Shown here in pieces: positions 1 to 55,933 of a DNA stretch of 55,933 nucleotides (positions are counted from its first letter, which is position 1; every line of letters begins with the position of its first letter). The translations under genes were made by a program, and so were the position numbers. A model generated the notes under the pieces. The model saw only the letters and a list, made by a program, of their open reading frames with translations, searched no databases and had not been told where the DNA came from. The stretch is taken from assembly GCA_903825645.1 (NCBI GenBank), contig CAIKBL010000015.1:1-55933 (forward strand). Reading direction: 5' to 3'. The DNA comes from an uncultured Pseudomonadota bacterium. Its GTDB lineage: Bacteria; Pseudomonadota; Gammaproteobacteria; Ga0077536.

Positions 1-1
1 A

Positions 2-382
2 GCCGGCGACTCCGCTCATCCAGCACCGCTGAAATCGCCGCATACTTGCCCACAATCACCGCTTCTAAATTATTTTCGCGACTCATCCAGACAGCAGATC
101 ACGTCTTTTCTTGAGCGGCAAGATAACTTACGCGTGCCGCCTAATGAAAAATCTGGAATTAAATTAGCCGACAGTGGAATGATGTTCTGTGTAGACGTTA
201 ATACCCTATATGATAAGGATTCGCGATTGAATGACGACGAATCGTCTCCGGTTGAGGAGCGGCGGCCATTTACTTACACATCCGTCACTTTGAAGACCGA
301 CCCGCTATCGATTCTCATGAAGTCGTTGTGCGAACAGACGATTATTCCGCGTCAAGAAGTCTTGCGCGAAGGAGCGCTCTGA
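2..382 (+). CDS. C-terminal part of a truncated protein of unknown function
   Basis: The reading frame is open from the left edge to the TGA at 380-382 with no stop, so this is probably the last ~126 residues of a gene whose start lies outside the window; a GTG at 134 could serve as an internal start if the gene is short. The tail is hydrophilic and mixed in charge, with no membrane segment, signal peptide or motif that I recognise. Its stop overlaps the start of the next gene (TGATG), which suggests translational coupling with the glycosyltransferase, so a role in polysaccharide or cell-surface synthesis is possible. That role is inferred only from context. Confidence 0.5.
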   Translation, partial: AGDSAHPAPLKSPHTCPQSPLLNYFRDSSRQQITSFLERQDNLRVPPNEKSGIKLADSGMMFCVDVNTLYDKDSRLNDDESSPVEERRPFTYTSVTLKTDPLSILMKSLCEQTIIPRQEVLREGAL

Positions 383-1608
383 TGAACAAAAAAATACTGA
401 TTATCACTCCCACACCTACTCATCCTCAAGACGCAGGCAATCGGGCAAGAATTTACCGCGTCATGGCGGCCCTCCTAAAAATGGGAAATGACGTGCATCT
501 TGCCTTCATTAAGCGCGAAAACGGCGACGAGGTTTCCATGCAGGCGCTATTGGGGCATAGATTTCATGCGGTCGAATATTCCCAACCATCCGCGCGATGG
601 ATGCGGCCCAAGGAAAAGCTGAAATCTCTTGGCAGGAATCTGAGCAGGTTCCTTGGGAAGACGCCAGTGGTTTGGCGGCTGTCCGCAATTGCGCATGAAT
701 TCTGCAAGGTAAATGATGCAGATAGCTACCCCTATAGAATTGACGATTGGTTCGACCAACAAACGTTGCCATCAATACGCGATTTACATCGCACAGAGAA
801 ATTCGATGTCGTCATCGCTGAGTATGTGTTTTTTTCAAAATATTTAGACGCGTTTGATACTAATGTTGCCAAAATAATAGATACACATGATGTTTTAACC
901 GACAGGCACAAGCTTTTTCTCAGGGCGGGAAAAGAACCGGAGTGGTTCTCGACTAGCATGGGTCAAGAAGCAAAGGGATTGAAGCGCGCCAACATAATCA
1001 TCGCAATCCAGGAGCACGACCGGGTATTTTTCGAAAAAATTTCGGGCAGACGGTCTATAACCGTGGGGCACCTTTTAGAGGTGAGTAACCTATACCGTAT
1101 AACTTCTCGTGGTAATCGAATTTTATTCATAGGATCCGGAAACAGGGTGAACGTCATCGCTATCGGATATTTCTTACAACATATTTTTTCGAAAATAAAA
1201 GAAAAGCTTCCGGATGCCACACTGCTCTTGGCTGGTCGGATATGCGACTCAGTGAGAGATGAGCCTGGACTTGTGAAGTTAGGTGTTGTTCAACACATTA
1301 ATGATGTCTACACCGAAGCCGATGTCGTCATCGCGCCGATGCAATTCGGCACGGGTCTAAATATTAAAGTTATCGAAGCACTCGGATATGGTATGCCGAT
1401 AGTCACAACTCCCAACGGCGCAAATGGAATAGAAGCGGATGATCCCCCTTATTTGATAGCCGATGGTCCGGAACAGTTTGCCCAAGCGGTTGTGCAGGTC
1501 TGCACCGATTCCGACTTGGCCGCAGGCATGTCTAGAGGAGCAATAGCGTACGCGGAATTATGGAACAAGCGCCAACTAGAAAGCCTGAAAGCAGCAATCA
1601 GTAGCTGA
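382..1608 (+). CDS. Glycosyltransferase, group 1 (GT-B fold)
   Basis: 408 residues. The N-terminus (MNKKILIITPTPTHPQDAGNRAR) has the beta-strand and Gly/Asn turn typical of the acceptor domain of GT-B enzymes. The C-terminal half carries the donor-sugar-binding pattern GTGLNIKVIEALGYGMPIV followed by TTPNGANGIE, as in GT4-like enzymes. It should transfer a sugar from a nucleotide donor to a growing glycan on the cytoplasmic side; donor and acceptor cannot be told. The ATG at 382 overlaps the upstream stop and has a GAAGGAG ribosome site about 7 nt upstream, which is why I prefer it to the in-frame ATG at 328. The coupled upstream partial gene suggests the end of a surface polysaccharide cluster lying mostly to the left. 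Confidence 0.82.
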   Translation: MNKKILIITPTPTHPQDAGNRARIYRVMAALLKMGNDVHLAFIKRENGDEVSMQALLGHRFHAVEYSQPSARWMRPKEKLKSLGRNLSRFLGKTPVVWRLSAIAHEFCKVNDADSYPYRIDDWFDQQTLPSIRDLHRTEKFDVVIAEYVFFSKYLDAFDTNVAKIIDTHDVLTDRHKLFLRAGKEPEWFSTSMGQEAKGLKRANIIIAIQEHDRVFFEKISGRRSITVGHLLEVSNLYRITSRGNRILFIGSGNRVNVIAIGYFLQHIFSKIKEKLPDATLLLAGRICDSVRDEPGLVKLGVVQHINDVYTEADVVIAPMQFGTGLNIKVIEALGYGMPIVTTPNGANGIEADDPPYLIADGPEQFAQAVVQVCTDSDLAAGMSRGAIAYAELWNKRQLESLKAAISS

Positions 1609-1781
1609 TGCCACGCTGGTCTATGTGGACAATAAGGATTGTTAGGAGAGCTAGTTTGATGAATTTGGACACCGGTATTCAGAGGTGCGGAATTCATAAG
1701 GAAGCCAAGACGTCATCACCCGGCAGCATTCAAGGCGCTGACGGCGATATGGGGTGGTCGGTGACCAACGCCAGATAAACG

Positions 1782-1820
1782 AAGGCCCGGGCAAATTTCG
1801 TGGCAGAAACCCCGGGCCTT
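1782..1820. terminator. Bidirectional terminator-like hairpin between convergent genes
   Basis: A perfect 10-bp inverted repeat, AAGGCCCGGG at 1782-1791 and CCCGGGCCTT at 1811-1820, separated by 19 nt. It sits between the ends of two convergent genes (1608 and 1888), the position expected of a shared terminator. There is no long T run on either side, so intrinsic termination may be weak. The rest of the 1609-1887 gap shows nothing else. Confidence 0.55.
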
Positions 1821-1887
1821 CTCTACGCGTCAGCCTGACGGCCAATGCGCAACTACGAGAATAGGCAGCGTCTCAGTTCTTCCATGG

Positions 1888-2679
1888 TCAGAGATCTTCG
1901 ATCAGTCGAAAACCATTGAAGTTGAAACGCTTCGGCGTCGTGTAGCGAATGTGGTAATTCACACGGAGTTCGCCGGCGAAACTGTGCCATGAACCGCCGC
2001 GCGCATAGTGCCGACTACAGGTCTCATCGCAACCGTCCGTCCATTGCCACACATTGCCTAGCATGTCGTACAGGCCATAAGGGTTGGGGGCGAAACTGCC
2101 GACCGGCGCAGTCTTCTTGCCATCCCACTGGCTGCCACAATCAACACAATTGGCGTGCCCGACATCCAGATCATCCTCGCCATGACCCGAGCCTGTCTTC
2201 GCATTGACCCAATAATAGTCAGTCGTGGTATCGCCCAGCGTCGCGTATTCCCATTCTGCCTCGCTGGGCAACCTGTAGTGGTGTCGTGTCGTTTGATTAA
2301 CGAAACGGATAAAGGCTTGCGCATCCGCCCAGGTCACATTGATGACCGGACGTCGACCGCGTCCCCACCCTTCATCGTTGGGCGAATAGCCATTGCAGCC
2401 ACCGATCGCAACACACGCGTCCCATTGTTCAAAAGTCACGGCGTATTTCCCCATGCGCCAAGGCTTGTTCGGTATTTTGACCATGTCGGCCTGGATCGCA
2501 CGGAGCCGTGCCTCGGCGTCTTTTACGTTATGCAGGTCGGCCGCGCCCACCGACCAAACGAGGCAACTCCACAAGCCACCTGACAAGCCAATAAACCGAC
2601 GCCAGGCAATGCGGCGCCCCCCCGACCCGCGGTGGGCGCGCGACAAGGCAGCTAGTCGCCTGACAGACACGTCACTCAT
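1888..2679 (-). CDS. Secreted formylglycine-generating-enzyme-like (FGE-sulfatase/SUMF1 domain) protein
   Basis: 263 residues from the ATG at 2679, which has GGAGG 7 nt upstream; a GTG four codons earlier is also in frame but overlaps that ribosome site. After a twin-Arg-rich N-terminus and a hydrophobic segment (FIGLSGGLWSCLVWSVGAA, likely signal peptide) comes one FGE-sulfatase domain: the MGKYAVTFEQWDAC opening, PVINVTWADAQAF, RLPSEAEWEYA, NPYGLYDMLGNVWQW, YARGGSWHS and the closing NGFRLIEDL are the usual family blocks. In most bacteria such proteins are not sulfatase activators but surface or stress-related modules, often near kinases. I do not see the catalytic cysteine pair of true FGE clearly, so an enzymatic role is uncertain. 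It stands alone, convergent with the glycosyltransferase. Confidence 0.8.
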   Translation of the reverse strand: MSDVSVRRLAALSRAHRGSGGRRIAWRRFIGLSGGLWSCLVWSVGAADLHNVKDAEARLRAIQADMVKIPNKPWRMGKYAVTFEQWDACVAIGGCNGYSPNDEGWGRGRRPVINVTWADAQAFIRFVNQTTRHHYRLPSEAEWEYATLGDTTTDYYWVNAKTGSGHGEDDLDVGHANCVDCGSQWDGKKTAPVGSFAPNPYGLYDMLGNVWQWTDGCDETCSRHYARGGSWHSFAGELRVNYHIRYTTPKRFNFNGFRLIEDL

Positions 2680-2723
2680 CAAATCCTCCACGGCAACGTC
2701 GACTGAACGACGTTGCTGAACGG

Positions 2724-3767
2724 TTACGACTTGCCGGTTTTTCCACGCGGCGACGCGGGCCGCTTCGGCGCCGTTTTCTTTGTCCCGCCTTTTTTCACCC
2801 CGTCACGGGACCAGACTGAACGCGCACCCGTCGCGGGCGGCGCCATGAAGGCTTCACCCCGATTGCCGGGTCCCGGCTCCGGGATTGGTCGGCCACTATC
2901 GCGCCATTCAACGGCCGCCGGAAAGCCGAAGGTCTCTGCATATCTTTTGAACCACAGGCCTTCCGGAGAATGGCGGGTGATGCCGTCGAACAGAGTAGCC
3001 AGCCGCTGCGTTTGTTCAAGCCCCATCTGCTCGACGGCCTGGTTGATGACGAGTTTCAGCATCATCAACTGATTCTTAGGCACCCCGGCAATCCGGTCGG
3101 CGAGTTTCGCCACCGCCGCATCCAGCTTCGCCAGCGGTGCCACGTCGGTCGCCAAGCCCCATTCAAAGGCTTGTTTTCCGTTGATGAGATCACCCGTAAA
3201 CATGAGTTGCTTGGCCCGCATGGCACCCAGCCGGTAGACCCACATCGCGGGGCTCGGACACCCCCAGACCCGCACCGGCATGTAACCGATGCGCGCCTTG
3301 TCCTCCATGACGATAAAGTCGCAACATGTGGCGATGTCGCTGCCGCCGGCCGCCGCATAGCCATGGACGCGTGCGATGGTCGGTTTATAGGAGCGCCACA
3401 GACTCATGAAATCTTCCGTATTTTTTTTCATGAACTGGTAATCGAGCATCGGATCCCAGGGCAACGGCTGGGTGATGTCGTGGGTGGTGTCGCCTTCGGC
3501 GTATTCCTTCAAATCGTAGCCCGCGCAGAAGGCCTTACCCGCACCCCGAATCACGATGACATGGACGCGATCATCGGCATTCGCGGCCTCAACCGCTTGG
3601 CGGATTTCACCCGGCATGGCGTCATTGATGGCATTGAGACGGTCGGGTCGATTGAGCGTCAGGGTGGCGATTCGACCGGAAACCGCGCAGGTCAACGTCG
3701 AATACACCTGGTCCGCGAGCACTGGGGGCCGGCGACTGCGCGCCGTACTGGCTGTTTTTTTGATCAT
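2724..3767 (-). CDS. Crotonase-superfamily protein (enoyl-CoA hydratase/isomerase-like) with basic tails
   Basis: 347 residues, longer than the usual ~260. The crotonase core runs from about residue 20 to 290: [14 protein letters not shown], the first oxyanion-hole block [16 protein letters not shown] and the second [17 protein letters not shown]. The two catalytic glutamates of enoyl-CoA hydratase are not conserved: the first position is Asp (GGSDIA) and the second falls in MPVRVWG rather than PEI. The reaction is therefore probably not simple hydration; isomerase, hydrolase or dehalogenase-type chemistry on an acyl-CoA is possible. Both ends are unusual: a Lys/Arg/Ser-rich N-terminus and a ~35-residue Lys/Pro/Ala tail resembling histone-like tails. 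It is transcribed divergently from the next gene across a 99-bp gap. Confidence 0.85.
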
Positions 3768-3866
3768 CCTGCTCTCCCTTTCATTGCAATGCCGACACGC
3801 TATACCGCGGGCCCGCGCCGGCGACCATGGTAGACTCCTCAGGGCTATACCGTCACCGGAAAGTCA

Positions 3867-5447
3867 ATGCTAGCGCCGTCGAACGAACCGTTACCCGAAG
3901 CCGTCGCCCTCCTTCGCCTCGTGTGCGATTTCTTGGCGGCACTGAACAGTCCGGAAGAGGGCGCACGCTTCCATCGCCTGCATGCACCGGAAGCGCTGTT
4001 GCCGACGGATGCCGGCATTCTGCCGGCCGGCGAGATTCCGCGTGACGATTTCGCCGCGGCCCATCGTGCTCGATCGACGCGCGGCGCGCCCACCCTGCCC
4101 ATCTTTTCAGATCCGCGGTTGCGGCAAGTCACGGCATCAGCCCCATCGCCCGATCACGCTGTTGCCTGGTTTGAAATCGCGGCGGGCGACACCCCGCAGA
4201 CCCTATACCTTGCGCTGGGGGTGCGTGGAGAAGGCGCGACGTTGCGCATTGGCTGGGCGACGCTGGCCAAACAGATCGTCAACTGGACCTACGCGGACGG
4301 CCATTTGCACACGCTGGGCGACTATGCCCGCCTCCACCGCTGCGAGCCGACCGCCCCGCGAGCCTTCATCGATGCGAGCTATTTCCGGCTCTACTGGCGG
4401 GCACCGGTCGTGTTCAACACGTTGCCGGGTGCACGCTTCAGCTGCCAGATGAGCAGTGCCTGCTGCAAACATGATTTCGAGATCTTCCTGCCCCCCGATG
4501 CCCAACGGTTGATCGACGCCATGCCTTGGGGCACCCTGCAGCCCGACTTGCAGGGCACACAGCTCCCGTTGCGCGCAGATGGCACGCTCCAGCTGAAAAA
4601 AAATAACGAAAGCTGCCGCTTCCTGGGTACCCGCGGACAGTGCCTGATCCACCAAACGCTGGGGCGTCAACCGTTTAGTCCCTGTGCGGTGTTTCCGTTT
4701 GTCTTCGCCCAGACCCCGGAAGGGATCGCGGTTAGTCTCAGCCAAATTTGCGGCGCGGTGCGCGGCGGTCTGGGGGTCTCTCCCCACGCGCGCGAAGACG
4801 ATTTGCGCGAACGCCTCGCGCAAGTCGAGCTGGTCCAGCCGGAGCGCTTTCGACTCGGGCCCGCACAATATATCGCCTGGGAAGACTTTCGGGATATCGA
4901 AAAAACCCTCTATGAAATTCTGGAGGCGCGCACCTATCCGCTGCGGACGAGGCTCTACCTCGGCAGCAGACTGCTCCGCGCACTCCAAAACCAGGCGCCC
5001 CTCGACCCGGAGGGGTGGGCCAAGGAAAGCCCCGCTGCGATCACGCCTGAGCTCCGCGCGCACCTGCATGACATGATCGGCCGCATCCTGCTCTGGGATC
5101 GGGCCACCTTGCGCCACCTTGCCGCAGAGCCCCCTGCCGATCTGGCCACACGGGAAATACAGGAGGAGGCGATCATCGTCCAGATCTTGCACAACACCCT
5201 GCATGCCAAGGTGTATTCCTATCCCTACGATCTGACCACCGCGCACAACTTCATGATCGTCCTGTACCTGGTCGCCCTGAGTATCCAGGCGGCCGTGCCG
5301 GGCCCCCTCACGGGCCCACTCTGGCAGGAATTAGGCTCATTGGGCGTTCATGGACTGCTGAAAAGCGTTCTCCACACCGGCGTACCGGACGGATTTCGTG
5401 TCCTGTTTGGCACCCCTGAGTTTGGCGAGTGGCTACTTGTCGCCTGA
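3867..5447 (+). CDS. Large YkgJ-like (metal-chelating CxxxxxCC) protein
   Basis: 526 residues, no signal peptide or clear membrane segment. The central part has the cysteine layout of the YkgJ zinc/iron-chelating family: C193, CC199-200, then CRFLG (C250), QCLIH (C259) and SPCAVFPF (C273), with a further C295. YkgJ proteins are normally 90-250 residues, so the ~190-residue N-terminal and ~230-residue C-terminal regions are extra; I recognise no domain in them. Family knowledge suggests binding of a Zn or Fe ion or cluster; the function is unknown. The start at 3867 gives the full frame; the ribosome site is modest (CGGAAAG). dgkA follows immediately, its start lying 28 nt beyond the stop, so the two may be cotranscribed. 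Confidence 0.7.
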   Translation: MLAPSNEPLPEAVALLRLVCDFLAALNSPEEGARFHRLHAPEALLPTDAGILPAGEIPRDDFAAAHRARSTRGAPTLPIFSDPRLRQVTASAPSPDHAVAWFEIAAGDTPQTLYLALGVRGEGATLRIGWATLAKQIVNWTYADGHLHTLGDYARLHRCEPTAPRAFIDASYFRLYWRAPVVFNTLPGARFSCQMSSACCKHDFEIFLPPDAQRLIDAMPWGTLQPDLQGTQLPLRADGTLQLKKNNESCRFLGTRGQCLIHQTLGRQPFSPCAVFPFVFAQTPEGIAVSLSQICGAVRGGLGVSPHAREDDLRERLAQVELVQPERFRLGPAQYIAWEDFRDIEKTLYEILEARTYPLRTRLYLGSRLLRALQNQAPLDPEGWAKESPAAITPELRAHLHDMIGRILLWDRATLRHLAAEPPADLATREIQEEAIIVQILHNTLHAKVYSYPYDLTTAHNFMIVLYLVALSIQAAVPGPLTGPLWQELGSLGVHGLLKSVLHTGVPDGFRVLFGTPEFGEWLLVA

Positions 5448-5475
5448 ACCTGACACCGCCACGCCGGGTCCGGTG

Positions 5476-5859
5476 ATGGCCAGCAAAAGAACGGGTTGGG
5501 ACCGCTTATGGCACGCCACCGGATACTCGCTCGCGGGCCTGCGGGCCTGCTGGCAACATGAGGCGGCCTTTCGGCAGGAATGCGCCCTCGCCGCCGTCCT
5601 CGTTCCGCTCGCCGGCTGGCTGGGTCGCTCGATGCTGGAATATCTTGTGCTCATCGGGCCACTGTTCTTCGTGCTGAGCATGGAGCTACTCAACAGCGCC
5701 ATTGAAGCGCTGGCCGATCGCTTCGGCCCAGAGCACCATGTGCTGAGCGGGCGCGCGAAAGATCTGGGTTCGGCGGCCGTATTGGTCGCCCTGGGACTAC
5801 TCGGGATGTGCTGGACCGCCGTCCTCTGGGAACACGCGCGTGATCGCCTGCTGGGCTAG
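5476..5859 (+). CDS. dgkA: Diacylglycerol kinase
   Basis: 127 residues, the usual size. Small integral membrane enzyme of the inner membrane that phosphorylates diacylglycerol to phosphatidic acid, recycling the lipid released when phosphoglycerol head groups are transferred to periplasmic glucans. Signature blocks are present: RQECALAA, SMELLNSAIEALADR and LSGRAKDLGSAAV, which hold the catalytic Glu and metal-binding Glu/Asn, followed by a third membrane segment ending at WTAVLWEHARDR. I take the ATG at 5476 because an in-frame GTG at 5398 would put 26 non-homologous residues in overlap with the upstream gene. The stop lies 3 nt from the end of the convergent kinase gene, with no room for a separate terminator. 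Confidence 0.92.
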   Translation: MASKRTGWDRLWHATGYSLAGLRACWQHEAAFRQECALAAVLVPLAGWLGRSMLEYLVLIGPLFFVLSMELLNSAIEALADRFGPEHHVLSGRAKDLGSAAVLVALGLLGMCWTAVLWEHARDRLLG

Positions 5860-5862
5860 CCG

Positions 5863-7164
5863 CTAAACCGTCCGCAGCGCCCGGGCCAATTCCTTGGTGG
5901 TCGCGCGCAGCCGATCGGTCAGCACCGACTGGAAGGCCTTACCGAATCGCAGTTGGCACGGGAGGGCGGCCCATTCCTTGAAGTCGCGTTCAATTCTGAG
6001 CACGGTGGTATCGCGATTCGCGAGAAACGTCGCACTCCGCACCGAAGGGGCCAGATATTCGAGCTCACCAAAGCATTCCCCGGCTTCCAAATCGCGCAGC
6101 CGCACCCCGTTGATGACCATCGAGACTGCCCCCTCGACGATCACAAAAAAGCCTTTGTCGCGGTCGCCCTCAGAACAAATGGCGGCGCCCAGCGCAAAGC
6201 GCTCCCAGGTACTGGCCTTATTGATTTCCTTCAGATCGTTCGCGGGGAAGCCCGCAAAAAACGCCAATGCACCAATACTTTCGACTTTCTGCGCATCGCT
6301 CAGCACCATCGGCAGATTACGGGTGTCGTTCAGCACCAAATCCATATCGGCGACGAGCTCGGCACCGGTGCGATAGCGTCGGACGAGATCTTTTTCCAGC
6401 ATCTTGCGCAGGATGCGCCATAACAGATCGGGCACATCCTGTCGGATATCCGTCAGCGGGGGGGGATCTTCGTGGAGCACCTTCTGGATCAGGCCTGACA
6501 AGCCCTTGGCGGCGAACGGCGGTGCCCCGGCTAACATCTCGTAGAGCACCGCACCGAGCGAGAATAAGTCGGACTGGGCTGAAATGTCCTGATCTCGGGC
6601 CTGTTCGGGGGACATGTAAAGCGGCGAGCCGAACCAGCCCACAATCTGCGTCTGGTCAACACCGAGGCGGCACGCAATACCGAAATCACCGATTTTCGCG
6701 ACCCCTTCCTTGGTCAGCATAACATTCGCCGGCTTGATATCCCGATGTAGAACCCCATGCGTATGGGCGTAATCCAGAGCATCTGCCGTTTGTCGCACGA
6801 TGCGCATCACCGTGGGGATCGGCAGCAAGTTCTCCTTGCTACAGTAATTACGCAGGGTATCTCCGCCCTCGATGTACTCCATGACCATGTAAGGTTGATT
6901 GTTGTCTTCACCGGCCTCATAGACCTTCAGGACATTCGGATGATCGAGGCGCCCCGCCGAGCGCGCCTCGTTGATGAACATCCGGCGTGCCGTACTCTGG
7001 GTGCTTTCCTCATCCGTATTGGTCGCCACCTTGATCGCCACCGGCCGGTCGACGTACGGATCGTGCCCCCGATAAACGACCCCCATGGCGCCGCGTCCGA
7101 GGACCTCAAGCAAATCGTATTTGCCGATTTTTTTAGGTATTTCGGTCACGGGATTCCAGCGCAA
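5863..7164 (-). CDS. Ser/Thr protein kinase with C-terminal cyclic-nucleotide-binding domain (kinase 1)
   Basis: 433 residues and no membrane segment, so cytosolic, unlike the usual membrane-anchored PknB type. Kinase domain about 14-280: glycine loop GRGAMGVVY, catalytic Lys45 (VAIK), HRDIKPANV with Asp142, DFG 160-162, and SPE at 185-187 in place of APE. A cNMP-binding/CRP-type domain covers about 298-415 with AGECFGELEYL and RSAT, matching the phosphate-binding cassette residues (Glu, Arg, Ser) that contact cAMP or cGMP. The start overlaps the end of the upstream PilZ/DUF1631 gene by 32 bp, so translation is probably coupled; a GTG at 7149 is an alternative start. It is the most canonical of three paralogues in this window. 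Ligand and substrates are unknown. Confidence 0.88.
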   Translation of the reverse strand: MRWNPVTEIPKKIGKYDLLEVLGRGAMGVVYRGHDPYVDRPVAIKVATNTDEESTQSTARRMFINEARSAGRLDHPNVLKVYEAGEDNNQPYMVMEYIEGGDTLRNYCSKENLLPIPTVMRIVRQTADALDYAHTHGVLHRDIKPANVMLTKEGVAKIGDFGIACRLGVDQTQIVGWFGSPLYMSPEQARDQDISAQSDLFSLGAVLYEMLAGAPPFAAKGLSGLIQKVLHEDPPPLTDIRQDVPDLLWRILRKMLEKDLVRRYRTGAELVADMDLVLNDTRNLPMVLSDAQKVESIGALAFFAGFPANDLKEINKASTWERFALGAAICSEGDRDKGFFVIVEGAVSMVINGVRLRDLEAGECFGELEYLAPSVRSATFLANRDTTVLRIERDFKEWAALPCQLRFGKAFQSVLTDRLRATTKELARALRTV

Positions 7165-10100
7165 GTCGGGTGGTACGGGAGGTGTCGTGGATAAAATCCA
7201 CTTTCATCTCACTCAGGAGACCGCTTGCCCCGGCGTCACCGTGGGTGCTCGCGATGGTCTGCTTGCCCATGAAGTGGGCCAGCTCATTAATCGATTTGGC
7301 CACGGCGAGTACATTCGGATCATGACGTGCATCCGTCGTGTAGTTACCCGGTAGTCCCACGAAATCCACGGCAAGCTCGCGCAGATATTCAAAATCACCC
7401 TGCCCGGCGCCGAATTCGCCGAGGGCAAATCTGCAGCCGAATTCGCGCAAGGTATTGATAAAATTGCCGGCTTCGGCAAGTCGGGCCTTGGCGGCTTTGT
7501 CATCGAGTTCAAAGCAGATTCTGGCGGGTGGCACGCTGGTTTCCATCAATTCGTTGATCACCTTATCGGCAAGATCTGTTGCTTCCAAAGCCGCAGGGGA
7601 CAACGGAATCACAAAACCACTGAATTTCTGGCAGTCGGCATCATGCGTGGCGACCCAACGCAGCGTCTCCCGAAGCGTCCACAAATCCATGTCATAACTG
7701 TGCGGGGAGCCCCGAGACGCCTGCGCAAACAAGTCCCACGGCAGCAGTTTGCCGTTGCGATCTTTAGCACTCACCAGCACACGAGCGACCGGCGCGGTGC
7801 GCTTGTTCATCGGGCGCATTTCATGACACAGCAGAGAGAGACGTTGCCGCGTCACCGCTTTGTCCACATAGGCGCGTATTTGCTCGAGTTGCTGGCGTTT
7901 TTTGGTGTCCGACCCGGCCACATAGACCGGATCAACGCCCTGCGTACGGGCTATTCCCGTCGCCTCATGGGCGGCATTGATCAGGGCCTCCGCCTGTTGC
8001 AAGCTGATGTCCGCCACTGCAATGCCTGCCATGGCGCGGGGTTCAAATTCCAGCCCGACGGCGAGCTGTTGTTCTTGAATTTTCGCGACGAGCGCCTGCA
8101 CCTGACGCAACGTCGACTCGAGGCCGCCTTCGGTCCAGAAAATGCCCCACTCGCCCCCGCCCAGCCGGCCTATTTTGACCTTAACCACGCCAAAGGTCGC
8201 CACAAGCTCCTGACTGACTGTCCTGATCAACTCATCGCCGGTCGCGGTCCCGAATTGCTCGTTGACGGCCTTCAGGTTGTCGACCGCAAGCTCACACAAC
8301 ACCGCGCCGGTCGCGTCCTGAGGGGCTTCCTCGAACCACGTGTCCACTGCCTGCGCAAAGGCCGCACGGGTCAGCAGCCCCGTCAGCGGATCGCGGGCGG
8401 CGCGCATCACAATCTCTTCATGAAACCCGGTCACCACCCCAAATATCGCCCGATCGACGGCGTTTTGCTCGTCATGGGGCAGGATTTGAATCAGACCGCG
8501 CCGCAAATACACGGCGACCTGCTGCAAGGTCATGGAGACCGATTTCTGGCCCTGAGCATCCGCAAAGATGAAGGGATTAAAATCATCCCCGATCCACGCC
8601 AAGGTCACCGTATAGGGGGCTGCGGTATTCGCATTCATCACCACGACATCGCCGGGCTGTAAGGCCTTGGCGCGCGCAACCCAACGCTGCAACTCGTCCG
8701 GGAATTTCGGCTCCGCCGGGCGCGCTTCATTGCGCCGCTCTCGACGCTCACGCACGATATTTTGTTGCGCTTCAGCGCCGCCCACTATCGCGCGAATGTT
8801 CTGTTCGAACACGGTGCGCTGCCGCTCAAGATAACCATCGAGCTCCGCCACCAACGGCGCGACCACCGCCGGCTCGCCGTCGTAAGACAGATTGACGTCG
8901 TCGGTCATCTCCCGCAGCCGCGCCTCCAGGTGCAGCCCCTCCCCATCCGGGAGGCTCTCGGTCACCGCCACCCGGTCGATGAGTTGTCGCAACGGGTGCT
9001 GTTCGCTCTCAAAAAAAGTCGGGTCGACAATGGCCGCTTGATGCACCGGTCCCTGTAAACGTCGGAGGTTGCCCTTGGCGAATTCGCCTACGCGCGTGTC
9101 ACTGAGTAGCGACTGAAAAAGCCCCACGACAATGTCGATCGCATCACTTTCGGCCTGACCCACCGCCATCGAATCCTGGCCATGGGTCCGAAGGGTTTCG
9201 CTTATCTGCGCCTTGATCACATCCGCGGGCATCAAATCGGGCGCCGCGACGCCGGTCATCTGCGTGCGCAAATCTCGCAGGCCGTCGACCACCTGGGCGG
9301 TCGAATACGCAGGTGGCGCCGTCGTGGCAGCTGGTACGAGTTGCCGGCGCAACGCAAGCTGACTTTGTGCCGCCGACATTGCCCGGCGAAGCTCTGGCCG
9401 GGGGGGAGCGCCGCCCATCCCGCCACCAAAAGGCGCCTCACCGCCCATGCCGATCCCGGGCCCGCCGAGCGCCGCGGGATCCCAAGACTGCTGGGTCCAC
9501 GTATTCGCGAAAGCACCGGGCGGGCCGGTATTCGCATAGCGATCAGCATGGGCGGGCTCTCCCGCCCCGCGCCGGGCAGTACTCGTGCTTTTTTTGATAT
9601 CGAATTTTTCGGGCTCGACGATCGGCAGAATATTGTGTTGCACCAAAAGCGTGTTGATCTCTTCATAGAGTCGCGGCAGGTGTTGCTCGAGCAGCTTGCG
9701 CAGTGACTGATAGGCAATATCGATGACTGAAAAATCGTCAAAAAAATCCTGCAGTAGCTCAGCGAATATGTTGCAAACCACCATCGGGCCGATGGGATTG
9801 TTGGTGTTGTCAATCTCCCGGCGGGCGAGAAAAGAAAGGCGCTTGTTGAGATCGTAGAGCGCCGCCCGGCACTGACTTTCCAGCTCGGCAGCCACCTCAG
9901 AGACGGTCAGGAATTCCTCAAAATCATTTTTATCGATGAGCGACAGCTCCGCGTCACTCGCCGTCTCGTTTCGATCTTTGACCCGCAACGGATCGTCCAG
10001 CATGGCAATGCCCCGGGTGAGCAATCCCGGGAACCCTGCGGCAAGTGCCGCGCTCTGCGCACGGAGCACATTTTGCGCGTCGACCAACATCCGTTGCTCG

Positions 10101-10642
10101 CGGTTAAATCCCGCGTCGCGCGCGGCCACGAACAAGGCATTCGCCACTGTACGCGTAAATTCGTTTACCAGCAGTGCGGCTGCGCGTTCTATGGCCGCCG
10201 AAAACAGGGGGAGGATGCGTGCGGTGAATTCGGGGACAAATCGGCGCTGCGTATCGGCGAGCGCCAAGGGCGTTTGCGGTATCGGGTCGAGGGGCTCAGG
10301 CTGCGCGCGGCCCTGCAATAATGTGATCACCGCCGGGTCCGGATCTTGGAAGGACGCCCCGAGTCCGTGCGCGGTGCGGCGACAAACGACAAGGTCGAGA
10401 TGGTAGGTCTGGGACGCCTCGTTGTCGTCTAGTTCGAAAATCAAACGCGCCATCGTCTGTGGCGCCACATGCTGCAACTGCAGCGCATCCATCTGCACGA
10501 ACACCCCGGCGATGCAGAAATCCTTGACGTGACAAGGCATCGGCGGCTGCTCCCCGAACGCAATCTGCGCTTCGAGATCCATCGGGAGCCGGACAAAATG
10601 TCGTCGCTCCAAGCCGCCGTCTGACACGTCAGTCTCCGTCAC
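7133..10642 (-). CDS. PilZ-DUF1631-GGDEF-EAL multidomain protein with degenerate cyclase and phosphodiesterase sites
   Basis: 1169 residues. Order: PilZ-like domain about 10-112 (ERRHFVRLP, then DFCIAGVFVQ); DUF1631 about 130-740, interrupted by a Gly/Pro-rich linker near 355-420; GGDEF-like 750-900 starting DPLTGLLTRAAF; EAL-like about 930-1165. The cyclase motif is GGGEW (828-832) instead of GGDEF. In the EAL domain the signature is HEM (940-942), the DDFGTG block reads GEFGAG and the KID block reads GLP. All key metal ligands are thus lost, so it should bind rather than make or break c-di-GMP. The N-terminal RRHFVRL matches the RxxxR ligand motif of PilZ, supporting a receptor role. The downstream kinase gene overlaps it by 32 bp, pointing to one functional unit. 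Confidence 0.85.
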   Translation of the reverse strand: MTETDVSDGGLERRHFVRLPMDLEAQIAFGEQPPMPCHVKDFCIAGVFVQMDALQLQHVAPQTMARLIFELDDNEASQTYHLDLVVCRRTAHGLGASFQDPDPAVITLLQGRAQPEPLDPIPQTPLALADTQRRFVPEFTARILPLFSAAIERAAALLVNEFTRTVANALFVAARDAGFNREQRMLVDAQNVLRAQSAALAAGFPGLLTRGIAMLDDPLRVKDRNETASDAELSLIDKNDFEEFLTVSEVAAELESQCRAALYDLNKRLSFLARREIDNTNNPIGPMVVCNIFAELLQDFFDDFSVIDIAYQSLRKLLEQHLPRLYEEINTLLVQHNILPIVEPEKFDIKKSTSTARRGAGEPAHADRYANTGPPGAFANTWTQQSWDPAALGGPGIGMGGEAPFGGGMGGAPPRPELRRAMSAAQSQLALRRQLVPAATTAPPAYSTAQVVDGLRDLRTQMTGVAAPDLMPADVIKAQISETLRTHGQDSMAVGQAESDAIDIVVGLFQSLLSDTRVGEFAKGNLRRLQGPVHQAAIVDPTFFESEQHPLRQLIDRVAVTESLPDGEGLHLEARLREMTDDVNLSYDGEPAVVAPLVAELDGYLERQRTVFEQNIRAIVGGAEAQQNIVRERRERRNEARPAEPKFPDELQRWVARAKALQPGDVVVMNANTAAPYTVTLAWIGDDFNPFIFADAQGQKSVSMTLQQVAVYLRRGLIQILPHDEQNAVDRAIFGVVTGFHEEIVMRAARDPLTGLLTRAAFAQAVDTWFEEAPQDATGAVLCELAVDNLKAVNEQFGTATGDELIRTVSQELVATFGVVKVKIGRLGGGEWGIFWTEGGLESTLRQVQALVAKIQEQQLAVGLEFEPRAMAGIAVADISLQQAEALINAAHEATGIARTQGVDPVYVAGSDTKKRQQLEQIRAYVDKAVTRQRLSLLCHEMRPMNKRTAPVARVLVSAKDRNGKLLPWDLFAQASRGSPHSYDMDLWTLRETLRWVATHDADCQKFSGFVIPLSPAALEATDLADKVINELMETSVPPARICFELDDKAAKARLAEAGNFINTLREFGCRFALGEFGAGQGDFEYLRELAVDFVGLPGNYTTDARHDPNVLAVAKSINELAHFMGKQTIASTHGDAGASGLLSEMKVDFIHDTSRTTRLALESRDRNT

Positions 10643-10877
10643 GACTTTTCACCCGGATTGCGGAGACGCGCCCACACGGGCGCGGCGCATCGCCCCCGCC
10701 ATCGTGATGCCCACACACCTCTTCAGGTTGAAATGCTGCCGGTAAACACATTGGGCTCACTATATCACTGCTTGGACCCGCCGATCAGGGGGACAGTTGA
10801 GCAGACGGTCGGGGACGCCCCCTCCGTTATCCCGCCGCATATGCGACAATGGCCAAGGCTCAACTCAATCATGACTT
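10643..10877. other. Divergent promoter region upstream of glnS
   Basis: 235 bp between the divergent starts of the PilZ/DUF1631 gene and glnS. It must hold both promoters. I see no convincing -35/-10 pair or leader hairpin, and glnS has only a weak ribosome site. Confidence 0.4.
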
Positions 10878-12560
10878 ATGGACAACCCGCCTCTCACCGG
10901 CCCGCGCCCTAATTTCATCCGTAATCTGATCGATAGTGAGCTCGCCTCGGGGCGACACACCACCGTGGCGACGCGCTTTCCACCCGAGCCGAACGGCTAC
11001 CTCCATATCGGGCACGCCAAGTCGATTTGCCTGAACTTCGGGCTTGCGCAGGACTACCAGGGGACCTGCAATCTGCGATTCGATGATACGAATCCCGAAA
11101 AGGAGAGTGCCGAGTACGAGCGCGCAATCGCCGAAGACGTGAGTTGGCTGGGTTTCAGTTGGGCCAATCGCCGCTTCCACGCGTCGGACTATTTCGAGCA
11201 ATTGCACGACTATGCCGTATGCCTTATCGAAGCCGACAAGGCCTATGTCGACAGCCTCTCGGCAGAGGATACCCGCCAATACCGGGGAACGCTGACCGAA
11301 CCTGGACAAAACAGTCCTTATCGGAGCCGCACTGTGGCCGAGAACTTGGACATGTTTCGCCGGATGCGTGCCGGCGAATTTGCGGATGGCACCCATGTGC
11401 TGCGCGCCAAAATCGACATGGCATCGCCCAATATCAATATGCGAGATCCGGTCATCTACCGGATCCGCCGCACCGCCCATCACCGGACAGGCGATCGCTG
11501 GTGCATCTACCCGATGTACGACTACACGCATTGCCTGTCCGACGCACTGGAAGGCATTACCCATTCCCTGTGCACGCTCGAATTCGAAGACCATCGACCG
11601 CTTTATGATTGGGTACTCGACAGTCTACCGGTGCCCTGCCATCCCCAGCAGACGGAATTCGCGCGCCTAGAGCTCAATTACACCATCACCAGTAAGCGCA
11701 AGCTGCACGCCCTGGTCAGTGAAGGACTGGTCGACGGCTGGGATGATCCGCGCCTGCCAACCCTCAAGGGCATGCGTCGGCGGGGCTATTCGCCGCAGGC
11801 GCTGCGCGAATTCTGCGATCGGGTTGGCCTGACCAAGAAACAGACCGTCATCGACATGGGCGCGCTGGAGACCTGCATACGCGAAGATTTGGATGCCACC
11901 ACGCCCCGCATGATGGCGGTACTCGATCCTCTGAAGGTCATTATCGAGGACTATCCTGAGGATCAGATCGAACAACTCGAGGCCCCTAATCACCCCAAAG
12001 ATCCCGCCTTCGGTCATCGCGCGCTACCGTTCGCGCGTGAGCTCTATATCGAGCGCGACGATTACTTGGACGATCCGCCGAAAAAATTTCATCGGCTCGG
12101 GCCAGGTCGAGAAGTGCGCCTGCGTTATGGCTATTTGCTGACCTGCCGTGAGGCCGTGCGGGACGAGAACGGCCGTGTCATCGAGCTGCGGTGCACCCAT
12201 GATCCCTTGTCGCGCGGGGGCAATGCGCCAGACGGGCGGCAGGTGAAAGGGACGATTCACTGGGTTGCCGCCCCGACCGCTGTGGCGGCGGAAGTGCGGC
12301 TCTATGATCGCCTCTTCACGGTGCCTGATCCGGGTGCGCGAGAAGATTTTCGTGCCCTGCTGAATCCGGATTCCAAACGCCTCGTCACGGGCGCCTGGGT
12401 GGAGCCGGCACTGGCATCGACAAACCCCGAACAAACGTTTCAGTTCGAGCGAATCGGTTATTTCTGTACGGATCGGGATAGCACTTCGACGCGTCCGGTC
12501 TTCAACCGCACCGTGACATTGCGCGACACCTGGGCAAAAGTGCAGTCAACAGAATCATGA
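10878..12560 (+). CDS. glnS: Glutaminyl-tRNA synthetase
   Basis: 560 residues, normal length. Class I synthetase that charges tRNA-Gln directly with glutamine in the cytoplasm. The HIGH motif is at 43-46 ([13 protein letters not shown]), [11 protein letters not shown] follows, and the KMSKS-equivalent is TSKRKL at 271-276. The two C-terminal anticodon-binding beta barrels occupy about 340-555, with [11 protein letters not shown] and [10 protein letters not shown] typical of GlnRS. Direct glutaminylation with GlnS is usual in gamma and beta proteobacteria. The ATG at 10878 has a poor ribosome site, but the homology starts close behind it. It is followed by tRNA-Arg on the same strand. Confidence 0.96.
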
Positions 12561-12634
12561 CACCGGTGCAGTGCGGCCGGGTCGACGTACAATAGCGTGG
12601 GTGCGCACCGCGCGGGGCGTGCGCTTGGATTTTT

Positions 12635-12710
12635 CTCGCCATAGTTCAATTGGATAGAACACGCCCCTCCTAAGGGTGAAATTCAGGTTCAAGTCCTGAT
12701 GGCGAGGCCA
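12635..12710 (+). tRNA. tRNA-Arg(CCT)
   Basis: 76 nt including an encoded CCA. Acceptor stem CTCGCCA pairs perfectly with TGGCGAG, D stem GTTC/GAAC, anticodon stem CGCCC/GGGTG with loop CTCCTAA (anticodon CCT, reading AGG), and T stem TCAGG/CCTGA with loop TTCAAGT. It lies 74 nt after glnS on the same strand. Confidence 0.96.
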
Positions 12711-13113
12711 ATAAAATCAACCGGTTATAAATTTCGGGCGGAGTAGTGCTTAACCATGTCTCGCGCAGACTCGCCCAGTCCGTGACCTGGCATGACACCC
12801 TCACCACACCCTGTGCGCCCTGAATGCGCAGGCAGCCAACGGCGCGCCTGTAACCGACGAAAGCGATTCCTTCCCCCGGAAACCAAATTCGGGGATCAGC
12901 GCGGCCTCATCACCAGCGATTTGGGCGGAAAGTTTTCGCCCAGGCCTCCTGTGCCTTATCCCCTCAACGCGTAAGGATTTTTTTAGGGGCCGCCGTCTCC
13001 GCGAAAATCGGACCACACATCCCGGAGTCGGATCACGTCGATATCCGCGCGAGCGGCCCGCGAGGCAGAGCGTGTAACCACCCGCCGGGTGAAGCTGCAA
13101 AGCGTCGTCGCCG
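12711..13113. other. Gene-free stretch after tRNA-Arg
   Basis: About 400 bp. Short open frames occur on both strands but none has a ribosome site together with a recognisable domain. I see no clear terminator beyond the run of T at about 12975. Confidence 0.5.
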
Positions 13114-13581
13114 TTAGAGACCCTGGAAGGAACGGCCTTCGTCCTGCGCCCCGTTCGGCGCTGAAAGGTGCATTTGCGCGAACCGCCAGCCCTGCGCCGT
13201 ACGCATAAGCCCAGCGGTAAGCCGTAACCCGGACATTGCGAACGCCTCCCCCGCCACTGAACCGGTCACCACCACATCGCAGTAAGCAAAAGCGGCCGCG
13301 TCGCCGGCCAGCGTGACGCGCAGATTACTGAACGTCGTGTCCAACTCGCCCGCTTGCGAAAAATCCCGCGCTATCTGCGTCCGCAGCGCGGCGAGTCCAA
13401 AGCACACTTCGTCCGCACCGGTGCCCACCATCACGACGTCTTCGTCACCGCTCACTAACGCCAGCAGGCCCACGGCATCCTTGGCGCGGTAGCCGTTCGC
13501 CCACTTCTGCAACAGCGCCGCGATCTCAGCAGTAGTCTCATGGACCGTTCTATTCGTCAGGGGTTTGGGGGGCGTCGTCAT
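13114..13581 (-). CDS. SnoaL/DUF4440-like (NTF2 fold) protein
   Basis: 155 residues from the ATG at 13581. The frame is open 89 codons further upstream, but that part has no family resemblance and I exclude it. The pattern is the SnoaL/DUF4440 ketosteroid-isomerase fold: an initial helix (IAALLQKWANGYRAKDAVGLLALVSGD), VMVGTGADEV, a helix with LRTQIARDF, then beta strands ending in a TAQGWRFAQMHLS block common to these proteins. Such proteins are small cytosolic dimers with varied or unknown substrates. It stands alone between tRNA-Arg and a diguanylate cyclase gene. Function not assigned. Confidence 0.75.
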   Translation of the reverse strand: MTTPPKPLTNRTVHETTAEIAALLQKWANGYRAKDAVGLLALVSGDEDVVMVGTGADEVCFGLAALRTQIARDFSQAGELDTTFSNLRVTLAGDAAAFAYCDVVVTGSVAGEAFAMSGLRLTAGLMRTAQGWRFAQMHLSAPNGAQDEGRSFQGL

Positions 13582-13949
13582 GCGGGCCTCGTAGTTGATG
13601 AAGAAGGGCCGGACGATAACAAAGCGAGCCCGACTCGTCACCCGCGCGGCTTGCGCCGCCGCTTTTGAATTTTGAGGGGAACGGACGCCGACAAAGATCC
13701 CCGCTCCTGCAGACACAAGACGGCGGGCCACACGAGCGCCGCATGGGCGGCGATCTCGCGTTACGCGCGAGGGGTGGAATGAGGCGAGGTGACGCCACCC
13801 GCCTTGCGTTGCGCAGAAGTTCCAACTTCCAGCCGGCAGGGTCATCACGCCATTATCAAGGGCGTTCCTGTGGTAGGTGGTCCCTGGCGTGACTCACTGA
13901 CAAGACCACCCCGCGCCCAAGCTTGGCATGCGCACGGCCGCGCGCGTCG
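13582..13949. other. Intergenic stretch upstream of the SnoaL-like gene
   Basis: About 370 bp. The minus strand is open in the frame of the SnoaL-like gene back to 13848, but the predicted extension is Arg/Ala-rich and has no family similarity. It is probably the promoter region plus chance coding. Nothing else is recognised. Confidence 0.4.
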
Positions 13950-15593
13950 CTAATGGGGTTTTTCCTGATCGGCAAAGGCAAGCCGGTCCTTACCGAGGCT
14001 TTTCGCGACATACAGGGCGCGGTCAGCCGCCGCAGTCAATGCCTCCGGCGTCATGCCATTTTGGGGGTACAGCGCGATCCCCAGGCTGAAAGTCGCTATG
14101 AGCGTCAGATCCGCCAGCTGAAAGGGGATCCTGACGCGGTCGAGCAGATGCTTCGCTATCGCTTCAACCTGGGCGACCGATTCTACCTCTGGCGCCAGGA
14201 CCAAAAATTCATCGCCGCCCAGACGCGTCACCGTATCGGATTCCCGTAAGCAATTTTTCATCCGGCCGGCGATTTCGACCAGCAATTGATCGCCAACGCC
14301 ATGTCCATAGGTGTCGTTCACTTTTTTGAAATCGTCTACATCCAGGCACAAGATCCCTACCATGCGGTGCTTACGTTTCGCCATCATCAGCGCCCGCGTA
14401 ATACGATCGAACAGTAAGACGCGGTTGGGTAAGCCCGTGAGAAAATCATGGATTGCCAGCGCTTCGGCTTTCGTCTTCGCAACCTCCAGCTGCTCGCGCT
14501 GTGTAATATCCGCAATGGTGCTCAAGACAAACTGGCCCGCTTCTGTTTCAACGGGACTCAGCCCTATCTCTACCGGGAACTCACTGCCATCTTTGCGCAA
14601 GCCAAACAATTTGCGGCCAGGGCCCATGAGTCGGGCTTCAGGCGCAGTGCCGAATCGCTTCCGTTGTTTGGGGTGGCGCGCGCGGTAACGCTGCGGCACG
14701 AGCATGTCCACTGTCCGGCTCAGCAACTCGCGACGGGAGTAGCCGAACAGCCTTTCTGTCTCGGCATTTACCAAGACAATAGCGCCCGTTGCATCACTCA
14801 TGATCATACCGATCGGCGCAGATTCGATCGTCGCGATGAAGAGCGACTCCGCTTGCTTACGTTGCGTAATATCTTCCGTAAAGATGAGGATACCCGCGAT
14901 GGATGACTCGTCTAACCACGGCAGAACCTCCCAGTCTAGCCATTGGCTGGTTCCGTTTTGACGGTCAAAGTGATCGCCTTTAGCAGCGATCACTTCGCCG
15001 TTGAGCGCACGCCGGTGAACTGTACGCCACCGCTCCGGGAGATCGGGGAAAATCTCGTAATGCGACAGTCCCCGCAGATCGCGATCGTCCAGACCATAGT
15101 CAAGCGCCCAGCGACGGCTGGCCGCGATGTAGCGCATCTCGCGGTCGAACATCGCCATCGCGACGGGAGCGCGCGCGATGAACACTTGTAATTGCGTTTT
15201 TTTCTCCCGGAGGGAGGCTTCCGTTCGTCGGCGCGCGGTGATGTCCACGATCGTGCAGACGAGGAGCGGTACGTCTTCGGTTACGAGGGGATTCGTGCAG
15301 ATTTCGATCGGAAACGCGGTACCATTGTGATGTAATCCTCGGAAGTCTCCGCCCATCACCTGCCGTTCCGTTTCCGAATTATCGACTAGTCTGGCGCGCT
15401 CCGCTGGACTGCCACGCTCAAATGCGTGCGGGATCAGCCTGCCGACCGATTCGCCGCGCAATCCTGCATCGGGATAACCAAAGAGTGTCGCGGCCTCGGC
15501 ATTCACCAGGACGATGAGGCCGCGTGCATCGATTACCAGAACCGCGGTCGGAATCGCGTCAATAATCTTCATCAGATCGAGGGGGCTGGTCAT
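13950..15593 (-). CDS. Diguanylate cyclase with three PAS domains
   Basis: 547 residues, no membrane segment. PAS 1 about 5-120, PAS 2 about 135-248 and PAS 3 about 250-370, each closing with a DIT motif (IVDITARR, TEDITQRK, IADITQRE). The GGDEF domain is about 380-540: DFLTGLPNRVLLFDR, DVDDFKKVND, and an intact RLGGDEF with GGDEF at 459-463. The inhibitory I-site RESD lies at 450-453, five residues before GGDEF, so product feedback by c-di-GMP is expected. There is no EAL domain. It should make c-di-GMP in response to a cytosolic signal read by the PAS domains; no haem or flavin signature is evident to me. It is the only clearly active c-di-GMP enzyme in the window. Confidence 0.93.
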   Translation of the reverse strand: MTSPLDLMKIIDAIPTAVLVIDARGLIVLVNAEAATLFGYPDAGLRGESVGRLIPHAFERGSPAERARLVDNSETERQVMGGDFRGLHHNGTAFPIEICTNPLVTEDVPLLVCTIVDITARRRTEASLREKKTQLQVFIARAPVAMAMFDREMRYIAASRRWALDYGLDDRDLRGLSHYEIFPDLPERWRTVHRRALNGEVIAAKGDHFDRQNGTSQWLDWEVLPWLDESSIAGILIFTEDITQRKQAESLFIATIESAPIGMIMSDATGAIVLVNAETERLFGYSRRELLSRTVDMLVPQRYRARHPKQRKRFGTAPEARLMGPGRKLFGLRKDGSEFPVEIGLSPVETEAGQFVLSTIADITQREQLEVAKTKAEALAIHDFLTGLPNRVLLFDRITRALMMAKRKHRMVGILCLDVDDFKKVNDTYGHGVGDQLLVEIAGRMKNCLRESDTVTRLGGDEFLVLAPEVESVAQVEAIAKHLLDRVRIPFQLADLTLIATFSLGIALYPQNGMTPEALTAAADRALYVAKSLGKDRLAFADQEKPH

Positions 15594-16572
15594 GGTATCA
15601 CCTCACGCGTTCATGATGTTTGCGTCAGTCTTTGCGCCACCACCCACACAGCCATCACAACCGTTCCTCCTCAGAAGCGATCACCGCCGATCGCGCCATC
15701 TTAAGTCAGGCCTGCGCGGTCTCCAAAACCCGACCTCGCACCGACCGAAGGGATCTGTTTCGTTGGATCCCGATCAGAGACATCCCCCGTGAGGGGCCAC
15801 GGCTCACGGGATCCCGGCTATCTTCGTGCTGAGCCGCTCAGGCAGACACTTTATCAACCGTCGCTTGATTTTCACCGCCTCGTTATTGAGACAAGCGGTG
15901 ATCCGAAAGTTCTCGTGCGATCTGCAGCTGCTGGCGAACAGGCCTTCGTCACAGGCGCCCTTGCCACCCGATTTGGGTCGAGATCTGGCCTCATCTGCCG
16001 GCACATCCCCCGCTAAGCCCGCGGGCCGGCTAACCGGAGTGGACACCCGGCACGCCGTAGGTTCGTCCAGTACAAGCCGGCTGGTCACGGCCTGATTGGC
16101 GCGTTCGTGTCGATGGTGCCGATCAACACCTTGCACGAGCACCTCAACCGGTTATCCGCAGCGCTGATGCTGGCCGATCGACACAGGCCAGCTTTTGCCA
16201 GCATCGGGTTTGCTAAAAACCTTGATGACGTTTTACCCGCGCCCGCCGATTTTTTGACCGCCGGCAGGCGTCCTGCCCTCCGGATAGCGGCGCCACCCTT
16301 ACCAAGATTCGCGAAATCATTCGAAAACCAGGGGACGCGCATGACTTGACGATCGTCGTGGATAAATCCTGAAGAGGAAACTGCCGCTTCATTAAAACTT
16401 CCAGTCGCTTTCTCGTCGGTGAGGCCAAATCGACGCGCACGACGCGCTAGATAACGATCGCTGTCGGCCGTGAAAGATCGCGCACCGGTCCCGCTTTGGA
16501 TCTGGACGAAAGCACCTCGATGCGGCGCTACCCCAACCCGCGAGGATCGGGCGCCATCCGGCACCGGTTCGG
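15594..16572. other. Gene-poor stretch, possibly decayed
   Basis: Nearly 1 kb between the cyclase and amidase genes. A minus-strand frame of 173 codons spans 16085-16606 and overlaps the amidase end; several plus-strand frames run 60-90 codons. None shows a recognisable domain, good ribosome site or convincing protein-like composition. I cannot name a gene here; decayed sequence is the simplest reading. Confidence 0.4.
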
Positions 16573-18012
16573 TCAGGCGTAATGCGGGGGAATTCGCCCT
16601 GACCAAGGCAGAGCTTGTTCCAGCTGACTCGCCAGACTGTAGAGCGTTTCCTCGTCAGCCATCCGCCCGACGAATTGCATCGCCAGCGGCAGTCCCGACT
16701 TTGCCTGCCAGAGCGGCAGCATCATCGCGGGCTGTCCGGTGCTATTGAAAAGTGCCGTGAACGCCGAATAGCCCTGAATGATCTGCTGCCACCACGCCGC
16801 GGTGTCAACGCCGGAAGCATTCTGATTAAGCTCGCCGAGCTTCGCCACGTCACGTGCCAAACCCGGGGTCAACAAGACGTCATAGTCACGCATGACCGCC
16901 CCCACCGAACGACAAACGCGGTTTTGCCAAGCCATGGCTTCTTCCATCTGAATGGCCGTGACCGTACGCGCATAGCGATAGACCTCAAGGGTGACGGCCT
17001 CCACTGTTCGCGGCCCTATTTTTCGGCCCGTCATCGCGCCAAATTGTTCCATGAAGTACGCCAACGTAGCGGCCCAAAGGCGGATCGACGATTCGTTGTA
17101 CAGCGCGGCATCGTACTGAATCTTGACGGGCTCGCAGTGATGTCCGAGCTCCTCCAGCAGTTTTCGGGTGTCGTTCAGACGCTGCCGAATTTCCCGGGTA
17201 ATGGGCGACGCACCCGGGAGTTTGTCCACCACACCTATGCGCAACACACCGGGCGGCGTCATTGCCGCCGCCAGAAACCCGCGACGCGGGGGCGCGGCAT
17301 CATAGAAAAACCCATCATCGGGACCGGCCAGTGCGTCGAGAAGCGCAGCCGAATCACGGACCGTGCGCGTCACCGCGAATTCGGCCGCCATCCCCCATAA
17401 AAAGATACCCGCGTCCGGACCCGTCGGTGTCCGCCCTCGCGCGGGTTTCATGCCGACGATGCCATTACACGCCGCCGGAATACGAATAGATCCCCCACCA
17501 TCATTGGCGTGGGCAATCGGCACTATCCCCCCGCCCACCGCCGCGCCCGCACCACCGGAAGAGCCCCCTACGGAATAGCCGAGATCCCACGGATTGCGGG
17601 TCGAACCATAAATCAGCGCTTCTGAGTTTGCGTTGAACGCCATTTCCGGCGTCGCCGTGGTGCCTATCGTCACGAGTCCTGCCGCCCGGCAACGGCGCAT
17701 CAACGCTGTATCGTGCGCGAAGCTGACGCCTGCGGCGAGACGGGAGCCCGCCGAGGTTTTCATGCCCTTGAAGTGCATGCCGAATTCTTTTACCAGGAAG
17801 GGTACCCCATGAAACGGACCGGGGCCGGAGCCACTTTTGATTTCGGCTAGCGCGTTGTCGCGCAGCGTCTGCACGACACAGTTGAGATCCGGATTGAGGC
17901 GCTCGATTCCATCGATAGCGCTATCGAGCAAATCCATCGGCGAAATTTCGCGACGTCGGACCAAATCGGCAAGACCCAGTCCGTCATATCGACTGTACTC
18001 TGGAAATATCAT
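16573..18012 (-). CDS. Amidase signature (AS) family amidase
   Basis: 479 residues. The ATG at 18012 has GGGGAG 7 nt upstream. The Ser-cisSer-Lys machinery is visible: the Lys in PFLVKEFGMHFKG, the glycine/serine-rich block YSVGGSSGGAGAAVGGG, and the nucleophile in DGGGSIRIPAACNGIVGMKPARGR. These hydrolases cleave C-N bonds of a broad range of amides. The very N-terminus (YSRYDGLGLADLVRRREISPMDLLD) and the C-terminal MLPLWQAKSGLPLAMQFVG are typical of the general amidase group and not of GatA; no gatB or gatC is nearby. Substrate unknown. It is a single-gene unit with nothing downstream on its strand for about 1 kb. Confidence 0.93.
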   Translation of the reverse strand: MIFPEYSRYDGLGLADLVRRREISPMDLLDSAIDGIERLNPDLNCVVQTLRDNALAEIKSGSGPGPFHGVPFLVKEFGMHFKGMKTSAGSRLAAGVSFAHDTALMRRCRAAGLVTIGTTATPEMAFNANSEALIYGSTRNPWDLGYSVGGSSGGAGAAVGGGIVPIAHANDGGGSIRIPAACNGIVGMKPARGRTPTGPDAGIFLWGMAAEFAVTRTVRDSAALLDALAGPDDGFFYDAAPPRRGFLAAAMTPPGVLRIGVVDKLPGASPITREIRQRLNDTRKLLEELGHHCEPVKIQYDAALYNESSIRLWAATLAYFMEQFGAMTGRKIGPRTVEAVTLEVYRYARTVTAIQMEEAMAWQNRVCRSVGAVMRDYDVLLTPGLARDVAKLGELNQNASGVDTAAWWQQIIQGYSAFTALFNSTGQPAMMLPLWQAKSGLPLAMQFVGRMADEETLYSLASQLEQALPWSGRIPPHYA

Positions 18013-18263
18013 GGCTAGACTCCCCACAGATCACGGATTGAAAAGACACCCCGGCGACTCGAATAGCCTTCTTTAGGCAAAATTATCATAACGCTGTTGC
18101 AGTTGAGGCTACCAGCATGGAGAGCCGCAGGTGCGGTGCGCAGGCCCTGTAAAGAGCAGATACTGTCTCCTCTCATTTTTTTCTTGATCTGACTCAATAC
18201 CCGTTAAAAATAATCTTCTAGCCTGTACCGACAGCGCCAGACAACAAATGAAAGGAGGCCGTC

Positions 18264-18680
18264 ATGGTACTGGCACGTGATGAACCCGCCGATCTTTAGC
18301 GCCGTATACAGCCGCAGCTAGACGAGGTCTGGCGCCGCACGCCGGAGTTTGGGGACAGCAATGTCACATCCGTCAGTGCATGCCGCGGTTGGAGATCAAG
18401 GAAGAGCCGAAACGTTTCATGGTCGCGGCGAACATCCCGGACGCAAAACCACAAGAAATCGAAGTCAGCATGGCAAGGGAACCGCACGCTTCGCGGTGAG
18501 CACGTCGTCGAGAAAGACGATAAACGTGAAAATTATCGCCGAATAGAACGAACGCGTGGCCGTTTCTATCGACGTTTTTTGGTACGCGACTGCGCCGATG
18601 CGGCCAACATTACGGAACAGGGCTGAAACGGCCTGCTCCAAATCGAAATTCCCAAAAAAGAACGCTCGAAACAATGTGGA
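18264..18680 (+). pseudogene. Decayed Hsp20 (small heat-shock protein) gene
   Basis: An intact ribosome site (AAAGGAGG at 18251-18258) precedes ATG 18264, which opens MVLARDEPADL as in Hsp20 proteins, but codon 12 is TAG (18297). The homology continues as RRIQPQLDEVW in the same frame, jumps to another frame near 18374-18480 (MPRLEIKEEPKRFMVAANI, then PDAKPQEIEV), and returns to the first frame at 18489 with LRGEHVVEKDDKREN, YRRIERTRGRFYRRF and, after a second in-frame stop (TGA 18624), NGLLQIEIPKKE. These blocks follow the alpha-crystallin domain from start to the final IPKKE in the right order. With two stops and two frame shifts the gene cannot make a full chaperone. Sequencing error is possible but unlikely for so many lesions. 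Confidence 0.85.
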
Positions 18681-19297
18681 ATTTCGGTAAGTGCTCGACT
18701 ATTGTCCGAGGATCTCAAAGATCTGTGGACAGACCTCCGATTGGGCCACGACGGCATCCAACGTCACAACCAGCCACAAACAATAGGCAGACGCCGAGGC
18801 CACGCCGGGATATCAGCGTTGCGCAGGCTAGTCCACGGGCTGCGTGCGTGCAGGCTAACCCGTTGGTGGCGAACGCGATACCGACAACAGGCTGCGCGCG
18901 GGATGGTTCAAACCGTTGCTCAGCGCCAACGAGTTCCGCGTACAGCCCTAGTCGGGCAATCGGTCAAAGGCAGTGCCGGCGGGGTCTTCCCCGGCCGGGC
19001 TGATCTCGAGGCCTCTCTCTCTGTGCTGGAATTGCATCTGTTGATACGCGCCGTGCCGCGCCTTGCGCCACGGCCTGATCCACTGAAAGACCCGCAGCGC
19101 CTCACCGCGCAGCACGCACAGACTATCGGTAACACCCCCGACATCTTCGACACGCGTCCAGCTCCGCGATCACCGCGTTATTTCCACCACCGGACCGCTG
19201 TGGATCAACGCACACGCCTAGCTCAGCCTATCCGGACAATTTGGTGGTGTGATGCTTTTGGCTTACTATCAGGCTGATAAATAAAGGGATATGTCAG
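18681..19297. other. Gene-poor stretch after the hsp20 relic
   Basis: About 620 bp. A plus-strand frame of 191 codons covers 18702-19277, but its product is Arg/Pro/His-rich without any domain I recognise, and no ribosome site stands before it. It probably shares the decay of the adjacent hsp20 relic. The last ~60 bp must include the promoter of the MOSC gene. Confidence 0.4.
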
Positions 19298-20194
19298 ATG
19301 AGCAATAATTCCAAGACTCCGGTGGGCACGATCGAGGCGCTTTGGCGTTTCCCGGTCAAATCGATGCGCGGAGAGCGTCTTCCGGAGATGACCCTGACTC
19401 ACCACGGGGTGCTTGGCGATCGTGCTTATGCCCTCATCGATGAGGAGACCGGTAAGGTGGTCAGCGCCAAGAGCATCAAACTCTTCCCGGATCTGTTGCG
19501 ATGCCGAGCCGAATTCGTCGTGGCCCCAACGCTCGGCCAGGACATGCCCGTCGTGCAGATCACGTTATCGGATGGTCAATCGGTGCGCAGCGATGCGCAC
19601 GATATCGACAAGGTGTTGTCAGCCCACTTCCGCCGGCAAGTGCGGCTATCCCGTGCAGCCCCAGAAGATTTCACGATCGATCAGTTTCACCCCGATATCG
19701 AAGGGGCAGATCCCGGCGGAAATCGTGACGTCTTTGTTGAGCAGAAATTAGGGGCGGCACTGTTCGCGGCAATCGGCACGCCCTCTCCGGTTCCTAAAGG
19801 CTCTTTTTTAGACGTGTTCCCGGTATCCGTCATGGCCACCTCGACCCTGGCGCGACTCGGCGAATTGGCACCGAAAAGTCACTTTGATGTACGTCGATTC
19901 CGCATGAACATCATTATCAAAACGGATTATGCCGGATTCATCGAAAACGAATGGGTCGACCACGCGTTAATGCTGGGCACGAATGCACAGCTTCATGTCG
20001 CCATGTTGGATCCACGTTGCGTCATGACAACACTCGCCCAGGAAGAACTCCCGCAGGACTCCGACATTCTTCGTACACTGGTCAGACACAACAGCGTCGC
20101 GATTCCCGGCTTCGGTAAATGTCCCTGTGCCGGCGCGTACGCCATCGTCGAGAGAGAAGGAACGCTAAGGATAGCTGATCTCGTGGCGATCTAG
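19298..20194 (+). CDS. MOSC domain protein (YcbX/mARC-like)
   Basis: 298 residues. N-terminal MOSC beta-barrel domain (GTIEALWRFPVKSMRGE, then HHGVLGDRAYALID) about 8-120, followed by the MOSC domain about 130-290 with FVEQKLG, FRMNIIIKTD, FIENEWVDHALMLG and the conserved cysteine block DPRCVMTT, ending in NSVAIPGFGKCPCAGAYA. MOSC proteins of this layout bind the molybdenum cofactor through the conserved Cys and take part in reduction or sulfur transfer on N-hydroxylated compounds. There is no fused ferredoxin domain, unlike E. coli YcbX, so an electron donor must come from elsewhere. The GGGAT ribosome site is about 7 nt upstream. It has no operon partners. Confidence 0.88.
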   Translation: MSNNSKTPVGTIEALWRFPVKSMRGERLPEMTLTHHGVLGDRAYALIDEETGKVVSAKSIKLFPDLLRCRAEFVVAPTLGQDMPVVQITLSDGQSVRSDAHDIDKVLSAHFRRQVRLSRAAPEDFTIDQFHPDIEGADPGGNRDVFVEQKLGAALFAAIGTPSPVPKGSFLDVFPVSVMATSTLARLGELAPKSHFDVRRFRMNIIIKTDYAGFIENEWVDHALMLGTNAQLHVAMLDPRCVMTTLAQEELPQDSDILRTLVRHNSVAIPGFGKCPCAGAYAIVEREGTLRIADLVAI

Positions 20195-20962
20195 CGCCCG
20201 CGGGTTAACGCTTCTCGCAGAGCAGGCGCGAAGCGTTCAACTGGGGCCGCTTCGTCCCCACGTCGCACCTGGGACGCTCGCTAATCAAGCGCGCGGATCT
20301 GGTGGTGCCGCTCGTGTCTCCCAAGAAACTTCCCGCCCGACGCCATCAGCAGGCGCAAGAAGCCCGGCTCACCGGAGGAGCGCGGCGTTGCCCTGTGACA
20401 TAGCGCAGACCGGCGCGAGTCCAAAGGCATCGTCGATGTCACGCGTCGTTCGAACAAAGCGGCGATGCGCATCCGCCATTTCGCTGCGGCACGCACGCAG
20501 CAGATCCGTTCAAAGTCGTAACCGCGGCAGCGGCGTCTACGACGAACGACGTTTCATTTTGTGGTTCGCCGTCGACTTCGAGGCAGCCCACATCACCGGC
20601 TATTTGCCACCGCGGACTGGGACCGTCGCCAGTCAGGGTCGTCTCGAATACCGCCTCGCGTGTGCCCCTGGCGCGCCGATCTCCCGCGAATAAATAATCA
20701 AATTTAACCCGCAACAAAGATCACTCAACTCTTCAGACATCACTTTAACTGTCTAGTATTTTTACACTCTCCGGCGTGCCTCCGTTATCGCCATCATCGA
20801 CTTCATCCCAAAAACCGTGTTTTAGCCGCGTCGCACTAAAAACAATTTAATTTTTCGTTTAATTTTTTTTCATTGCATCTAAAAAAAATAAGAACCGACC
20901 CGGAATTTAGTTATGAATTACACGTACTAAAAATAAGTAAAAAAACGCATATCCGCCTTGTT
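20195..20962. other. Intergenic stretch turning AT-rich
   Basis: From 20195 to about 20700 the DNA is GC-rich with only short frames (for example 92 codons on the minus strand at 20439-20717) and no recognised domain. From about 20700 to 21120 it turns strongly AT-rich with many A and T runs, unlike all the neighbouring sequence. That half contains the regulatory sites listed separately. Confidence 0.5.
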
Positions 20963-20979
20963 TGTCAAATTTTTTTACA
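20963..20979 (+). promoter_or_regulatory. Putative enhancer-binding site upstream of the PEP-CTERM gene
   Basis: TGTCAAATTTTTTTACA, a TGT-N11-ACA dyad with half-sites TGTnAA and TTACA. It lies 130 bp upstream of the GG of the sigma-54 type promoter, the usual distance for a bacterial enhancer-binding protein. The same arrangement occurs at 35071-35087. Confidence 0.5.
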
Positions 20980-21106
20980 GGTTTTATCGAAAAAAATAGA
21001 AACATTCCCGGTTTTTCACGTCTGGACGCCCGGATTAATCGCTCAGGTCGAGCTGATTTTTTTTTAACACATTGATTTTTAAAACGCTTGTTTGCTTCAA
21101 ATGAAG

Positions 21107-21123
21107 TTGGCCCGGTTTATGCG
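21107..21123 (+). promoter_or_regulatory. Sigma-54 type (-24/-12) promoter of the PEP-CTERM gene
   Basis: TTGGCCCGGTTTATGCG has GG and GC exactly 10 nt apart, the defining spacing, with TTGGC at -24 and TGC at -12. Transcription would start near 21134, giving a ~50-nt leader and excluding the ATG at 21126 as a start codon. PEP-CTERM genes in several bacteria are known to depend on RpoN with the PrsK/PrsR system. Confidence 0.62.
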
Positions 21124-21185
21124 TTATGGAACTTACCGAAACAACGCGTCCACAACTTAAAGCGAAAGCGGCAAGGAGATTTACG

Positions 21186-21809
21186 ATGATGAAGACCAAT
21201 GCAAACATGAAGAAAAGTCGTCGCCTGACGAGACACTTGAACCTGTTAGTACCGCTGGCAATTTTTTCTTTCTCCGGTGTCGCGGCCGCCGGGCCCTGCA
21301 CCAGCGTGCTTGGAATGTATAACGGTGGGCAGGGCTTAACCGATTGTAACGTCACGATCACCGTGACTAATTCCGGCGCAAGCGCCGTCAATAACAGTCA
21401 AAACCCGTATGACGGCGTAGAAGACCAACTCATCGGCGTCTTCAACAACAGCAGCAAAATCATTAACAGCATCGGATTGAGCGGATCAGGCATATTTGGG
21501 TTTGAGGGTGATGGAATCGATATTTATCTCACCGGTTTCGTCCAGAATTCATCGAACCCGGACGGCACGACGTACGGTGGCGCTAATGGCAACTTCAGCG
21601 TAGTCGATGTCAATAATGGGACGGTGTTCTTCGCCGGCGGGATTGCCCCCGGCGGGACTGACTATTTCTCGTTAGAAGGAGCGCCAAACACAGCGAGTTT
21701 CAGCATCACGGGTGTCAACGGTGGCACAGTCCCGGAACCCGCCAGCATAGCCCTGCTGGGACTCGGCCTTGCCGGATTAAGTCTCAGCCGACGAAAGTCC
21801 CGACAATAA
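21186..21809 (+). CDS. PEP-CTERM sorting domain protein
   Basis: 207 residues from ATG 21186, preceded by AAGGAG with 7-nt spacing. N-terminal signal peptide (HLNLLVPLAIFSFSGVAAA). The mature part has the repeat-like blocks of one PEP-CTERM subfamily: ITVTNSGASAVNNS, YDGVEDQLIGVFNNSS and IFGFEGDGIDIYL. The C-terminus is a complete sorting signal: VPEPAS, a hydrophobic helix (IALLGLGLAGLSL) and a basic end (SRRKSRQ). Such proteins are exported, then cut and processed by an exosortase (EpsH/XrtA), usually in strains that make an extracellular polysaccharide matrix. No exosortase is in this window; the glycosyltransferase at the left edge could be linked. Surrounding composition is much more AT-rich than the chromosome average. 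Confidence 0.93.
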   Translation: MMKTNANMKKSRRLTRHLNLLVPLAIFSFSGVAAAGPCTSVLGMYNGGQGLTDCNVTITVTNSGASAVNNSQNPYDGVEDQLIGVFNNSSKIINSIGLSGSGIFGFEGDGIDIYLTGFVQNSSNPDGTTYGGANGNFSVVDVNNGTVFFAGGIAPGGTDYFSLEGAPNTASFSITGVNGGTVPEPASIALLGLGLAGLSLSRRKSRQ

Positions 21810-21832
21810 AATAAGACAGCACAGCGTCTGAA

Positions 21833-21864
21833 GGTCACACCGCGCCACAACGGCCGGTGTGGCC
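21833..21864 (+). terminator. Terminator-like hairpin after the PEP-CTERM gene
   Basis: GGTCACACCG at 21833-21842 pairs with CGGTGTGGCC at 21855-21864 (10 bp with one G-T pair, 12-nt loop), 23 nt after the stop. It is followed only by TTAAGT, so the T tract is poor. Confidence 0.5.
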
Positions 21865-22028
21865 TTAAGTCCCCTCGTGATAGCGATCGGTCGGAGGTGC
21901 CATATCCCGTCGCGCGTGCGACACCCGGTCTATCAGGCTGCTGCGATTCAACCCTCAAATGCCGACGCGCGAAAATCAGCGGCCAGCGGCATAACAGAGT
22001 CGCTTGGCGCCGAAGCAAGGACGCCACG

Positions 22029-22535
22029 CTACAACACGACAGGCTCGGCGGAAAGTTCGTTTTCGCCCATGATTTGCGCCGGGAAGGTCTGGGTGAGATG
22101 TCGCGCCACCGCGCGAATGCCAGCAACGACACCCTCGACGTAATCCGCATCCCGAAAGGCCGCTTCCATATCCCGACAGATCTGTTCCCAAGCGATCTGC
22201 GGAATCTTGGCACTGATGCCGCGATCTGCCACAATCTCCACGGCACGGTCCGCAAGCAGTAGATAAATCAGCACCCCGTTGTTATGTTCGGTATCCCACA
22301 CGCGCAGTTCCGAAAATAACACGATGGCCCGCTCGCGCGCCGTCTGTCCAGCCATCAAATGCATGCCCGTCAAGGCACCTTCGACCACGAAGCAGATCTC
22401 GCCAACGTGTGCGGTCTTGCCTTCGTTAATAGCGGCTTCGATTCGCTGCAGGCTTTTTTTAGAGAAAAGGCGACGGACATGCCGATGGCTTAGCGGGAGA
22501 TGTCGCAAGGCGCGTCTGAAGTTCACCACTACCAT
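22029..22535 (-). CDS. TPM domain protein, second of the LemA operon
   Basis: 168 residues. The ATG at 22535 overlaps the stop of the upstream gene by 7 nt, so the long upstream extension of this frame is not used. A TPM (YgcG-type) domain with no signal peptide: SKKSLQRIEAAINEGKTAHVGEICFVVEG, then RAIVLFSELRVWDTEHNNGVLIYLL and AVEIVADRGISAKIPQIAWEQIC. This cytosolic or membrane-associated TPM version commonly follows LemA and the secreted TPM protein in proteobacteria. The family is linked to photosystem repair in plants and has an uncertain phosphatase role; the bacterial function is unknown. Last gene of the three-gene lemA unit. Confidence 0.85.
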   Translation of the reverse strand: MVVVNFRRALRHLPLSHRHVRRLFSKKSLQRIEAAINEGKTAHVGEICFVVEGALTGMHLMAGQTARERAIVLFSELRVWDTEHNNGVLIYLLLADRAVEIVADRGISAKIPQIAWEQICRDMEAAFRDADYVEGVVAGIRAVARHLTQTFPAQIMGENELSAEPVVL

Positions 22536-23368
22536 CGACCCGACGCGCCACCGCCGCCGAAGCTGCCTCCGCCCCCGCCAAACCCACCGCCCAAGCCACC
22601 CCCAGCACCAAAGCCACCGCCTAACAGCCATCCCGATCGCACCAAACCACCACTTGACGTAAAGATGAGGGTAAAAACGCCTGCCATAAGCGCAATGAAG
22701 ATAAGGCCGGAGAGTGACCAGGCGATCAGCGCAACCAGCGCACCGGTGAAGAGCGCGCCAGGCAAGCGCCCCAATACCCTCCGGGCGACAGTGCCGATGA
22801 CCAACGCCAACAGCAGAATGATCGGAAACCATTGGCGAAGATTCGCCCCCGCTTCGTTGATTGCTGGGTTGGGTGTGGGTAAGACCTCGCCGCTGGCCAC
22901 GCGCAGGATGTGTTCAAGACCGGCGACGATTCCGCCGTAAAAATCGTTCCGTTCAAAGCGGGGAAGTATGTCCTCGCTGATTATTCGTTTGCTAACGGCG
23001 TCGTTGAGGGTTCCTTCCAATCCATAACCCACCTCAAGGCGCACCGCATGATCGCCTTTGGCTACTAACAGGAGCGCGCCGTCGTCGATTTTTTTTCGTC
23101 CAACTCGCCAGTGCTCAGCAACGCGCAGTGCATAGGCTTCGATAGTTTCTGGTGCAGTGGAGGTAACCATGAGCACCACTATCTGCGTTCCTCTGTGCGC
23201 CTCGAAGGCCTCCAGGGTCCGCTCCAGCGCTATTCGCTGAGGCGGAGAGAGGCTCGCCGTTTGGTCGATGACCCGTGCGTTCAGCGGGGGCACCGGGATC
23301 TCAGCCAGGCCCCCACACGACCACCCGACACTCACCCCGAGCAAGAGCACCTGTAGGAAGATCCTCAT
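22529..23368 (-). CDS. TPM domain (YgcG family) membrane protein
   Basis: 279 residues. Signal peptide at 1-22, then a TPM domain about 28-150: ARVIDQTASLSPPQRIALE, GTQIVVLMV, IDDGALLLVAKGDHAVRLEVGYGLEG and SKRIISEDILPRFER. Two or three membrane segments follow at about 180-245, and the protein ends in a glycine-rich tail (GGGFGGGGGSFGGGGASGRW), the usual end of this family. The TPM domain should lie in the periplasm. The start shares a 4-nt ATGA overlap with lemA and the end overlaps the second TPM gene, so all three are translationally coupled. Confidence 0.9.
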   Translation of the reverse strand: MRIFLQVLLLGVSVGWSCGGLAEIPVPPLNARVIDQTASLSPPQRIALERTLEAFEAHRGTQIVVLMVTSTAPETIEAYALRVAEHWRVGRKKIDDGALLLVAKGDHAVRLEVGYGLEGTLNDAVSKRIISEDILPRFERNDFYGGIVAGLEHILRVASGEVLPTPNPAINEAGANLRQWFPIILLLALVIGTVARRVLGRLPGALFTGALVALIAWSLSGLIFIALMAGVFTLIFTSSGGLVRSGWLLGGGFGAGGGLGGGFGGGGGSFGGGGASGRW

Positions 23369-23997
23369 TTCGAACGTGCGCTGTCGGATGTTGCACCGGG
23401 GGGTGGCAAACCGAAATCAACCTGCGGTGGCTTGGCGATCAGCGTTTCGTTCTCTACGGTAAAATTGGGTTTGACCACATAACCGAACGCGTTCGCGATT
23501 AAATTGGTGGGGAACGAGCGCACCGTCACGTTATATGCCTGTACGGCGTTGATATAACGATTACGCGCGACCGCGATGCGGTTCTCGGTACCCTCCAGCT
23601 GTGCCTGCAAGTCACGGAAATTGGCGTCCGATTTCAATTGTGGGTACCGCTCCGAAACCATCAACAGATGCGATAGCGCGGTTGATAGTTCGCCCTGTGC
23701 GGACTGAAATCTCGCGAGCGCTGCAGGGTCCTCGGTTAAGGCAGGTGTCGCCTGGAGCGTCCCGACGTGCGCACGCGCGTTGGTCACGCCGAGCAAGACT
23801 TCCCGCTCCTGCGCGGCGAAACCTCTGACGGTGGTCACCAGGTTCGGCACCAAGTCGAAGCGGCGCTGATACTGATTGATGACCTCGGACCAAGTTGACT
23901 TAATCTGCTCGTCGGTGCGTTGCAGGGTATTGTACCCGCAGCCCCCGAGCCCTGCCGTCGCCACGAGTAACAACAGGGTCGACCAAATTTTCTGCAT
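23365..23997 (-). CDS. LemA family lipoprotein
   Basis: 210 residues from ATG 23997, with GGAG 7-10 nt upstream. The frame is open further back, but the lipoprotein signal begins here: MQKIWSTLLLLVATAGLGGC with a lipobox LGGC and Cys20. The body is the LemA helical fold: LQRTDEQIKSTWSEVINQYQRRFDLVPNLV, then the long paired helices to NAFGYVV. Bacterial LemA lies with TPM proteins in a conserved cluster; its molecular role is unclear. First gene of the lemA-TPM-TPM unit. Upstream, 23998-24303 holds nothing I can identify. Confidence 0.92.
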   Translation of the reverse strand: MQKIWSTLLLLVATAGLGGCGYNTLQRTDEQIKSTWSEVINQYQRRFDLVPNLVTTVRGFAAQEREVLLGVTNARAHVGTLQATPALTEDPAALARFQSAQGELSTALSHLLMVSERYPQLKSDANFRDLQAQLEGTENRIAVARNRYINAVQAYNVTVRSFPTNLIANAFGYVVKPNFTVENETLIAKPPQVDFGLPPPGATSDSARSK

Positions 23998-24303
23998 GTT
24001 TCGTCTCCGGTTAATGAACTGAAAATTCGCGGCTGTCTGTGCTACATGGGGGTGTCCGGGTCCGTTTTCAATGCCGCTGTCTTCGCGCGTGGGCATCGAG
24101 ACGACATCGATGTCCGCGCGGACATGAAGGCGAGTGCAGGTTCGGGGAAATCGCGTCAGCCACCCGGGCACAAGCCGATGTCCGATGGCGATGCGAGTCG
24201 TTGCTGAATGCGATCGCCGCGGGCGAAGACGCGGTGGACGCCATGGCCCCGTAACGCGCGCGGCACATGTCATCCGCGGCGGCTTGTGGTCTATACTCCG
24301 GCC

Positions 24304-24684
24304 ATGAACGGTTTTTTTATTCGTCTACTCATCTCCGCTTTTTCGCTCTGGGTGGCGTCGAAACTTGTGCCGGGCATGGCTTTTGATAGCACCGGGACCT
24401 TGTTGGTTGCCGCGTTTGTGCTCGGTTTCGTCAACGCGTTCATCCGCCCCCTGTTCATACTGCTGACATTACCGTTGACGCTGATGACACTCGGGATCTT
24501 CCTGTTGGTAATCAATGGCCTCATGATGCTGCTCGTCTCCGCGCTCCTGCCCGGATTTGAATTACACGGGCTCCTGCCTGCCATCCTGGCTTCCCTGGTG
24601 TCCGGCTTTGCGGGTTGGTTTGCGACCAGCCTCATCGGTCCCACCGGGCGTATTGAAGTGATCGTCGCCCGCCAGCGTCCGTAA
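24304..24684 (+). CDS. Phage-holin-like 4-TM membrane protein (YvlD/DUF360 family)
   Basis: 126 residues from ATG 24304; the frame upstream is open but not homologous. Four hydrophobic segments: FFIRLLISAFSLWVASKLV, LLVAAFVLGFVNAFIRPLF, LMTLGIFLLVINGLMMLLVS and AILASLVSGFAGWFATSLI. NAFIRPLFILLTLPLTLMTLGIF is the family hallmark. These small inner-membrane proteins are not phage-encoded despite the family name; in Bacillus the relative belongs to a cell-envelope stress operon. Transcribed alone, divergent from the lemA unit. Confidence 0.88.
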   Translation: MNGFFIRLLISAFSLWVASKLVPGMAFDSTGTLLVAAFVLGFVNAFIRPLFILLTLPLTLMTLGIFLLVINGLMMLLVSALLPGFELHGLLPAILASLVSGFAGWFATSLIGPTGRIEVIVARQRP

Positions 24685-25340
24685 CGTGCCCGCTGCTTTA
24701 TGAATGCTTCGGCCTGTGGGGTGGCAAGGCCGGTGCCATCGCCCGCGATCCCGATCAGTCCGCCAGAAGGGTTGCCCACCCGCTGAAGCATCGCGTCCGA
24801 TCCGCGCACCTTGCCGTCATTTCGCTGAAACGGGTGATGTGCGCGCGCTTAAGGTCCCGACGACACTTTTGATCAGGGCGCGCTGCTCGAAAATCTGCTC
24901 GAGCGCCCGGTTCGCGTCGACAGCCTCTCGGCACTGCGCGGTGGAAAACACGCCGGGCACTACCCGCGGTCCTGCACGCGGAAAACCGGTCGGCCGCACG
25001 CAGCGTATTCACGGCCGCGTCTATCGTCGCGAAGCGTTGGATTCGACCCGCCGCACATGACGATACCTAGGCGGTCAAAGCGCCACGCCACGCGGTGATT
25101 AGAGGATGACGAAAGACCCTCGGGGAGCCGAGAATCGGCGCGGGTGATCCGTGCGAGTTTCAAAACCGCCGAAGCCTTCAGGCTAAGGGTACCCGTCGGG
25201 GGCGCGAGTGCTTTGCCGCACCCACCTGCGCTCCCGGATCTTCAAGGCGACTCATGCAAAGTCGCGGCTCAGTGATCCGGGCACCGCCCCGAACAGCGTG
25301 CCGGATGCCCGCGGCACGCCCCGCGAGTCGGGAAATACCG
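24685..25340. other. Gene-poor stretch
   Basis: About 650 bp. Overlapping frames of 60-170 codons occur on both strands, but none has a recognisable domain or a ribosome site at a plausible start. It may be remnants of lost genes. Confidence 0.4.
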
Positions 25341-26288
25341 CTACGGATCGCCGCGCGGTAACGTATCGCCACGCAACACACTGCGATGCAACGCGGCATA
25401 ACCCGGCACGCAGGACTCGAGATGTGTCTCAACCCGGGCATGGGTAGCGGGCAAGGCATGCCAGGGAATACTGGGCCACGCGTGATGTTCAGCGTGATAG
25501 TTCATGTTCCAGATAGAGAATTGGACAAATTTTGTCGTCTCCACACTGCGTGTGCGGGCCAAAATACTCCCCTCGGAAGGCAGTCCGGTATGCTCGGTGG
25601 CGAGCCAAAGTGCCTGATACACATGCGTGAACCAAGCCGCAAAAATCAACATTAGACCGCCCGGCAACACGAAGAGCGCCGCGAACAGAAACCCCACCCA
25701 GCAGGCGAGTACGACTCTGGACTCGAACACGAGCTGAGCAGAATTGTCTATTTGGCCGGTCCATGGCCCCAACCGAGCCCACTCAGCCGGGGACTTGATG
25801 GCGAAACCAATGAGTAAACGATACTTCAGCATGAAGATCCCATAACCGCTCATCGCGAGCGCCCAGCGCAGGATCCCCGAAGGCCAGACAGGAACGAGAT
25901 CTCCCCCACCCAGCTCCGGATCCTTTTCAGGGTCTTGCGTGAAGCGATGGTGCTGGTAATGAAAAGTGCGGTAGACCGAAGGCGACATCCCGAAAAATAT
26001 CCCGCTGATCCAGGCGCCGATGCGGTTTCCAATCTGGGAACGGAAAGCAGTCCGATGGGTGCATTCATGAAAAGGGGAAAAAAAGCTGTTCCAAATCCAG
26101 GCGAGAACCAGCGCGAGCGGGCCTGCGAGCCAGGGATATCGCCCCCACCAGACGAGGGTCGTGGCGACCAGGAAGAATACGACCAGCTGCCCGGTCAGTC
26201 GCAGCAAAGAGGGCAAAGTCCGCCGCTTCATCAGCTCCTTCAAATCAGCCAAGGCAAGCAGCGGCCTCAGCTCGAATTGCTCGTCCAT
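25341..26288 (-). CDS. Membrane fatty acid desaturase
   Basis: 315 residues. The three histidine boxes that bind the di-iron centre are present: HECTH at 74-78, HYQHH at 110-114 and HAEHH at 265-269, with hydrophobic segments between them (about 33-70, 88-105, 140-165 and 190-225). It should introduce a double bond into an acyl chain of membrane lipids using O2 and electrons from a ferredoxin or similar donor. There is no fused ferredoxin or cytochrome b5. It lies 91 bp downstream of a PAS-like gene on the same strand and may be cotranscribed with it. Regiospecificity cannot be read from the sequence; a related carotenoid or alkane oxidase is less likely given the box spacing. Confidence 0.87.
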   Translation of the reverse strand: MDEQFELRPLLALADLKELMKRRTLPSLLRLTGQLVVFFLVATTLVWWGRYPWLAGPLALVLAWIWNSFFSPFHECTHRTAFRSQIGNRIGAWISGIFFGMSPSVYRTFHYQHHRFTQDPEKDPELGGGDLVPVWPSGILRWALAMSGYGIFMLKYRLLIGFAIKSPAEWARLGPWTGQIDNSAQLVFESRVVLACWVGFLFAALFVLPGGLMLIFAAWFTHVYQALWLATEHTGLPSEGSILARTRSVETTKFVQFSIWNMNYHAEHHAWPSIPWHALPATHARVETHLESCVPGYAALHRSVLRGDTLPRGDP

Positions 26289-26379
26289 GCCTGTCGCTCC
26301 AATTTTTTTTGATGAGATCGGGACGATAGTACGTCGAAGCGATCGTTCAGCCTACGGGTAACGACGGGACCACCCGCCC

Positions 26380-27129
26380 CTATGAACCTTGGCGCGGGCT
26401 GTAGTAAGCCGCACACACGCCGCACATACCGTGCGTGATACTGATCCCAGATATCGGCCACGGTGTCGTCAGCCAGTCCCAGCGATCCTCGAACACGGCA
26501 TGCTTCACCCGGCGACAGTACGCGCACTGCCGAATCCATTCGTCATCGAAAAGATAGTGCTCCAGGCCGACTCGCGGAGATAGGGCGTCATAACGGGTCT
26601 CAACCCGCGTCGAATTGATAATGAGCCAGCCGCCGCCCGCCGGCAGCACATAGATGTGCATCACGAAGCGACGAAATATGTCCGGACTTGAGCAGTCGTA
26701 TTCGAAGTCGCGAGGATGCAGCGAGAGCTCGGGGCTCGGTGTCTGTTCGATCAGGGCGCGATAAAACGGACGCGCGGTGGGCGCGATGGCATCGAGATAG
26801 TTACGCCCCATCCAGATCTGCGGGGACGGCCCCGGTCCGTTCGCGCCCGCAAACAACACCCACGCCGGATTCAGGTACCCGATAGTCAAATCCGGCCAAA
26901 GCCCGATCACGGATTGAGGATGCTGCTGAAGCTCACCTAGGCTGAAACGACGCCCAAGCTGTGCTTCAAACCCTGCCGCACACCAGTTCGTTTCCGCGCC
27001 ATCTAACGCGTCTAGATCTACTGCCACCGGCGTACCTGCCGAACGCGCTCTCGGCCACGGCGCAGGCTTTGCTCGCCGATGAAGAGATAGCGACACCCCG
27101 TGACGCCGGCGGGCGGATCGAACCGGCAC
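26380..27129 (-). CDS. PAS-like protein with C-terminal four-cysteine motif
   Basis: 249 residues at most; a GTG at 27027 would give a 215-residue product and excludes a low-complexity basic N-terminus. A PAS-like core covers about 60-170 (VIGLWPDLTIGYLNPAWVLFAG, then the IWMGRNYLDAI and FYRALIE helices, and GGWLIINSTRV). The C-terminal part has CAYCRRVKH and, 35 residues on, HGMCGVCAAYY: the C-x2-C ... HG-x-C-x2-C pattern found at the end of many bacterial PAS signalling proteins, which may bind a metal or act as a redox switch. There is no output domain. The desaturase gene follows 91 bp downstream, so a role in sensing for lipid adaptation is possible but speculative. Confidence 0.65.
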   Translation of the reverse strand: MPVRSARRRHGVSLSLHRRAKPAPWPRARSAGTPVAVDLDALDGAETNWCAAGFEAQLGRRFSLGELQQHPQSVIGLWPDLTIGYLNPAWVLFAGANGPGPSPQIWMGRNYLDAIAPTARPFYRALIEQTPSPELSLHPRDFEYDCSSPDIFRRFVMHIYVLPAGGGWLIINSTRVETRYDALSPRVGLEHYLFDDEWIRQCAYCRRVKHAVFEDRWDWLTTPWPISGISITHGMCGVCAAYYSPRQGS

Positions 27130-27626
27130 TGACGACGCTTCGCGGGCTCCGCTAGCGGTGAGGATCTGGGCTGCAGCACGCGCTGGGCGAGTTGCCGATC
27201 GGTTGCTGTGCCGAGGGGTCGTTTACCGCGCCGCATAAAGTTTGTTCACCGCGCATTAGGCCTTAGGGCGCTCGCGCCGAGAAGGCGCTGGCGGCGGGTT
27301 CTGCAATCGGAGTCGCCGCCCAGTGGCCGATCTGCAGATCGGCTGCGCGCGAGGTGCTGATCTGAAATAGCGTGGCGATTCATCCGCTTAAATTATCACG
27401 ACATCGGGAATTTGATAACCTACGGCGGGCACGCGGGTGCAGATCCCAAGCGTCCCCGAGACCGTCACCCCCTGCCGCACCTCGGCACTCGGCCCGACGC
27501 CAGCGGCCGCTCCGACCCGGCAACGCCTGCCGCGGTCCCGGTAGATGACTGCCAGCCCCCGCGCGCGGCGAACGTTCCCCCGAAATCGGGCGCCGCCCAG
27601 GCCACACGACGCTCGCCCGATCGCTG
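27130..27626. other. Gene-free stretch between the PAS-like gene and kinase 2
   Basis: About 500 bp. Short frames on both strands, no recognised domain, no hairpin with a T tract. Confidence 0.4.
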
Positions 27627-28916
27627 TCATTGCAGCGCCTGCTCGGTGGTCACCGACAGGCGATGGATAAGGGTGCGCAGAAAAACCTTGAGAAAGCGGA
27701 CCTGACAATTCAGCGACACCTGATGGATGACCGCGGCATTTAACTTCAGCAACGAGGTCGGCTGTCGTGCCACGATTGTTGCGGTGCGACTCGCGTGAGA
27801 CAGGTAACCCATCTCGCCGAAACAGTCTCCCGTCTGCAGATGGCATAATGCCTGGCCCTGCTTGCGGACCGTCACCTCCCCGGCGACGATCACAAAAAAG
27901 GCGTCATCCCGCTCCCCCTCCACCACGATTTCGGCACCGCTACTGACCTGCTGCCAAACGCCGGCATGCAGGATCTCCCAGATTTCAGACTCGGGAAATC
28001 CGTGAAAAAACGCCAGTTGCTGGGTCACCCGAAACTTTTCCCGCTCGCTGGTGTTCTCGCGCGGTTTGTCTAATAAATTGGCAAACGCCTTGCTCAAATC
28101 CGCGGCCAGCTCACCGCCCATCTGATAACGCTGAGCACGATCTTTCGCCAGCGCCTTCGCCACGATACTGGCAAGCTCATCCCCTATCCCACTCCGGACT
28201 TCCTGAAGTGGGATAGGGGTGTCATTGAGAATACGTTGCAGGAGGCGTGAGAAAGTCTCCGCGGCAAACGGGTGACGGCCGCTCAGCAACTCATACATCA
28301 CCAGACCGAGCGAAAAGATGTCGGTCTGGTTGGTCAGCGTTTCTTCCGTAATCTGTTCGGGCGACATGTAGCGAGGTGAGCCCGCGAGTCCCAACGGCAG
28401 CGTGGCGGTCGAATCAACTCGGCTCATATGCGCAATGCTGAAATCGCCGATTTTGATGTCCTTCTCGACTGTCAGGAGAAGGTTCGTCGGCTTGATATCT
28501 CGGTGCACTACCCCTTGTCGATGCGCGTAATCCAGCGCTTTGGCACATTTGAAGACGATCTCCACCACCTTCTCGATCGGGAGCAGATTGTCGCCGCGGC
28601 AGAACGGCTTTAAGGTCGCGCCCCCCTCCACGTACTCCATGACGATATAGCAGATCTCAGCGTCCACACCCGCGTCAAAAATGCTAATGATATTGGGGTG
28701 CGTCAAACGGCCCGCCGTATGGGCTTCGTTAAAGAACATGCGGCGATAGCGCGCGCCGGATGCCTCATCGTGGAGCTGTTCGGGATGGGCCACTTTGAGT
28801 GCGACCGGACGGTCTAGAAAAGGATCATGTCCCAGGTAGACGATGCCCATGCTGCCACGGTTGATTTCCCGCAGCACAGAATATTTACCCAAACGCTCAG
28901 GAATGTCGCAGCTCAT
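27627..28916 (-). CDS. Ser/Thr protein kinase with C-terminal cyclic-nucleotide-binding domain (kinase 2)
   Basis: 429 residues, cytosolic. Kinase domain about 10-280: glycine loop NRGSMGIVY, Lys41 (VALK), HRDIKPTNL with Asp140, and DFS at 158-160 instead of DFG; SPRYMSPEQ follows. The metal-binding Asp is kept, so activity is possible, though the Gly-to-Ser change may shift activation. The cNMP-binding domain is about 300-420 with FFVIVAGEVTV, TGDCFGEMGYL and SRTAT, keeping Glu, Arg and Thr of the phosphate-binding cassette. It resembles kinase 3 more than kinase 1 (shared CRGDNLLP-like and HRQGV blocks), suggesting a later duplication. Divergent from pgi. Confidence 0.88.
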   Translation of the reverse strand: MSCDIPERLGKYSVLREINRGSMGIVYLGHDPFLDRPVALKVAHPEQLHDEASGARYRRMFFNEAHTAGRLTHPNIISIFDAGVDAEICYIVMEYVEGGATLKPFCRGDNLLPIEKVVEIVFKCAKALDYAHRQGVVHRDIKPTNLLLTVEKDIKIGDFSIAHMSRVDSTATLPLGLAGSPRYMSPEQITEETLTNQTDIFSLGLVMYELLSGRHPFAAETFSRLLQRILNDTPIPLQEVRSGIGDELASIVAKALAKDRAQRYQMGGELAADLSKAFANLLDKPRENTSEREKFRVTQQLAFFHGFPESEIWEILHAGVWQQVSSGAEIVVEGERDDAFFVIVAGEVTVRKQGQALCHLQTGDCFGEMGYLSHASRTATIVARQPTSLLKLNAAVIHQVSLNCQVRFLKVFLRTLIHRLSVTTEQALQ

Positions 28917-29187
28917 GTCAGCGCCGGAAACTCGCGGTACTATAGGGCACAGACTGCTCCAAGTTAGGCTCGGTCGACGCGCAACTGCGCTGGGAAAGCG
29001 GACAATTCGCGAGGATCACCCGCAAAAAACTGTCCCTCTACGGGGATGACGTGTCGACTAGGCGGGGCGAGGCCCAAGCCCGCGCGTTCAAGACAATCGC
29101 GTACCTAGCGCTTAGCGGCAGCAACAACACGGGACTTGCGGCGATTGCCGACCGTTTGCCAAATCAGTCACAAAACCGGGAGTATTT
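28917..29187. other. Divergent promoter region of kinase 2 and pgi
   Basis: 271 bp separating divergent starts. I see no convincing promoter elements or hairpins. Confidence 0.35.
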
Positions 29188-30819
29188 ATGACAGGGACGC
29201 ATAACCGGCTGCGCGCCGAAATCACGACCCTCGCCAATGGTTGGCGAACCCGACGAATCGACCAGCTGTTTGAACAGGATGGCGCCCGCGCGACTGATTT
29301 CACCCGGGAGGCGGCCGGCCTTACCCTCGATTTCAGTAAAAACCGCCTCGACCGACACACGCTCAAACTCCTCCTGGAGCTTGCCGAGGCACACGGGCTG
29401 CGTGGGCGAATCGCGGAGATGTACGCCGGTCACCCGATTAACAAGACGGAAGGACGGGCCGTACTCCACGTCGCCCTCCGCGCTCGGCGTGATCACGATT
29501 TGCAGGTGGCCGGCGTCAAGATTGGGGTGGAAGTGGAGACGGTCAAGACGCGCATGCGTGAAATCGTCGAGGCCCTGCATCACGGGGCTTGGGTCGGGGC
29601 GACGGGTCTGCCCCTCACGGATGTCGTGAACATCGGCATCGGCGGCTCGCACCTGGGCCCTTTTCTCGCTTGCGAGGCCCTGCAGGATGAACATCCCACG
29701 CCCGTGAAGGTCCATTTCGTGTCCAATGTGGACGGCGGCGATATTGGCCGTTGCCTCGCCGGCCTCACCCCGGCGCGCACGCTTTTCATCATCGCCTCTA
29801 AATCATTCACGACCCCGGAGACCATGTTGAACGCGCACACCGCGCGACAATGGCTGCAGGCGACGCTGCCGTCAGAGGTCGATCTCGGTGCGCATTTTGT
29901 GGCGATTTCGGCCTGTCCCGATCGGGCGATCGACTTTGGCGTGCCCGCGACCCGTGTCCTGCCCATGTGGGACTGGGTGGGTGGTCGCTTCTCGTTATGG
30001 TCCGCCATTGGTCTGCCGATTGCGCTCGCGATCGGGATGAACCACTTCGAACATCTACTGGCCGGGGCTGAGGCGATGGATCGCCATTTTCACACCGCCG
30101 AGTTGACGGACAATCTGCCCGTCCTGCTCGCGATGATCGGGATCTGGAACACCAACTACCTCGGTGCCGAGAGTTTCGCCGTCGTCCCCTACGAAGATCG
30201 CCTCGCCCAGTTACCCGCCTATCTCCAGCAACTCGAGATGGAAAGTAATGGCAAGCGCGTAACCCTCAACAATGAAGCGGTCGAGAGCCATACTGCCCCC
30301 ATCCTGTGGGGTGGCGTTGGGACCAACGTGCAGCATGCCTTCTTTCAGTTACTCCATCAGGGCACCCGTCTCGTGCCAGTCGATTTCATCCTGCCGCTCC
30401 ATAATCCGTTCTCACCCCCTGGACATCACGACATGCTGGTCGCCAATTGTCTTGCGCAGGCAGAAGCACTCATGACGGGTCGCACCGCAGAGAGCCTGGA
30501 GGTGCGCGGCGACACCGCGGCAGATATCGACTTGCCCCTGCACCGCGCGACGCCCGGCAACCAACCCAGTAACCTGCTGATGTTCGACTCCCTGACGCCG
30601 CACACACTGGGCGCCCTGCTCGCCCTTTATGAGCACAAGACTTTCGTCCAGGGCGTTGTGTGGGACATCAATTCGTTCGATCAATGGGGTGTCGAACTCG
30701 GCAAAGCGCTGGCCCAAACGCTCCTCGACGAAATGGCGAGTGGCCAAGTAGGCACCCATCATGACGGCTCGACCCGTGCGGCCCTCTCGCGCTATCTGAG
30801 GCGACGATCGCCCGACTAA
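29188..30819 (+). CDS. pgi: Glucose-6-phosphate isomerase
   Basis: 543 residues, normal for the bacterial long form. Interconverts glucose 6-phosphate and fructose 6-phosphate in the cytoplasm. Both family signatures are present: DWVGGRFSLWSAIGL, and the C-terminal ALYEHKTFVQGVVWDINSFDQWGVELGK. GIGGSHLGP (phosphate-binding) and the catalytic region GGVGTNVQHAFFQLLHQGT are also seen. It is flanked on both sides by minus-strand kinase genes: divergent from kinase 2 and overlapping the end of kinase 3 by 4 bp tail to tail. A GGGAG ribosome site lies about 5 nt before the ATG. Confidence 0.96.
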   Translation: MTGTHNRLRAEITTLANGWRTRRIDQLFEQDGARATDFTREAAGLTLDFSKNRLDRHTLKLLLELAEAHGLRGRIAEMYAGHPINKTEGRAVLHVALRARRDHDLQVAGVKIGVEVETVKTRMREIVEALHHGAWVGATGLPLTDVVNIGIGGSHLGPFLACEALQDEHPTPVKVHFVSNVDGGDIGRCLAGLTPARTLFIIASKSFTTPETMLNAHTARQWLQATLPSEVDLGAHFVAISACPDRAIDFGVPATRVLPMWDWVGGRFSLWSAIGLPIALAIGMNHFEHLLAGAEAMDRHFHTAELTDNLPVLLAMIGIWNTNYLGAESFAVVPYEDRLAQLPAYLQQLEMESNGKRVTLNNEAVESHTAPILWGGVGTNVQHAFFQLLHQGTRLVPVDFILPLHNPFSPPGHHDMLVANCLAQAEALMTGRTAESLEVRGDTAADIDLPLHRATPGNQPSNLLMFDSLTPHTLGALLALYEHKTFVQGVVWDINSFDQWGVELGKALAQTLLDEMASGQVGTHHDGSTRAALSRYLRRRSPD

Positions 30820-32102
30820 GGACTCCTCAGCGGCACCGCCATTTCAATCGTCTTCGTTAAGCGCTCGCTCAGGGCGCGCAGAAATCCGCGGCTGAAGCGG
30901 AGTTGTCCCTCGAGCGAGACTTGCTCGATGCGGGTCGCATCGACCCGCATGAGGATCACCGCCGCATCCGCGGTGACGGTCGCGATGCGCTTCGCTTTGT
31001 TGAAGTAACTCATCTCACCAAAGCATTCGCCGGCGGCGAGCTGCGCGAGCACGTGACCGCGCTTGGTCACCGTCACGGTGCCAGATACGATGATGAAAAA
31101 AGTATCATCGTCTTGCCCTTCTTCGATGATGGTCGCGCCGGCGACCGCGTTCCGCCAGAGACTGGCGCGGAGCAACTCCCAGATTTCAACGTCGGGAAAT
31201 CCTCGAAAAAAAGCCAGATCTTTAATTCGTTCGAATTTGTCGCGCATCGGTATATCTTCCGGTGGCCGCGCCAAATGCGTGAAGGCCACACTCAAATCCG
31301 TCGCGAGATCAATGCCCATGCGATAGCGCCGCGCGGGCAATTTCTCCAGACACCTGGACACGATACTCACCAGCATCGGCGGCAAATCTGGCCGGTAGTA
31401 CTCAAGTGGCGTCGGCGGCTCGTTAAGAACCCGGTACATGAGGTTGGAGAAGCTCTCGCCGCCAAACGGATGGCGTCCGGTGAGGAGCTCATAGAACACC
31501 ACACCTAAGGCATACAAATCAGTTTGGTGCGTGATCGGGTCTTCCTGAAGTTGTTCGGGGGACATGTAACGAGGCGATCCGACGAACCCCATCGCCAAGG
31601 TCTGACTCAAATCGACGTGATTGATGTGCGCAATGCTGAAATCGGCAATTTTCACGGCCAGCTCGGGCGTCAGCAAAATATTAGAGGGCTTGATATCGCG
31701 GTGAATGACACCCTGTCGATGGGCATAATCAAGCGCCTTGGCACATTGGAAGATGATCTCGACGGCTTGGTTCATCGGCAACAGATTGTCGGCCCGACAG
31801 AATGTTCGGAGCGTGTCGCCGTTTGGAATCAGCTCCATGACGAGATAGCATTTCTCGTCGTCCACGCCCGCATCAAAAATATCGAGGATGGCGGGATGAC
31901 GAAGCATCCCCCCTGCTTGAGCTTCGTTGAAGAACATCTTACGGAAACGTTCATTCAAATCACCGCCCGTCAGACCCTCGGCGCTCGCCACCTTGACGGC
32001 CACGGCGCGCTGCACATCCGGATCATAGGCCGCGTACACCACACCCATGCTACCCCGCCCGATTTCGTGCCTGATTTCATACTTTCCGAGCTTAGTCAGC
32101 AT
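30816..32102 (-). CDS. Ser/Thr protein kinase with C-terminal cyclic-nucleotide-binding domain (kinase 3)
   Basis: 428 residues, cytosolic. Glycine loop GRGSMGVVY, Lys37 (VAVK), HRDIKPSNI with Asp136, DFS at 154-156, SPRYMSPEQ. The C-terminal cNMP-binding domain (about 300-420) has AGECFGEMSYF but RIAT where the other two have R-S/T-A, so a residue that contacts the cyclic phosphate is Ile here; ligand binding or specificity may differ. Its end overlaps pgi by 4 bp tail to tail. Closest relative in the window is kinase 2. Confidence 0.88.
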   Translation of the reverse strand: MLTKLGKYEIRHEIGRGSMGVVYAAYDPDVQRAVAVKVASAEGLTGGDLNERFRKMFFNEAQAGGMLRHPAILDIFDAGVDDEKCYLVMELIPNGDTLRTFCRADNLLPMNQAVEIIFQCAKALDYAHRQGVIHRDIKPSNILLTPELAVKIADFSIAHINHVDLSQTLAMGFVGSPRYMSPEQLQEDPITHQTDLYALGVVFYELLTGRHPFGGESFSNLMYRVLNEPPTPLEYYRPDLPPMLVSIVSRCLEKLPARRYRMGIDLATDLSVAFTHLARPPEDIPMRDKFERIKDLAFFRGFPDVEIWELLRASLWRNAVAGATIIEEGQDDDTFFIIVSGTVTVTKRGHVLAQLAAGECFGEMSYFNKAKRIATVTADAAVILMRVDATRIEQVSLEGQLRFSRGFLRALSERLTKTIEMAVPLRSP

Positions 32103-32443
32103 CTGCCCACCCGTCAGCCCTCATTCTGGAGAAGCCAAGGATACGCCTTCACCCCGGGCTTTTCTGTGGTGCGTCGCGCCTCGGGGATGCGGAGCTGCGG
32201 CAGCTATACGTCCGGAAAAACTGGACTCGGTCGTCTTATACCGCGTGGTTGACCGTCGCCGTCGCCTGGATGAGACGACGGTGGTGTCGGTTGCCATGCG
32301 CGAACACGGTGCCGCTCGCAGCAAAGCGCGTCGCGTCATGCCTTCGGACAGGACGGGTGCCACCCGGCTGTTGCGCGCCGCTAGGCGGGGGCCTTCAAGG
32401 CGGTGATACTGAGCTCCCACTAACGATGAACGGGGAATAGCCC
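32103..32443. other. Divergent gap between kinase 3 and maeB
   Basis: 341 bp holding the promoters of both genes. Short frames only; no recognisable elements apart from a GGGGAA ribosome site just before maeB. Confidence 0.4.
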
Positions 32444-34723
32444 ATGGACGATCGGCTGAACCAAGACGCGCTGGAGTACCATGAGCTACCCCGTCCCGGA
32501 AAAATAGAAATCACGCCCACCAAGCCGCTCGCCAATCAACGCGACCTGGCACTCGCTTATTCACCAGGCGTTGCGGGGCCTTGCGAGGCGATCGCGGCGG
32601 ATCCGAGCGCCGTGGCGCGCTACACCAACAGAAGTAATCTGGTTGCGGTGATTACCAATGGCACCGCGGTGCTGGGGCTCGGGAACATCGGTCCGCTGGC
32701 GGCCAAGCCCGTCATGGAAGGCAAGGCTGTGCTCTTTAAGAAATTTGCTGGTATCGATGTTTTTGATATCGAGATAGACGAGCACGATCCAGACCGACTG
32801 GTCGAGATCATCGCGAGTTTGGAGCCGACCTTCGGCGGCATCAATTTAGAAGACATCAAAGCGCCCGAGTGCTTCTTCATTGAGCAGAAGCTGCGCCACC
32901 GACTGAAAATTCCGGTGTTCCATGACGATCAACACGGTACCGCCATCATCGCCGCCACGGCCATCCGCAATGGCTTGACGCTCACGGGCAAAGAGATAGG
33001 GGAGGTCTCGTTAGTTGTCTCCGGCGCGGGAGCGGCCGCGATTGCCTGTATCCGCTTGCTCGAATGCATGGGCCTGCCGCGGGCACATATGCTGGTCGTC
33101 GACAGAGACGGCGTGATCTATCAGGGCCGCGGGACGAAGATGGAGGCGCACAAACTGGAATATGCGCGCGAAACCCCGCTGAGGACCTTGGCCGAAGCCA
33201 TCGTGGGGGCCGATATCTTCCTCGGGCTTTCCGGCCCAGGCGTTTTAACCGGGGCCATGGTCGCGACGATGGCACCCAACCCCCTGATTCTGGCGCTCGC
33301 GAATCCCACCCCGGAGATCATGCCCGAAGAGGCGCTGGCCGCCCGTCCCGATGCGATCGTCGCGACCGGTCGCTCTGATTATCCAAATCAGGTCAACAAT
33401 GTGCTCTGCTTTCCGTATATGTTCCGCGGCGCACTCGATGTCGGGGCTACCACGATCACCGAGGCGATGGAGCTCGCGTGTGTCGAGGCGCTGACGGCCC
33501 TGACGCTGCAAGAGCCTTCCGAGATTGTGCAGGCTGCGTACACAGGCGAGACGCTCCGGTTCGGCCCGACCTACCTCATCCCTAAGCCTTTTGATCCCCG
33601 TCTCATCACCACGATTGCCCCGGCGGTAGCCCAAGCGGCAATGGCCAGCGGCGTCGCCACGCGACCAATTGCGGATCTGGCCGCCTATCGCGCGCAACTG
33701 AGCAAATTCGTCTTTCAGTCGGTGCTGCTCATGAAGCCCGTGTTTGCGCGAGCCAAACACCAGGTGAAACGGCTGGTCTACGCCGATGGCGAGGAAACGG
33801 TCGTGCTGCGCGCGGTGCAGACGGTGGTTGATGAGGGACTCGCGCGACCCATTCTCATCGGGCGCCCGTCGGTGGTGGAGGCGCGCATCACCAGTCTCGG
33901 TCTGCGGCTGCAAGCCGGGACTGATTTCGAGATCGTCAATCCCGAGAGCGACAGCCGCTTTCAGGCCTACTCCACCGCTTATTTCAATAAAATGCAACGG
34001 AAAGGCGTGACACTCAGTGAAGCACGCAGCGTGGTGCGCACTAATCCGACGGTGATTGCTGCCCTGCTGGTGCTGCTCGGCGAAGCTGATGGCCTGTTAT
34101 GTGGGCTGACCGGCGCCTACCGTGAGCACCTGCAACAGCTGACCGATCTGATTGGCCTGAGCGAGCCCGACGGCGTACTGGCGGCCCTCAATGTGCTGGT
34201 GCTCAAAAAAGGGACGTTCATCATCGGGGACACGCAAGTCAACGCCGAGCCAGACGCCGTCCAAATCGCGGCCATTGCGCTGGCCGCGGCCGAGCGCGCC
34301 CGGCGTTTCGGGATGGAGCCTCGGGTGGCGCTCCTGTCCGCCTCCAATTTTGGGGGGGGAGACGATCTGGCGGCCATTAAGATGCGCGCCGCCCTGGCGC
34401 GCCTCAAACAGTTGGCGCCGACCCTGCAGGTCGACGGCGAAATGCAGGCGGACGCAGCGCTGTTACAGAAGGTGCGTGCCGCGGCCGTCAACGATTCGCC
34501 GCTGATCGGCGAGGCCAACGTGCTCATCATGCCCTCGCGGGACGCGGCGAATATTGCGATGCACCTGTTGACGGTGTTGGGTGAAGGGGTGCCGATCGGC
34601 CCCCTCCTGCACGGCCTGCGCGCACCGGCCCATATCCTGACCGGATCGACCACGGTACGGCGGATTGTTAACCTGAGTGCGGTGGCCGCCGTCGATGCCC
34701 AGAACGCCGTGCACATCGATTAG
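32444..34723 (+). CDS. maeB: NADP-dependent malic enzyme, MaeB type (malic enzyme-phosphotransacetylase fusion)
   Basis: 759 residues. The N-terminal ~430 residues form malic enzyme: [41 protein letters not shown], the metal-binding [11 protein letters not shown] and [12 protein letters not shown] regions, [12 protein letters not shown] and the nucleotide-binding [15 protein letters not shown]. The C-terminal ~320 residues form a phosphotransacetylase-like domain ([42 protein letters not shown]) that in MaeB is regulatory, sensing acetyl-CoA, and does not make acetyl phosphate. It oxidatively decarboxylates malate to pyruvate, supplying NADPH. Single-gene unit; a strong terminator lies 265 bp downstream. 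Confidence 0.94.
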
Positions 34724-34852
34724 CACCGCAGGCACCCCGGGCTCTCGTCTCGCTATCCCGGGTGCGATCGCGACGGGTGTCGCCACTGCGCGAGATTAAC
34801 GTCGGGGTGATGTCTTCACCGCCAGATAGCGCACAAGGCGACAGCCGGTAGG

Positions 34853-34893
34853 GCAAGATCGGACACAGGCCGGCCCGCCTGCCCGATCTTTGC
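34853..34893. other. Long nested hairpin downstream of maeB
   Basis: GCAAGATCGG (34853-34862) pairs with CCGATCTTTGC (34883-34893, one bulged T) and encloses CAGGC/GCCTG with a 6-nt loop. A second hairpin, CTCCGG/CCGGAG, lies at 34925-34944. There is no T tract. It may be a processing or decay-blocking structure on the maeB message, or part of a small RNA ending at the terminator at 34989. Confidence 0.45.
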
Positions 34894-34988
34894 AACGATC
34901 ACACTTCCCCGCTTTTTGGGGATCCTCCGGGCCGTAATCCGGAGCGCGATCGCCCGGCCCGTGACCCAAACCCAATAAATGTGCACCC

Positions 34989-35008
34989 CCCCGCTTCAGC
35001 GGGGTTTT
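34989..35008 (+). terminator. Rho-independent terminator
   Basis: CCCCGC (34989-34994), loop TTCA, GCGGGG (34999-35004), then TTTT and GCTTT. It is the best intrinsic terminator in the window. It is 265 bp beyond the maeB stop, so it serves maeB read-through or a short transcript in the gap. Confidence 0.8.
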
Positions 35009-35070
35009 GCTTTATGGGGTAACGCTATTTCAGCGCGGGTTAAGGATGACCATACAAAATATGGGATTTA

Positions 35071-35087
35071 TGTAAAGCCTGCTTACA
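35071..35087 (+). promoter_or_regulatory. Putative enhancer-binding site upstream of the dihaem peroxidase gene
   Basis: TGTAAAGCCTGCTTACA is a dyad with 5-bp arms TGTAA/TTACA. It lies about 120 bp upstream of the -24 GG of the promoter at 35205. It shares TGTnAA-N6-TTACA with the site at 20963-20979. Confidence 0.52.
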
Positions 35088-35204
35088 AACGCGCGGCCGT
35101 TTATACGGGGTTTTTATTATGAATTTTACAGGGCTATTTTTGGATTGAGCCGGGTTCTTGAATTAACCCGAACGTTATTAGTGGGTTGGCGGATCAGCAG
35201 AACC

Positions 35205-35221
35205 TTGGCACGAATAGTGCA
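35205..35221 (+). promoter_or_regulatory. Sigma-54 type (-24/-12) promoter of the dihaem peroxidase gene
   Basis: TTGGCACGAATAGTGCA matches the RpoN consensus TTGGCACG-N4-TTGCA at all but one defined position, with the required GG-N10-GC spacing. Transcription would start near 35232, about 50 nt before the ATG at 35282. Confidence 0.8.
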
Positions 35222-35281
35222 TTGGGAACACACCTGTCTCGCGAATAGTCGTCCGGCAGCTACCAAATTAAGGCGATTAGA

Positions 35282-36730
35282 ATGAAAAAAATTAATACCA
35301 GGTTCGGACAAGGTCTCTTGTTCGGCGGGGGCGTGGCTTATCGGAGTTGGAAATTCGTTGCGCTCGCGGTCGTGATCGGGTTTGGACCGCTCCCTGCGGG
35401 TTTCGCGCGCGATAACAGCACTCCGGAAGAGCGCCTTGAACGCCTACAGGCCGGGCGGGCGTGGTTCCTGTTACATCGCGATCGCGCCAAGACGGCGTCT
35501 ACGTCATTGTCGCCCGAAGAGCGGTTAGGAGCGCTGCTATACAATGACAAAAATTTGTCGCTGAAGGGCAACATATCGTGCGCGAGTTGTCATCAGTTGA
35601 CGCCGGTTTCGCCCTTTCCCGCGCCGGGTTTTGTTGATCCGGCCAACGTAGTAGGGCTAAGCGTGGGGGAGACGTCCGTGTCGAAAGGTTCCGTATCTGG
35701 CACCCACGGGGGTCTCAATGCGCCGAGTTCAGGCTATGCCGCGTTTAGCCCATTCTTCCATTGGGACTCTTTACAGGGCCAGTACATCGGTGGTCAATTC
35801 TGGAATGGTCGTGCGAACACCCTAGCGGAACAGGCGGCGGGCCCTGTCCTGAATCCGGTGGAGATGGGCATGGCCAATAAAAGCGACGTCGTCGCTCGGC
35901 TCAAAGATAATGAAAACTATGTGAGGTTATTTGAATCCGTTTATCAAATCGATCTTCGACTGGTCAATCCGTACGCCGGATCGTTCGGCAGCGGTAATCC
36001 TCCCCCGGCGGTCATCGCCACTTACGAAGCCATGACCAAAGCGATTGCTGCATTTGAGAAAACGCGGACATTCAACCGATTTACTTCCAAATTTGATTTC
36101 TATTTGGCCCAGAAGACCTCGTTAACATCCCAAGAGTCGCACGGCCTCACGCTGTTCAATGGCGCCGCAAATTGTGCCAGCTGCCATCTCAGTACGCCCG
36201 CTATTGCGCCAGATGGCAGTGTCCAGCCGCCGATGTTTACCGACTTCTCCTACGACAACATAGGTCTGCCACGCAACGTCAATATTCCCGACAATCCCGC
36301 TCCCAACCCGGGACTAGGTGGGCGAGCGGATATTGCTGCCAGAGATCCTTCCGGCGCCCTTATCGGCAAACATAAAGTGATGAGTCTCCGTAATATCGCG
36401 CTGACGCCGCCCTACGGACATAACGGTGTCTTTCGCACGTTGGATCAGATCGTCCATTTCTATAACACCCGGGATACACTGAACGGCACACCGGTAAAAG
36501 ATATTACGGACAATAATTCCGGCGTAACCGCCTGGCCTGCGCCGGAGATCCCGCAGACAGTCAATAAGACAGATCTTGGCCATCAGAGTCTTTCGCTTAC
36601 AGATGAAGCCGATCTGGTGGCCTTTTTGCGCACCCTGACGGATGGTTATCCGGATTGGGGGAATGATGGGCAGGTGCCGACAGGGACGCCATCGCCCTAT
36701 GCGAGTATGCCATTCCCCCCATTTCCCTGA
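35282..36730 (+). CDS. MauG/CcpA-like dihaem cytochrome c peroxidase
   Basis: 482 residues. N-terminal basic region and hydrophobic stretch (FVALAVVIGFGPLPAGFA), likely an export signal, so periplasmic. Two CxxCH haem-binding sites, CASCH at 100-104 and CASCH at 298-302, in the two-domain arrangement of bacterial dihaem peroxidases. FWNGRANTLAEQAAGPVLNPVEMGM and SLRNIALTPPYGHNGVFRTLDQIVHFYN are the family blocks. It reduces H2O2 with electrons from c-type cytochromes, or oxidises a protein substrate as MauG does; the longer N-terminal part is closer to the MauG-like group. Promoter evidence says it is controlled by sigma-54. It stands alone. Confidence 0.88.
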   Translation: MKKINTRFGQGLLFGGGVAYRSWKFVALAVVIGFGPLPAGFARDNSTPEERLERLQAGRAWFLLHRDRAKTASTSLSPEERLGALLYNDKNLSLKGNISCASCHQLTPVSPFPAPGFVDPANVVGLSVGETSVSKGSVSGTHGGLNAPSSGYAAFSPFFHWDSLQGQYIGGQFWNGRANTLAEQAAGPVLNPVEMGMANKSDVVARLKDNENYVRLFESVYQIDLRLVNPYAGSFGSGNPPPAVIATYEAMTKAIAAFEKTRTFNRFTSKFDFYLAQKTSLTSQESHGLTLFNGAANCASCHLSTPAIAPDGSVQPPMFTDFSYDNIGLPRNVNIPDNPAPNPGLGGRADIAARDPSGALIGKHKVMSLRNIALTPPYGHNGVFRTLDQIVHFYNTRDTLNGTPVKDITDNNSGVTAWPAPEIPQTVNKTDLGHQSLSLTDEADLVAFLRTLTDGYPDWGNDGQVPTGTPSPYASMPFPPFP

Positions 36731-37276
36731 GGACTCCATTGGGGACGGCCCGAGTTTCGCTTTCTTGACCATGATCCATGGATTACGAATGCAGTGAACA
36801 GGGTCGTTCCCGCGTTATCTGATGACAGACATTAGTCCAAGATAAACGCCATTTTTCGGCCCCGTCCAAGTAGTTTCCCCGAGTCCGTCACATACGCTGG
36901 GTGGGCATGGCATCAGGAAGAAGCGTGCCGTTCACACTGACTTGTCTGCCGGATCGATCTGGTGCGCTTACGGTGTGGCCCGTCGGTGGGCTGTGCCACA
37001 CATAAGCCCCCAGCGGGAGCTGGCATGCGCGTGGAGGACCCATTCAGCGTCGCAAAAATGCGCAAAACTCAATCGGTGGTCGTACTCGTCGCGTGGCCCT
37101 AGCTGCGGGATGTGAAGCGCGGCCACCTGCGCATCGCACTTTATCCGCCAACACTGCACAAACGCCAGTGCTGCACCCTGATCCGGCAGGGCCTCAAGAT
37201 CTGGCGCGTGGTCCTGCGCGGCAGATCCCGTTCCGCTGTTCGGCGCAGCCTGTGAAAGGCGCGATGTGCAGCGCCG
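36731..37276. other. Gene-free stretch upstream of the SCO gene
   Basis: About 550 bp. A minus-strand frame of 117 codons (36968-37321) has no recognised domain and would run through the promoter of the SCO gene. I see no other signal. Confidence 0.4.
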
Positions 37277-37307
37277 TTGTTCGCCCTTCGTGCACCTTCG
37301 ATATAAT
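37277..37307 (+). promoter_or_regulatory. Sigma-70 type promoter close to the SCO start
   Basis: A perfect -10 hexamer TATAAT (37302-37307) with a partial -35 TTGTTC (37277-37282) 19 nt upstream. Transcription would begin about 7 nt after the -10, at or next to the GTG start at 37314, so the message may be leaderless. Confidence 0.45.
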
Positions 37308-37313
37308 GCGTCG

Positions 37314-37976
37314 GTGAACACCCCTAAAGATGATCAATCGCGTTTTCGATTTTCCCTCGTGGTGGGGTTAATTGCGCTACTCGCTTGTGCGATGGGGGCT
37401 TATTTCGCGACACGACAGGCTACAGCCGAGGTGCCGGATATTCAGGGCTTCCTGTGGCCGGATCCGGTTATCCTCCATGATTTCACATTACTGGAAGCTC
37501 ACGGTGGCGTGTTCGACGCCGCACGCCTGGACGGACACTGGACACTCTTGTTTTTCGGCTTCACGCATTGCCCCGATGTCTGTCCGACCACGCTTAATAC
37601 GCTCAAAACCGTGCGCTCTGCGCTGCGTGATGTGCCCGCGTTCGACGCTCACGCGCAGATCCTTTTTGTGTCAGTCGACCCGGCGCGCGATACCCCCGCG
37701 GTGCTGCGCCAGTATGTCGATTACTTTGATCCACACCTGTTGGCCGCAACGGCAGCACCCGATGAGTTGAATGCACTGACCCGACAGCTCGGGGTGCTCT
37801 ACAGCAAGGTCGAAACGGACAAACCGTCCGTCTATAGCTTTGACCATACCGCCGCCATCCTATTGATCGGACCGGCGCGTCAGTTTCTGGGTGTTTTCTC
37901 GCCGCCCCATCATGCCGCGGAGATCGAGACCGCCATCCGCCGCATCTTGGCGTTTATGCAGGCAAAGCGCGTATGA
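37314..37976 (+). CDS. SCO1/SenC copper-chaperone family protein
   Basis: 220 residues from GTG 37314. A single membrane anchor (FSLVVGLIALLACAMGAYFA) is followed by a periplasmic thioredoxin-like domain. The copper ligands are seen: FTHCPDVCPTTL (CxxxC) and the distal His in YSFDHTAAILLIG. LFVSVDPARDTPAVLRQYV is a family block. SCO proteins deliver Cu to the CuA site of cytochrome c oxidase or act as thiol-disulfide reductases. No ribosome site stands before the GTG, consistent with the leaderless promoter. The stop overlaps the next gene by ATGA, and that gene is the partner copper chaperone. Confidence 0.9.
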   Translation: MNTPKDDQSRFRFSLVVGLIALLACAMGAYFATRQATAEVPDIQGFLWPDPVILHDFTLLEAHGGVFDAARLDGHWTLLFFGFTHCPDVCPTTLNTLKTVRSALRDVPAFDAHAQILFVSVDPARDTPAVLRQYVDYFDPHLLAATAAPDELNALTRQLGVLYSKVETDKPSVYSFDHTAAILLIGPARQFLGVFSPPHHAAEIETAIRRILAFMQAKRV

Positions 37977-38413
37977 AACATGCCGCAAATAAGCAGGCGG
38001 GATGGCTTTTGGTGTTGTGGCTGTTAAGCCCGCTGGTACCCGCCTGCGACGGCCTTACCGGGGCAGATCTCTGGATCCGGGAAGGACCACCCGGCGCCAC
38101 CGTACTGGCCGGCTTCGGACGGTTGATCAACCGATCACGTGAGACGCTGCAGGTATCGGAGATCCGTAGTACGGACTTTAAACTCGTGATGCTCCACGAG
38201 ACGGTCCTGCAGGCTGGACAGGCGCACATGGTGGCGCGTGATCGGTTGTTGTTAAGTCCGGGGGAAGTCCGCGCATTGTCTCCCGGCGGCCTTCACCTGA
38301 TGCTGATGCAACCGACCGTGTCACTGCGGCGCGGACAATCCGCCGTCGTGACTTTTACCTGCGGCAACACACAAAATTCGATGGTATTTTCGGTCCGGTC
38401 TTCCGATCAGTAA
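37973..38413 (+). CDS. Periplasmic copper chaperone PCuAC (DUF461)
   Basis: 146 residues with an N-terminal signal (WLLVLWLLSPLVPAC; the Cys could be a lipid site but Pro at -2 is atypical). The Cu-binding motif of the family, H-x10-M-x21-H-x-M, is matched exactly: LHETV, then HMVARD, then LHLML. PCuAC takes Cu(I) in the periplasm and, with SCO, assembles the CuA centre of cytochrome oxidases. It is translationally coupled to the SCO gene upstream; the psd gene follows within 40 bp. The terminal oxidase genes themselves are not in this window. Confidence 0.92.
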   Translation: MKHAANKQAGWLLVLWLLSPLVPACDGLTGADLWIREGPPGATVLAGFGRLINRSRETLQVSEIRSTDFKLVMLHETVLQAGQAHMVARDRLLLSPGEVRALSPGGLHLMLMQPTVSLRRGQSAVVTFTCGNTQNSMVFSVRSSDQ

Positions 38414-38449
38414 CGGAGCCCGGTGCACGCAAGGAGACGTGGGATCCCC

Positions 38450-39337
38450 ATGAACCGCTGGCAAAAATTCACAGACTGGTGTCGGGCAATGCCGCAATAC
38501 GTGGCGCCGCAACACGGCTTGTCACGGCTGATGCATCGACTGGCCGCCAGCGAACGGCCTTGGCTCGCCCAGCGCCTTATTCGAACACTGATGGCGCATT
38601 ATCCCATCGATCTCCGCGACGCCCTGGAGCCGGAGCCGACGCACTATCGATCGCTGAACGCTTTCTTTACGCGCGCCCTGCGCCCCGGGGCGCGTCCCCT
38701 ACCCGCAGATCCCTTGGCCTTTGTCTCGCCTGCCGACGGCATACTGAATCAATGCGGCGTCTTGACCGACGGGCGCATTCTGCAGGCCAAGGGCCGAGAT
38801 TACGCGGTCAGCGAGCTGCTGGCGACGCCGGGAGCCACCGCAGATCCTTTCCAGAACGGGGTTTTCGGGACCATCTACCTCGCCCCCCATAACTATCATC
38901 GCGTGCACGCGCCGTGCGACTGCACCATCACCGAAATCATTTATGTGCCTGGCGATCTCTTCTCGGTAAACCCCCGTACCGCGGCTACCGTACCCAACCT
39001 TTTTGCGCGCAATGAGCGGGTGGTCCTGCTGTGCAGCAGCGCACATGGCGAATTGGCGATTGTGCTCGTCGGCGCGATGCTGGTCGGCAGCATGACCCTG
39101 GCGTGTTGGGATCTCGCGTCCTTCTATCGAAAACGATGTTTCAACCGCCAAGCGTTCCGGCCCGGGCTTCCGCTGCAGCGCGGCGCCGAGTTGGGGCGCT
39201 TCAACATGGGCTCTACGGTCATCCTGGTGCTAGGCCGGCAGGATGTCACGTGGGACGAGCAGGCCCGTGTGGGCCAGCCAGTGAAAGTCGGTCAGGCGCT
39301 GGGGCGCTGGCGCGCCCTCGCCACTCAGGGGGAATAA
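38450..39337 (+). CDS. psd: Phosphatidylserine decarboxylase
   Basis: 295 residues from ATG 38450; AAGGAG at 38431 is slightly far, and an in-frame GTG at 38423 would place that site inside the gene. Makes phosphatidylethanolamine at the inner membrane. The proenzyme cleaves itself at the GST motif: FNMGSTVI with Gly254-Ser255 gives the pyruvoyl group on the new alpha chain. The other catalytic residues are seen in VSPADG (Asp96) and YHRVHAP (His150/153). The sequence MGST replaces the common LGST. Its last 13 bp overlap the end of nuoN tail to tail. Possibly read with the SCO-PCuAC pair. Confidence 0.95.
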   Translation: MNRWQKFTDWCRAMPQYVAPQHGLSRLMHRLAASERPWLAQRLIRTLMAHYPIDLRDALEPEPTHYRSLNAFFTRALRPGARPLPADPLAFVSPADGILNQCGVLTDGRILQAKGRDYAVSELLATPGATADPFQNGVFGTIYLAPHNYHRVHAPCDCTITEIIYVPGDLFSVNPRTAATVPNLFARNERVVLLCSSAHGELAIVLVGAMLVGSMTLACWDLASFYRKRCFNRQAFRPGLPLQRGAELGRFNMGSTVILVLGRQDVTWDEQARVGQPVKVGQALGRWRALATQGE

Positions 39338-40764
39338 GGGATCGCCGCCGCCTGACAGATCGCCATCAGGCCGCCGGGCATAAGTCCCAGCAGCAGGACG
39401 AGCAAGCCGTTCACCGACAACAGGAACCGCAGATCAGCGGAGCCCGTGACGGGATAAGGCGACTCGGGCTCATCGAAATACATGATTTTGATGACGCGGA
39501 GGTAGTAATACGCGCCGATCAGCGAAAACAAGACCGCGACGCCGGCAAGCCAGACGTAATCCGCGGCGACCACTTCTTTCAGCACAGACCACTTCGCCCA
39601 AAAGCCGCCGAAAGGCGGCACACCCGCCATCGAGAACATCAGGATGAGCAGAATGAACGCAAACCAGGGACTGCGTTTGCCGAGTCCCGCGAGATCGCTC
39701 AACTGATCGCCTTCCGATTGGGCCGAGCAGAGCAAAATAATCGAGCCGAACGCCCCCATGCTCATCAACGCGTAGAGCGTGATATAGAACATCGAAGCCG
39801 CATAGCCGTTGGCGCTCGCTGAAATCAGGCCAAGCAGCATGAAACCCATGTGGGCAATAGTGGAATACGCCAGCATGCGCTTGAAGTTGCGCTGAGAAAT
39901 AGCCAGCAGGTTACCGAGTCCCATCGATAGCACCGACAGGATGATCAACATCTGCTGCCATTGCTCCGCCAGTCCTTCAAGACCATCCACCAGCAAGCGC
40001 ATGGTCATCCCGAACGCGGCAAGCTTCGGCGCCGTGCCGATGAACTGCGTCACGGGCGTTGCCGCCCCTTGATAGACGTCCGGCACCCACATATGGAACG
40101 GGACCACGCCTAATTTGAAGCCGATACCCACGACCAGGAATACCAGACCAAAGGTCAGCAGGAGGCGCTGCGATTCGAGATTGGCAACTTTGACCAACAG
40201 CTCAGACAGGTCAAGCGTGCCGGCGACGCCATACAAAATTGACATCCCGTAGAGCAGTAAGCCTGAGGCGAGCGCGCCCAGCACGAAATACTTCATGGCC
40301 GCCTCTGAGGCCACCACGGAATTGCGTTGAAGCGCGACCAGCGAATAAAGGGAGAGCGACAGCAGTTCAAGACCCAGATAAACGGTCAGCAAACTGCTCG
40401 CCGATATCAAGATCATCATGCCGAGCGTGGCAAACAGGGCGAGCGGATAATACTCCCCGCGGATTTCGCCGGGACGCTTGCTGAAATATTCCCGCGCATA
40501 AAAGAAGGACAGCAAGACCAACACCAACACGAAGGTCTTGAGCACCACGCCGAGCACATCAATCCGAAGGGTCCCCGAAAAACCGAACATGGCGGCCTCG
40601 GGCACGAATCGCGCAACTTCCGCCAGGACGATCACACAGGACAGCACCGCCGCCCAGAAAGTCAGCTCAGGGCTCCGTTTACCGGCAAACGCGTCGACCA
40701 GCAACACGACACACGCGAGCGCGAGCAGGCTAACTTCCGGCAGGATCAGGGCAATGTCATTCAT
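39325..40764 (-). CDS. nuoN: NADH-quinone oxidoreductase subunit N
   Basis: 479 residues from ATG 40764 (MNDIALILPEVSLLAL). Antiporter-like membrane subunit of respiratory complex I with about 14 helices. Family blocks include EYYPLALFATLGMMILISA, GVVPFHMWVPDVYQGAATPVTQF with its conserved charged residues, and AYSTIAHMGFMLLG. Last gene of the nuo operon; 12 bp separate it from nuoM. Its stop overlaps the convergent psd by 13 bp. Confidence 0.96.
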   Translation of the reverse strand: MNDIALILPEVSLLALACVVLLVDAFAGKRSPELTFWAAVLSCVIVLAEVARFVPEAAMFGFSGTLRIDVLGVVLKTFVLVLVLLSFFYAREYFSKRPGEIRGEYYPLALFATLGMMILISASSLLTVYLGLELLSLSLYSLVALQRNSVVASEAAMKYFVLGALASGLLLYGMSILYGVAGTLDLSELLVKVANLESQRLLLTFGLVFLVVGIGFKLGVVPFHMWVPDVYQGAATPVTQFIGTAPKLAAFGMTMRLLVDGLEGLAEQWQQMLIILSVLSMGLGNLLAISQRNFKRMLAYSTIAHMGFMLLGLISASANGYAASMFYITLYALMSMGAFGSIILLCSAQSEGDQLSDLAGLGKRSPWFAFILLILMFSMAGVPPFGGFWAKWSVLKEVVAADYVWLAGVAVLFSLIGAYYYLRVIKIMYFDEPESPYPVTGSADLRFLLSVNGLLVLLLGLMPGGLMAICQAAAIPYSP

Positions 40765-40776
40765 AGGCGGCAATCG

Positions 40777-42318
40777 TTAATACGCTTCAATAGAGGTTTT
40801 GGATTGCGCGACCTGCTGCAACAGATGATCGACGCTGACGTGCATGGTATCCAGCAACGGGGCCGGCCAAATGCCGAGCGCCAGAACCGCCACTGCCAGA
40901 GTGGCGAGGATCAGGGTCTCCCGTCCATTGATATCGGTAAGCTCGGCGACGTGCGGGTTACGGATCTCCCCGAACGCGACGCGCTTATACATCCATAACG
41001 TATAGGCCGCCCCCAGGATGAGCGTCGTGGCCGCCAAAAAGGCATACCACACGTTCGCCTTGAAGCTGCTCAGGATCACCATGAATTCACCCACAAAACC
41101 CGAGGTCGCCGGCAACCCGGCATTCGCCATCGAGAAGAGCAGGAAAAACGCCGCAAATTTCGGCATGGTGTTGGCCACACCGCCGTAATCCTGAATCATC
41201 CGGCTGTGCATCCGGTCATACAAGACGCCGACACAGAGGAACATCGCGCCAGAGATGAAGCCATGCGAAATCATCTGCACAATCGCACCCTCCATACCCA
41301 TCGCGGCGTCATGCCAGTTCCCGGTCGCGCCGTAGATCTGAAAGACCATGAAGAAGCCCAGGGTCACGAATCCCATGTGCGAAATCGATGAATACGCAAT
41401 CAGCTTTTTCATGTCCTGTTGCGCAAGGGCGACAAAACCAATGTACACCACGGCGATCAGCGATAAGGCAATCATCAGCCAACCGAGGGACGCGGCAGCA
41501 TCCGGCGTAATGGGCAAGCTGAAACGGAGGAAACCGTAACCGCCCATTTTCAGCATCACCGCGGCCAGCACCACAGAGCCCCCGGTCGGGGCTTCGACAT
41601 GGGCGTCGGGTAACCAGGTGTGCACCGGCCACATCGGCACTTTCACCGCGAAGGCCAACAAGAACGCGACAAAAATCCAGCGTTGTTCGTTGAGGGTCAG
41701 GACCGCTTCGTACATATCCCGGAGCGCGAAACTGCCGGCCTGCGTATAGAGATACAGCAGCGCCACCAGCATGCAGACAGAGCCGAGAAAGGTGTACAGA
41801 AAGAACTTGATGGTGGCATAGACGCGTCGCGGTCCGCCCCAAATCCCGATGATCAGGAACATCGGGATCAGCATGGCTTCCCAGAACACGTAGAAGAGCA
41901 TCGCATCAAGGGCACTGAACACGGCGTTCATGAGACCTTCCAAGATCAGGAATGCCCCCATATAGAGATGGCTACGGTCTTCGACCGACCGCCAACCGGC
42001 CAAGATGACTAATACCGTCGTGAACGTCGTCAACAGGATAAGCGGCAGCGCGATACCATCAATACCTAAGTGGTAGTAAATCTTATAGGCCGCAATCCAT
42101 TCACTCCGCTCGACAAACTGCATCTCAGCCGTGGTCGGGTCAAAATAGCGATAGAGCAGCAGTGACACCGCAAAAGTCAGCAGCGAGATAAAGAACGCAT
42201 CCTGCTTCACGGCGCGGTCACGCACGCGACTGCCTGCAAAAATTACCCACAGCCCGCCCATGATCGGCAGCCACATACAAAGGCTCAAAAGGGGTAAATC
42301 AGTGTGCATAGGTATCAT
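40777..42318 (-). CDS. nuoM: NADH-quinone oxidoreductase subunit M
   Basis: 513 residues (510 if the ATG at 42309 is used, giving MHTDLPLLSL). Proton-pumping antiporter-like membrane subunit of complex I. The pumping signature is seen: Glu in YVFWEAMLIPMFLIIGIWGG, Lys in FAVKVPMWPVHTWLPDAHVEAPT, and KLIAYSSISHMGFV. Between nuoL and nuoN, same strand, in the standard order. Confidence 0.97.
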   Translation of the reverse strand: MIPMHTDLPLLSLCMWLPIMGGLWVIFAGSRVRDRAVKQDAFFISLLTFAVSLLLYRYFDPTTAEMQFVERSEWIAAYKIYYHLGIDGIALPLILLTTFTTVLVILAGWRSVEDRSHLYMGAFLILEGLMNAVFSALDAMLFYVFWEAMLIPMFLIIGIWGGPRRVYATIKFFLYTFLGSVCMLVALLYLYTQAGSFALRDMYEAVLTLNEQRWIFVAFLLAFAVKVPMWPVHTWLPDAHVEAPTGGSVVLAAVMLKMGGYGFLRFSLPITPDAAASLGWLMIALSLIAVVYIGFVALAQQDMKKLIAYSSISHMGFVTLGFFMVFQIYGATGNWHDAAMGMEGAIVQMISHGFISGAMFLCVGVLYDRMHSRMIQDYGGVANTMPKFAAFFLLFSMANAGLPATSGFVGEFMVILSSFKANVWYAFLAATTLILGAAYTLWMYKRVAFGEIRNPHVAELTDINGRETLILATLAVAVLALGIWPAPLLDTMHVSVDHLLQQVAQSKTSIEAY

Positions 42319-42355
42319 TTGCCGAGGGTCTGAATGCCGAGAGGGCGAGTCGGGC

Positions 42356-44320
42356 TCATGTGAAAAGGTGGTGGACGAACACGCCCAATAACGCCAGGAG
42401 GCCGATAATCATGGCGAACGCATAGTGGTAGAGATAACCCGACTGCACGCCGCGCATCACACCCGAAAACCACCCCACAAGACGTCCAGAGCCGTTGACC
42501 AGCAGGCCATCGATGAGCGCGACATCGCCCCACCGCCAAAGTTTGCTGCCGGTACCTCGTGCTCCGCCCGCGAAAAACCAGTCGTTAAAACGATCGAAAC
42601 CGTACTTGTCGAGCAGGATGGCGTGAATCGGTCGAAACGCTGCGGCGATTTTACCTGGCAAGGTCGGTTGCACGAGATAAAGGAACCACGCCACCACCAC
42701 ACCTGACATGGCGAGCAGGAAGGGAGGTTGGGTCATCCCTTCCGTGATGAAAGGCACAGCGCCGTGAAACTCTTCGGCCATTTGATGCAACACGTTATGG
42801 GCGGGCAGGACGAAAATACTCTTGCCAAAATAATCGCCAAACAGCATGGGCCCAACGCCGGCGAGGCCCGCGACAAGCGAAGGCACGGCCAAGACCACGA
42901 GCGGGATCCAAACCACGGCGGGTGATTCATGCAGATGTTCTGCGGTGTGGTGATCCATGCGCGGTTTTCCATGGAAAACCATGAACACCAGCCGGAAGGA
43001 GTAGAGCGCGGTGATAAACACGCCCGAGAGGCACGCCCAATAAGCAATTTCGGCACCGGGGGTGTGTGAAAGTTTCACCGCTTCCAGGATGCCGTCCTTG
43101 GAGAAGAAGCCGGAGGTACCGGGGAATCCGATCAGCGCCAGCGATCCGACCATCGAGGTTAGCCAGGTGATCGGCATACGGCGCCACAGGCCCCCCATCT
43201 TGCGCATGTCCTGCTCATGGTGCATGCCCATGATGACGGATCCCGCGGCGAGAAAGAGCAAGGCTTTGAAAAAGGCGTGCGTGAACAAGTGGAAAATCGC
43301 GGCGGCATAGGCCGAAGCGCCCAGCGCCACGGTCATGTAGCCTAGTTGAGACAATGTCGAATAAGCGACCACTCTTTTAATGTCATTCTGGACAAGACCC
43401 AGCAGCCCCATGAAAAAGGCCGTCGTCGCGCCAATCAACAGAACGACGGACAATGCCGTCGTCGACAACTCGAAAAGCGGCGACATGCGGGCGACCATGA
43501 AGATCCCCGCCGTGACCATCGTCGCGGCATGGATAAGCGCAGAAATCGGCGTCGGACCTTCCATCGAGTCGGGCAGCCAGACATGCAGCGGCACCTGTGC
43601 GGATTTGCCCATGGCGCCGACAAACAAGCACAGGCACGTAAAAGTCAGGACTGACCACGACGTGCTGCTCGGCCAAATGCGCAGGGTCGTGTCGACCAAC
43701 GTTGGCGCCTTGGCGAATACCTCGGCGTAATCCAGACTGCCGAAGTAGGTCAGCACCGCCGCTATCCCCAGCAAGAAACCAAAGTCACCTACCCGGTTGA
43801 CGAGGAAGGCCTTTAAGTTGGCGTAGATGGCCGTGTCACGCGTATACCAGAAGCCGATCAGCAGATAGGACACGAGCCCCACCGCTTCCCAGCCGAAGAA
43901 CAGCTGGAGGAAATTATTGGACATCACCAACATCAGCATGCTGAACGTAAAAAGAGAGATGTACGCGAAAAATCGCTGATAGCCGGGATCATCGTGCATA
44001 TAGCCGACGGTGTAGATATGCACCATCCACGACACAAAACTCACGACCACCATCATGGTGACCGTCAACTGATCGATCAAAAATCCTATCTGAAAATTAA
44101 CGCCCCCGCTCTGCATCCACGTATACAAAGCGACATTGAGGGGTGGCGCCCCATTAAAAACGATGTCGCGGAAAACCATGCAGGACAGCGCGCAGGAAAA
44201 ACCAACACACAGAATCGTTATCCAATGCGCCCCGGCACGCCCAATCAGACGACCGAACAAGCCCGCGGCGATGGCTCCCGCCAACGGCGCCAGGACAATC
44301 GCCAGACACAGTTCTTTCAC
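42356..44320 (-). CDS. nuoL: NADH-quinone oxidoreductase subunit L
   Basis: 654 residues. The largest antiporter-like subunit of complex I, with the long C-terminal lateral helix. Blocks: [19 protein letters not shown] with the key Glu, [31 protein letters not shown]-type region (here [11 protein letters not shown]) with Lys and His, and [14 protein letters not shown]. Starts 48 bp after nuoK. Confidence 0.97.
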   Translation of the reverse strand: [654 protein letters not shown]

Positions 44321-44368
44321 TTAAACATCTCGCTTTTTGTCATGCCTGTTTCACGCATTTCCAGTCCA

Positions 44369-44674
44369 TCATCCGTGCATCGTGCTGATGTCTTCAACAT
44401 TAATCGAACGTCGATTGCGGAAAAGCACCACGAGAATAGCCAGGCCAATCGCAGACTCTGCGGCCGCCACGGTCAGGATGAAAAAGACGAACACTTGTCC
44501 GGCGATATCCCGGTTGAAGTGGGAAAAAGCAATGAAATTCAGATTCACTGCCAACAACATCAACTCGATGCACATCAGCAGCAAGATAATGTTTTTACGA
44601 TTGACGAAGATCCCTGCAACGCTCACGCAGAACAGGATCGCGCCCACCACCAGAAAATCCGCTAGCGCCAGCAT
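44369..44674 (-). CDS. nuoK: NADH-quinone oxidoreductase subunit K
   Basis: 101 residues from ATG 44674, preceded by GGAG at good spacing; an in-frame TTG at 44704 would add ten residues absent from the family and overlap nuoJ. Three membrane helices with the conserved membrane Glu residues in [17 protein letters not shown] and [16 protein letters not shown], part of the proton path of complex I. Confidence 0.96.
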
Positions 44675-44690
44675 GCGCGTCTCCGCTTGA

Positions 44691-45314
44691 TCATGGGTTT
44701 TCAATCCTGTCCGGTTCGGGCTTCACGGCGACCATTTTGACCAGGCGCACACGATCCGCGCGAGAAGCCTGGACCTGTCGTTCGGGGCGCGGTGCCTTGG
44801 TTTGACGGGTGGTGCGTAGGGTGAGTGCGATAGCCGAAATAATCGCTACCAGCAGCAACACCGCGGCGACTTCGAAAGGCAATACATATTGCGTATAGAG
44901 GACGCGTCCGATCTGCGCTGTATTCTGATAGTCGGCCGCCGCGGCAGGCGGTTGGGGCACGGCGCCAAGACCGAAATGCTGATGGCCGACCACCAGCCCT
45001 ATCGCGGCCAGCATCAGAAAGGCGACGATCCCCGCAGCCGGCACATACGTCGAAAATCCTTCCCGCAGTGCCGCGACATTGATATCCAGCATCATCACGA
45101 CGAACAGGAACAGGACCATCACCGCGCCCACATAGACCAGGACCAGCGCAATGGCCAGAAATTCTGCTTCAAGCAACATCCAAAGTCCGGCGCTCGCAAA
45201 GAACGCGACGACCAGGAACAAGACGGCGTGCACAGGGTTGCGCACCGTGATCACCATCGTGGCGGCGAATAACAGGCCGGCGGCGAAGGCGTAGAAAACG
45301 AGTTGCTCAAACAT
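44691..45314 (-). CDS. nuoJ: NADH-quinone oxidoreductase subunit J
   Basis: 207 residues from ATG 45314 ([10 protein letters not shown]). Five membrane helices; [26 protein letters not shown] contains the pi-bulge helix that links quinone reduction to pumping in complex I. The C-terminal ~35 residues are basic and poorly conserved. 31 bp after nuoI. Confidence 0.95.
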
Positions 45315-45345
45315 GCTGTAATTTTTTCTCGTGCGGACCGCTGGT

Positions 45346-45834
45346 CTATCGATAAGCTGCTTCGGCTGCGCGATCGGCGGCAATCTGTGCCTCGAAGCGA
45401 TCGCCGTTAGCCAGTAGCTTCTGTTTTGTCATCAGAAGATCGCTGCGCGTTTCCCCGTGATACTCGAAATGCCGGGTCTCCACGATCGAATCGACCGGGC
45501 AGGATTCTTCACAAAATCCACAAAAAATGCATTTCGAAAGATCGATGTCGTAACGGGTCGTCCGGCGGGTACCGTCGTCCCGTGGCTCCGATTCGATCGT
45601 AATCGCCAAGGCTGGACAAACGGCCTCGCAAAGCTTGCAGGCGATGCAACGTTCTTCCCCGTTCGCATAGCGGCGCAGCGCGTGAAGTCCCCGGAAACGA
45701 GCAGACTGCGGTGTCTTCTCCTCGGGGTACTGCACCGTAATCTTACGCTCGAACAAATAACGGCCCGTCAGACTCATGCCCTTGACGAGTTCGAACAGAG
45801 TCAGACTCTTGAGATAACTGACGACAGCGTTCAT
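45346..45834 (-). CDS. nuoI: NADH-quinone oxidoreductase subunit I
   Basis: 162 residues from ATG 45834. Carries two [4Fe-4S] clusters (N6a, N6b) linking the peripheral arm to N2: cysteines at 63, 66, 69, 73 and 102, 105, 108, 112 in the CxxCxxCxxxC pattern. The N-terminal helix packs against the membrane arm. Starts 1 bp after the nuoH stop. Confidence 0.97.
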
Positions 45835-45835
45835 T

Positions 45836-46948
45836 TCAGGCTCCTGCACCGGCCAGGGTGGGGGTGGCAAACCACGGTGGAACTTTCAACACGACGAGTG
45901 TCGCCACGACCACAATCCACACGATGGTGATCGGCAGAAAGACCTTCCAGCCGAGTCGCATGATTTGGTCATACCGGTAACGCGGAAACGTCGCCCGGAA
46001 CCACAAAAACAAGAACAGGAATAAGAAAATCTTGAACACGAACCAATGGATCCCATCGCCCAGTAGCGTACCGATCACCGGCACATGGGTCATCGACTCT
46101 GGGAGAGGTGACATCCAACCGCCGAAGAACATCACCGAGGTAAGGCCCGAGATGAGGATCATGTTCGCGTATTCCGCGAGGAAGAACAAAGCGAATCCCA
46201 TGCCCGCGTATTCCACATGAAAGCCGGCTACGATCTCGGATTCGCCTTCGCTGACATCAAACGGCGCGCGGTTCGTTTCCGCGACACCCGAAATAAAATA
46301 GATCAGGAAGAGCGGAAACAGCGGGATCCAGAACCAGGTCAGGAGGTTGCCGCGCTGTGCCTGCACAATATCGCCGAGGTTAAGACTGCCGGCGGCGACC
46401 AACACGCCCACCAAGGCAAACCCCATCGCAATTTCATAACTGACGATCTGCGCGGCCGAGCGCATAGCCCCCAAGAAGGCATATTTCGAATTAGAGGCCC
46501 AACCCGCAATGATAATGCCGTAGACCCCCAGAGAGGTCAGCGCGAGGATATAAAGCAGCCCCGCATTGATGTTCGTGAGGACCATCTCGCTACCGAAGGG
46601 CACCACGGCCCAAGCGGCCAGCGCCGGGGCAAGCGCCACGATGGGGGCGAGCAGGAACAAGAATTTATTGGCCCCGTCGGGGATGATGATTTCCTTCATC
46701 AGCAACTTGAAGGCATCGGCGATCGGCTGCCCGAATCCACCGAGGAACGGGATCCCGAAAAAAGTTACCCGGTTCGGGCCCAGCCGAACCTGCATGTAAC
46801 CGATGACTTTGCGTTCCAGCAATGTGAGATAGGCCACGCACCCCATCAGCGGGAGCAAAATGACGACAATCTTCAGGAGCATGATCGCAATCGTCGCGGC
46901 CATCTCCGGCATGTAGAGCGCGAGCTGCTGGTGAAGTAACTCAGTCAC
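45836..46948 (-). CDS. nuoH: NADH-quinone oxidoreductase subunit H
   Basis: 370 residues, about eight helices. Forms part of the quinone site: [37 protein letters not shown] and the loop [30 protein letters not shown] with its acidic cluster. Overlaps the end of nuoG by 8 bp. Confidence 0.97.
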
Positions 46949-49325
46949 CGCGACCTCCTGCGGCCACCAATGTCACGGAAACGCTGGCGGGTAGTCCGGC
47001 AGCAAGGGCAGTCGCCGCGTAAATCAGGCAGCAACCATCCGGCACCACAGCGTCCATCTGCACGCTCGTCGCGACTTTGACCTCACCCACCTCGACCGTG
47101 ATCCTTGCGCCATCCGCGAGACCGAGACGCTCCAGGGTTCTGGGCGAAACATGCACCAGCTCATCGCCGGCTTGGGGCATCTGCTGTAGTGCCGGCGCGC
47201 GTCGCACGAGCGCATCCACACGGTACATCGGCACCTGCGTGATGCGTTCCAGCGTATTTGCGCCGACCACATCCTCCGCCGTACTCGGGAGGAGCTGATA
47301 GGCGGCCGGCATCGGCGCGAGCGTGTCGCAGGCATCATGGAGTTCGCGGGCCACTTCCTCACAACCCACGGCATCGAAGCCCGCCAACTGACACTGCGCA
47401 CCGATCGCGCGCAACACTTTCCAGGCCGCGCGGGCGACACCCGGTGGTTTTACGGCCGCACCAAACGCTTGCCATTCGCCCGCGCCATTCAAATAACTCC
47501 CCTCGTTCTCCGCGAAGGCGGCGATAGGCAGCATGAGGGTCGCGAGGGAATCGAGTTCCGGTGTGGCGTAGGCGGTCAGGGCCACGACACAATCCGCACG
47601 CTGCAAGGCCGACCGCATCGCCACCGGATCGGCGCAATCAGCGCTTGGCTCAATCCCGAGCAACAGATAAGTCGAGGCGGCCGGCTTCGGGTGGGTCTCG
47701 ACCGTGGCAAGCGCGCGTCCCGCGGGCCCCCGGTGGGGTACCGCGCCGGCGAGCCACGCGCCAGCGGCGTTGGCGCCTTCCATCAGCAGACTCAGCTGCG
47801 CGGGATAAAGCGCACAAAGCGCCCCCAGCAGACCCAACAGCACACCCCGCTGCGGATCCATGTGAACGCGGCTGCCGACCAGGACATGAATGCGCTGACA
47901 ACCTTGCAGACGCTGAGCGATTTCGACCGTCGCTGGATCCACGGCATATTGCCCAGCGGTCGGATCCGGCTTCCCACTGGCGTCGGCACAGGCACGCAAG
48001 AGCCCGCCCAGCGCGGCGCTGAGACGGCTCGGCGCGACGGTCAGTCGATCGGCCAATTCAAAGTTATAGTCCTGCGCAAGCGTATCGATGACGATCACGG
48101 GCACCCCGCGCAGCGCTGCTTTGCGCACGCGATGGTTGATCAGTGGCTGATCATGCCGCGGGTAACCGCCGACGATAATCACCGCATCCGCGCGTTCAAG
48201 CTCGGCAAGCGAGCCGCCAAGCGCGGGGAAAAGTGGCTCATTTGAGTCGGCCGAAAAATCGACCTGACGAAGCCGATGCTCTATCTGCTGGCTCCCGAAG
48301 CCCCGCACCAATCGCTGCAGTAGAAAAAATTCCTCGCAGGTGGACGACGGAGACGCCAGAGCGCTCAGGCCACTGCCAGATTTCTGCAGGGCCGCCACCG
48401 CAGTATTGAGTGCCGTTTCCCAGTCACATTCTCGCCACTGGCCAGCCTCTCGAATGCGGGGCGTCAGCAGGCGATCGGGACTGCCCAATCCCTGATAACT
48501 GAACCGGTCACGGTCTGAAATCCAGGTCTCGTTAGTCGCCTCGTTCTCGCGTGGCACGATCCGTTTAACGACCTGACCTTTGACGTGCGCATGTACATTG
48601 GAGCCCACGCAATCATGGGGTGCAATCGTATCGGACTGACGCAGCTCCCAGGCACGCGCAGAGTATCGATAGGGTTTTGAAGTCAGGGCGCCGACTGGGC
48701 AGAGATCAATCACATTACCGGAAAGCTCCGAGGTCATTGCCTGGGCGACGTAGGTACCAATCTCCACGTGCTCGCCGCGTCCAGTTGCGCCCAGCTCCCG
48801 CAGCCCTGCGATTTCCTCGCCAAAACGCACACACCGCGTACAGTGGATACACCGCGTCATATCCGTCTGCACGAGCGGGCCAATATTCTTGTCGCGCACA
48901 ACGCGCTTGCCTTCGGTGAACTGCGACACGGCGCTGCCATAGCCGAGCGCCAGATCTTGCAGTTCACACTCGCCGCCCTGATCGCAGATCGGACAATCCA
49001 GCGGGTGATTGATGAGCAGGAATTCCATGGTGGCCTGCTGCCCCGACACGGCCTTGGCGGAGCGCGTGAAGACCTTCATGCCCTCCATGACCGGTGTCGC
49101 GCAGGCCGGCTGGGGTTTGGGCGCCCTTTCCACTTCAACTAGACACATCCGGCAGTTAGCAGCGACACTCAATTTCTTGTGATAACAGAAGCGCGGGATA
49201 TAAATCCCTTCCGCATCCGTCACGTCAATGAGCATCGCGCCCTTGCGTGCCTGCAGCGGCCTACCATCGACCTCGATGGTGACCAAATCTTCGACTTTCG
49301 GGGCTTCAGTCAGCGTCGCGCTCAT
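46941..49325 (-). CDS. nuoG: NADH-quinone oxidoreductase subunit G
   Basis: 794 residues. N-terminal [2Fe-2S] domain (C47, C58, C61, C75), His-Cys [4Fe-4S] cluster [14 protein letters not shown], then [11 protein letters not shown] with CPVGALT, followed by a molybdopterin-oxidoreductase-like domain without cofactor ligands. The electron conduit of the peripheral arm of complex I. The extra N7 cysteine set of some NuoG proteins is not evident to me. Starts 43 bp after nuoF. Confidence 0.96.
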
Positions 49326-49368
49326 GGGATTGGGGTTGCTCTCAATGCCGTGCTCAATGTTGCAAGAC

Positions 49369-50676
49369 TCACGCCGCCTGAGAGGCGCGCGCTTTATCCA
49401 GTAGGCTATGCCCGTGTTCGATGTAATGCTCGAATTCAGGACGGTACTGCCTGACGAAACTCCTCACGGGCATCGCCGCCGCGTCGCCAAGGGCGCAGAT
49501 AGTACGCCCTTCCATTTTGGATGCCACATTGTCCAGCCGATCGAGATCTTCCGGACGACCTTCACCGTCGACGATGCGGCACAGCATCCGATAGAGCCAA
49601 CCCGTACCTTCGCGACAAGGCGTGCACTGACCGCAGGATTCGGCGTAATAGAAACGCGAGATACGGCGCAGAACCTTGACCATGTCGGTGGTGTCGTCCA
49701 TGACGATGACGGCGCCTGATCCCAACATAGAGCCGGCTTTCGAAATCGAGTCGTAATCCATATCGAGGCCCATCATGATATGGCCGGGCAACACGGGTAC
49801 GGACGAGCCTCCCGGGATAACGGCCTTGAGGGGCCGTCCTTCACGCATTCCACCCGCGAGTTCAAGCAAGGCGCTGAAGGGGGTGCCCAGCGGGATCTCG
49901 AAGTTGCCCGGTCGTGCCACGTGGCCGCTGACCGAAAAAATCTTCGTCCCTAAATTATTGGGCTTGCCGTAACTCGAGAACCATTCTGCCCCGTTGCGCA
50001 GAATGGACGGCACCGAGGCAAAAGATTCTGTGTTGTTAATCGTGGTCGGCTTGCCATAGAGCCCGAAAGTTGCCGGGAAGGGTGGCTTAAAGCGAGGCTG
50101 GCCTTTTTTGCCTTCGAGGGACTCGAGCAGAGCCGTCTCTTCCCCACAGATATAGGCGCCCGCGCCCAGCGAGTCGTACAAATCGAAATCCACCCCGCTG
50201 CCGAGGACATTCTTGCCGAGCAGCCCAGCCGCGTAGGCATCTCGAAGCGCCGCAACGAAATGTTGGTACGGCTCATCCATGAATTCGCCGCGCAGGTAGT
50301 TGTAACCGACCGTCGCCCCAATCGCGTAGCCGGCAATGGCCATTCCTTCCACCAGCGCGTGGGGATTGAAACGCAGAATGTCGCGATCCTTGCAGGTACC
50401 TGGTTCGCTCTCGTCCGAATTACACACTACATATTTTTGTAGCCCAGGTGTCTTCGGCATGAAGCTCCACTTCAAGCCGGTTGGAAACCCGGCGCCACCG
50501 CGACCGCGTAACCCCGATGCCTTAACGGTCTCGATGACGTCATTGGGCGGAATCTGTTCACGCAGGATCCGCTCCCAGGCCGAATAACCGCCAAGGGCGC
50601 GATAGGTCGCCATCGACCAGGGGTCCGGATGACCTAACGTCGCGTAACAAGTCAAATTCAGTGGAATGTTGCTCAT
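49369..50676 (-). CDS. nuoF: NADH-quinone oxidoreductase subunit F
   Basis: 435 residues. Binds NADH and [36 protein letters not shown] and [16 protein letters not shown]. The SLBB-like region precedes the [4Fe-4S] N3 site [13 protein letters not shown] with the fourth Cys in ICALGDAAA. Overlaps nuoE by 4 bp. Confidence 0.97.
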
Positions 50677-51170
50677 GCGAGTCCCCCGAGGATTTCATCC
50701 ACCTTCTCAGGGGTCAAATTCTCATGATAGACATGGTCGACCATCATCATGGGGGCGCCACAGCAGGCTGCCAGGCATTCCTCTTCCAGCTTGAGATAAA
50801 ATTTCCCGTCCGGCGTCGATTCACCGACCTTAATCCCTAATCGCTTCTCGACATGCTCCAGCATCGATTCTCCCCCGCGCAGCATGCAGGAGATGTTGGT
50901 GCACACCGAAATACTGTGATGCCCTACCGGTTTGGTCTCGAACATGGAATAAAAGCTTGCTACTTCATAAACGGCGATACGCGGCAATCCAATATATGCG
51001 GCGACCGCGTCCATCAACTCGGTAGTCAGAAAACCGTGGTTCTCATGCTGCACTTCGCGCAGCGCGGCGAGCAACGCCGACTGCTTACGCTCTGCCGGAT
51101 ACTTGGCCAGCCATTCGTCGATCACGGCGCGCGCATGCGCTGAAATCAGGTTGGAATCAGAAGTCTGCAT
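50673..51170 (-). CDS. nuoE: NADH-quinone oxidoreductase subunit E
   Basis: 165 residues. Thioredoxin-like fold with the [2Fe-2S] N1a cluster ligands Cys90, Cys95, Cys132 and Cys136 (VCTNISCML and [10 protein letters not shown]). Part of the NADH-oxidising module with NuoF and NuoG. Confidence 0.97.
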
Positions 51171-51185
51171 GAGCGTGCGTTCTCA

Positions 51186-52439
51186 TTATCGATCGATTTC
51201 GCCAAACACGACATCCATCGTGCCGATCACGGCCACGACGTCCGCGAGCATATGGCCCTGAACCATTTCATTCATGGCTGACAAGTGCGCAAAGCCCGGG
51301 GCTCGAGCTTTTAGCCGATAAGGCTTGTTGGCACCGTCGGACACCAAATAAATTCCGAATTCACCCTTCGGGTGCTCTACCGCCGCGTACACTTCGCCCG
51401 CGGGGACACAATAACCTTCAGTGAATAGTTTGAAGTGATGGATGAGCGACTCCATATCGCCCTTCATCTCGCCGCGTGTCGGTGGCGTCAGCTTGTGATC
51501 ATCAAGGATGACCGGGCCGGGATTTTGTCGCAGCCATTGCGCGCATTGCTTCAAGAGTCGGGCCGACTGGCGCATCTCCTCGACCCGGACGAGATAGCGA
51601 TCATAGCAATCACCATTAACCCCGACTGGAATATCGAAATCCAGATCCGCGTAAACCTCGTACGGCTGCTTCTTACGCAGATCCCACTCTACCCCGGAAC
51701 CCCGAAGCATGGGGCCGGTGAAGCCCAGTGCAAGTGCGCGCTCGGGTGTCACAATGCCGATGTCGACCGTGCGCTGTTTCCAGATCCGGTTATCCGTGAG
51801 CAGTGTCTCGTATTCATCGACACAGGCAGGGAAGCGATCCGCGAAGTTCTCGATGAAGTCGAGCATCGACCCCTGCCGCCCCTCGTTGAGCCGCCCGGCT
51901 TCTTTTTCCGTGCGCCATTTGGAGGTCAGATATTGCGGCATGCGGTCCGGTAGATCGCGATAGACACCACCCGGCCGGTAGTAAGTCGCGTGCATGCGCG
52001 TGCCGGATACCGCTTCGTAACAATCCATCAAATCTTCGCGTTCGCGGAAGCAGTACAGGAAGACGGTCATGGCACCGATGTCGAGCCCATGTGCGCCCAG
52101 CCACATCAAGTGGTTAAGAACGCGGGTAATCTCATCAAACATCACGCGGATGTACTGTGCGCGAACCGGCGGCGTGACCCCTAGAAGGCGCTCAATCGCC
52201 ATGACATAGGCATGCTCGTTGCACATCATGGACACGTAATCGAGCCGATCCATGTAACCGATACTTTGGTTGAACGGCTTGCTCTCTGCCAGCTTTTCCG
52301 TTCCCCGGTGCAGAAGCCCGATATGTGGATCGGCGCGTTCGATCACCTCGCCATCCATTTCAAGCACGAGCCGCAGCACCCCATGCGCCGCCGGGTGCTG
52401 GGGACCGAAGTTCAGAGTCATGTTGCGAATTTCAGGCAC
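51186..52439 (-). CDS. nuoD: NADH-quinone oxidoreductase subunit D
   Basis: 417 residues starting at a GTG ([20 protein letters not shown]). Forms the quinone-reduction site with NuoB. The family opening [45 protein letters not shown] and the final [19 protein letters not shown] are present. Separate from nuoC, unlike the fused nuoCD of enterics. Confidence 0.97.
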
Positions 52440-52465
52440 GGTGTTCTCGTCAGGCTGGATTGCGA

Positions 52466-53143
52466 CTAATGGACCGCCCCGGGAGTGCGTCCGTCATCAC
52501 GGATCACACGCGGCACAAGAACACGGGGTTCGATAGAAACCGGCTGATAAACAACCCGTTTTTTATCCGCGTCGTACCGGACCTCAACGTATCCTTCGAG
52601 TGGGAAGTCTTTTCGGAATGGGTGACCGATGAAGCCGTAATCGGTGAGGATACGTCGTAGATCCGGGTGCCCCTGAAACAGGATGCCGAACAGATCAAAG
52701 GCTTCGCGCTCATACCAGTCTGCTACCGGCCAGATGTCGACTACCGAGCCCACCATGGGCTCGTTCTCATCCAACATGACCTTGACGCGTAAGCGTTGGT
52801 TCAACGCATAGGACAGCAGATGATAAACCACTGCGAAACGGCTCGCCGTCGCAGACGCATCGTCCCTCTGTCCCTTGCCCACAGCGCGGCTGAATCCGGA
52901 GGACGTGGCCTGCTGTGTAATCCAGTCCGCTTGACCAAAGGTGCTGTAATCCACACCGGCCAAGTCAACCAATTGTTCAAACTGGCACCCCGCGGTGTCC
53001 CGCAGCATCAGCATCGCATCCTGAACGTGGGCCGATTTAACCGTGATCGTGACCTCACCGCGGTCCACCACGTGACTCACGTATGCATCACCTAGTTTCT
53101 CGCTCAGTAGCGTACTGAGGGCATGCGCCTTACTTTCGTTCAT
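52466..53143 (-). CDS. nuoC: NADH-quinone oxidoreductase subunit C
   Basis: 225 residues. 30-kDa subunit of the peripheral arm. Signature [47 protein letters not shown] lies near the C-terminal end; the N-terminal half is variable and has a 20-residue loop rich in Ala/Ser/Arg not always seen. 26 bp upstream of nuoD. Confidence 0.96.
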
Positions 53144-53155
53144 CGGATTTCGGTC

Positions 53156-53626
53156 TCAGCGTCGAATGGTGTTGGTCCGTTTGATTTTTTCCTGCAACTG
53201 GATGACCCCAAAAAGCAGCGCTTCGGCTGTTGGCGGGCACCCAGGCACATAAACATCCACCGGGACAATTCGATCGCAACCCCGGGTCACTGAATAGGAA
53301 TAGTGGTAATACCCACCGCCATTTGCACAGGAACCCATCGAAATGACCCATTTAGGTTCGGTCATCTGGTCATAAACTTTGCGTAACGCAGGGGCCATCT
53401 TGTTGACTAGTGTGCCGGCAACAATCATGACGTCGGACTGCCGGGGGCTCGGCCGGAACACAATGCCAAAGCGGTCAAGGTCATATCTCGACGCGCCGGC
53501 GTGCATCATTTCGACCGCGCAGCAGGCCAGCCCGAAGGTCATCGGCCAGAGCGAACCGGTCCGTGCCCAGTTGACGACATTATCAATACTGGTCGTGACA
53601 AAGCCGCGCTCCGCCATATCATTCAT
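53156..53626 (-). CDS. nuoB: NADH-quinone oxidoreductase subunit B
   Basis: 156 residues from ATG 53626, which shares an ATGA overlap with the nuoA stop; starts further upstream would lie inside nuoA. Holds cluster N2, the last iron-sulfur centre before quinone: Cys35, Cys36, Cys100 and Cys130 ([31 protein letters not shown]). Confidence 0.97.
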
Positions 53627-53991
53627 TCCCATTCCAGTGCGCCCTTTTTCCATTCGTAGATGAATCCGACCACCAGAATGGCGAGAAAAATCATCATGGC
53701 AAAAAACCCGTACAGCCCAATTTCGCGAAGAACCACGGCCCAGGGGAAAAAAAACGCAATTTCAAGGTCGAATAGAATGAACAGGATCGCGACAAGATAG
53801 TAACGCACGTCGAATTTCATGCGCGCGTCTTCGAATGGATCGAACCCACACTCGTAGGGCTCGGTTTTCTCCGGGTTCGCTTTGTAGACCCGCAGCAAAC
53901 GACCGATGCCATAACTCGCGCCCAGCGAGACGACGCCGACTGCGACCCCCACACCTAAGAACAAGAGAATTGGCAGGTAGAGTGCTAACAA
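53623..53991 (-). CDS. nuoA: NADH-quinone oxidoreductase subunit A
   Basis: 122 residues, three membrane helices. The loop [20 protein letters not shown] with Cys48 gates the quinone site, followed by [16 protein letters not shown]. First gene of the 14-gene nuo operon. tRNA-Leu and secG lie upstream on the same strand. Confidence 0.97.
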
Positions 53992-54076
53992 GATTTACGT
54001 TCCCGTTTTCGTTTTTGTACGCACATGTCGCCGCAATACTGCCCCAGCGCCTGGGGCAGACTGAAGCCGGTGAAGA

Positions 54077-54161
54077 TGGTGCCGACGGTGAGACTCGAAC
54101 TCACACGGGTTTCCCCACCACCCCCTCAAGATGGCGTGTCTACCAATTTCACCACGTCGGC
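54077..54161 (-). tRNA. tRNA-Leu(GAG)
   Basis: 85 nt with encoded CCA. Acceptor stem GCCGACG/CGTCGGC, long variable arm, anticodon stem CCATC/GGTGG with loop TTGAGGG (anticodon GAG, reading CUC and CUU), T arm GTGAGTTCGAGTCTCAC. It sits between secG and nuoA on the same strand, a placement common in beta- and some gammaproteobacteria. Confidence 0.96.
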
Positions 54162-54210
54162 AACGAGTTTTTGTGCTCGCACAACTTCACGTCTTCAATC
54201 CGCGGCGAAT

Positions 54211-54243
54211 GATACGCGAGGTCTCCTCAAAAATCCTCGTATC
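54211..54243. other. Hairpin between secG and tRNA-Leu
   Basis: GATACGCGAGG and CCTCGTATC pair with a 2-nt bulge across a 13-nt loop. A run of nine T follows on the plus strand, but no plus-strand gene leads into it; for secG transcription on the minus strand it has no T tract after the stem. Confidence 0.3.
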
Positions 54244-54320
54244 ACCGCCGTTTTTTTTTATTTTATCGCCCCACCCACCGGCTATCTAATAGAACAGGCG
54301 CTCCGCGCGAAACATCACGC

Positions 54321-54722
54321 TCAATGCGCAGGCGCTTTTGCCGGGGGGATCTGGGGTAGATCAGCGGCCGGAGTCGGTGCTGTGGGGGCTGGTGTTGTGG
54401 CGGAGACCGGAGCGGTCACGGCAGGTACCGAGCCGGACTGCCGATTCACCTGCTGCTCGATTTGTTGACCAATGCTGACAGGGGCAGACTGCTTAGTGGC
54501 CAACCAGGCCAGCAGTAAACAGTTACCGAAGAAAATAATGGCGAGAATAGCCGTAGTGCGAGACAAAAAGGACGCAGATCCGCGTGCGCCGAAAACCGTG
54601 CCGGAAGCGCCGCCGCCAAAAGCCGCTCCCGCCGTGGCACCCCGCCCTTGCTGAAGGAGAATAATCGAAATCAAGCCGAGGGCGACCAAAACATGGACGA
54701 CAAGAAGAACAGTTTGCAACAT
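54321..54722 (-). CDS. secG: Preprotein translocase subunit SecG
   Basis: 133 residues. Two membrane helices (LLVVHVLVALGLISIILLQ and TTAILAIIFFGNCLLLAWLA) joined by the conserved LLQQGRGATAGAAFGGGASGTVFGARG loop, as in all SecG. Assists SecYE and SecA in protein export. The C-terminal ~50 residues are a Pro/Ala/Thr-rich tail, longer than in E. coli. Followed by tRNA-Leu and the nuo operon; tpiA, often found upstream, is absent here. Confidence 0.95.
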   Translation of the reverse strand: MLQTVLLVVHVLVALGLISIILLQQGRGATAGAAFGGGASGTVFGARGSASFLSRTTAILAIIFFGNCLLLAWLATKQSAPVSIGQQIEQQVNRQSGSVPAVTAPVSATTPAPTAPTPAADLPQIPPAKAPAH

Positions 54723-54901
54723 CTCAAGACTCCTGACAGGTTGTCACGGGCGGGCGTTCAGAGCACTTCATCGGGGCCCCGCCGGATGGCACGTGCGCCG
54801 TCGCTCGCATAGCACACGATCCCGGATTTCAAGGGCGACGAAGCTTAGCGGTCCACTCCGGCGAGATCAATCAACGCAACACGCCCTAGACCCCACAGGC
54901 C

Positions 54902-55795
54902 TCATCGTCGACGCATTCGGTTGCCCGGTCGAGTGGTGTCTGGCGCAGGTCGAGCCGACCGTGGTGGGGACGCCGCTGGCTCTGCGGGCGGCGGCACCCC
55001 CAAACCGACCGACTGGTATAGCTGTTCGAGCTCAGCGCCTTCGACTGGCGCATAGCGTCCTGCCGGCAAACGCCGCGGCAGCTGCAAGTTACCGAAGCGC
55101 ACGCGAATAAGGCGACTTACCGTTAACCCCTGAGACTCCCACAAGCGACGAACTTCTCGGTTACGACCTGTTTTAAGGCGACACGTGAACCATTCATTGA
55201 TGCCGCTACCAGGTTGCCGTTCAATTTCGTCGAAAACGAGTTTCTCGCCATCGACATCGACCCCGCTGCACAGGCGCGAGAGGGTTTCCTCGTCGGCCTT
55301 GCCGAAGATCCGGACCGCATACTCACGGGAAATTTGGTAGCTGGGATGCATGAGGCGATGGGCAAGCTCACCGTCAGTCGTAAAAACCAGCAGGCCCGCA
55401 GTGTTGAAATCCAGTCGTCCTACACCGACTAGCTGCCGACTCAGAGCGCGGGGAAAAAGCTCAAATACGGTGGGGCGCTGCTCTGGATCGGCGCGGGTAC
55501 AGACGGTTCCCGCCGGCTTATTCAGCAGGAGGACGACTGAGGGGACCCGCCGGGTCTCGGTGTACAAGGATTTGCCGTCCAGGGCGACTGACTGACTGCC
55601 GCGGATGCGCTGTCCCATGATGGCGACCTTTCCATCGACGGTAAGTCTGCCGGCCGCTATCCATTCCTCGACGGCTCGTCGTGAGGCGAGCCCCATGCGT
55701 GCCAACACTTTCTGGATACGTTCCGGGGGTGGCAAACCCGCCGGCGGCGGCACAGGAGGCGCCACGGGGGGCTTAGGTCGACGTGGCTGCATCAT
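54902..55795 (-). CDS. rluB: 23S rRNA pseudouridine synthase RluB-like
   Basis: 297 residues from ATG 55795. Pro-rich start, S4 RNA-binding domain about 26-72 (RIQKVLARMGLASRRAVEEWIAAGRLTVDG), then the RsuA/RluB catalytic domain: LLLNKPAGTVCT, GVGRLDFNTAGLLVFT with catalytic Asp129, and RLKTGRNREVRRLWE. Isomerises a uridine in domain V of 23S rRNA; the paralogue RluE/RluF or RsuA is less likely given length and tails. A basic, Pro-rich C-terminal tail is typical of RluB. The reading frame continues upstream of this ATG without a stop through the 9-bp repeat to the window edge, so the true start may lie outside. Confidence 0.88.
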   Translation of the reverse strand: MMQPRRPKPPVAPPVPPPAGLPPPERIQKVLARMGLASRRAVEEWIAAGRLTVDGKVAIMGQRIRGSQSVALDGKSLYTETRRVPSVVLLLNKPAGTVCTRADPEQRPTVFELFPRALSRQLVGVGRLDFNTAGLLVFTTDGELAHRLMHPSYQISREYAVRIFGKADEETLSRLCSGVDVDGEKLVFDEIERQPGSGINEWFTCRLKTGRNREVRRLWESQGLTVSRLIRVRFGNLQLPRRLPAGRYAPVEGAELEQLYQSVGLGVPPPAEPAASPPRSARPAPDTTRPGNRMRRR

Positions 55796-55801
55796 AATAA
55801 A

Positions 55802-55933
55802 CCTGACTCTGCTGACTCTGCTGACTCTGCTGACTCTGCTGACTCTGCTGACTCTGCTGACTCTGCTGACTCTGCTGACTCTGCTGACTCTGCTGACTCT
55901 GCTGACTCTGCTGACTCTGCTGACTCTGCTGAC
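55802..55933. repeat. Perfect 9-bp tandem repeat (CTGACTCTG), about 14.7 copies
   Basis: Period 9 without a single mismatch, running off the right edge. The unit is a multiple of three, and on the minus strand it is in frame with rluB, reading CAG AGT CAG (Gln-Ser-Gln) with no stop down to GTT ATT and the rluB ATG. It could be a coding minisatellite or an upstream length-variable element. The window probably ends here because an assembly could not cross it. Confidence 0.97.

Follow-up and report, generated by a model that had tools for sequence, protein, structure and literature searches.

The closest described system is the PEP-CTERM box. Ahead of PEP-CTERM genes, Haft et al. (2006) described a 17-nt motif (motif 1) that ends in TTTACA and is followed downstream by a -24/-12 motif (PMC1569441). 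The box has a phylogenetic tie to the regulator PrsR, is sometimes repeated, and at a few sites precedes other genes; the spacer from the 3'-most copy of motif 1 to motif 2 is 32–92 nt (PMC1569441). In Desulfovibrio vulgaris, DAP-chip with the predicted PEP-CTERM regulator DVUA0057 enriched five predicted PEP-CTERM targets and several others, and the regulators of one figure of that study are given there as lacking a validated binding motif (PMC3333781). The pepA gene of Aquincola tertiaricarbonis is described as RpoN-dependent, with a mapped -24/-12 start and a predicted upstream enhancer (PMC9850573). Mobile promoters, i.e., single promoter sequences that recur in multiple copies before unlike genes, are attributed to Matus-Garcia et al. 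(2012) in later accounts (PMC9208149, PMC8049555). Among the papers listed in literature searches, those for PrsK/PrsR transcriptomes included, no title or abstract opening ties peroxidases or MauG to PEP-CTERM control.

Two differently built promoters in the window

We analyzed a stretch of 55,933 nucleotides from an uncultured gammaproteobacterium (the window), in which a PEP-CTERM gene and a gene for a di-haem enzyme (below, the peroxidase) each follow a dyad and a -24/-12 site (see the table). The initial annotation had proposed on these grounds that the two genes form a common regulon. Direct reading confirmed its coordinates for both dyads and both promoter sites, as well as the distance between the final dyad base and the leading G of the -24 GG, which is 130 bp for the PEP-CTERM gene and 120 bp for the peroxidase gene.

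Table. Features of the two loci in the window (positions in the whole stretch)
Feature	Position	Strand	Remarks
Second, upstream PEP-CTERM box TGTCTAGTATTTTTACA	20750..20766	+	One mismatch
PEP-CTERM box, presumed PrsR site TGTCAAATTTTTTTACA	20963..20979	+	Read directly; Haft motif 1 class
PEP-CTERM-gene promoter, -24/-12 (RpoN) type TTGGCCCGGTTTATGCG	21107..21123	+	Read directly
PEP-CTERM protein gene, 207 aa	21186..21809	+	TIGR02595 28.3 bits (cut-off 16); PF07589 33.4 bits (cut-off 20.7)
Terminator-like stretch CCCCGCTTCAGCGGGGTTTTGCTTT	34991..35015	+	Common to the C55 and C12a PEP-CTERM upstream regions
Duplicated promoter cassette	35068..35273	+	Matches C12:274-482, which precedes a PEP-CTERM gene, at 79%
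Putative activator site A, dyad TGTAAAGCCTGCTTACA	35071..35087	+	Read directly
Conserved linker containing CGGGGTTTTT	35088..35112	+	16–22 of 25 positions common to three PEP-CTERM promoters
Putative activator site B, with terminal TTATGAATTTTACA	35113..35129	+	Step of 42 bp relative to site A
Peroxidase-gene promoter, -24/-12 (RpoN) type TTGGCACGAATAGTGCA	35205..35221	+	Read directly
Di-haem CCP/MauG-family enzyme gene, 482 aa, two CxxCH	35282..36730	+	PF03150 126 bits

Both dyads and both -24/-12 sites exceed chance. In the window, two occurrences of the dyad pattern stand against an expectation of 0.02, and 0 of 100 shuffles reached two. The pattern TTGGCNCGNNTNNTGC, composed post hoc when both promoter sites were already known, is restricted within the window to the two promoters (0.08 expected; two occurrences in 1 of 100 shuffles), while a looser score finds 12 -24/-12-like sites at 19 or more of 22, both promoters included.

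By comparison with the written motif description in PMC1569441, rather than its sequence logos, the box upstream of the PEP-CTERM gene belongs to motif 1; at the peroxidase gene, site A ends in CTTACA and site B in TTTACA (35124–35129). A -24(GG)/-12(GC) motif follows at each locus. As to spacing, the PEP-CTERM gene has 127 nt between dyad and promoter site, more than the published upper limit of 92 unless there is a weak site closer by, and the peroxidase gene has 117 nt from site A and 75 nt from site B, the latter within the 32–92 range if site B is taken as a copy of motif 1. No clear second activator site of the B type was seen at the PEP-CTERM gene, and no -24/-12 site scoring at least 17 lies within 330 bp downstream of its one-mismatch upstream box. 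The proposal of a shared dyad and sigma-54 promoter holds in that both genes carry them, but the box was already known (PMC1569441) and the two promoters are built differently, the peroxidase gene having a two-site duplicated cassette and the PEP-CTERM gene a lone dyad at an unusual, longer spacing. The dyad of the peroxidase gene falls into the TGTAAAG-N4-CTTTACA subclass.

The cassette upstream of the peroxidase gene

The novelty at this locus is the region upstream of the peroxidase gene, a duplicated promoter cassette in which two putative activator sites stand 42 bp from each other. Over 130–240 bp it shares 71–79% identity with four promoters, three belonging to PEP-CTERM genes and one to a secreted-protein gene, and this similarity shows the copies to be homologous by descent. 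The best match (C12; E 3.7e-42 for the C12a copy) runs through the spacer (61/75 identical positions) and the leader (40/52), and only the last 8 bases ahead of the peroxidase start codon lie outside it. The C55, C87, and C69 matches stop earlier, at 35221, 35223, and 35250, respectively. Against these three copies the predicted sites are better conserved than the spacer, whereas against C12a similarity is even throughout. With a leave-one-out matrix, the peroxidase core (35069–35135) scores 81 bits; among 111,734 positions, the runner-up reaches -21.

The conserved second site, B, was absent from the initial annotation. The terminator-like stretch farther upstream, which read by eye from the letters appears to be a hairpin with a T-run, is identical at 23/25 positions in C55 and 22/25 in C12a but only 11/25 in C87, and matches a C69 copy at 93% over 29 bp.

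Genome-wide coupling, candidate regulator, and alternatives

The initial annotation suggested scanning the genome for dyads upstream of -24/-12 promoters and looking for enrichment of PEP-CTERM genes among the hits. Across the 4.13 Mb of the genome, the perfect TGTnAA-N6-TTACA dyad is found at seven places (three for the reversed-pattern control), and each of the seven is followed, at 87–144 bp start to start, by a GG-N10-GC site with a score of 19 of 22 or higher. Roughly 1.1% of positions in the window have such a site 80–180 bp downstream, and mononucleotide shuffling of the individual dyad flanks produced a promoter site in 0–9 of 2000 cases. The suggested check is passed: besides this coupling, 10 of the 16 box-plus-promoter places found by DNA searches precede a PEP-CTERM gene, and one more lies 5' of a prsT-like gene; this count omits a degenerate core at C42:547-590 (E 0.04). 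Four core-model matches fell outside the training set, and both significant ones (C34, E=1.8e-10; C21, E=6e-4) precede PEP-CTERM genes.

Two-mismatch dyads were dropped as evidence, since genome-wide they are not commoner than the reversed control (125 vs. 132). The same scan held six one-mismatch boxes, of which C13 was counted as a promoter of its own, C15:20750 and C40:106952 are additional copies lying 5' of boxes already counted, and C42:25428, C67:17075, and C80:60182 were omitted for lack of a convincing -24/-12 site. No box was found for 8 of the 18 PEP-CTERM matches in the genome, some of which may be false because the PEP-CTERM model is short and 2 of 14 control genomes also score above its cut-off. 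Among 58 genomes, the dyad with a spaced RpoN site gave eight matches against two in the reversed control (four against none in this genome), and 22 of the 58 are PrsR-positive, only four of these having the strict dyad-gap-promoter pattern. An exact-pattern scan for the core returned no match among named GTDB genomes, a set from which the source's own or very near genomes may be absent.

Since no regulator gene lies in the window, its identity had been conjecture. The genome supplies a matching pair, PrsR (TIGR02915, 683.7 bits; cut-off 502.6) adjoining PrsK (TIGR02916, 528 bits on a 494-aa part; cut-off 300), and the PrsR model exceeds its cut-off in none of the 14 control genomes. Six further NtrC-type regulators score 315–359 bits on the PrsR model, below the cut-off, so another activator is possible. 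In G005 (94% complete), a box, promoter, and PEP-CTERM gene are present, and PrsR was not found. Given the genome-wide coupling and the presence of PrsK/PrsR, a common regulon of both window genes finds good support at the sequence level. We consider it likely that both belong to the PrsK/PrsR-RpoN (PEP-CTERM box) regulon and that the peroxidase gene came under this control by cassette duplication.

The most durable alternative assigns the TGTAAAG-type cassette to a different NtrC-type activator and leaves PrsR only the TGTCAA-type, so that the window genes would be in separate RpoN regulons. The peroxidase dyad indeed differs from the TGTCAA form in its fourth base, the six lower-scoring regulators offer candidates, and the -24/-12 spacer GAATAG is common to cassettes C12, C15, C69, and C87, whereas TGTCAA-type promoters are without it. 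We regard this division as unlikely, however: both dyad subclasses occur together in single promoters (C13 here, plus G004 and G013), the TGTCAA-type promoters C4 and C80 have a similar site B at a near-equal offset, and the TGTAAAG form is also found upstream of PEP-CTERM genes and the prsT-like gene.

As for the origin of the peroxidase promoter, 31 homologues of the enzyme were found outside the source genome, and none of the 17 whose upstream regions were examined, including six in PrsR-positive genomes, has a box plus promoter, so that promoter duplication within this lineage is the probable route by which the gene was recruited. A protein scan of named GTDB genomes gave two distant relatives only. 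Five same-genus genomes contain neither a peroxidase match at E <= 1e-20 nor the long cassette, and no empty site was seen among them. The N-terminus of the enzyme looks like a signal peptide, as judged by eye. The names MbnH and MauG were rejected because the model scores are far under the cut-offs (TIGR04039, 115 bits vs. 362.85; TIGR03791, 68.3 vs. 443.85); the enzyme is a relative of MauG-type protein-oxidising enzymes.

A REP/MITE-like repetitive element that landed before the peroxidase gene, with no regulatory effect, would agree with the repetition of the long cassette in this genome, with its absence from 57 relatives (C12a as query) save two matches of about 35 bp, and with the position of several copies at or near contig ends, typical of repeats. 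Yet six copies keep one orientation and a 134–136 bp offset to the -24/-12 site, the best match stops just ahead of the start codon, and the predicted sites outlast the spacer in three of the comparisons, though not with C12a, and we find such an insertion very improbable. Chance likeness among AT-rich dyads in intergenic DNA and among GG-N10-GC sites, themselves common, with which the two-mismatch counts and the 12 window sites agree, is scarcely credible in view of the promoter at every perfect dyad, the leave-one-out score, and the strong match to a PEP-CTERM promoter, and is already refuted for the peroxidase cassette. The case against chance is weaker for the lone dyad of the PEP-CTERM gene, where it rests on the genome-wide coupling.

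The peroxidase gene as a probable member of the PEP-CTERM regulon

Under PrsK/PrsR-RpoN control of both genes, PrsR, an NtrC-type activator, would bind the upstream TGT(C/A)AA-N5/6-TTTACA dyads and reach RpoN polymerase at the -24/-12 site via DNA looping, turning on PEP-CTERM exoprotein genes and a few other genes for exported proteins, the di-haem peroxidase among them. The duplicated unit would be a whole cassette of the kind that appears to drive several PEP-CTERM genes in this genome, with two activator sites, spacer, -24/-12 site, leader, and perhaps the preceding terminator. Carrying such a promoter, the peroxidase gene is probably switched on together with PEP-CTERM genes by the known control system. 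The direction of the duplication is inferred, as would be any physiological link to the matrix.

The peroxidase is probably a new member of an already known regulon, the PEP-CTERM box itself not being new. The PEP-CTERM programme has so far been known chiefly via proteins with the sorting signal, and a haem enzyme for the cell exterior with a whole PEP-CTERM promoter suggests that the programme includes redox chemistry outside the cytoplasm. The cassette also offers a direct, testable case of regulon growth via promoter duplication rather than point mutation. A more speculative reading, which we judge unlikely, has the cassette spread through this genome as a unit that recruits unrelated exported proteins to the programme, with the di-haem enzyme chemically modifying or cross-linking co-exported matrix proteins.

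Compared with the PEP-CTERM box of Haft et al. (PMC1569441), this system has the same TTTACA-ending motif, -24/-12 motif, PrsR, and PrsK, but differs in that its cassette joins two putative activator sites, set off by a 42-bp step, through a conserved linker, and in its predicted di-haem peroxidase target. The DVUA0057 regulon, in the portion of the account considered here, is likewise a predicted PEP-CTERM control of PEP-CTERM targets, in a different organism (PMC3333781). Aquincola pepA is similarly a PEP-CTERM gene with a -24/-12 promoter and a predicted enhancer, whereas a duplicated cassette or a peroxidase target does not figure in the corresponding part of that account (PMC9850573). Mobile promoters, as summarized in the later accounts, are matched in that copies precede non-homologous genes (the peroxidase, PEP-CTERM, and secreted-protein genes); in contrast to them, the cassette described here is a predicted enhancer-dependent RpoN promoter with activator sites, spread partly with paralogous gene blocks.

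Coupling of the Dyad to RpoN Promoters

The two dyads and two −24/−12 sites that the initial annotation placed upstream of the PEP-CTERM and di-haem peroxidase genes are all present at the positions claimed. TGTnAA-N6-TTACA, the presumed PrsR box, occurs in the window only at 20963 and 35071 (0.02 expected; two seen in 0/100 shuffles), and TTGGCNCGNNTNNTGC, a pattern composed after the sites were known, matches only the same two promoters (0.08 expected; two seen in 1/100 shuffles). Under a looser score, 12 −24/−12-like sites in the window reach at least 19/22, both study promoters among them.

Throughout the source genome (4.13 Mb, 90 contigs), the perfect dyad is found at seven places, against three for the reversed-pattern control. 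A genome scan for dyads upstream of −24/−12 sites, proposed in that annotation, bears out the coupling: all seven are followed by a GG-N10-GC site scoring at least 19/22, at start-to-start offsets of 135, 144, 134, 88, 87, 122, and 133 bp, whereas a site of this kind lies 80–180 bp downstream of approximately 1.1% of window positions. When the flanks of each dyad were shuffled, a promoter site was present in 0–9 of 2000 trials. The combined dyad-gap-promoter pattern gave four matches versus none in the control in the source genome, and eight versus two in 58 genomes including it. The four matches in relatives precede PEP-CTERM genes (genomes G020 and G005) and Tat-type signal-bearing proteins (G004 and G013; signal types assigned by eye). 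Looser dyads are uninformative: those with two mismatches show no genome-wide excess (125 versus 132 in the control). The G005 locus (C5:15622-15771, L123) combines a box, an RpoN site, and a PEP-CTERM gene with an apparently split frame; PrsR was not found in G005.

The Peroxidase Promoter Cassette and the Regulon Census

A BLAST search of the source genome with the peroxidase upstream region (34960-35290) retrieved several copies of a promoter cassette (see table). Its core holds two putative activator sites, A (the dyad) and B (TTATGAATTTTACA), with 42 bp between their ends. Scored with a matrix from nine other cores, the peroxidase core itself being excluded, it reaches 81 bits, against −21 for the runner-up among 111,734 window positions. 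The homology extends beyond the binding sites, since the peroxidase upstream region is identical to the C12:274 copy at 61/75 spacer and 40/52 leader positions. This match stops at 35273, eight bases before the peroxidase ATG, and the last eight bases before the start codon agree at 2/8; matches to the C55, C87, and C69 copies end at 35221, 35223, and 35250, respectively. The terminator-like stretch is 23/25 identical with C55, 22/25 with C12:274, and 11/25 with C87, while the DNA from there to site A has no clear likeness (20/43, 21/44). The C7 contig ends in another core, which may supply the start that the C69 copy lacks.

Features of the window and box-plus-promoter places of the source genome (C, contig; the window is C15; G, relative's genome; L, locus)
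Place	Feature or downstream gene	Details
20963-20979	Dyad of PEP-CTERM gene	Promoter 21107-21123
21186-21809 (+)	PEP-CTERM gene	
30816-32102 (−)	Protein kinase domain fused to cyclic-nucleotide-binding domain	
34991-35015	Terminator-like stretch	
35071-35087; 35113-35129	Sites A and B	Core 35069-35135; promoter 35205-35221
35282-36730 (+)	Di-haem peroxidase gene	Downstream of C15:35071
37266-38413	SCO1/SenC and PCu(A)C copper-chaperone genes	
C12 copy	PEP-CTERM gene	79% over 206 query bases, E 3.7e-42
C55 copy	PEP-CTERM gene	71% over 241, E 2.1e-24
C87 copy	PEP-CTERM gene	71% over 156, E 5.6e-11
C69 copy	Secreted-protein gene without PEP-CTERM	74% over 133, E 4.8e-15
C12:12668, C10 copies		Shorter cores
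C12:12668	PrsT-like gene ~640 bp past promoter	TIGR02917 136.2 bits, truncated 260-aa stretch; full-length cut-off 312.2
C13	Tat-type protein, then PqqD-like gene	TIGR04353 44.7 bits, cut-off 35
C1 (of C55:45151)	Weak acyltransferase relative	exosort_acyl E 6.2e-5, under cut-off
C80	No evident gene	
Other census places	C4, C7/C69, C12:274, C15:20963, C21, C26, C34, C40, C55:1100, C87	
Tat-type protein loci with paired box	C13:20596 (L030), G004 (L124), G013 (L126)	
Small secreted protein loci	C69 (L104), C12 (L011), C55 (L010, L022), L008, L019	

Box-plus-promoter candidates, found by DNA search or themselves search queries, number 16 in the source genome. PEP-CTERM genes follow 10 of these (at C21 as second gene). 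PEP-CTERM hits over the cut-off number 18, by a short model that also exceeds it in 2/14 control genomes; no box was found for eight of them, several being very short frames or close to contig ends. The core model has 14 matches, ten of them training sequences; the four others include C34 (E 1.8e-10) and C21 (E 6e-4), both before PEP-CTERM genes, and site B of C13 (E 0.26). Promoter sites are weaker at C10 (17), C34 (18), and C21 (17 of 22).

The C26 gene extends past the contig end, and the C55:45151 place carries on into the C1 contig end. The C26 start (L004) and the C38 end (L014) are almost identical, a few differences apart, and both carry a PEP-CTERM promoter; they represent either one place split by assembly or two recent copies. 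The fourth additional match of the core model, a degenerate core (C42:547-590, −; E 0.04), lies close to a remnant of a small secreted protein gene. Small secreted proteins without PEP-CTERM, 44–60% identical to the C69 one, adjoin several PEP-CTERM genes and cassettes, which suggests duplication of secreted-gene/terminator/promoter blocks.

The Peroxidase and its Homologues

The peroxidase matches PF03150 (126 bits), contains two CxxCH motifs, and begins with what looks by eye like a signal peptide; it scores under the cut-offs of both MbnH and MauG, and these identities were rejected. Conceivably, it could clear peroxide close to the matrix or oxidise exported proteins. The SCO1/SenC gene begins 0.5 kb downstream, with the PCu(A)C gene next.

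Of 31 homologues identified in other genomes, 17 had their upstream regions examined, and none (0/17) had a box plus promoter, even with up to two dyad mismatches allowed. L136 shows a two-mismatch dyad on its own, and L138, L069, and L052 show weak promoter-like sites but no dyad. PrsR was scored for the genomes of eight of the 17: six homologues are in PrsR-positive genomes (G010, G018 with two, G019, G020, G050) and two in genomes without PrsR (G012, G014). The closest homologue (G018, 60% identity) is apparently under other control. An AT-rich repeated TTTGCGAATTATTCTCATTT-like stretch lies upstream of it (L050), which we take to resemble a Fur box. The long cassette (C12:274 query) went undetected in 57 relatives, five of the same genus, save two matches of ~35 bp. 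Recruitment of the peroxidase promoter within the source lineage would be the simplest reading.

Candidate Activator and the Known PEP-CTERM Box

PrsR is encoded in the source genome (model search, 683.7 bits; cut-off 502.6), adjoined by PrsK (528 bits; cut-off 300), and exceeds its cut-off in 0/14 control genomes. The TGTCAA-type promoters of C4 and C80 have a site B like that of the TGTAAAG-type promoters at a nearly equal offset, and (T/A)GTCAA-type sites A are paired with TGTAA(A/G)G-type sites B in C13, G004, and G013. These similarities and mixed pairs argue for one activator serving both dyad forms, most simply PrsR; six other NtrC-type regulators, matching the PrsR model below its cut-off, are further candidates. 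Three genomes, from two genera, show a paired PEP-CTERM box and RpoN site for the Tat-type signal-bearing protein, which is of unassigned family.

In Desulfovibrio, five predicted PEP-CTERM targets of a predicted PEP-CTERM regulator were reportedly enriched by DAP-chip, although with no validated binding motif (PMC3333781); Aquincola pepA is described as RpoN-dependent (PMC9850573). The dyad with its RpoN promoter corresponds to the known PEP-CTERM box, a 17-nt motif with TTTACA at its end that precedes a −24/−12 motif at PEP-CTERM genes, is sometimes repeated, and has a phylogenetic tie to PrsR; the published spacer from its 3'-most copy to the promoter is 32–92 nt (Haft et al., 2006; PMC1569441). 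The initial annotation had assigned the two window genes the same promoter and dyad; both elements do occur at both genes, but at 20963 a single perfect dyad stands 144 bp ahead of its promoter, with a spacer of 127 nt, outside this range, and a best plus-strand placement of −55 bits with the cassette matrix. A one-mismatch box (20750-20766) lies further upstream of this PEP-CTERM gene. These differences place the peroxidase promoter, as judged by sequence, much closer to the other PEP-CTERM promoters of the genome than to the 20963 promoter, and its 75-nt spacer between site B and the −24/−12 site is within the published range.
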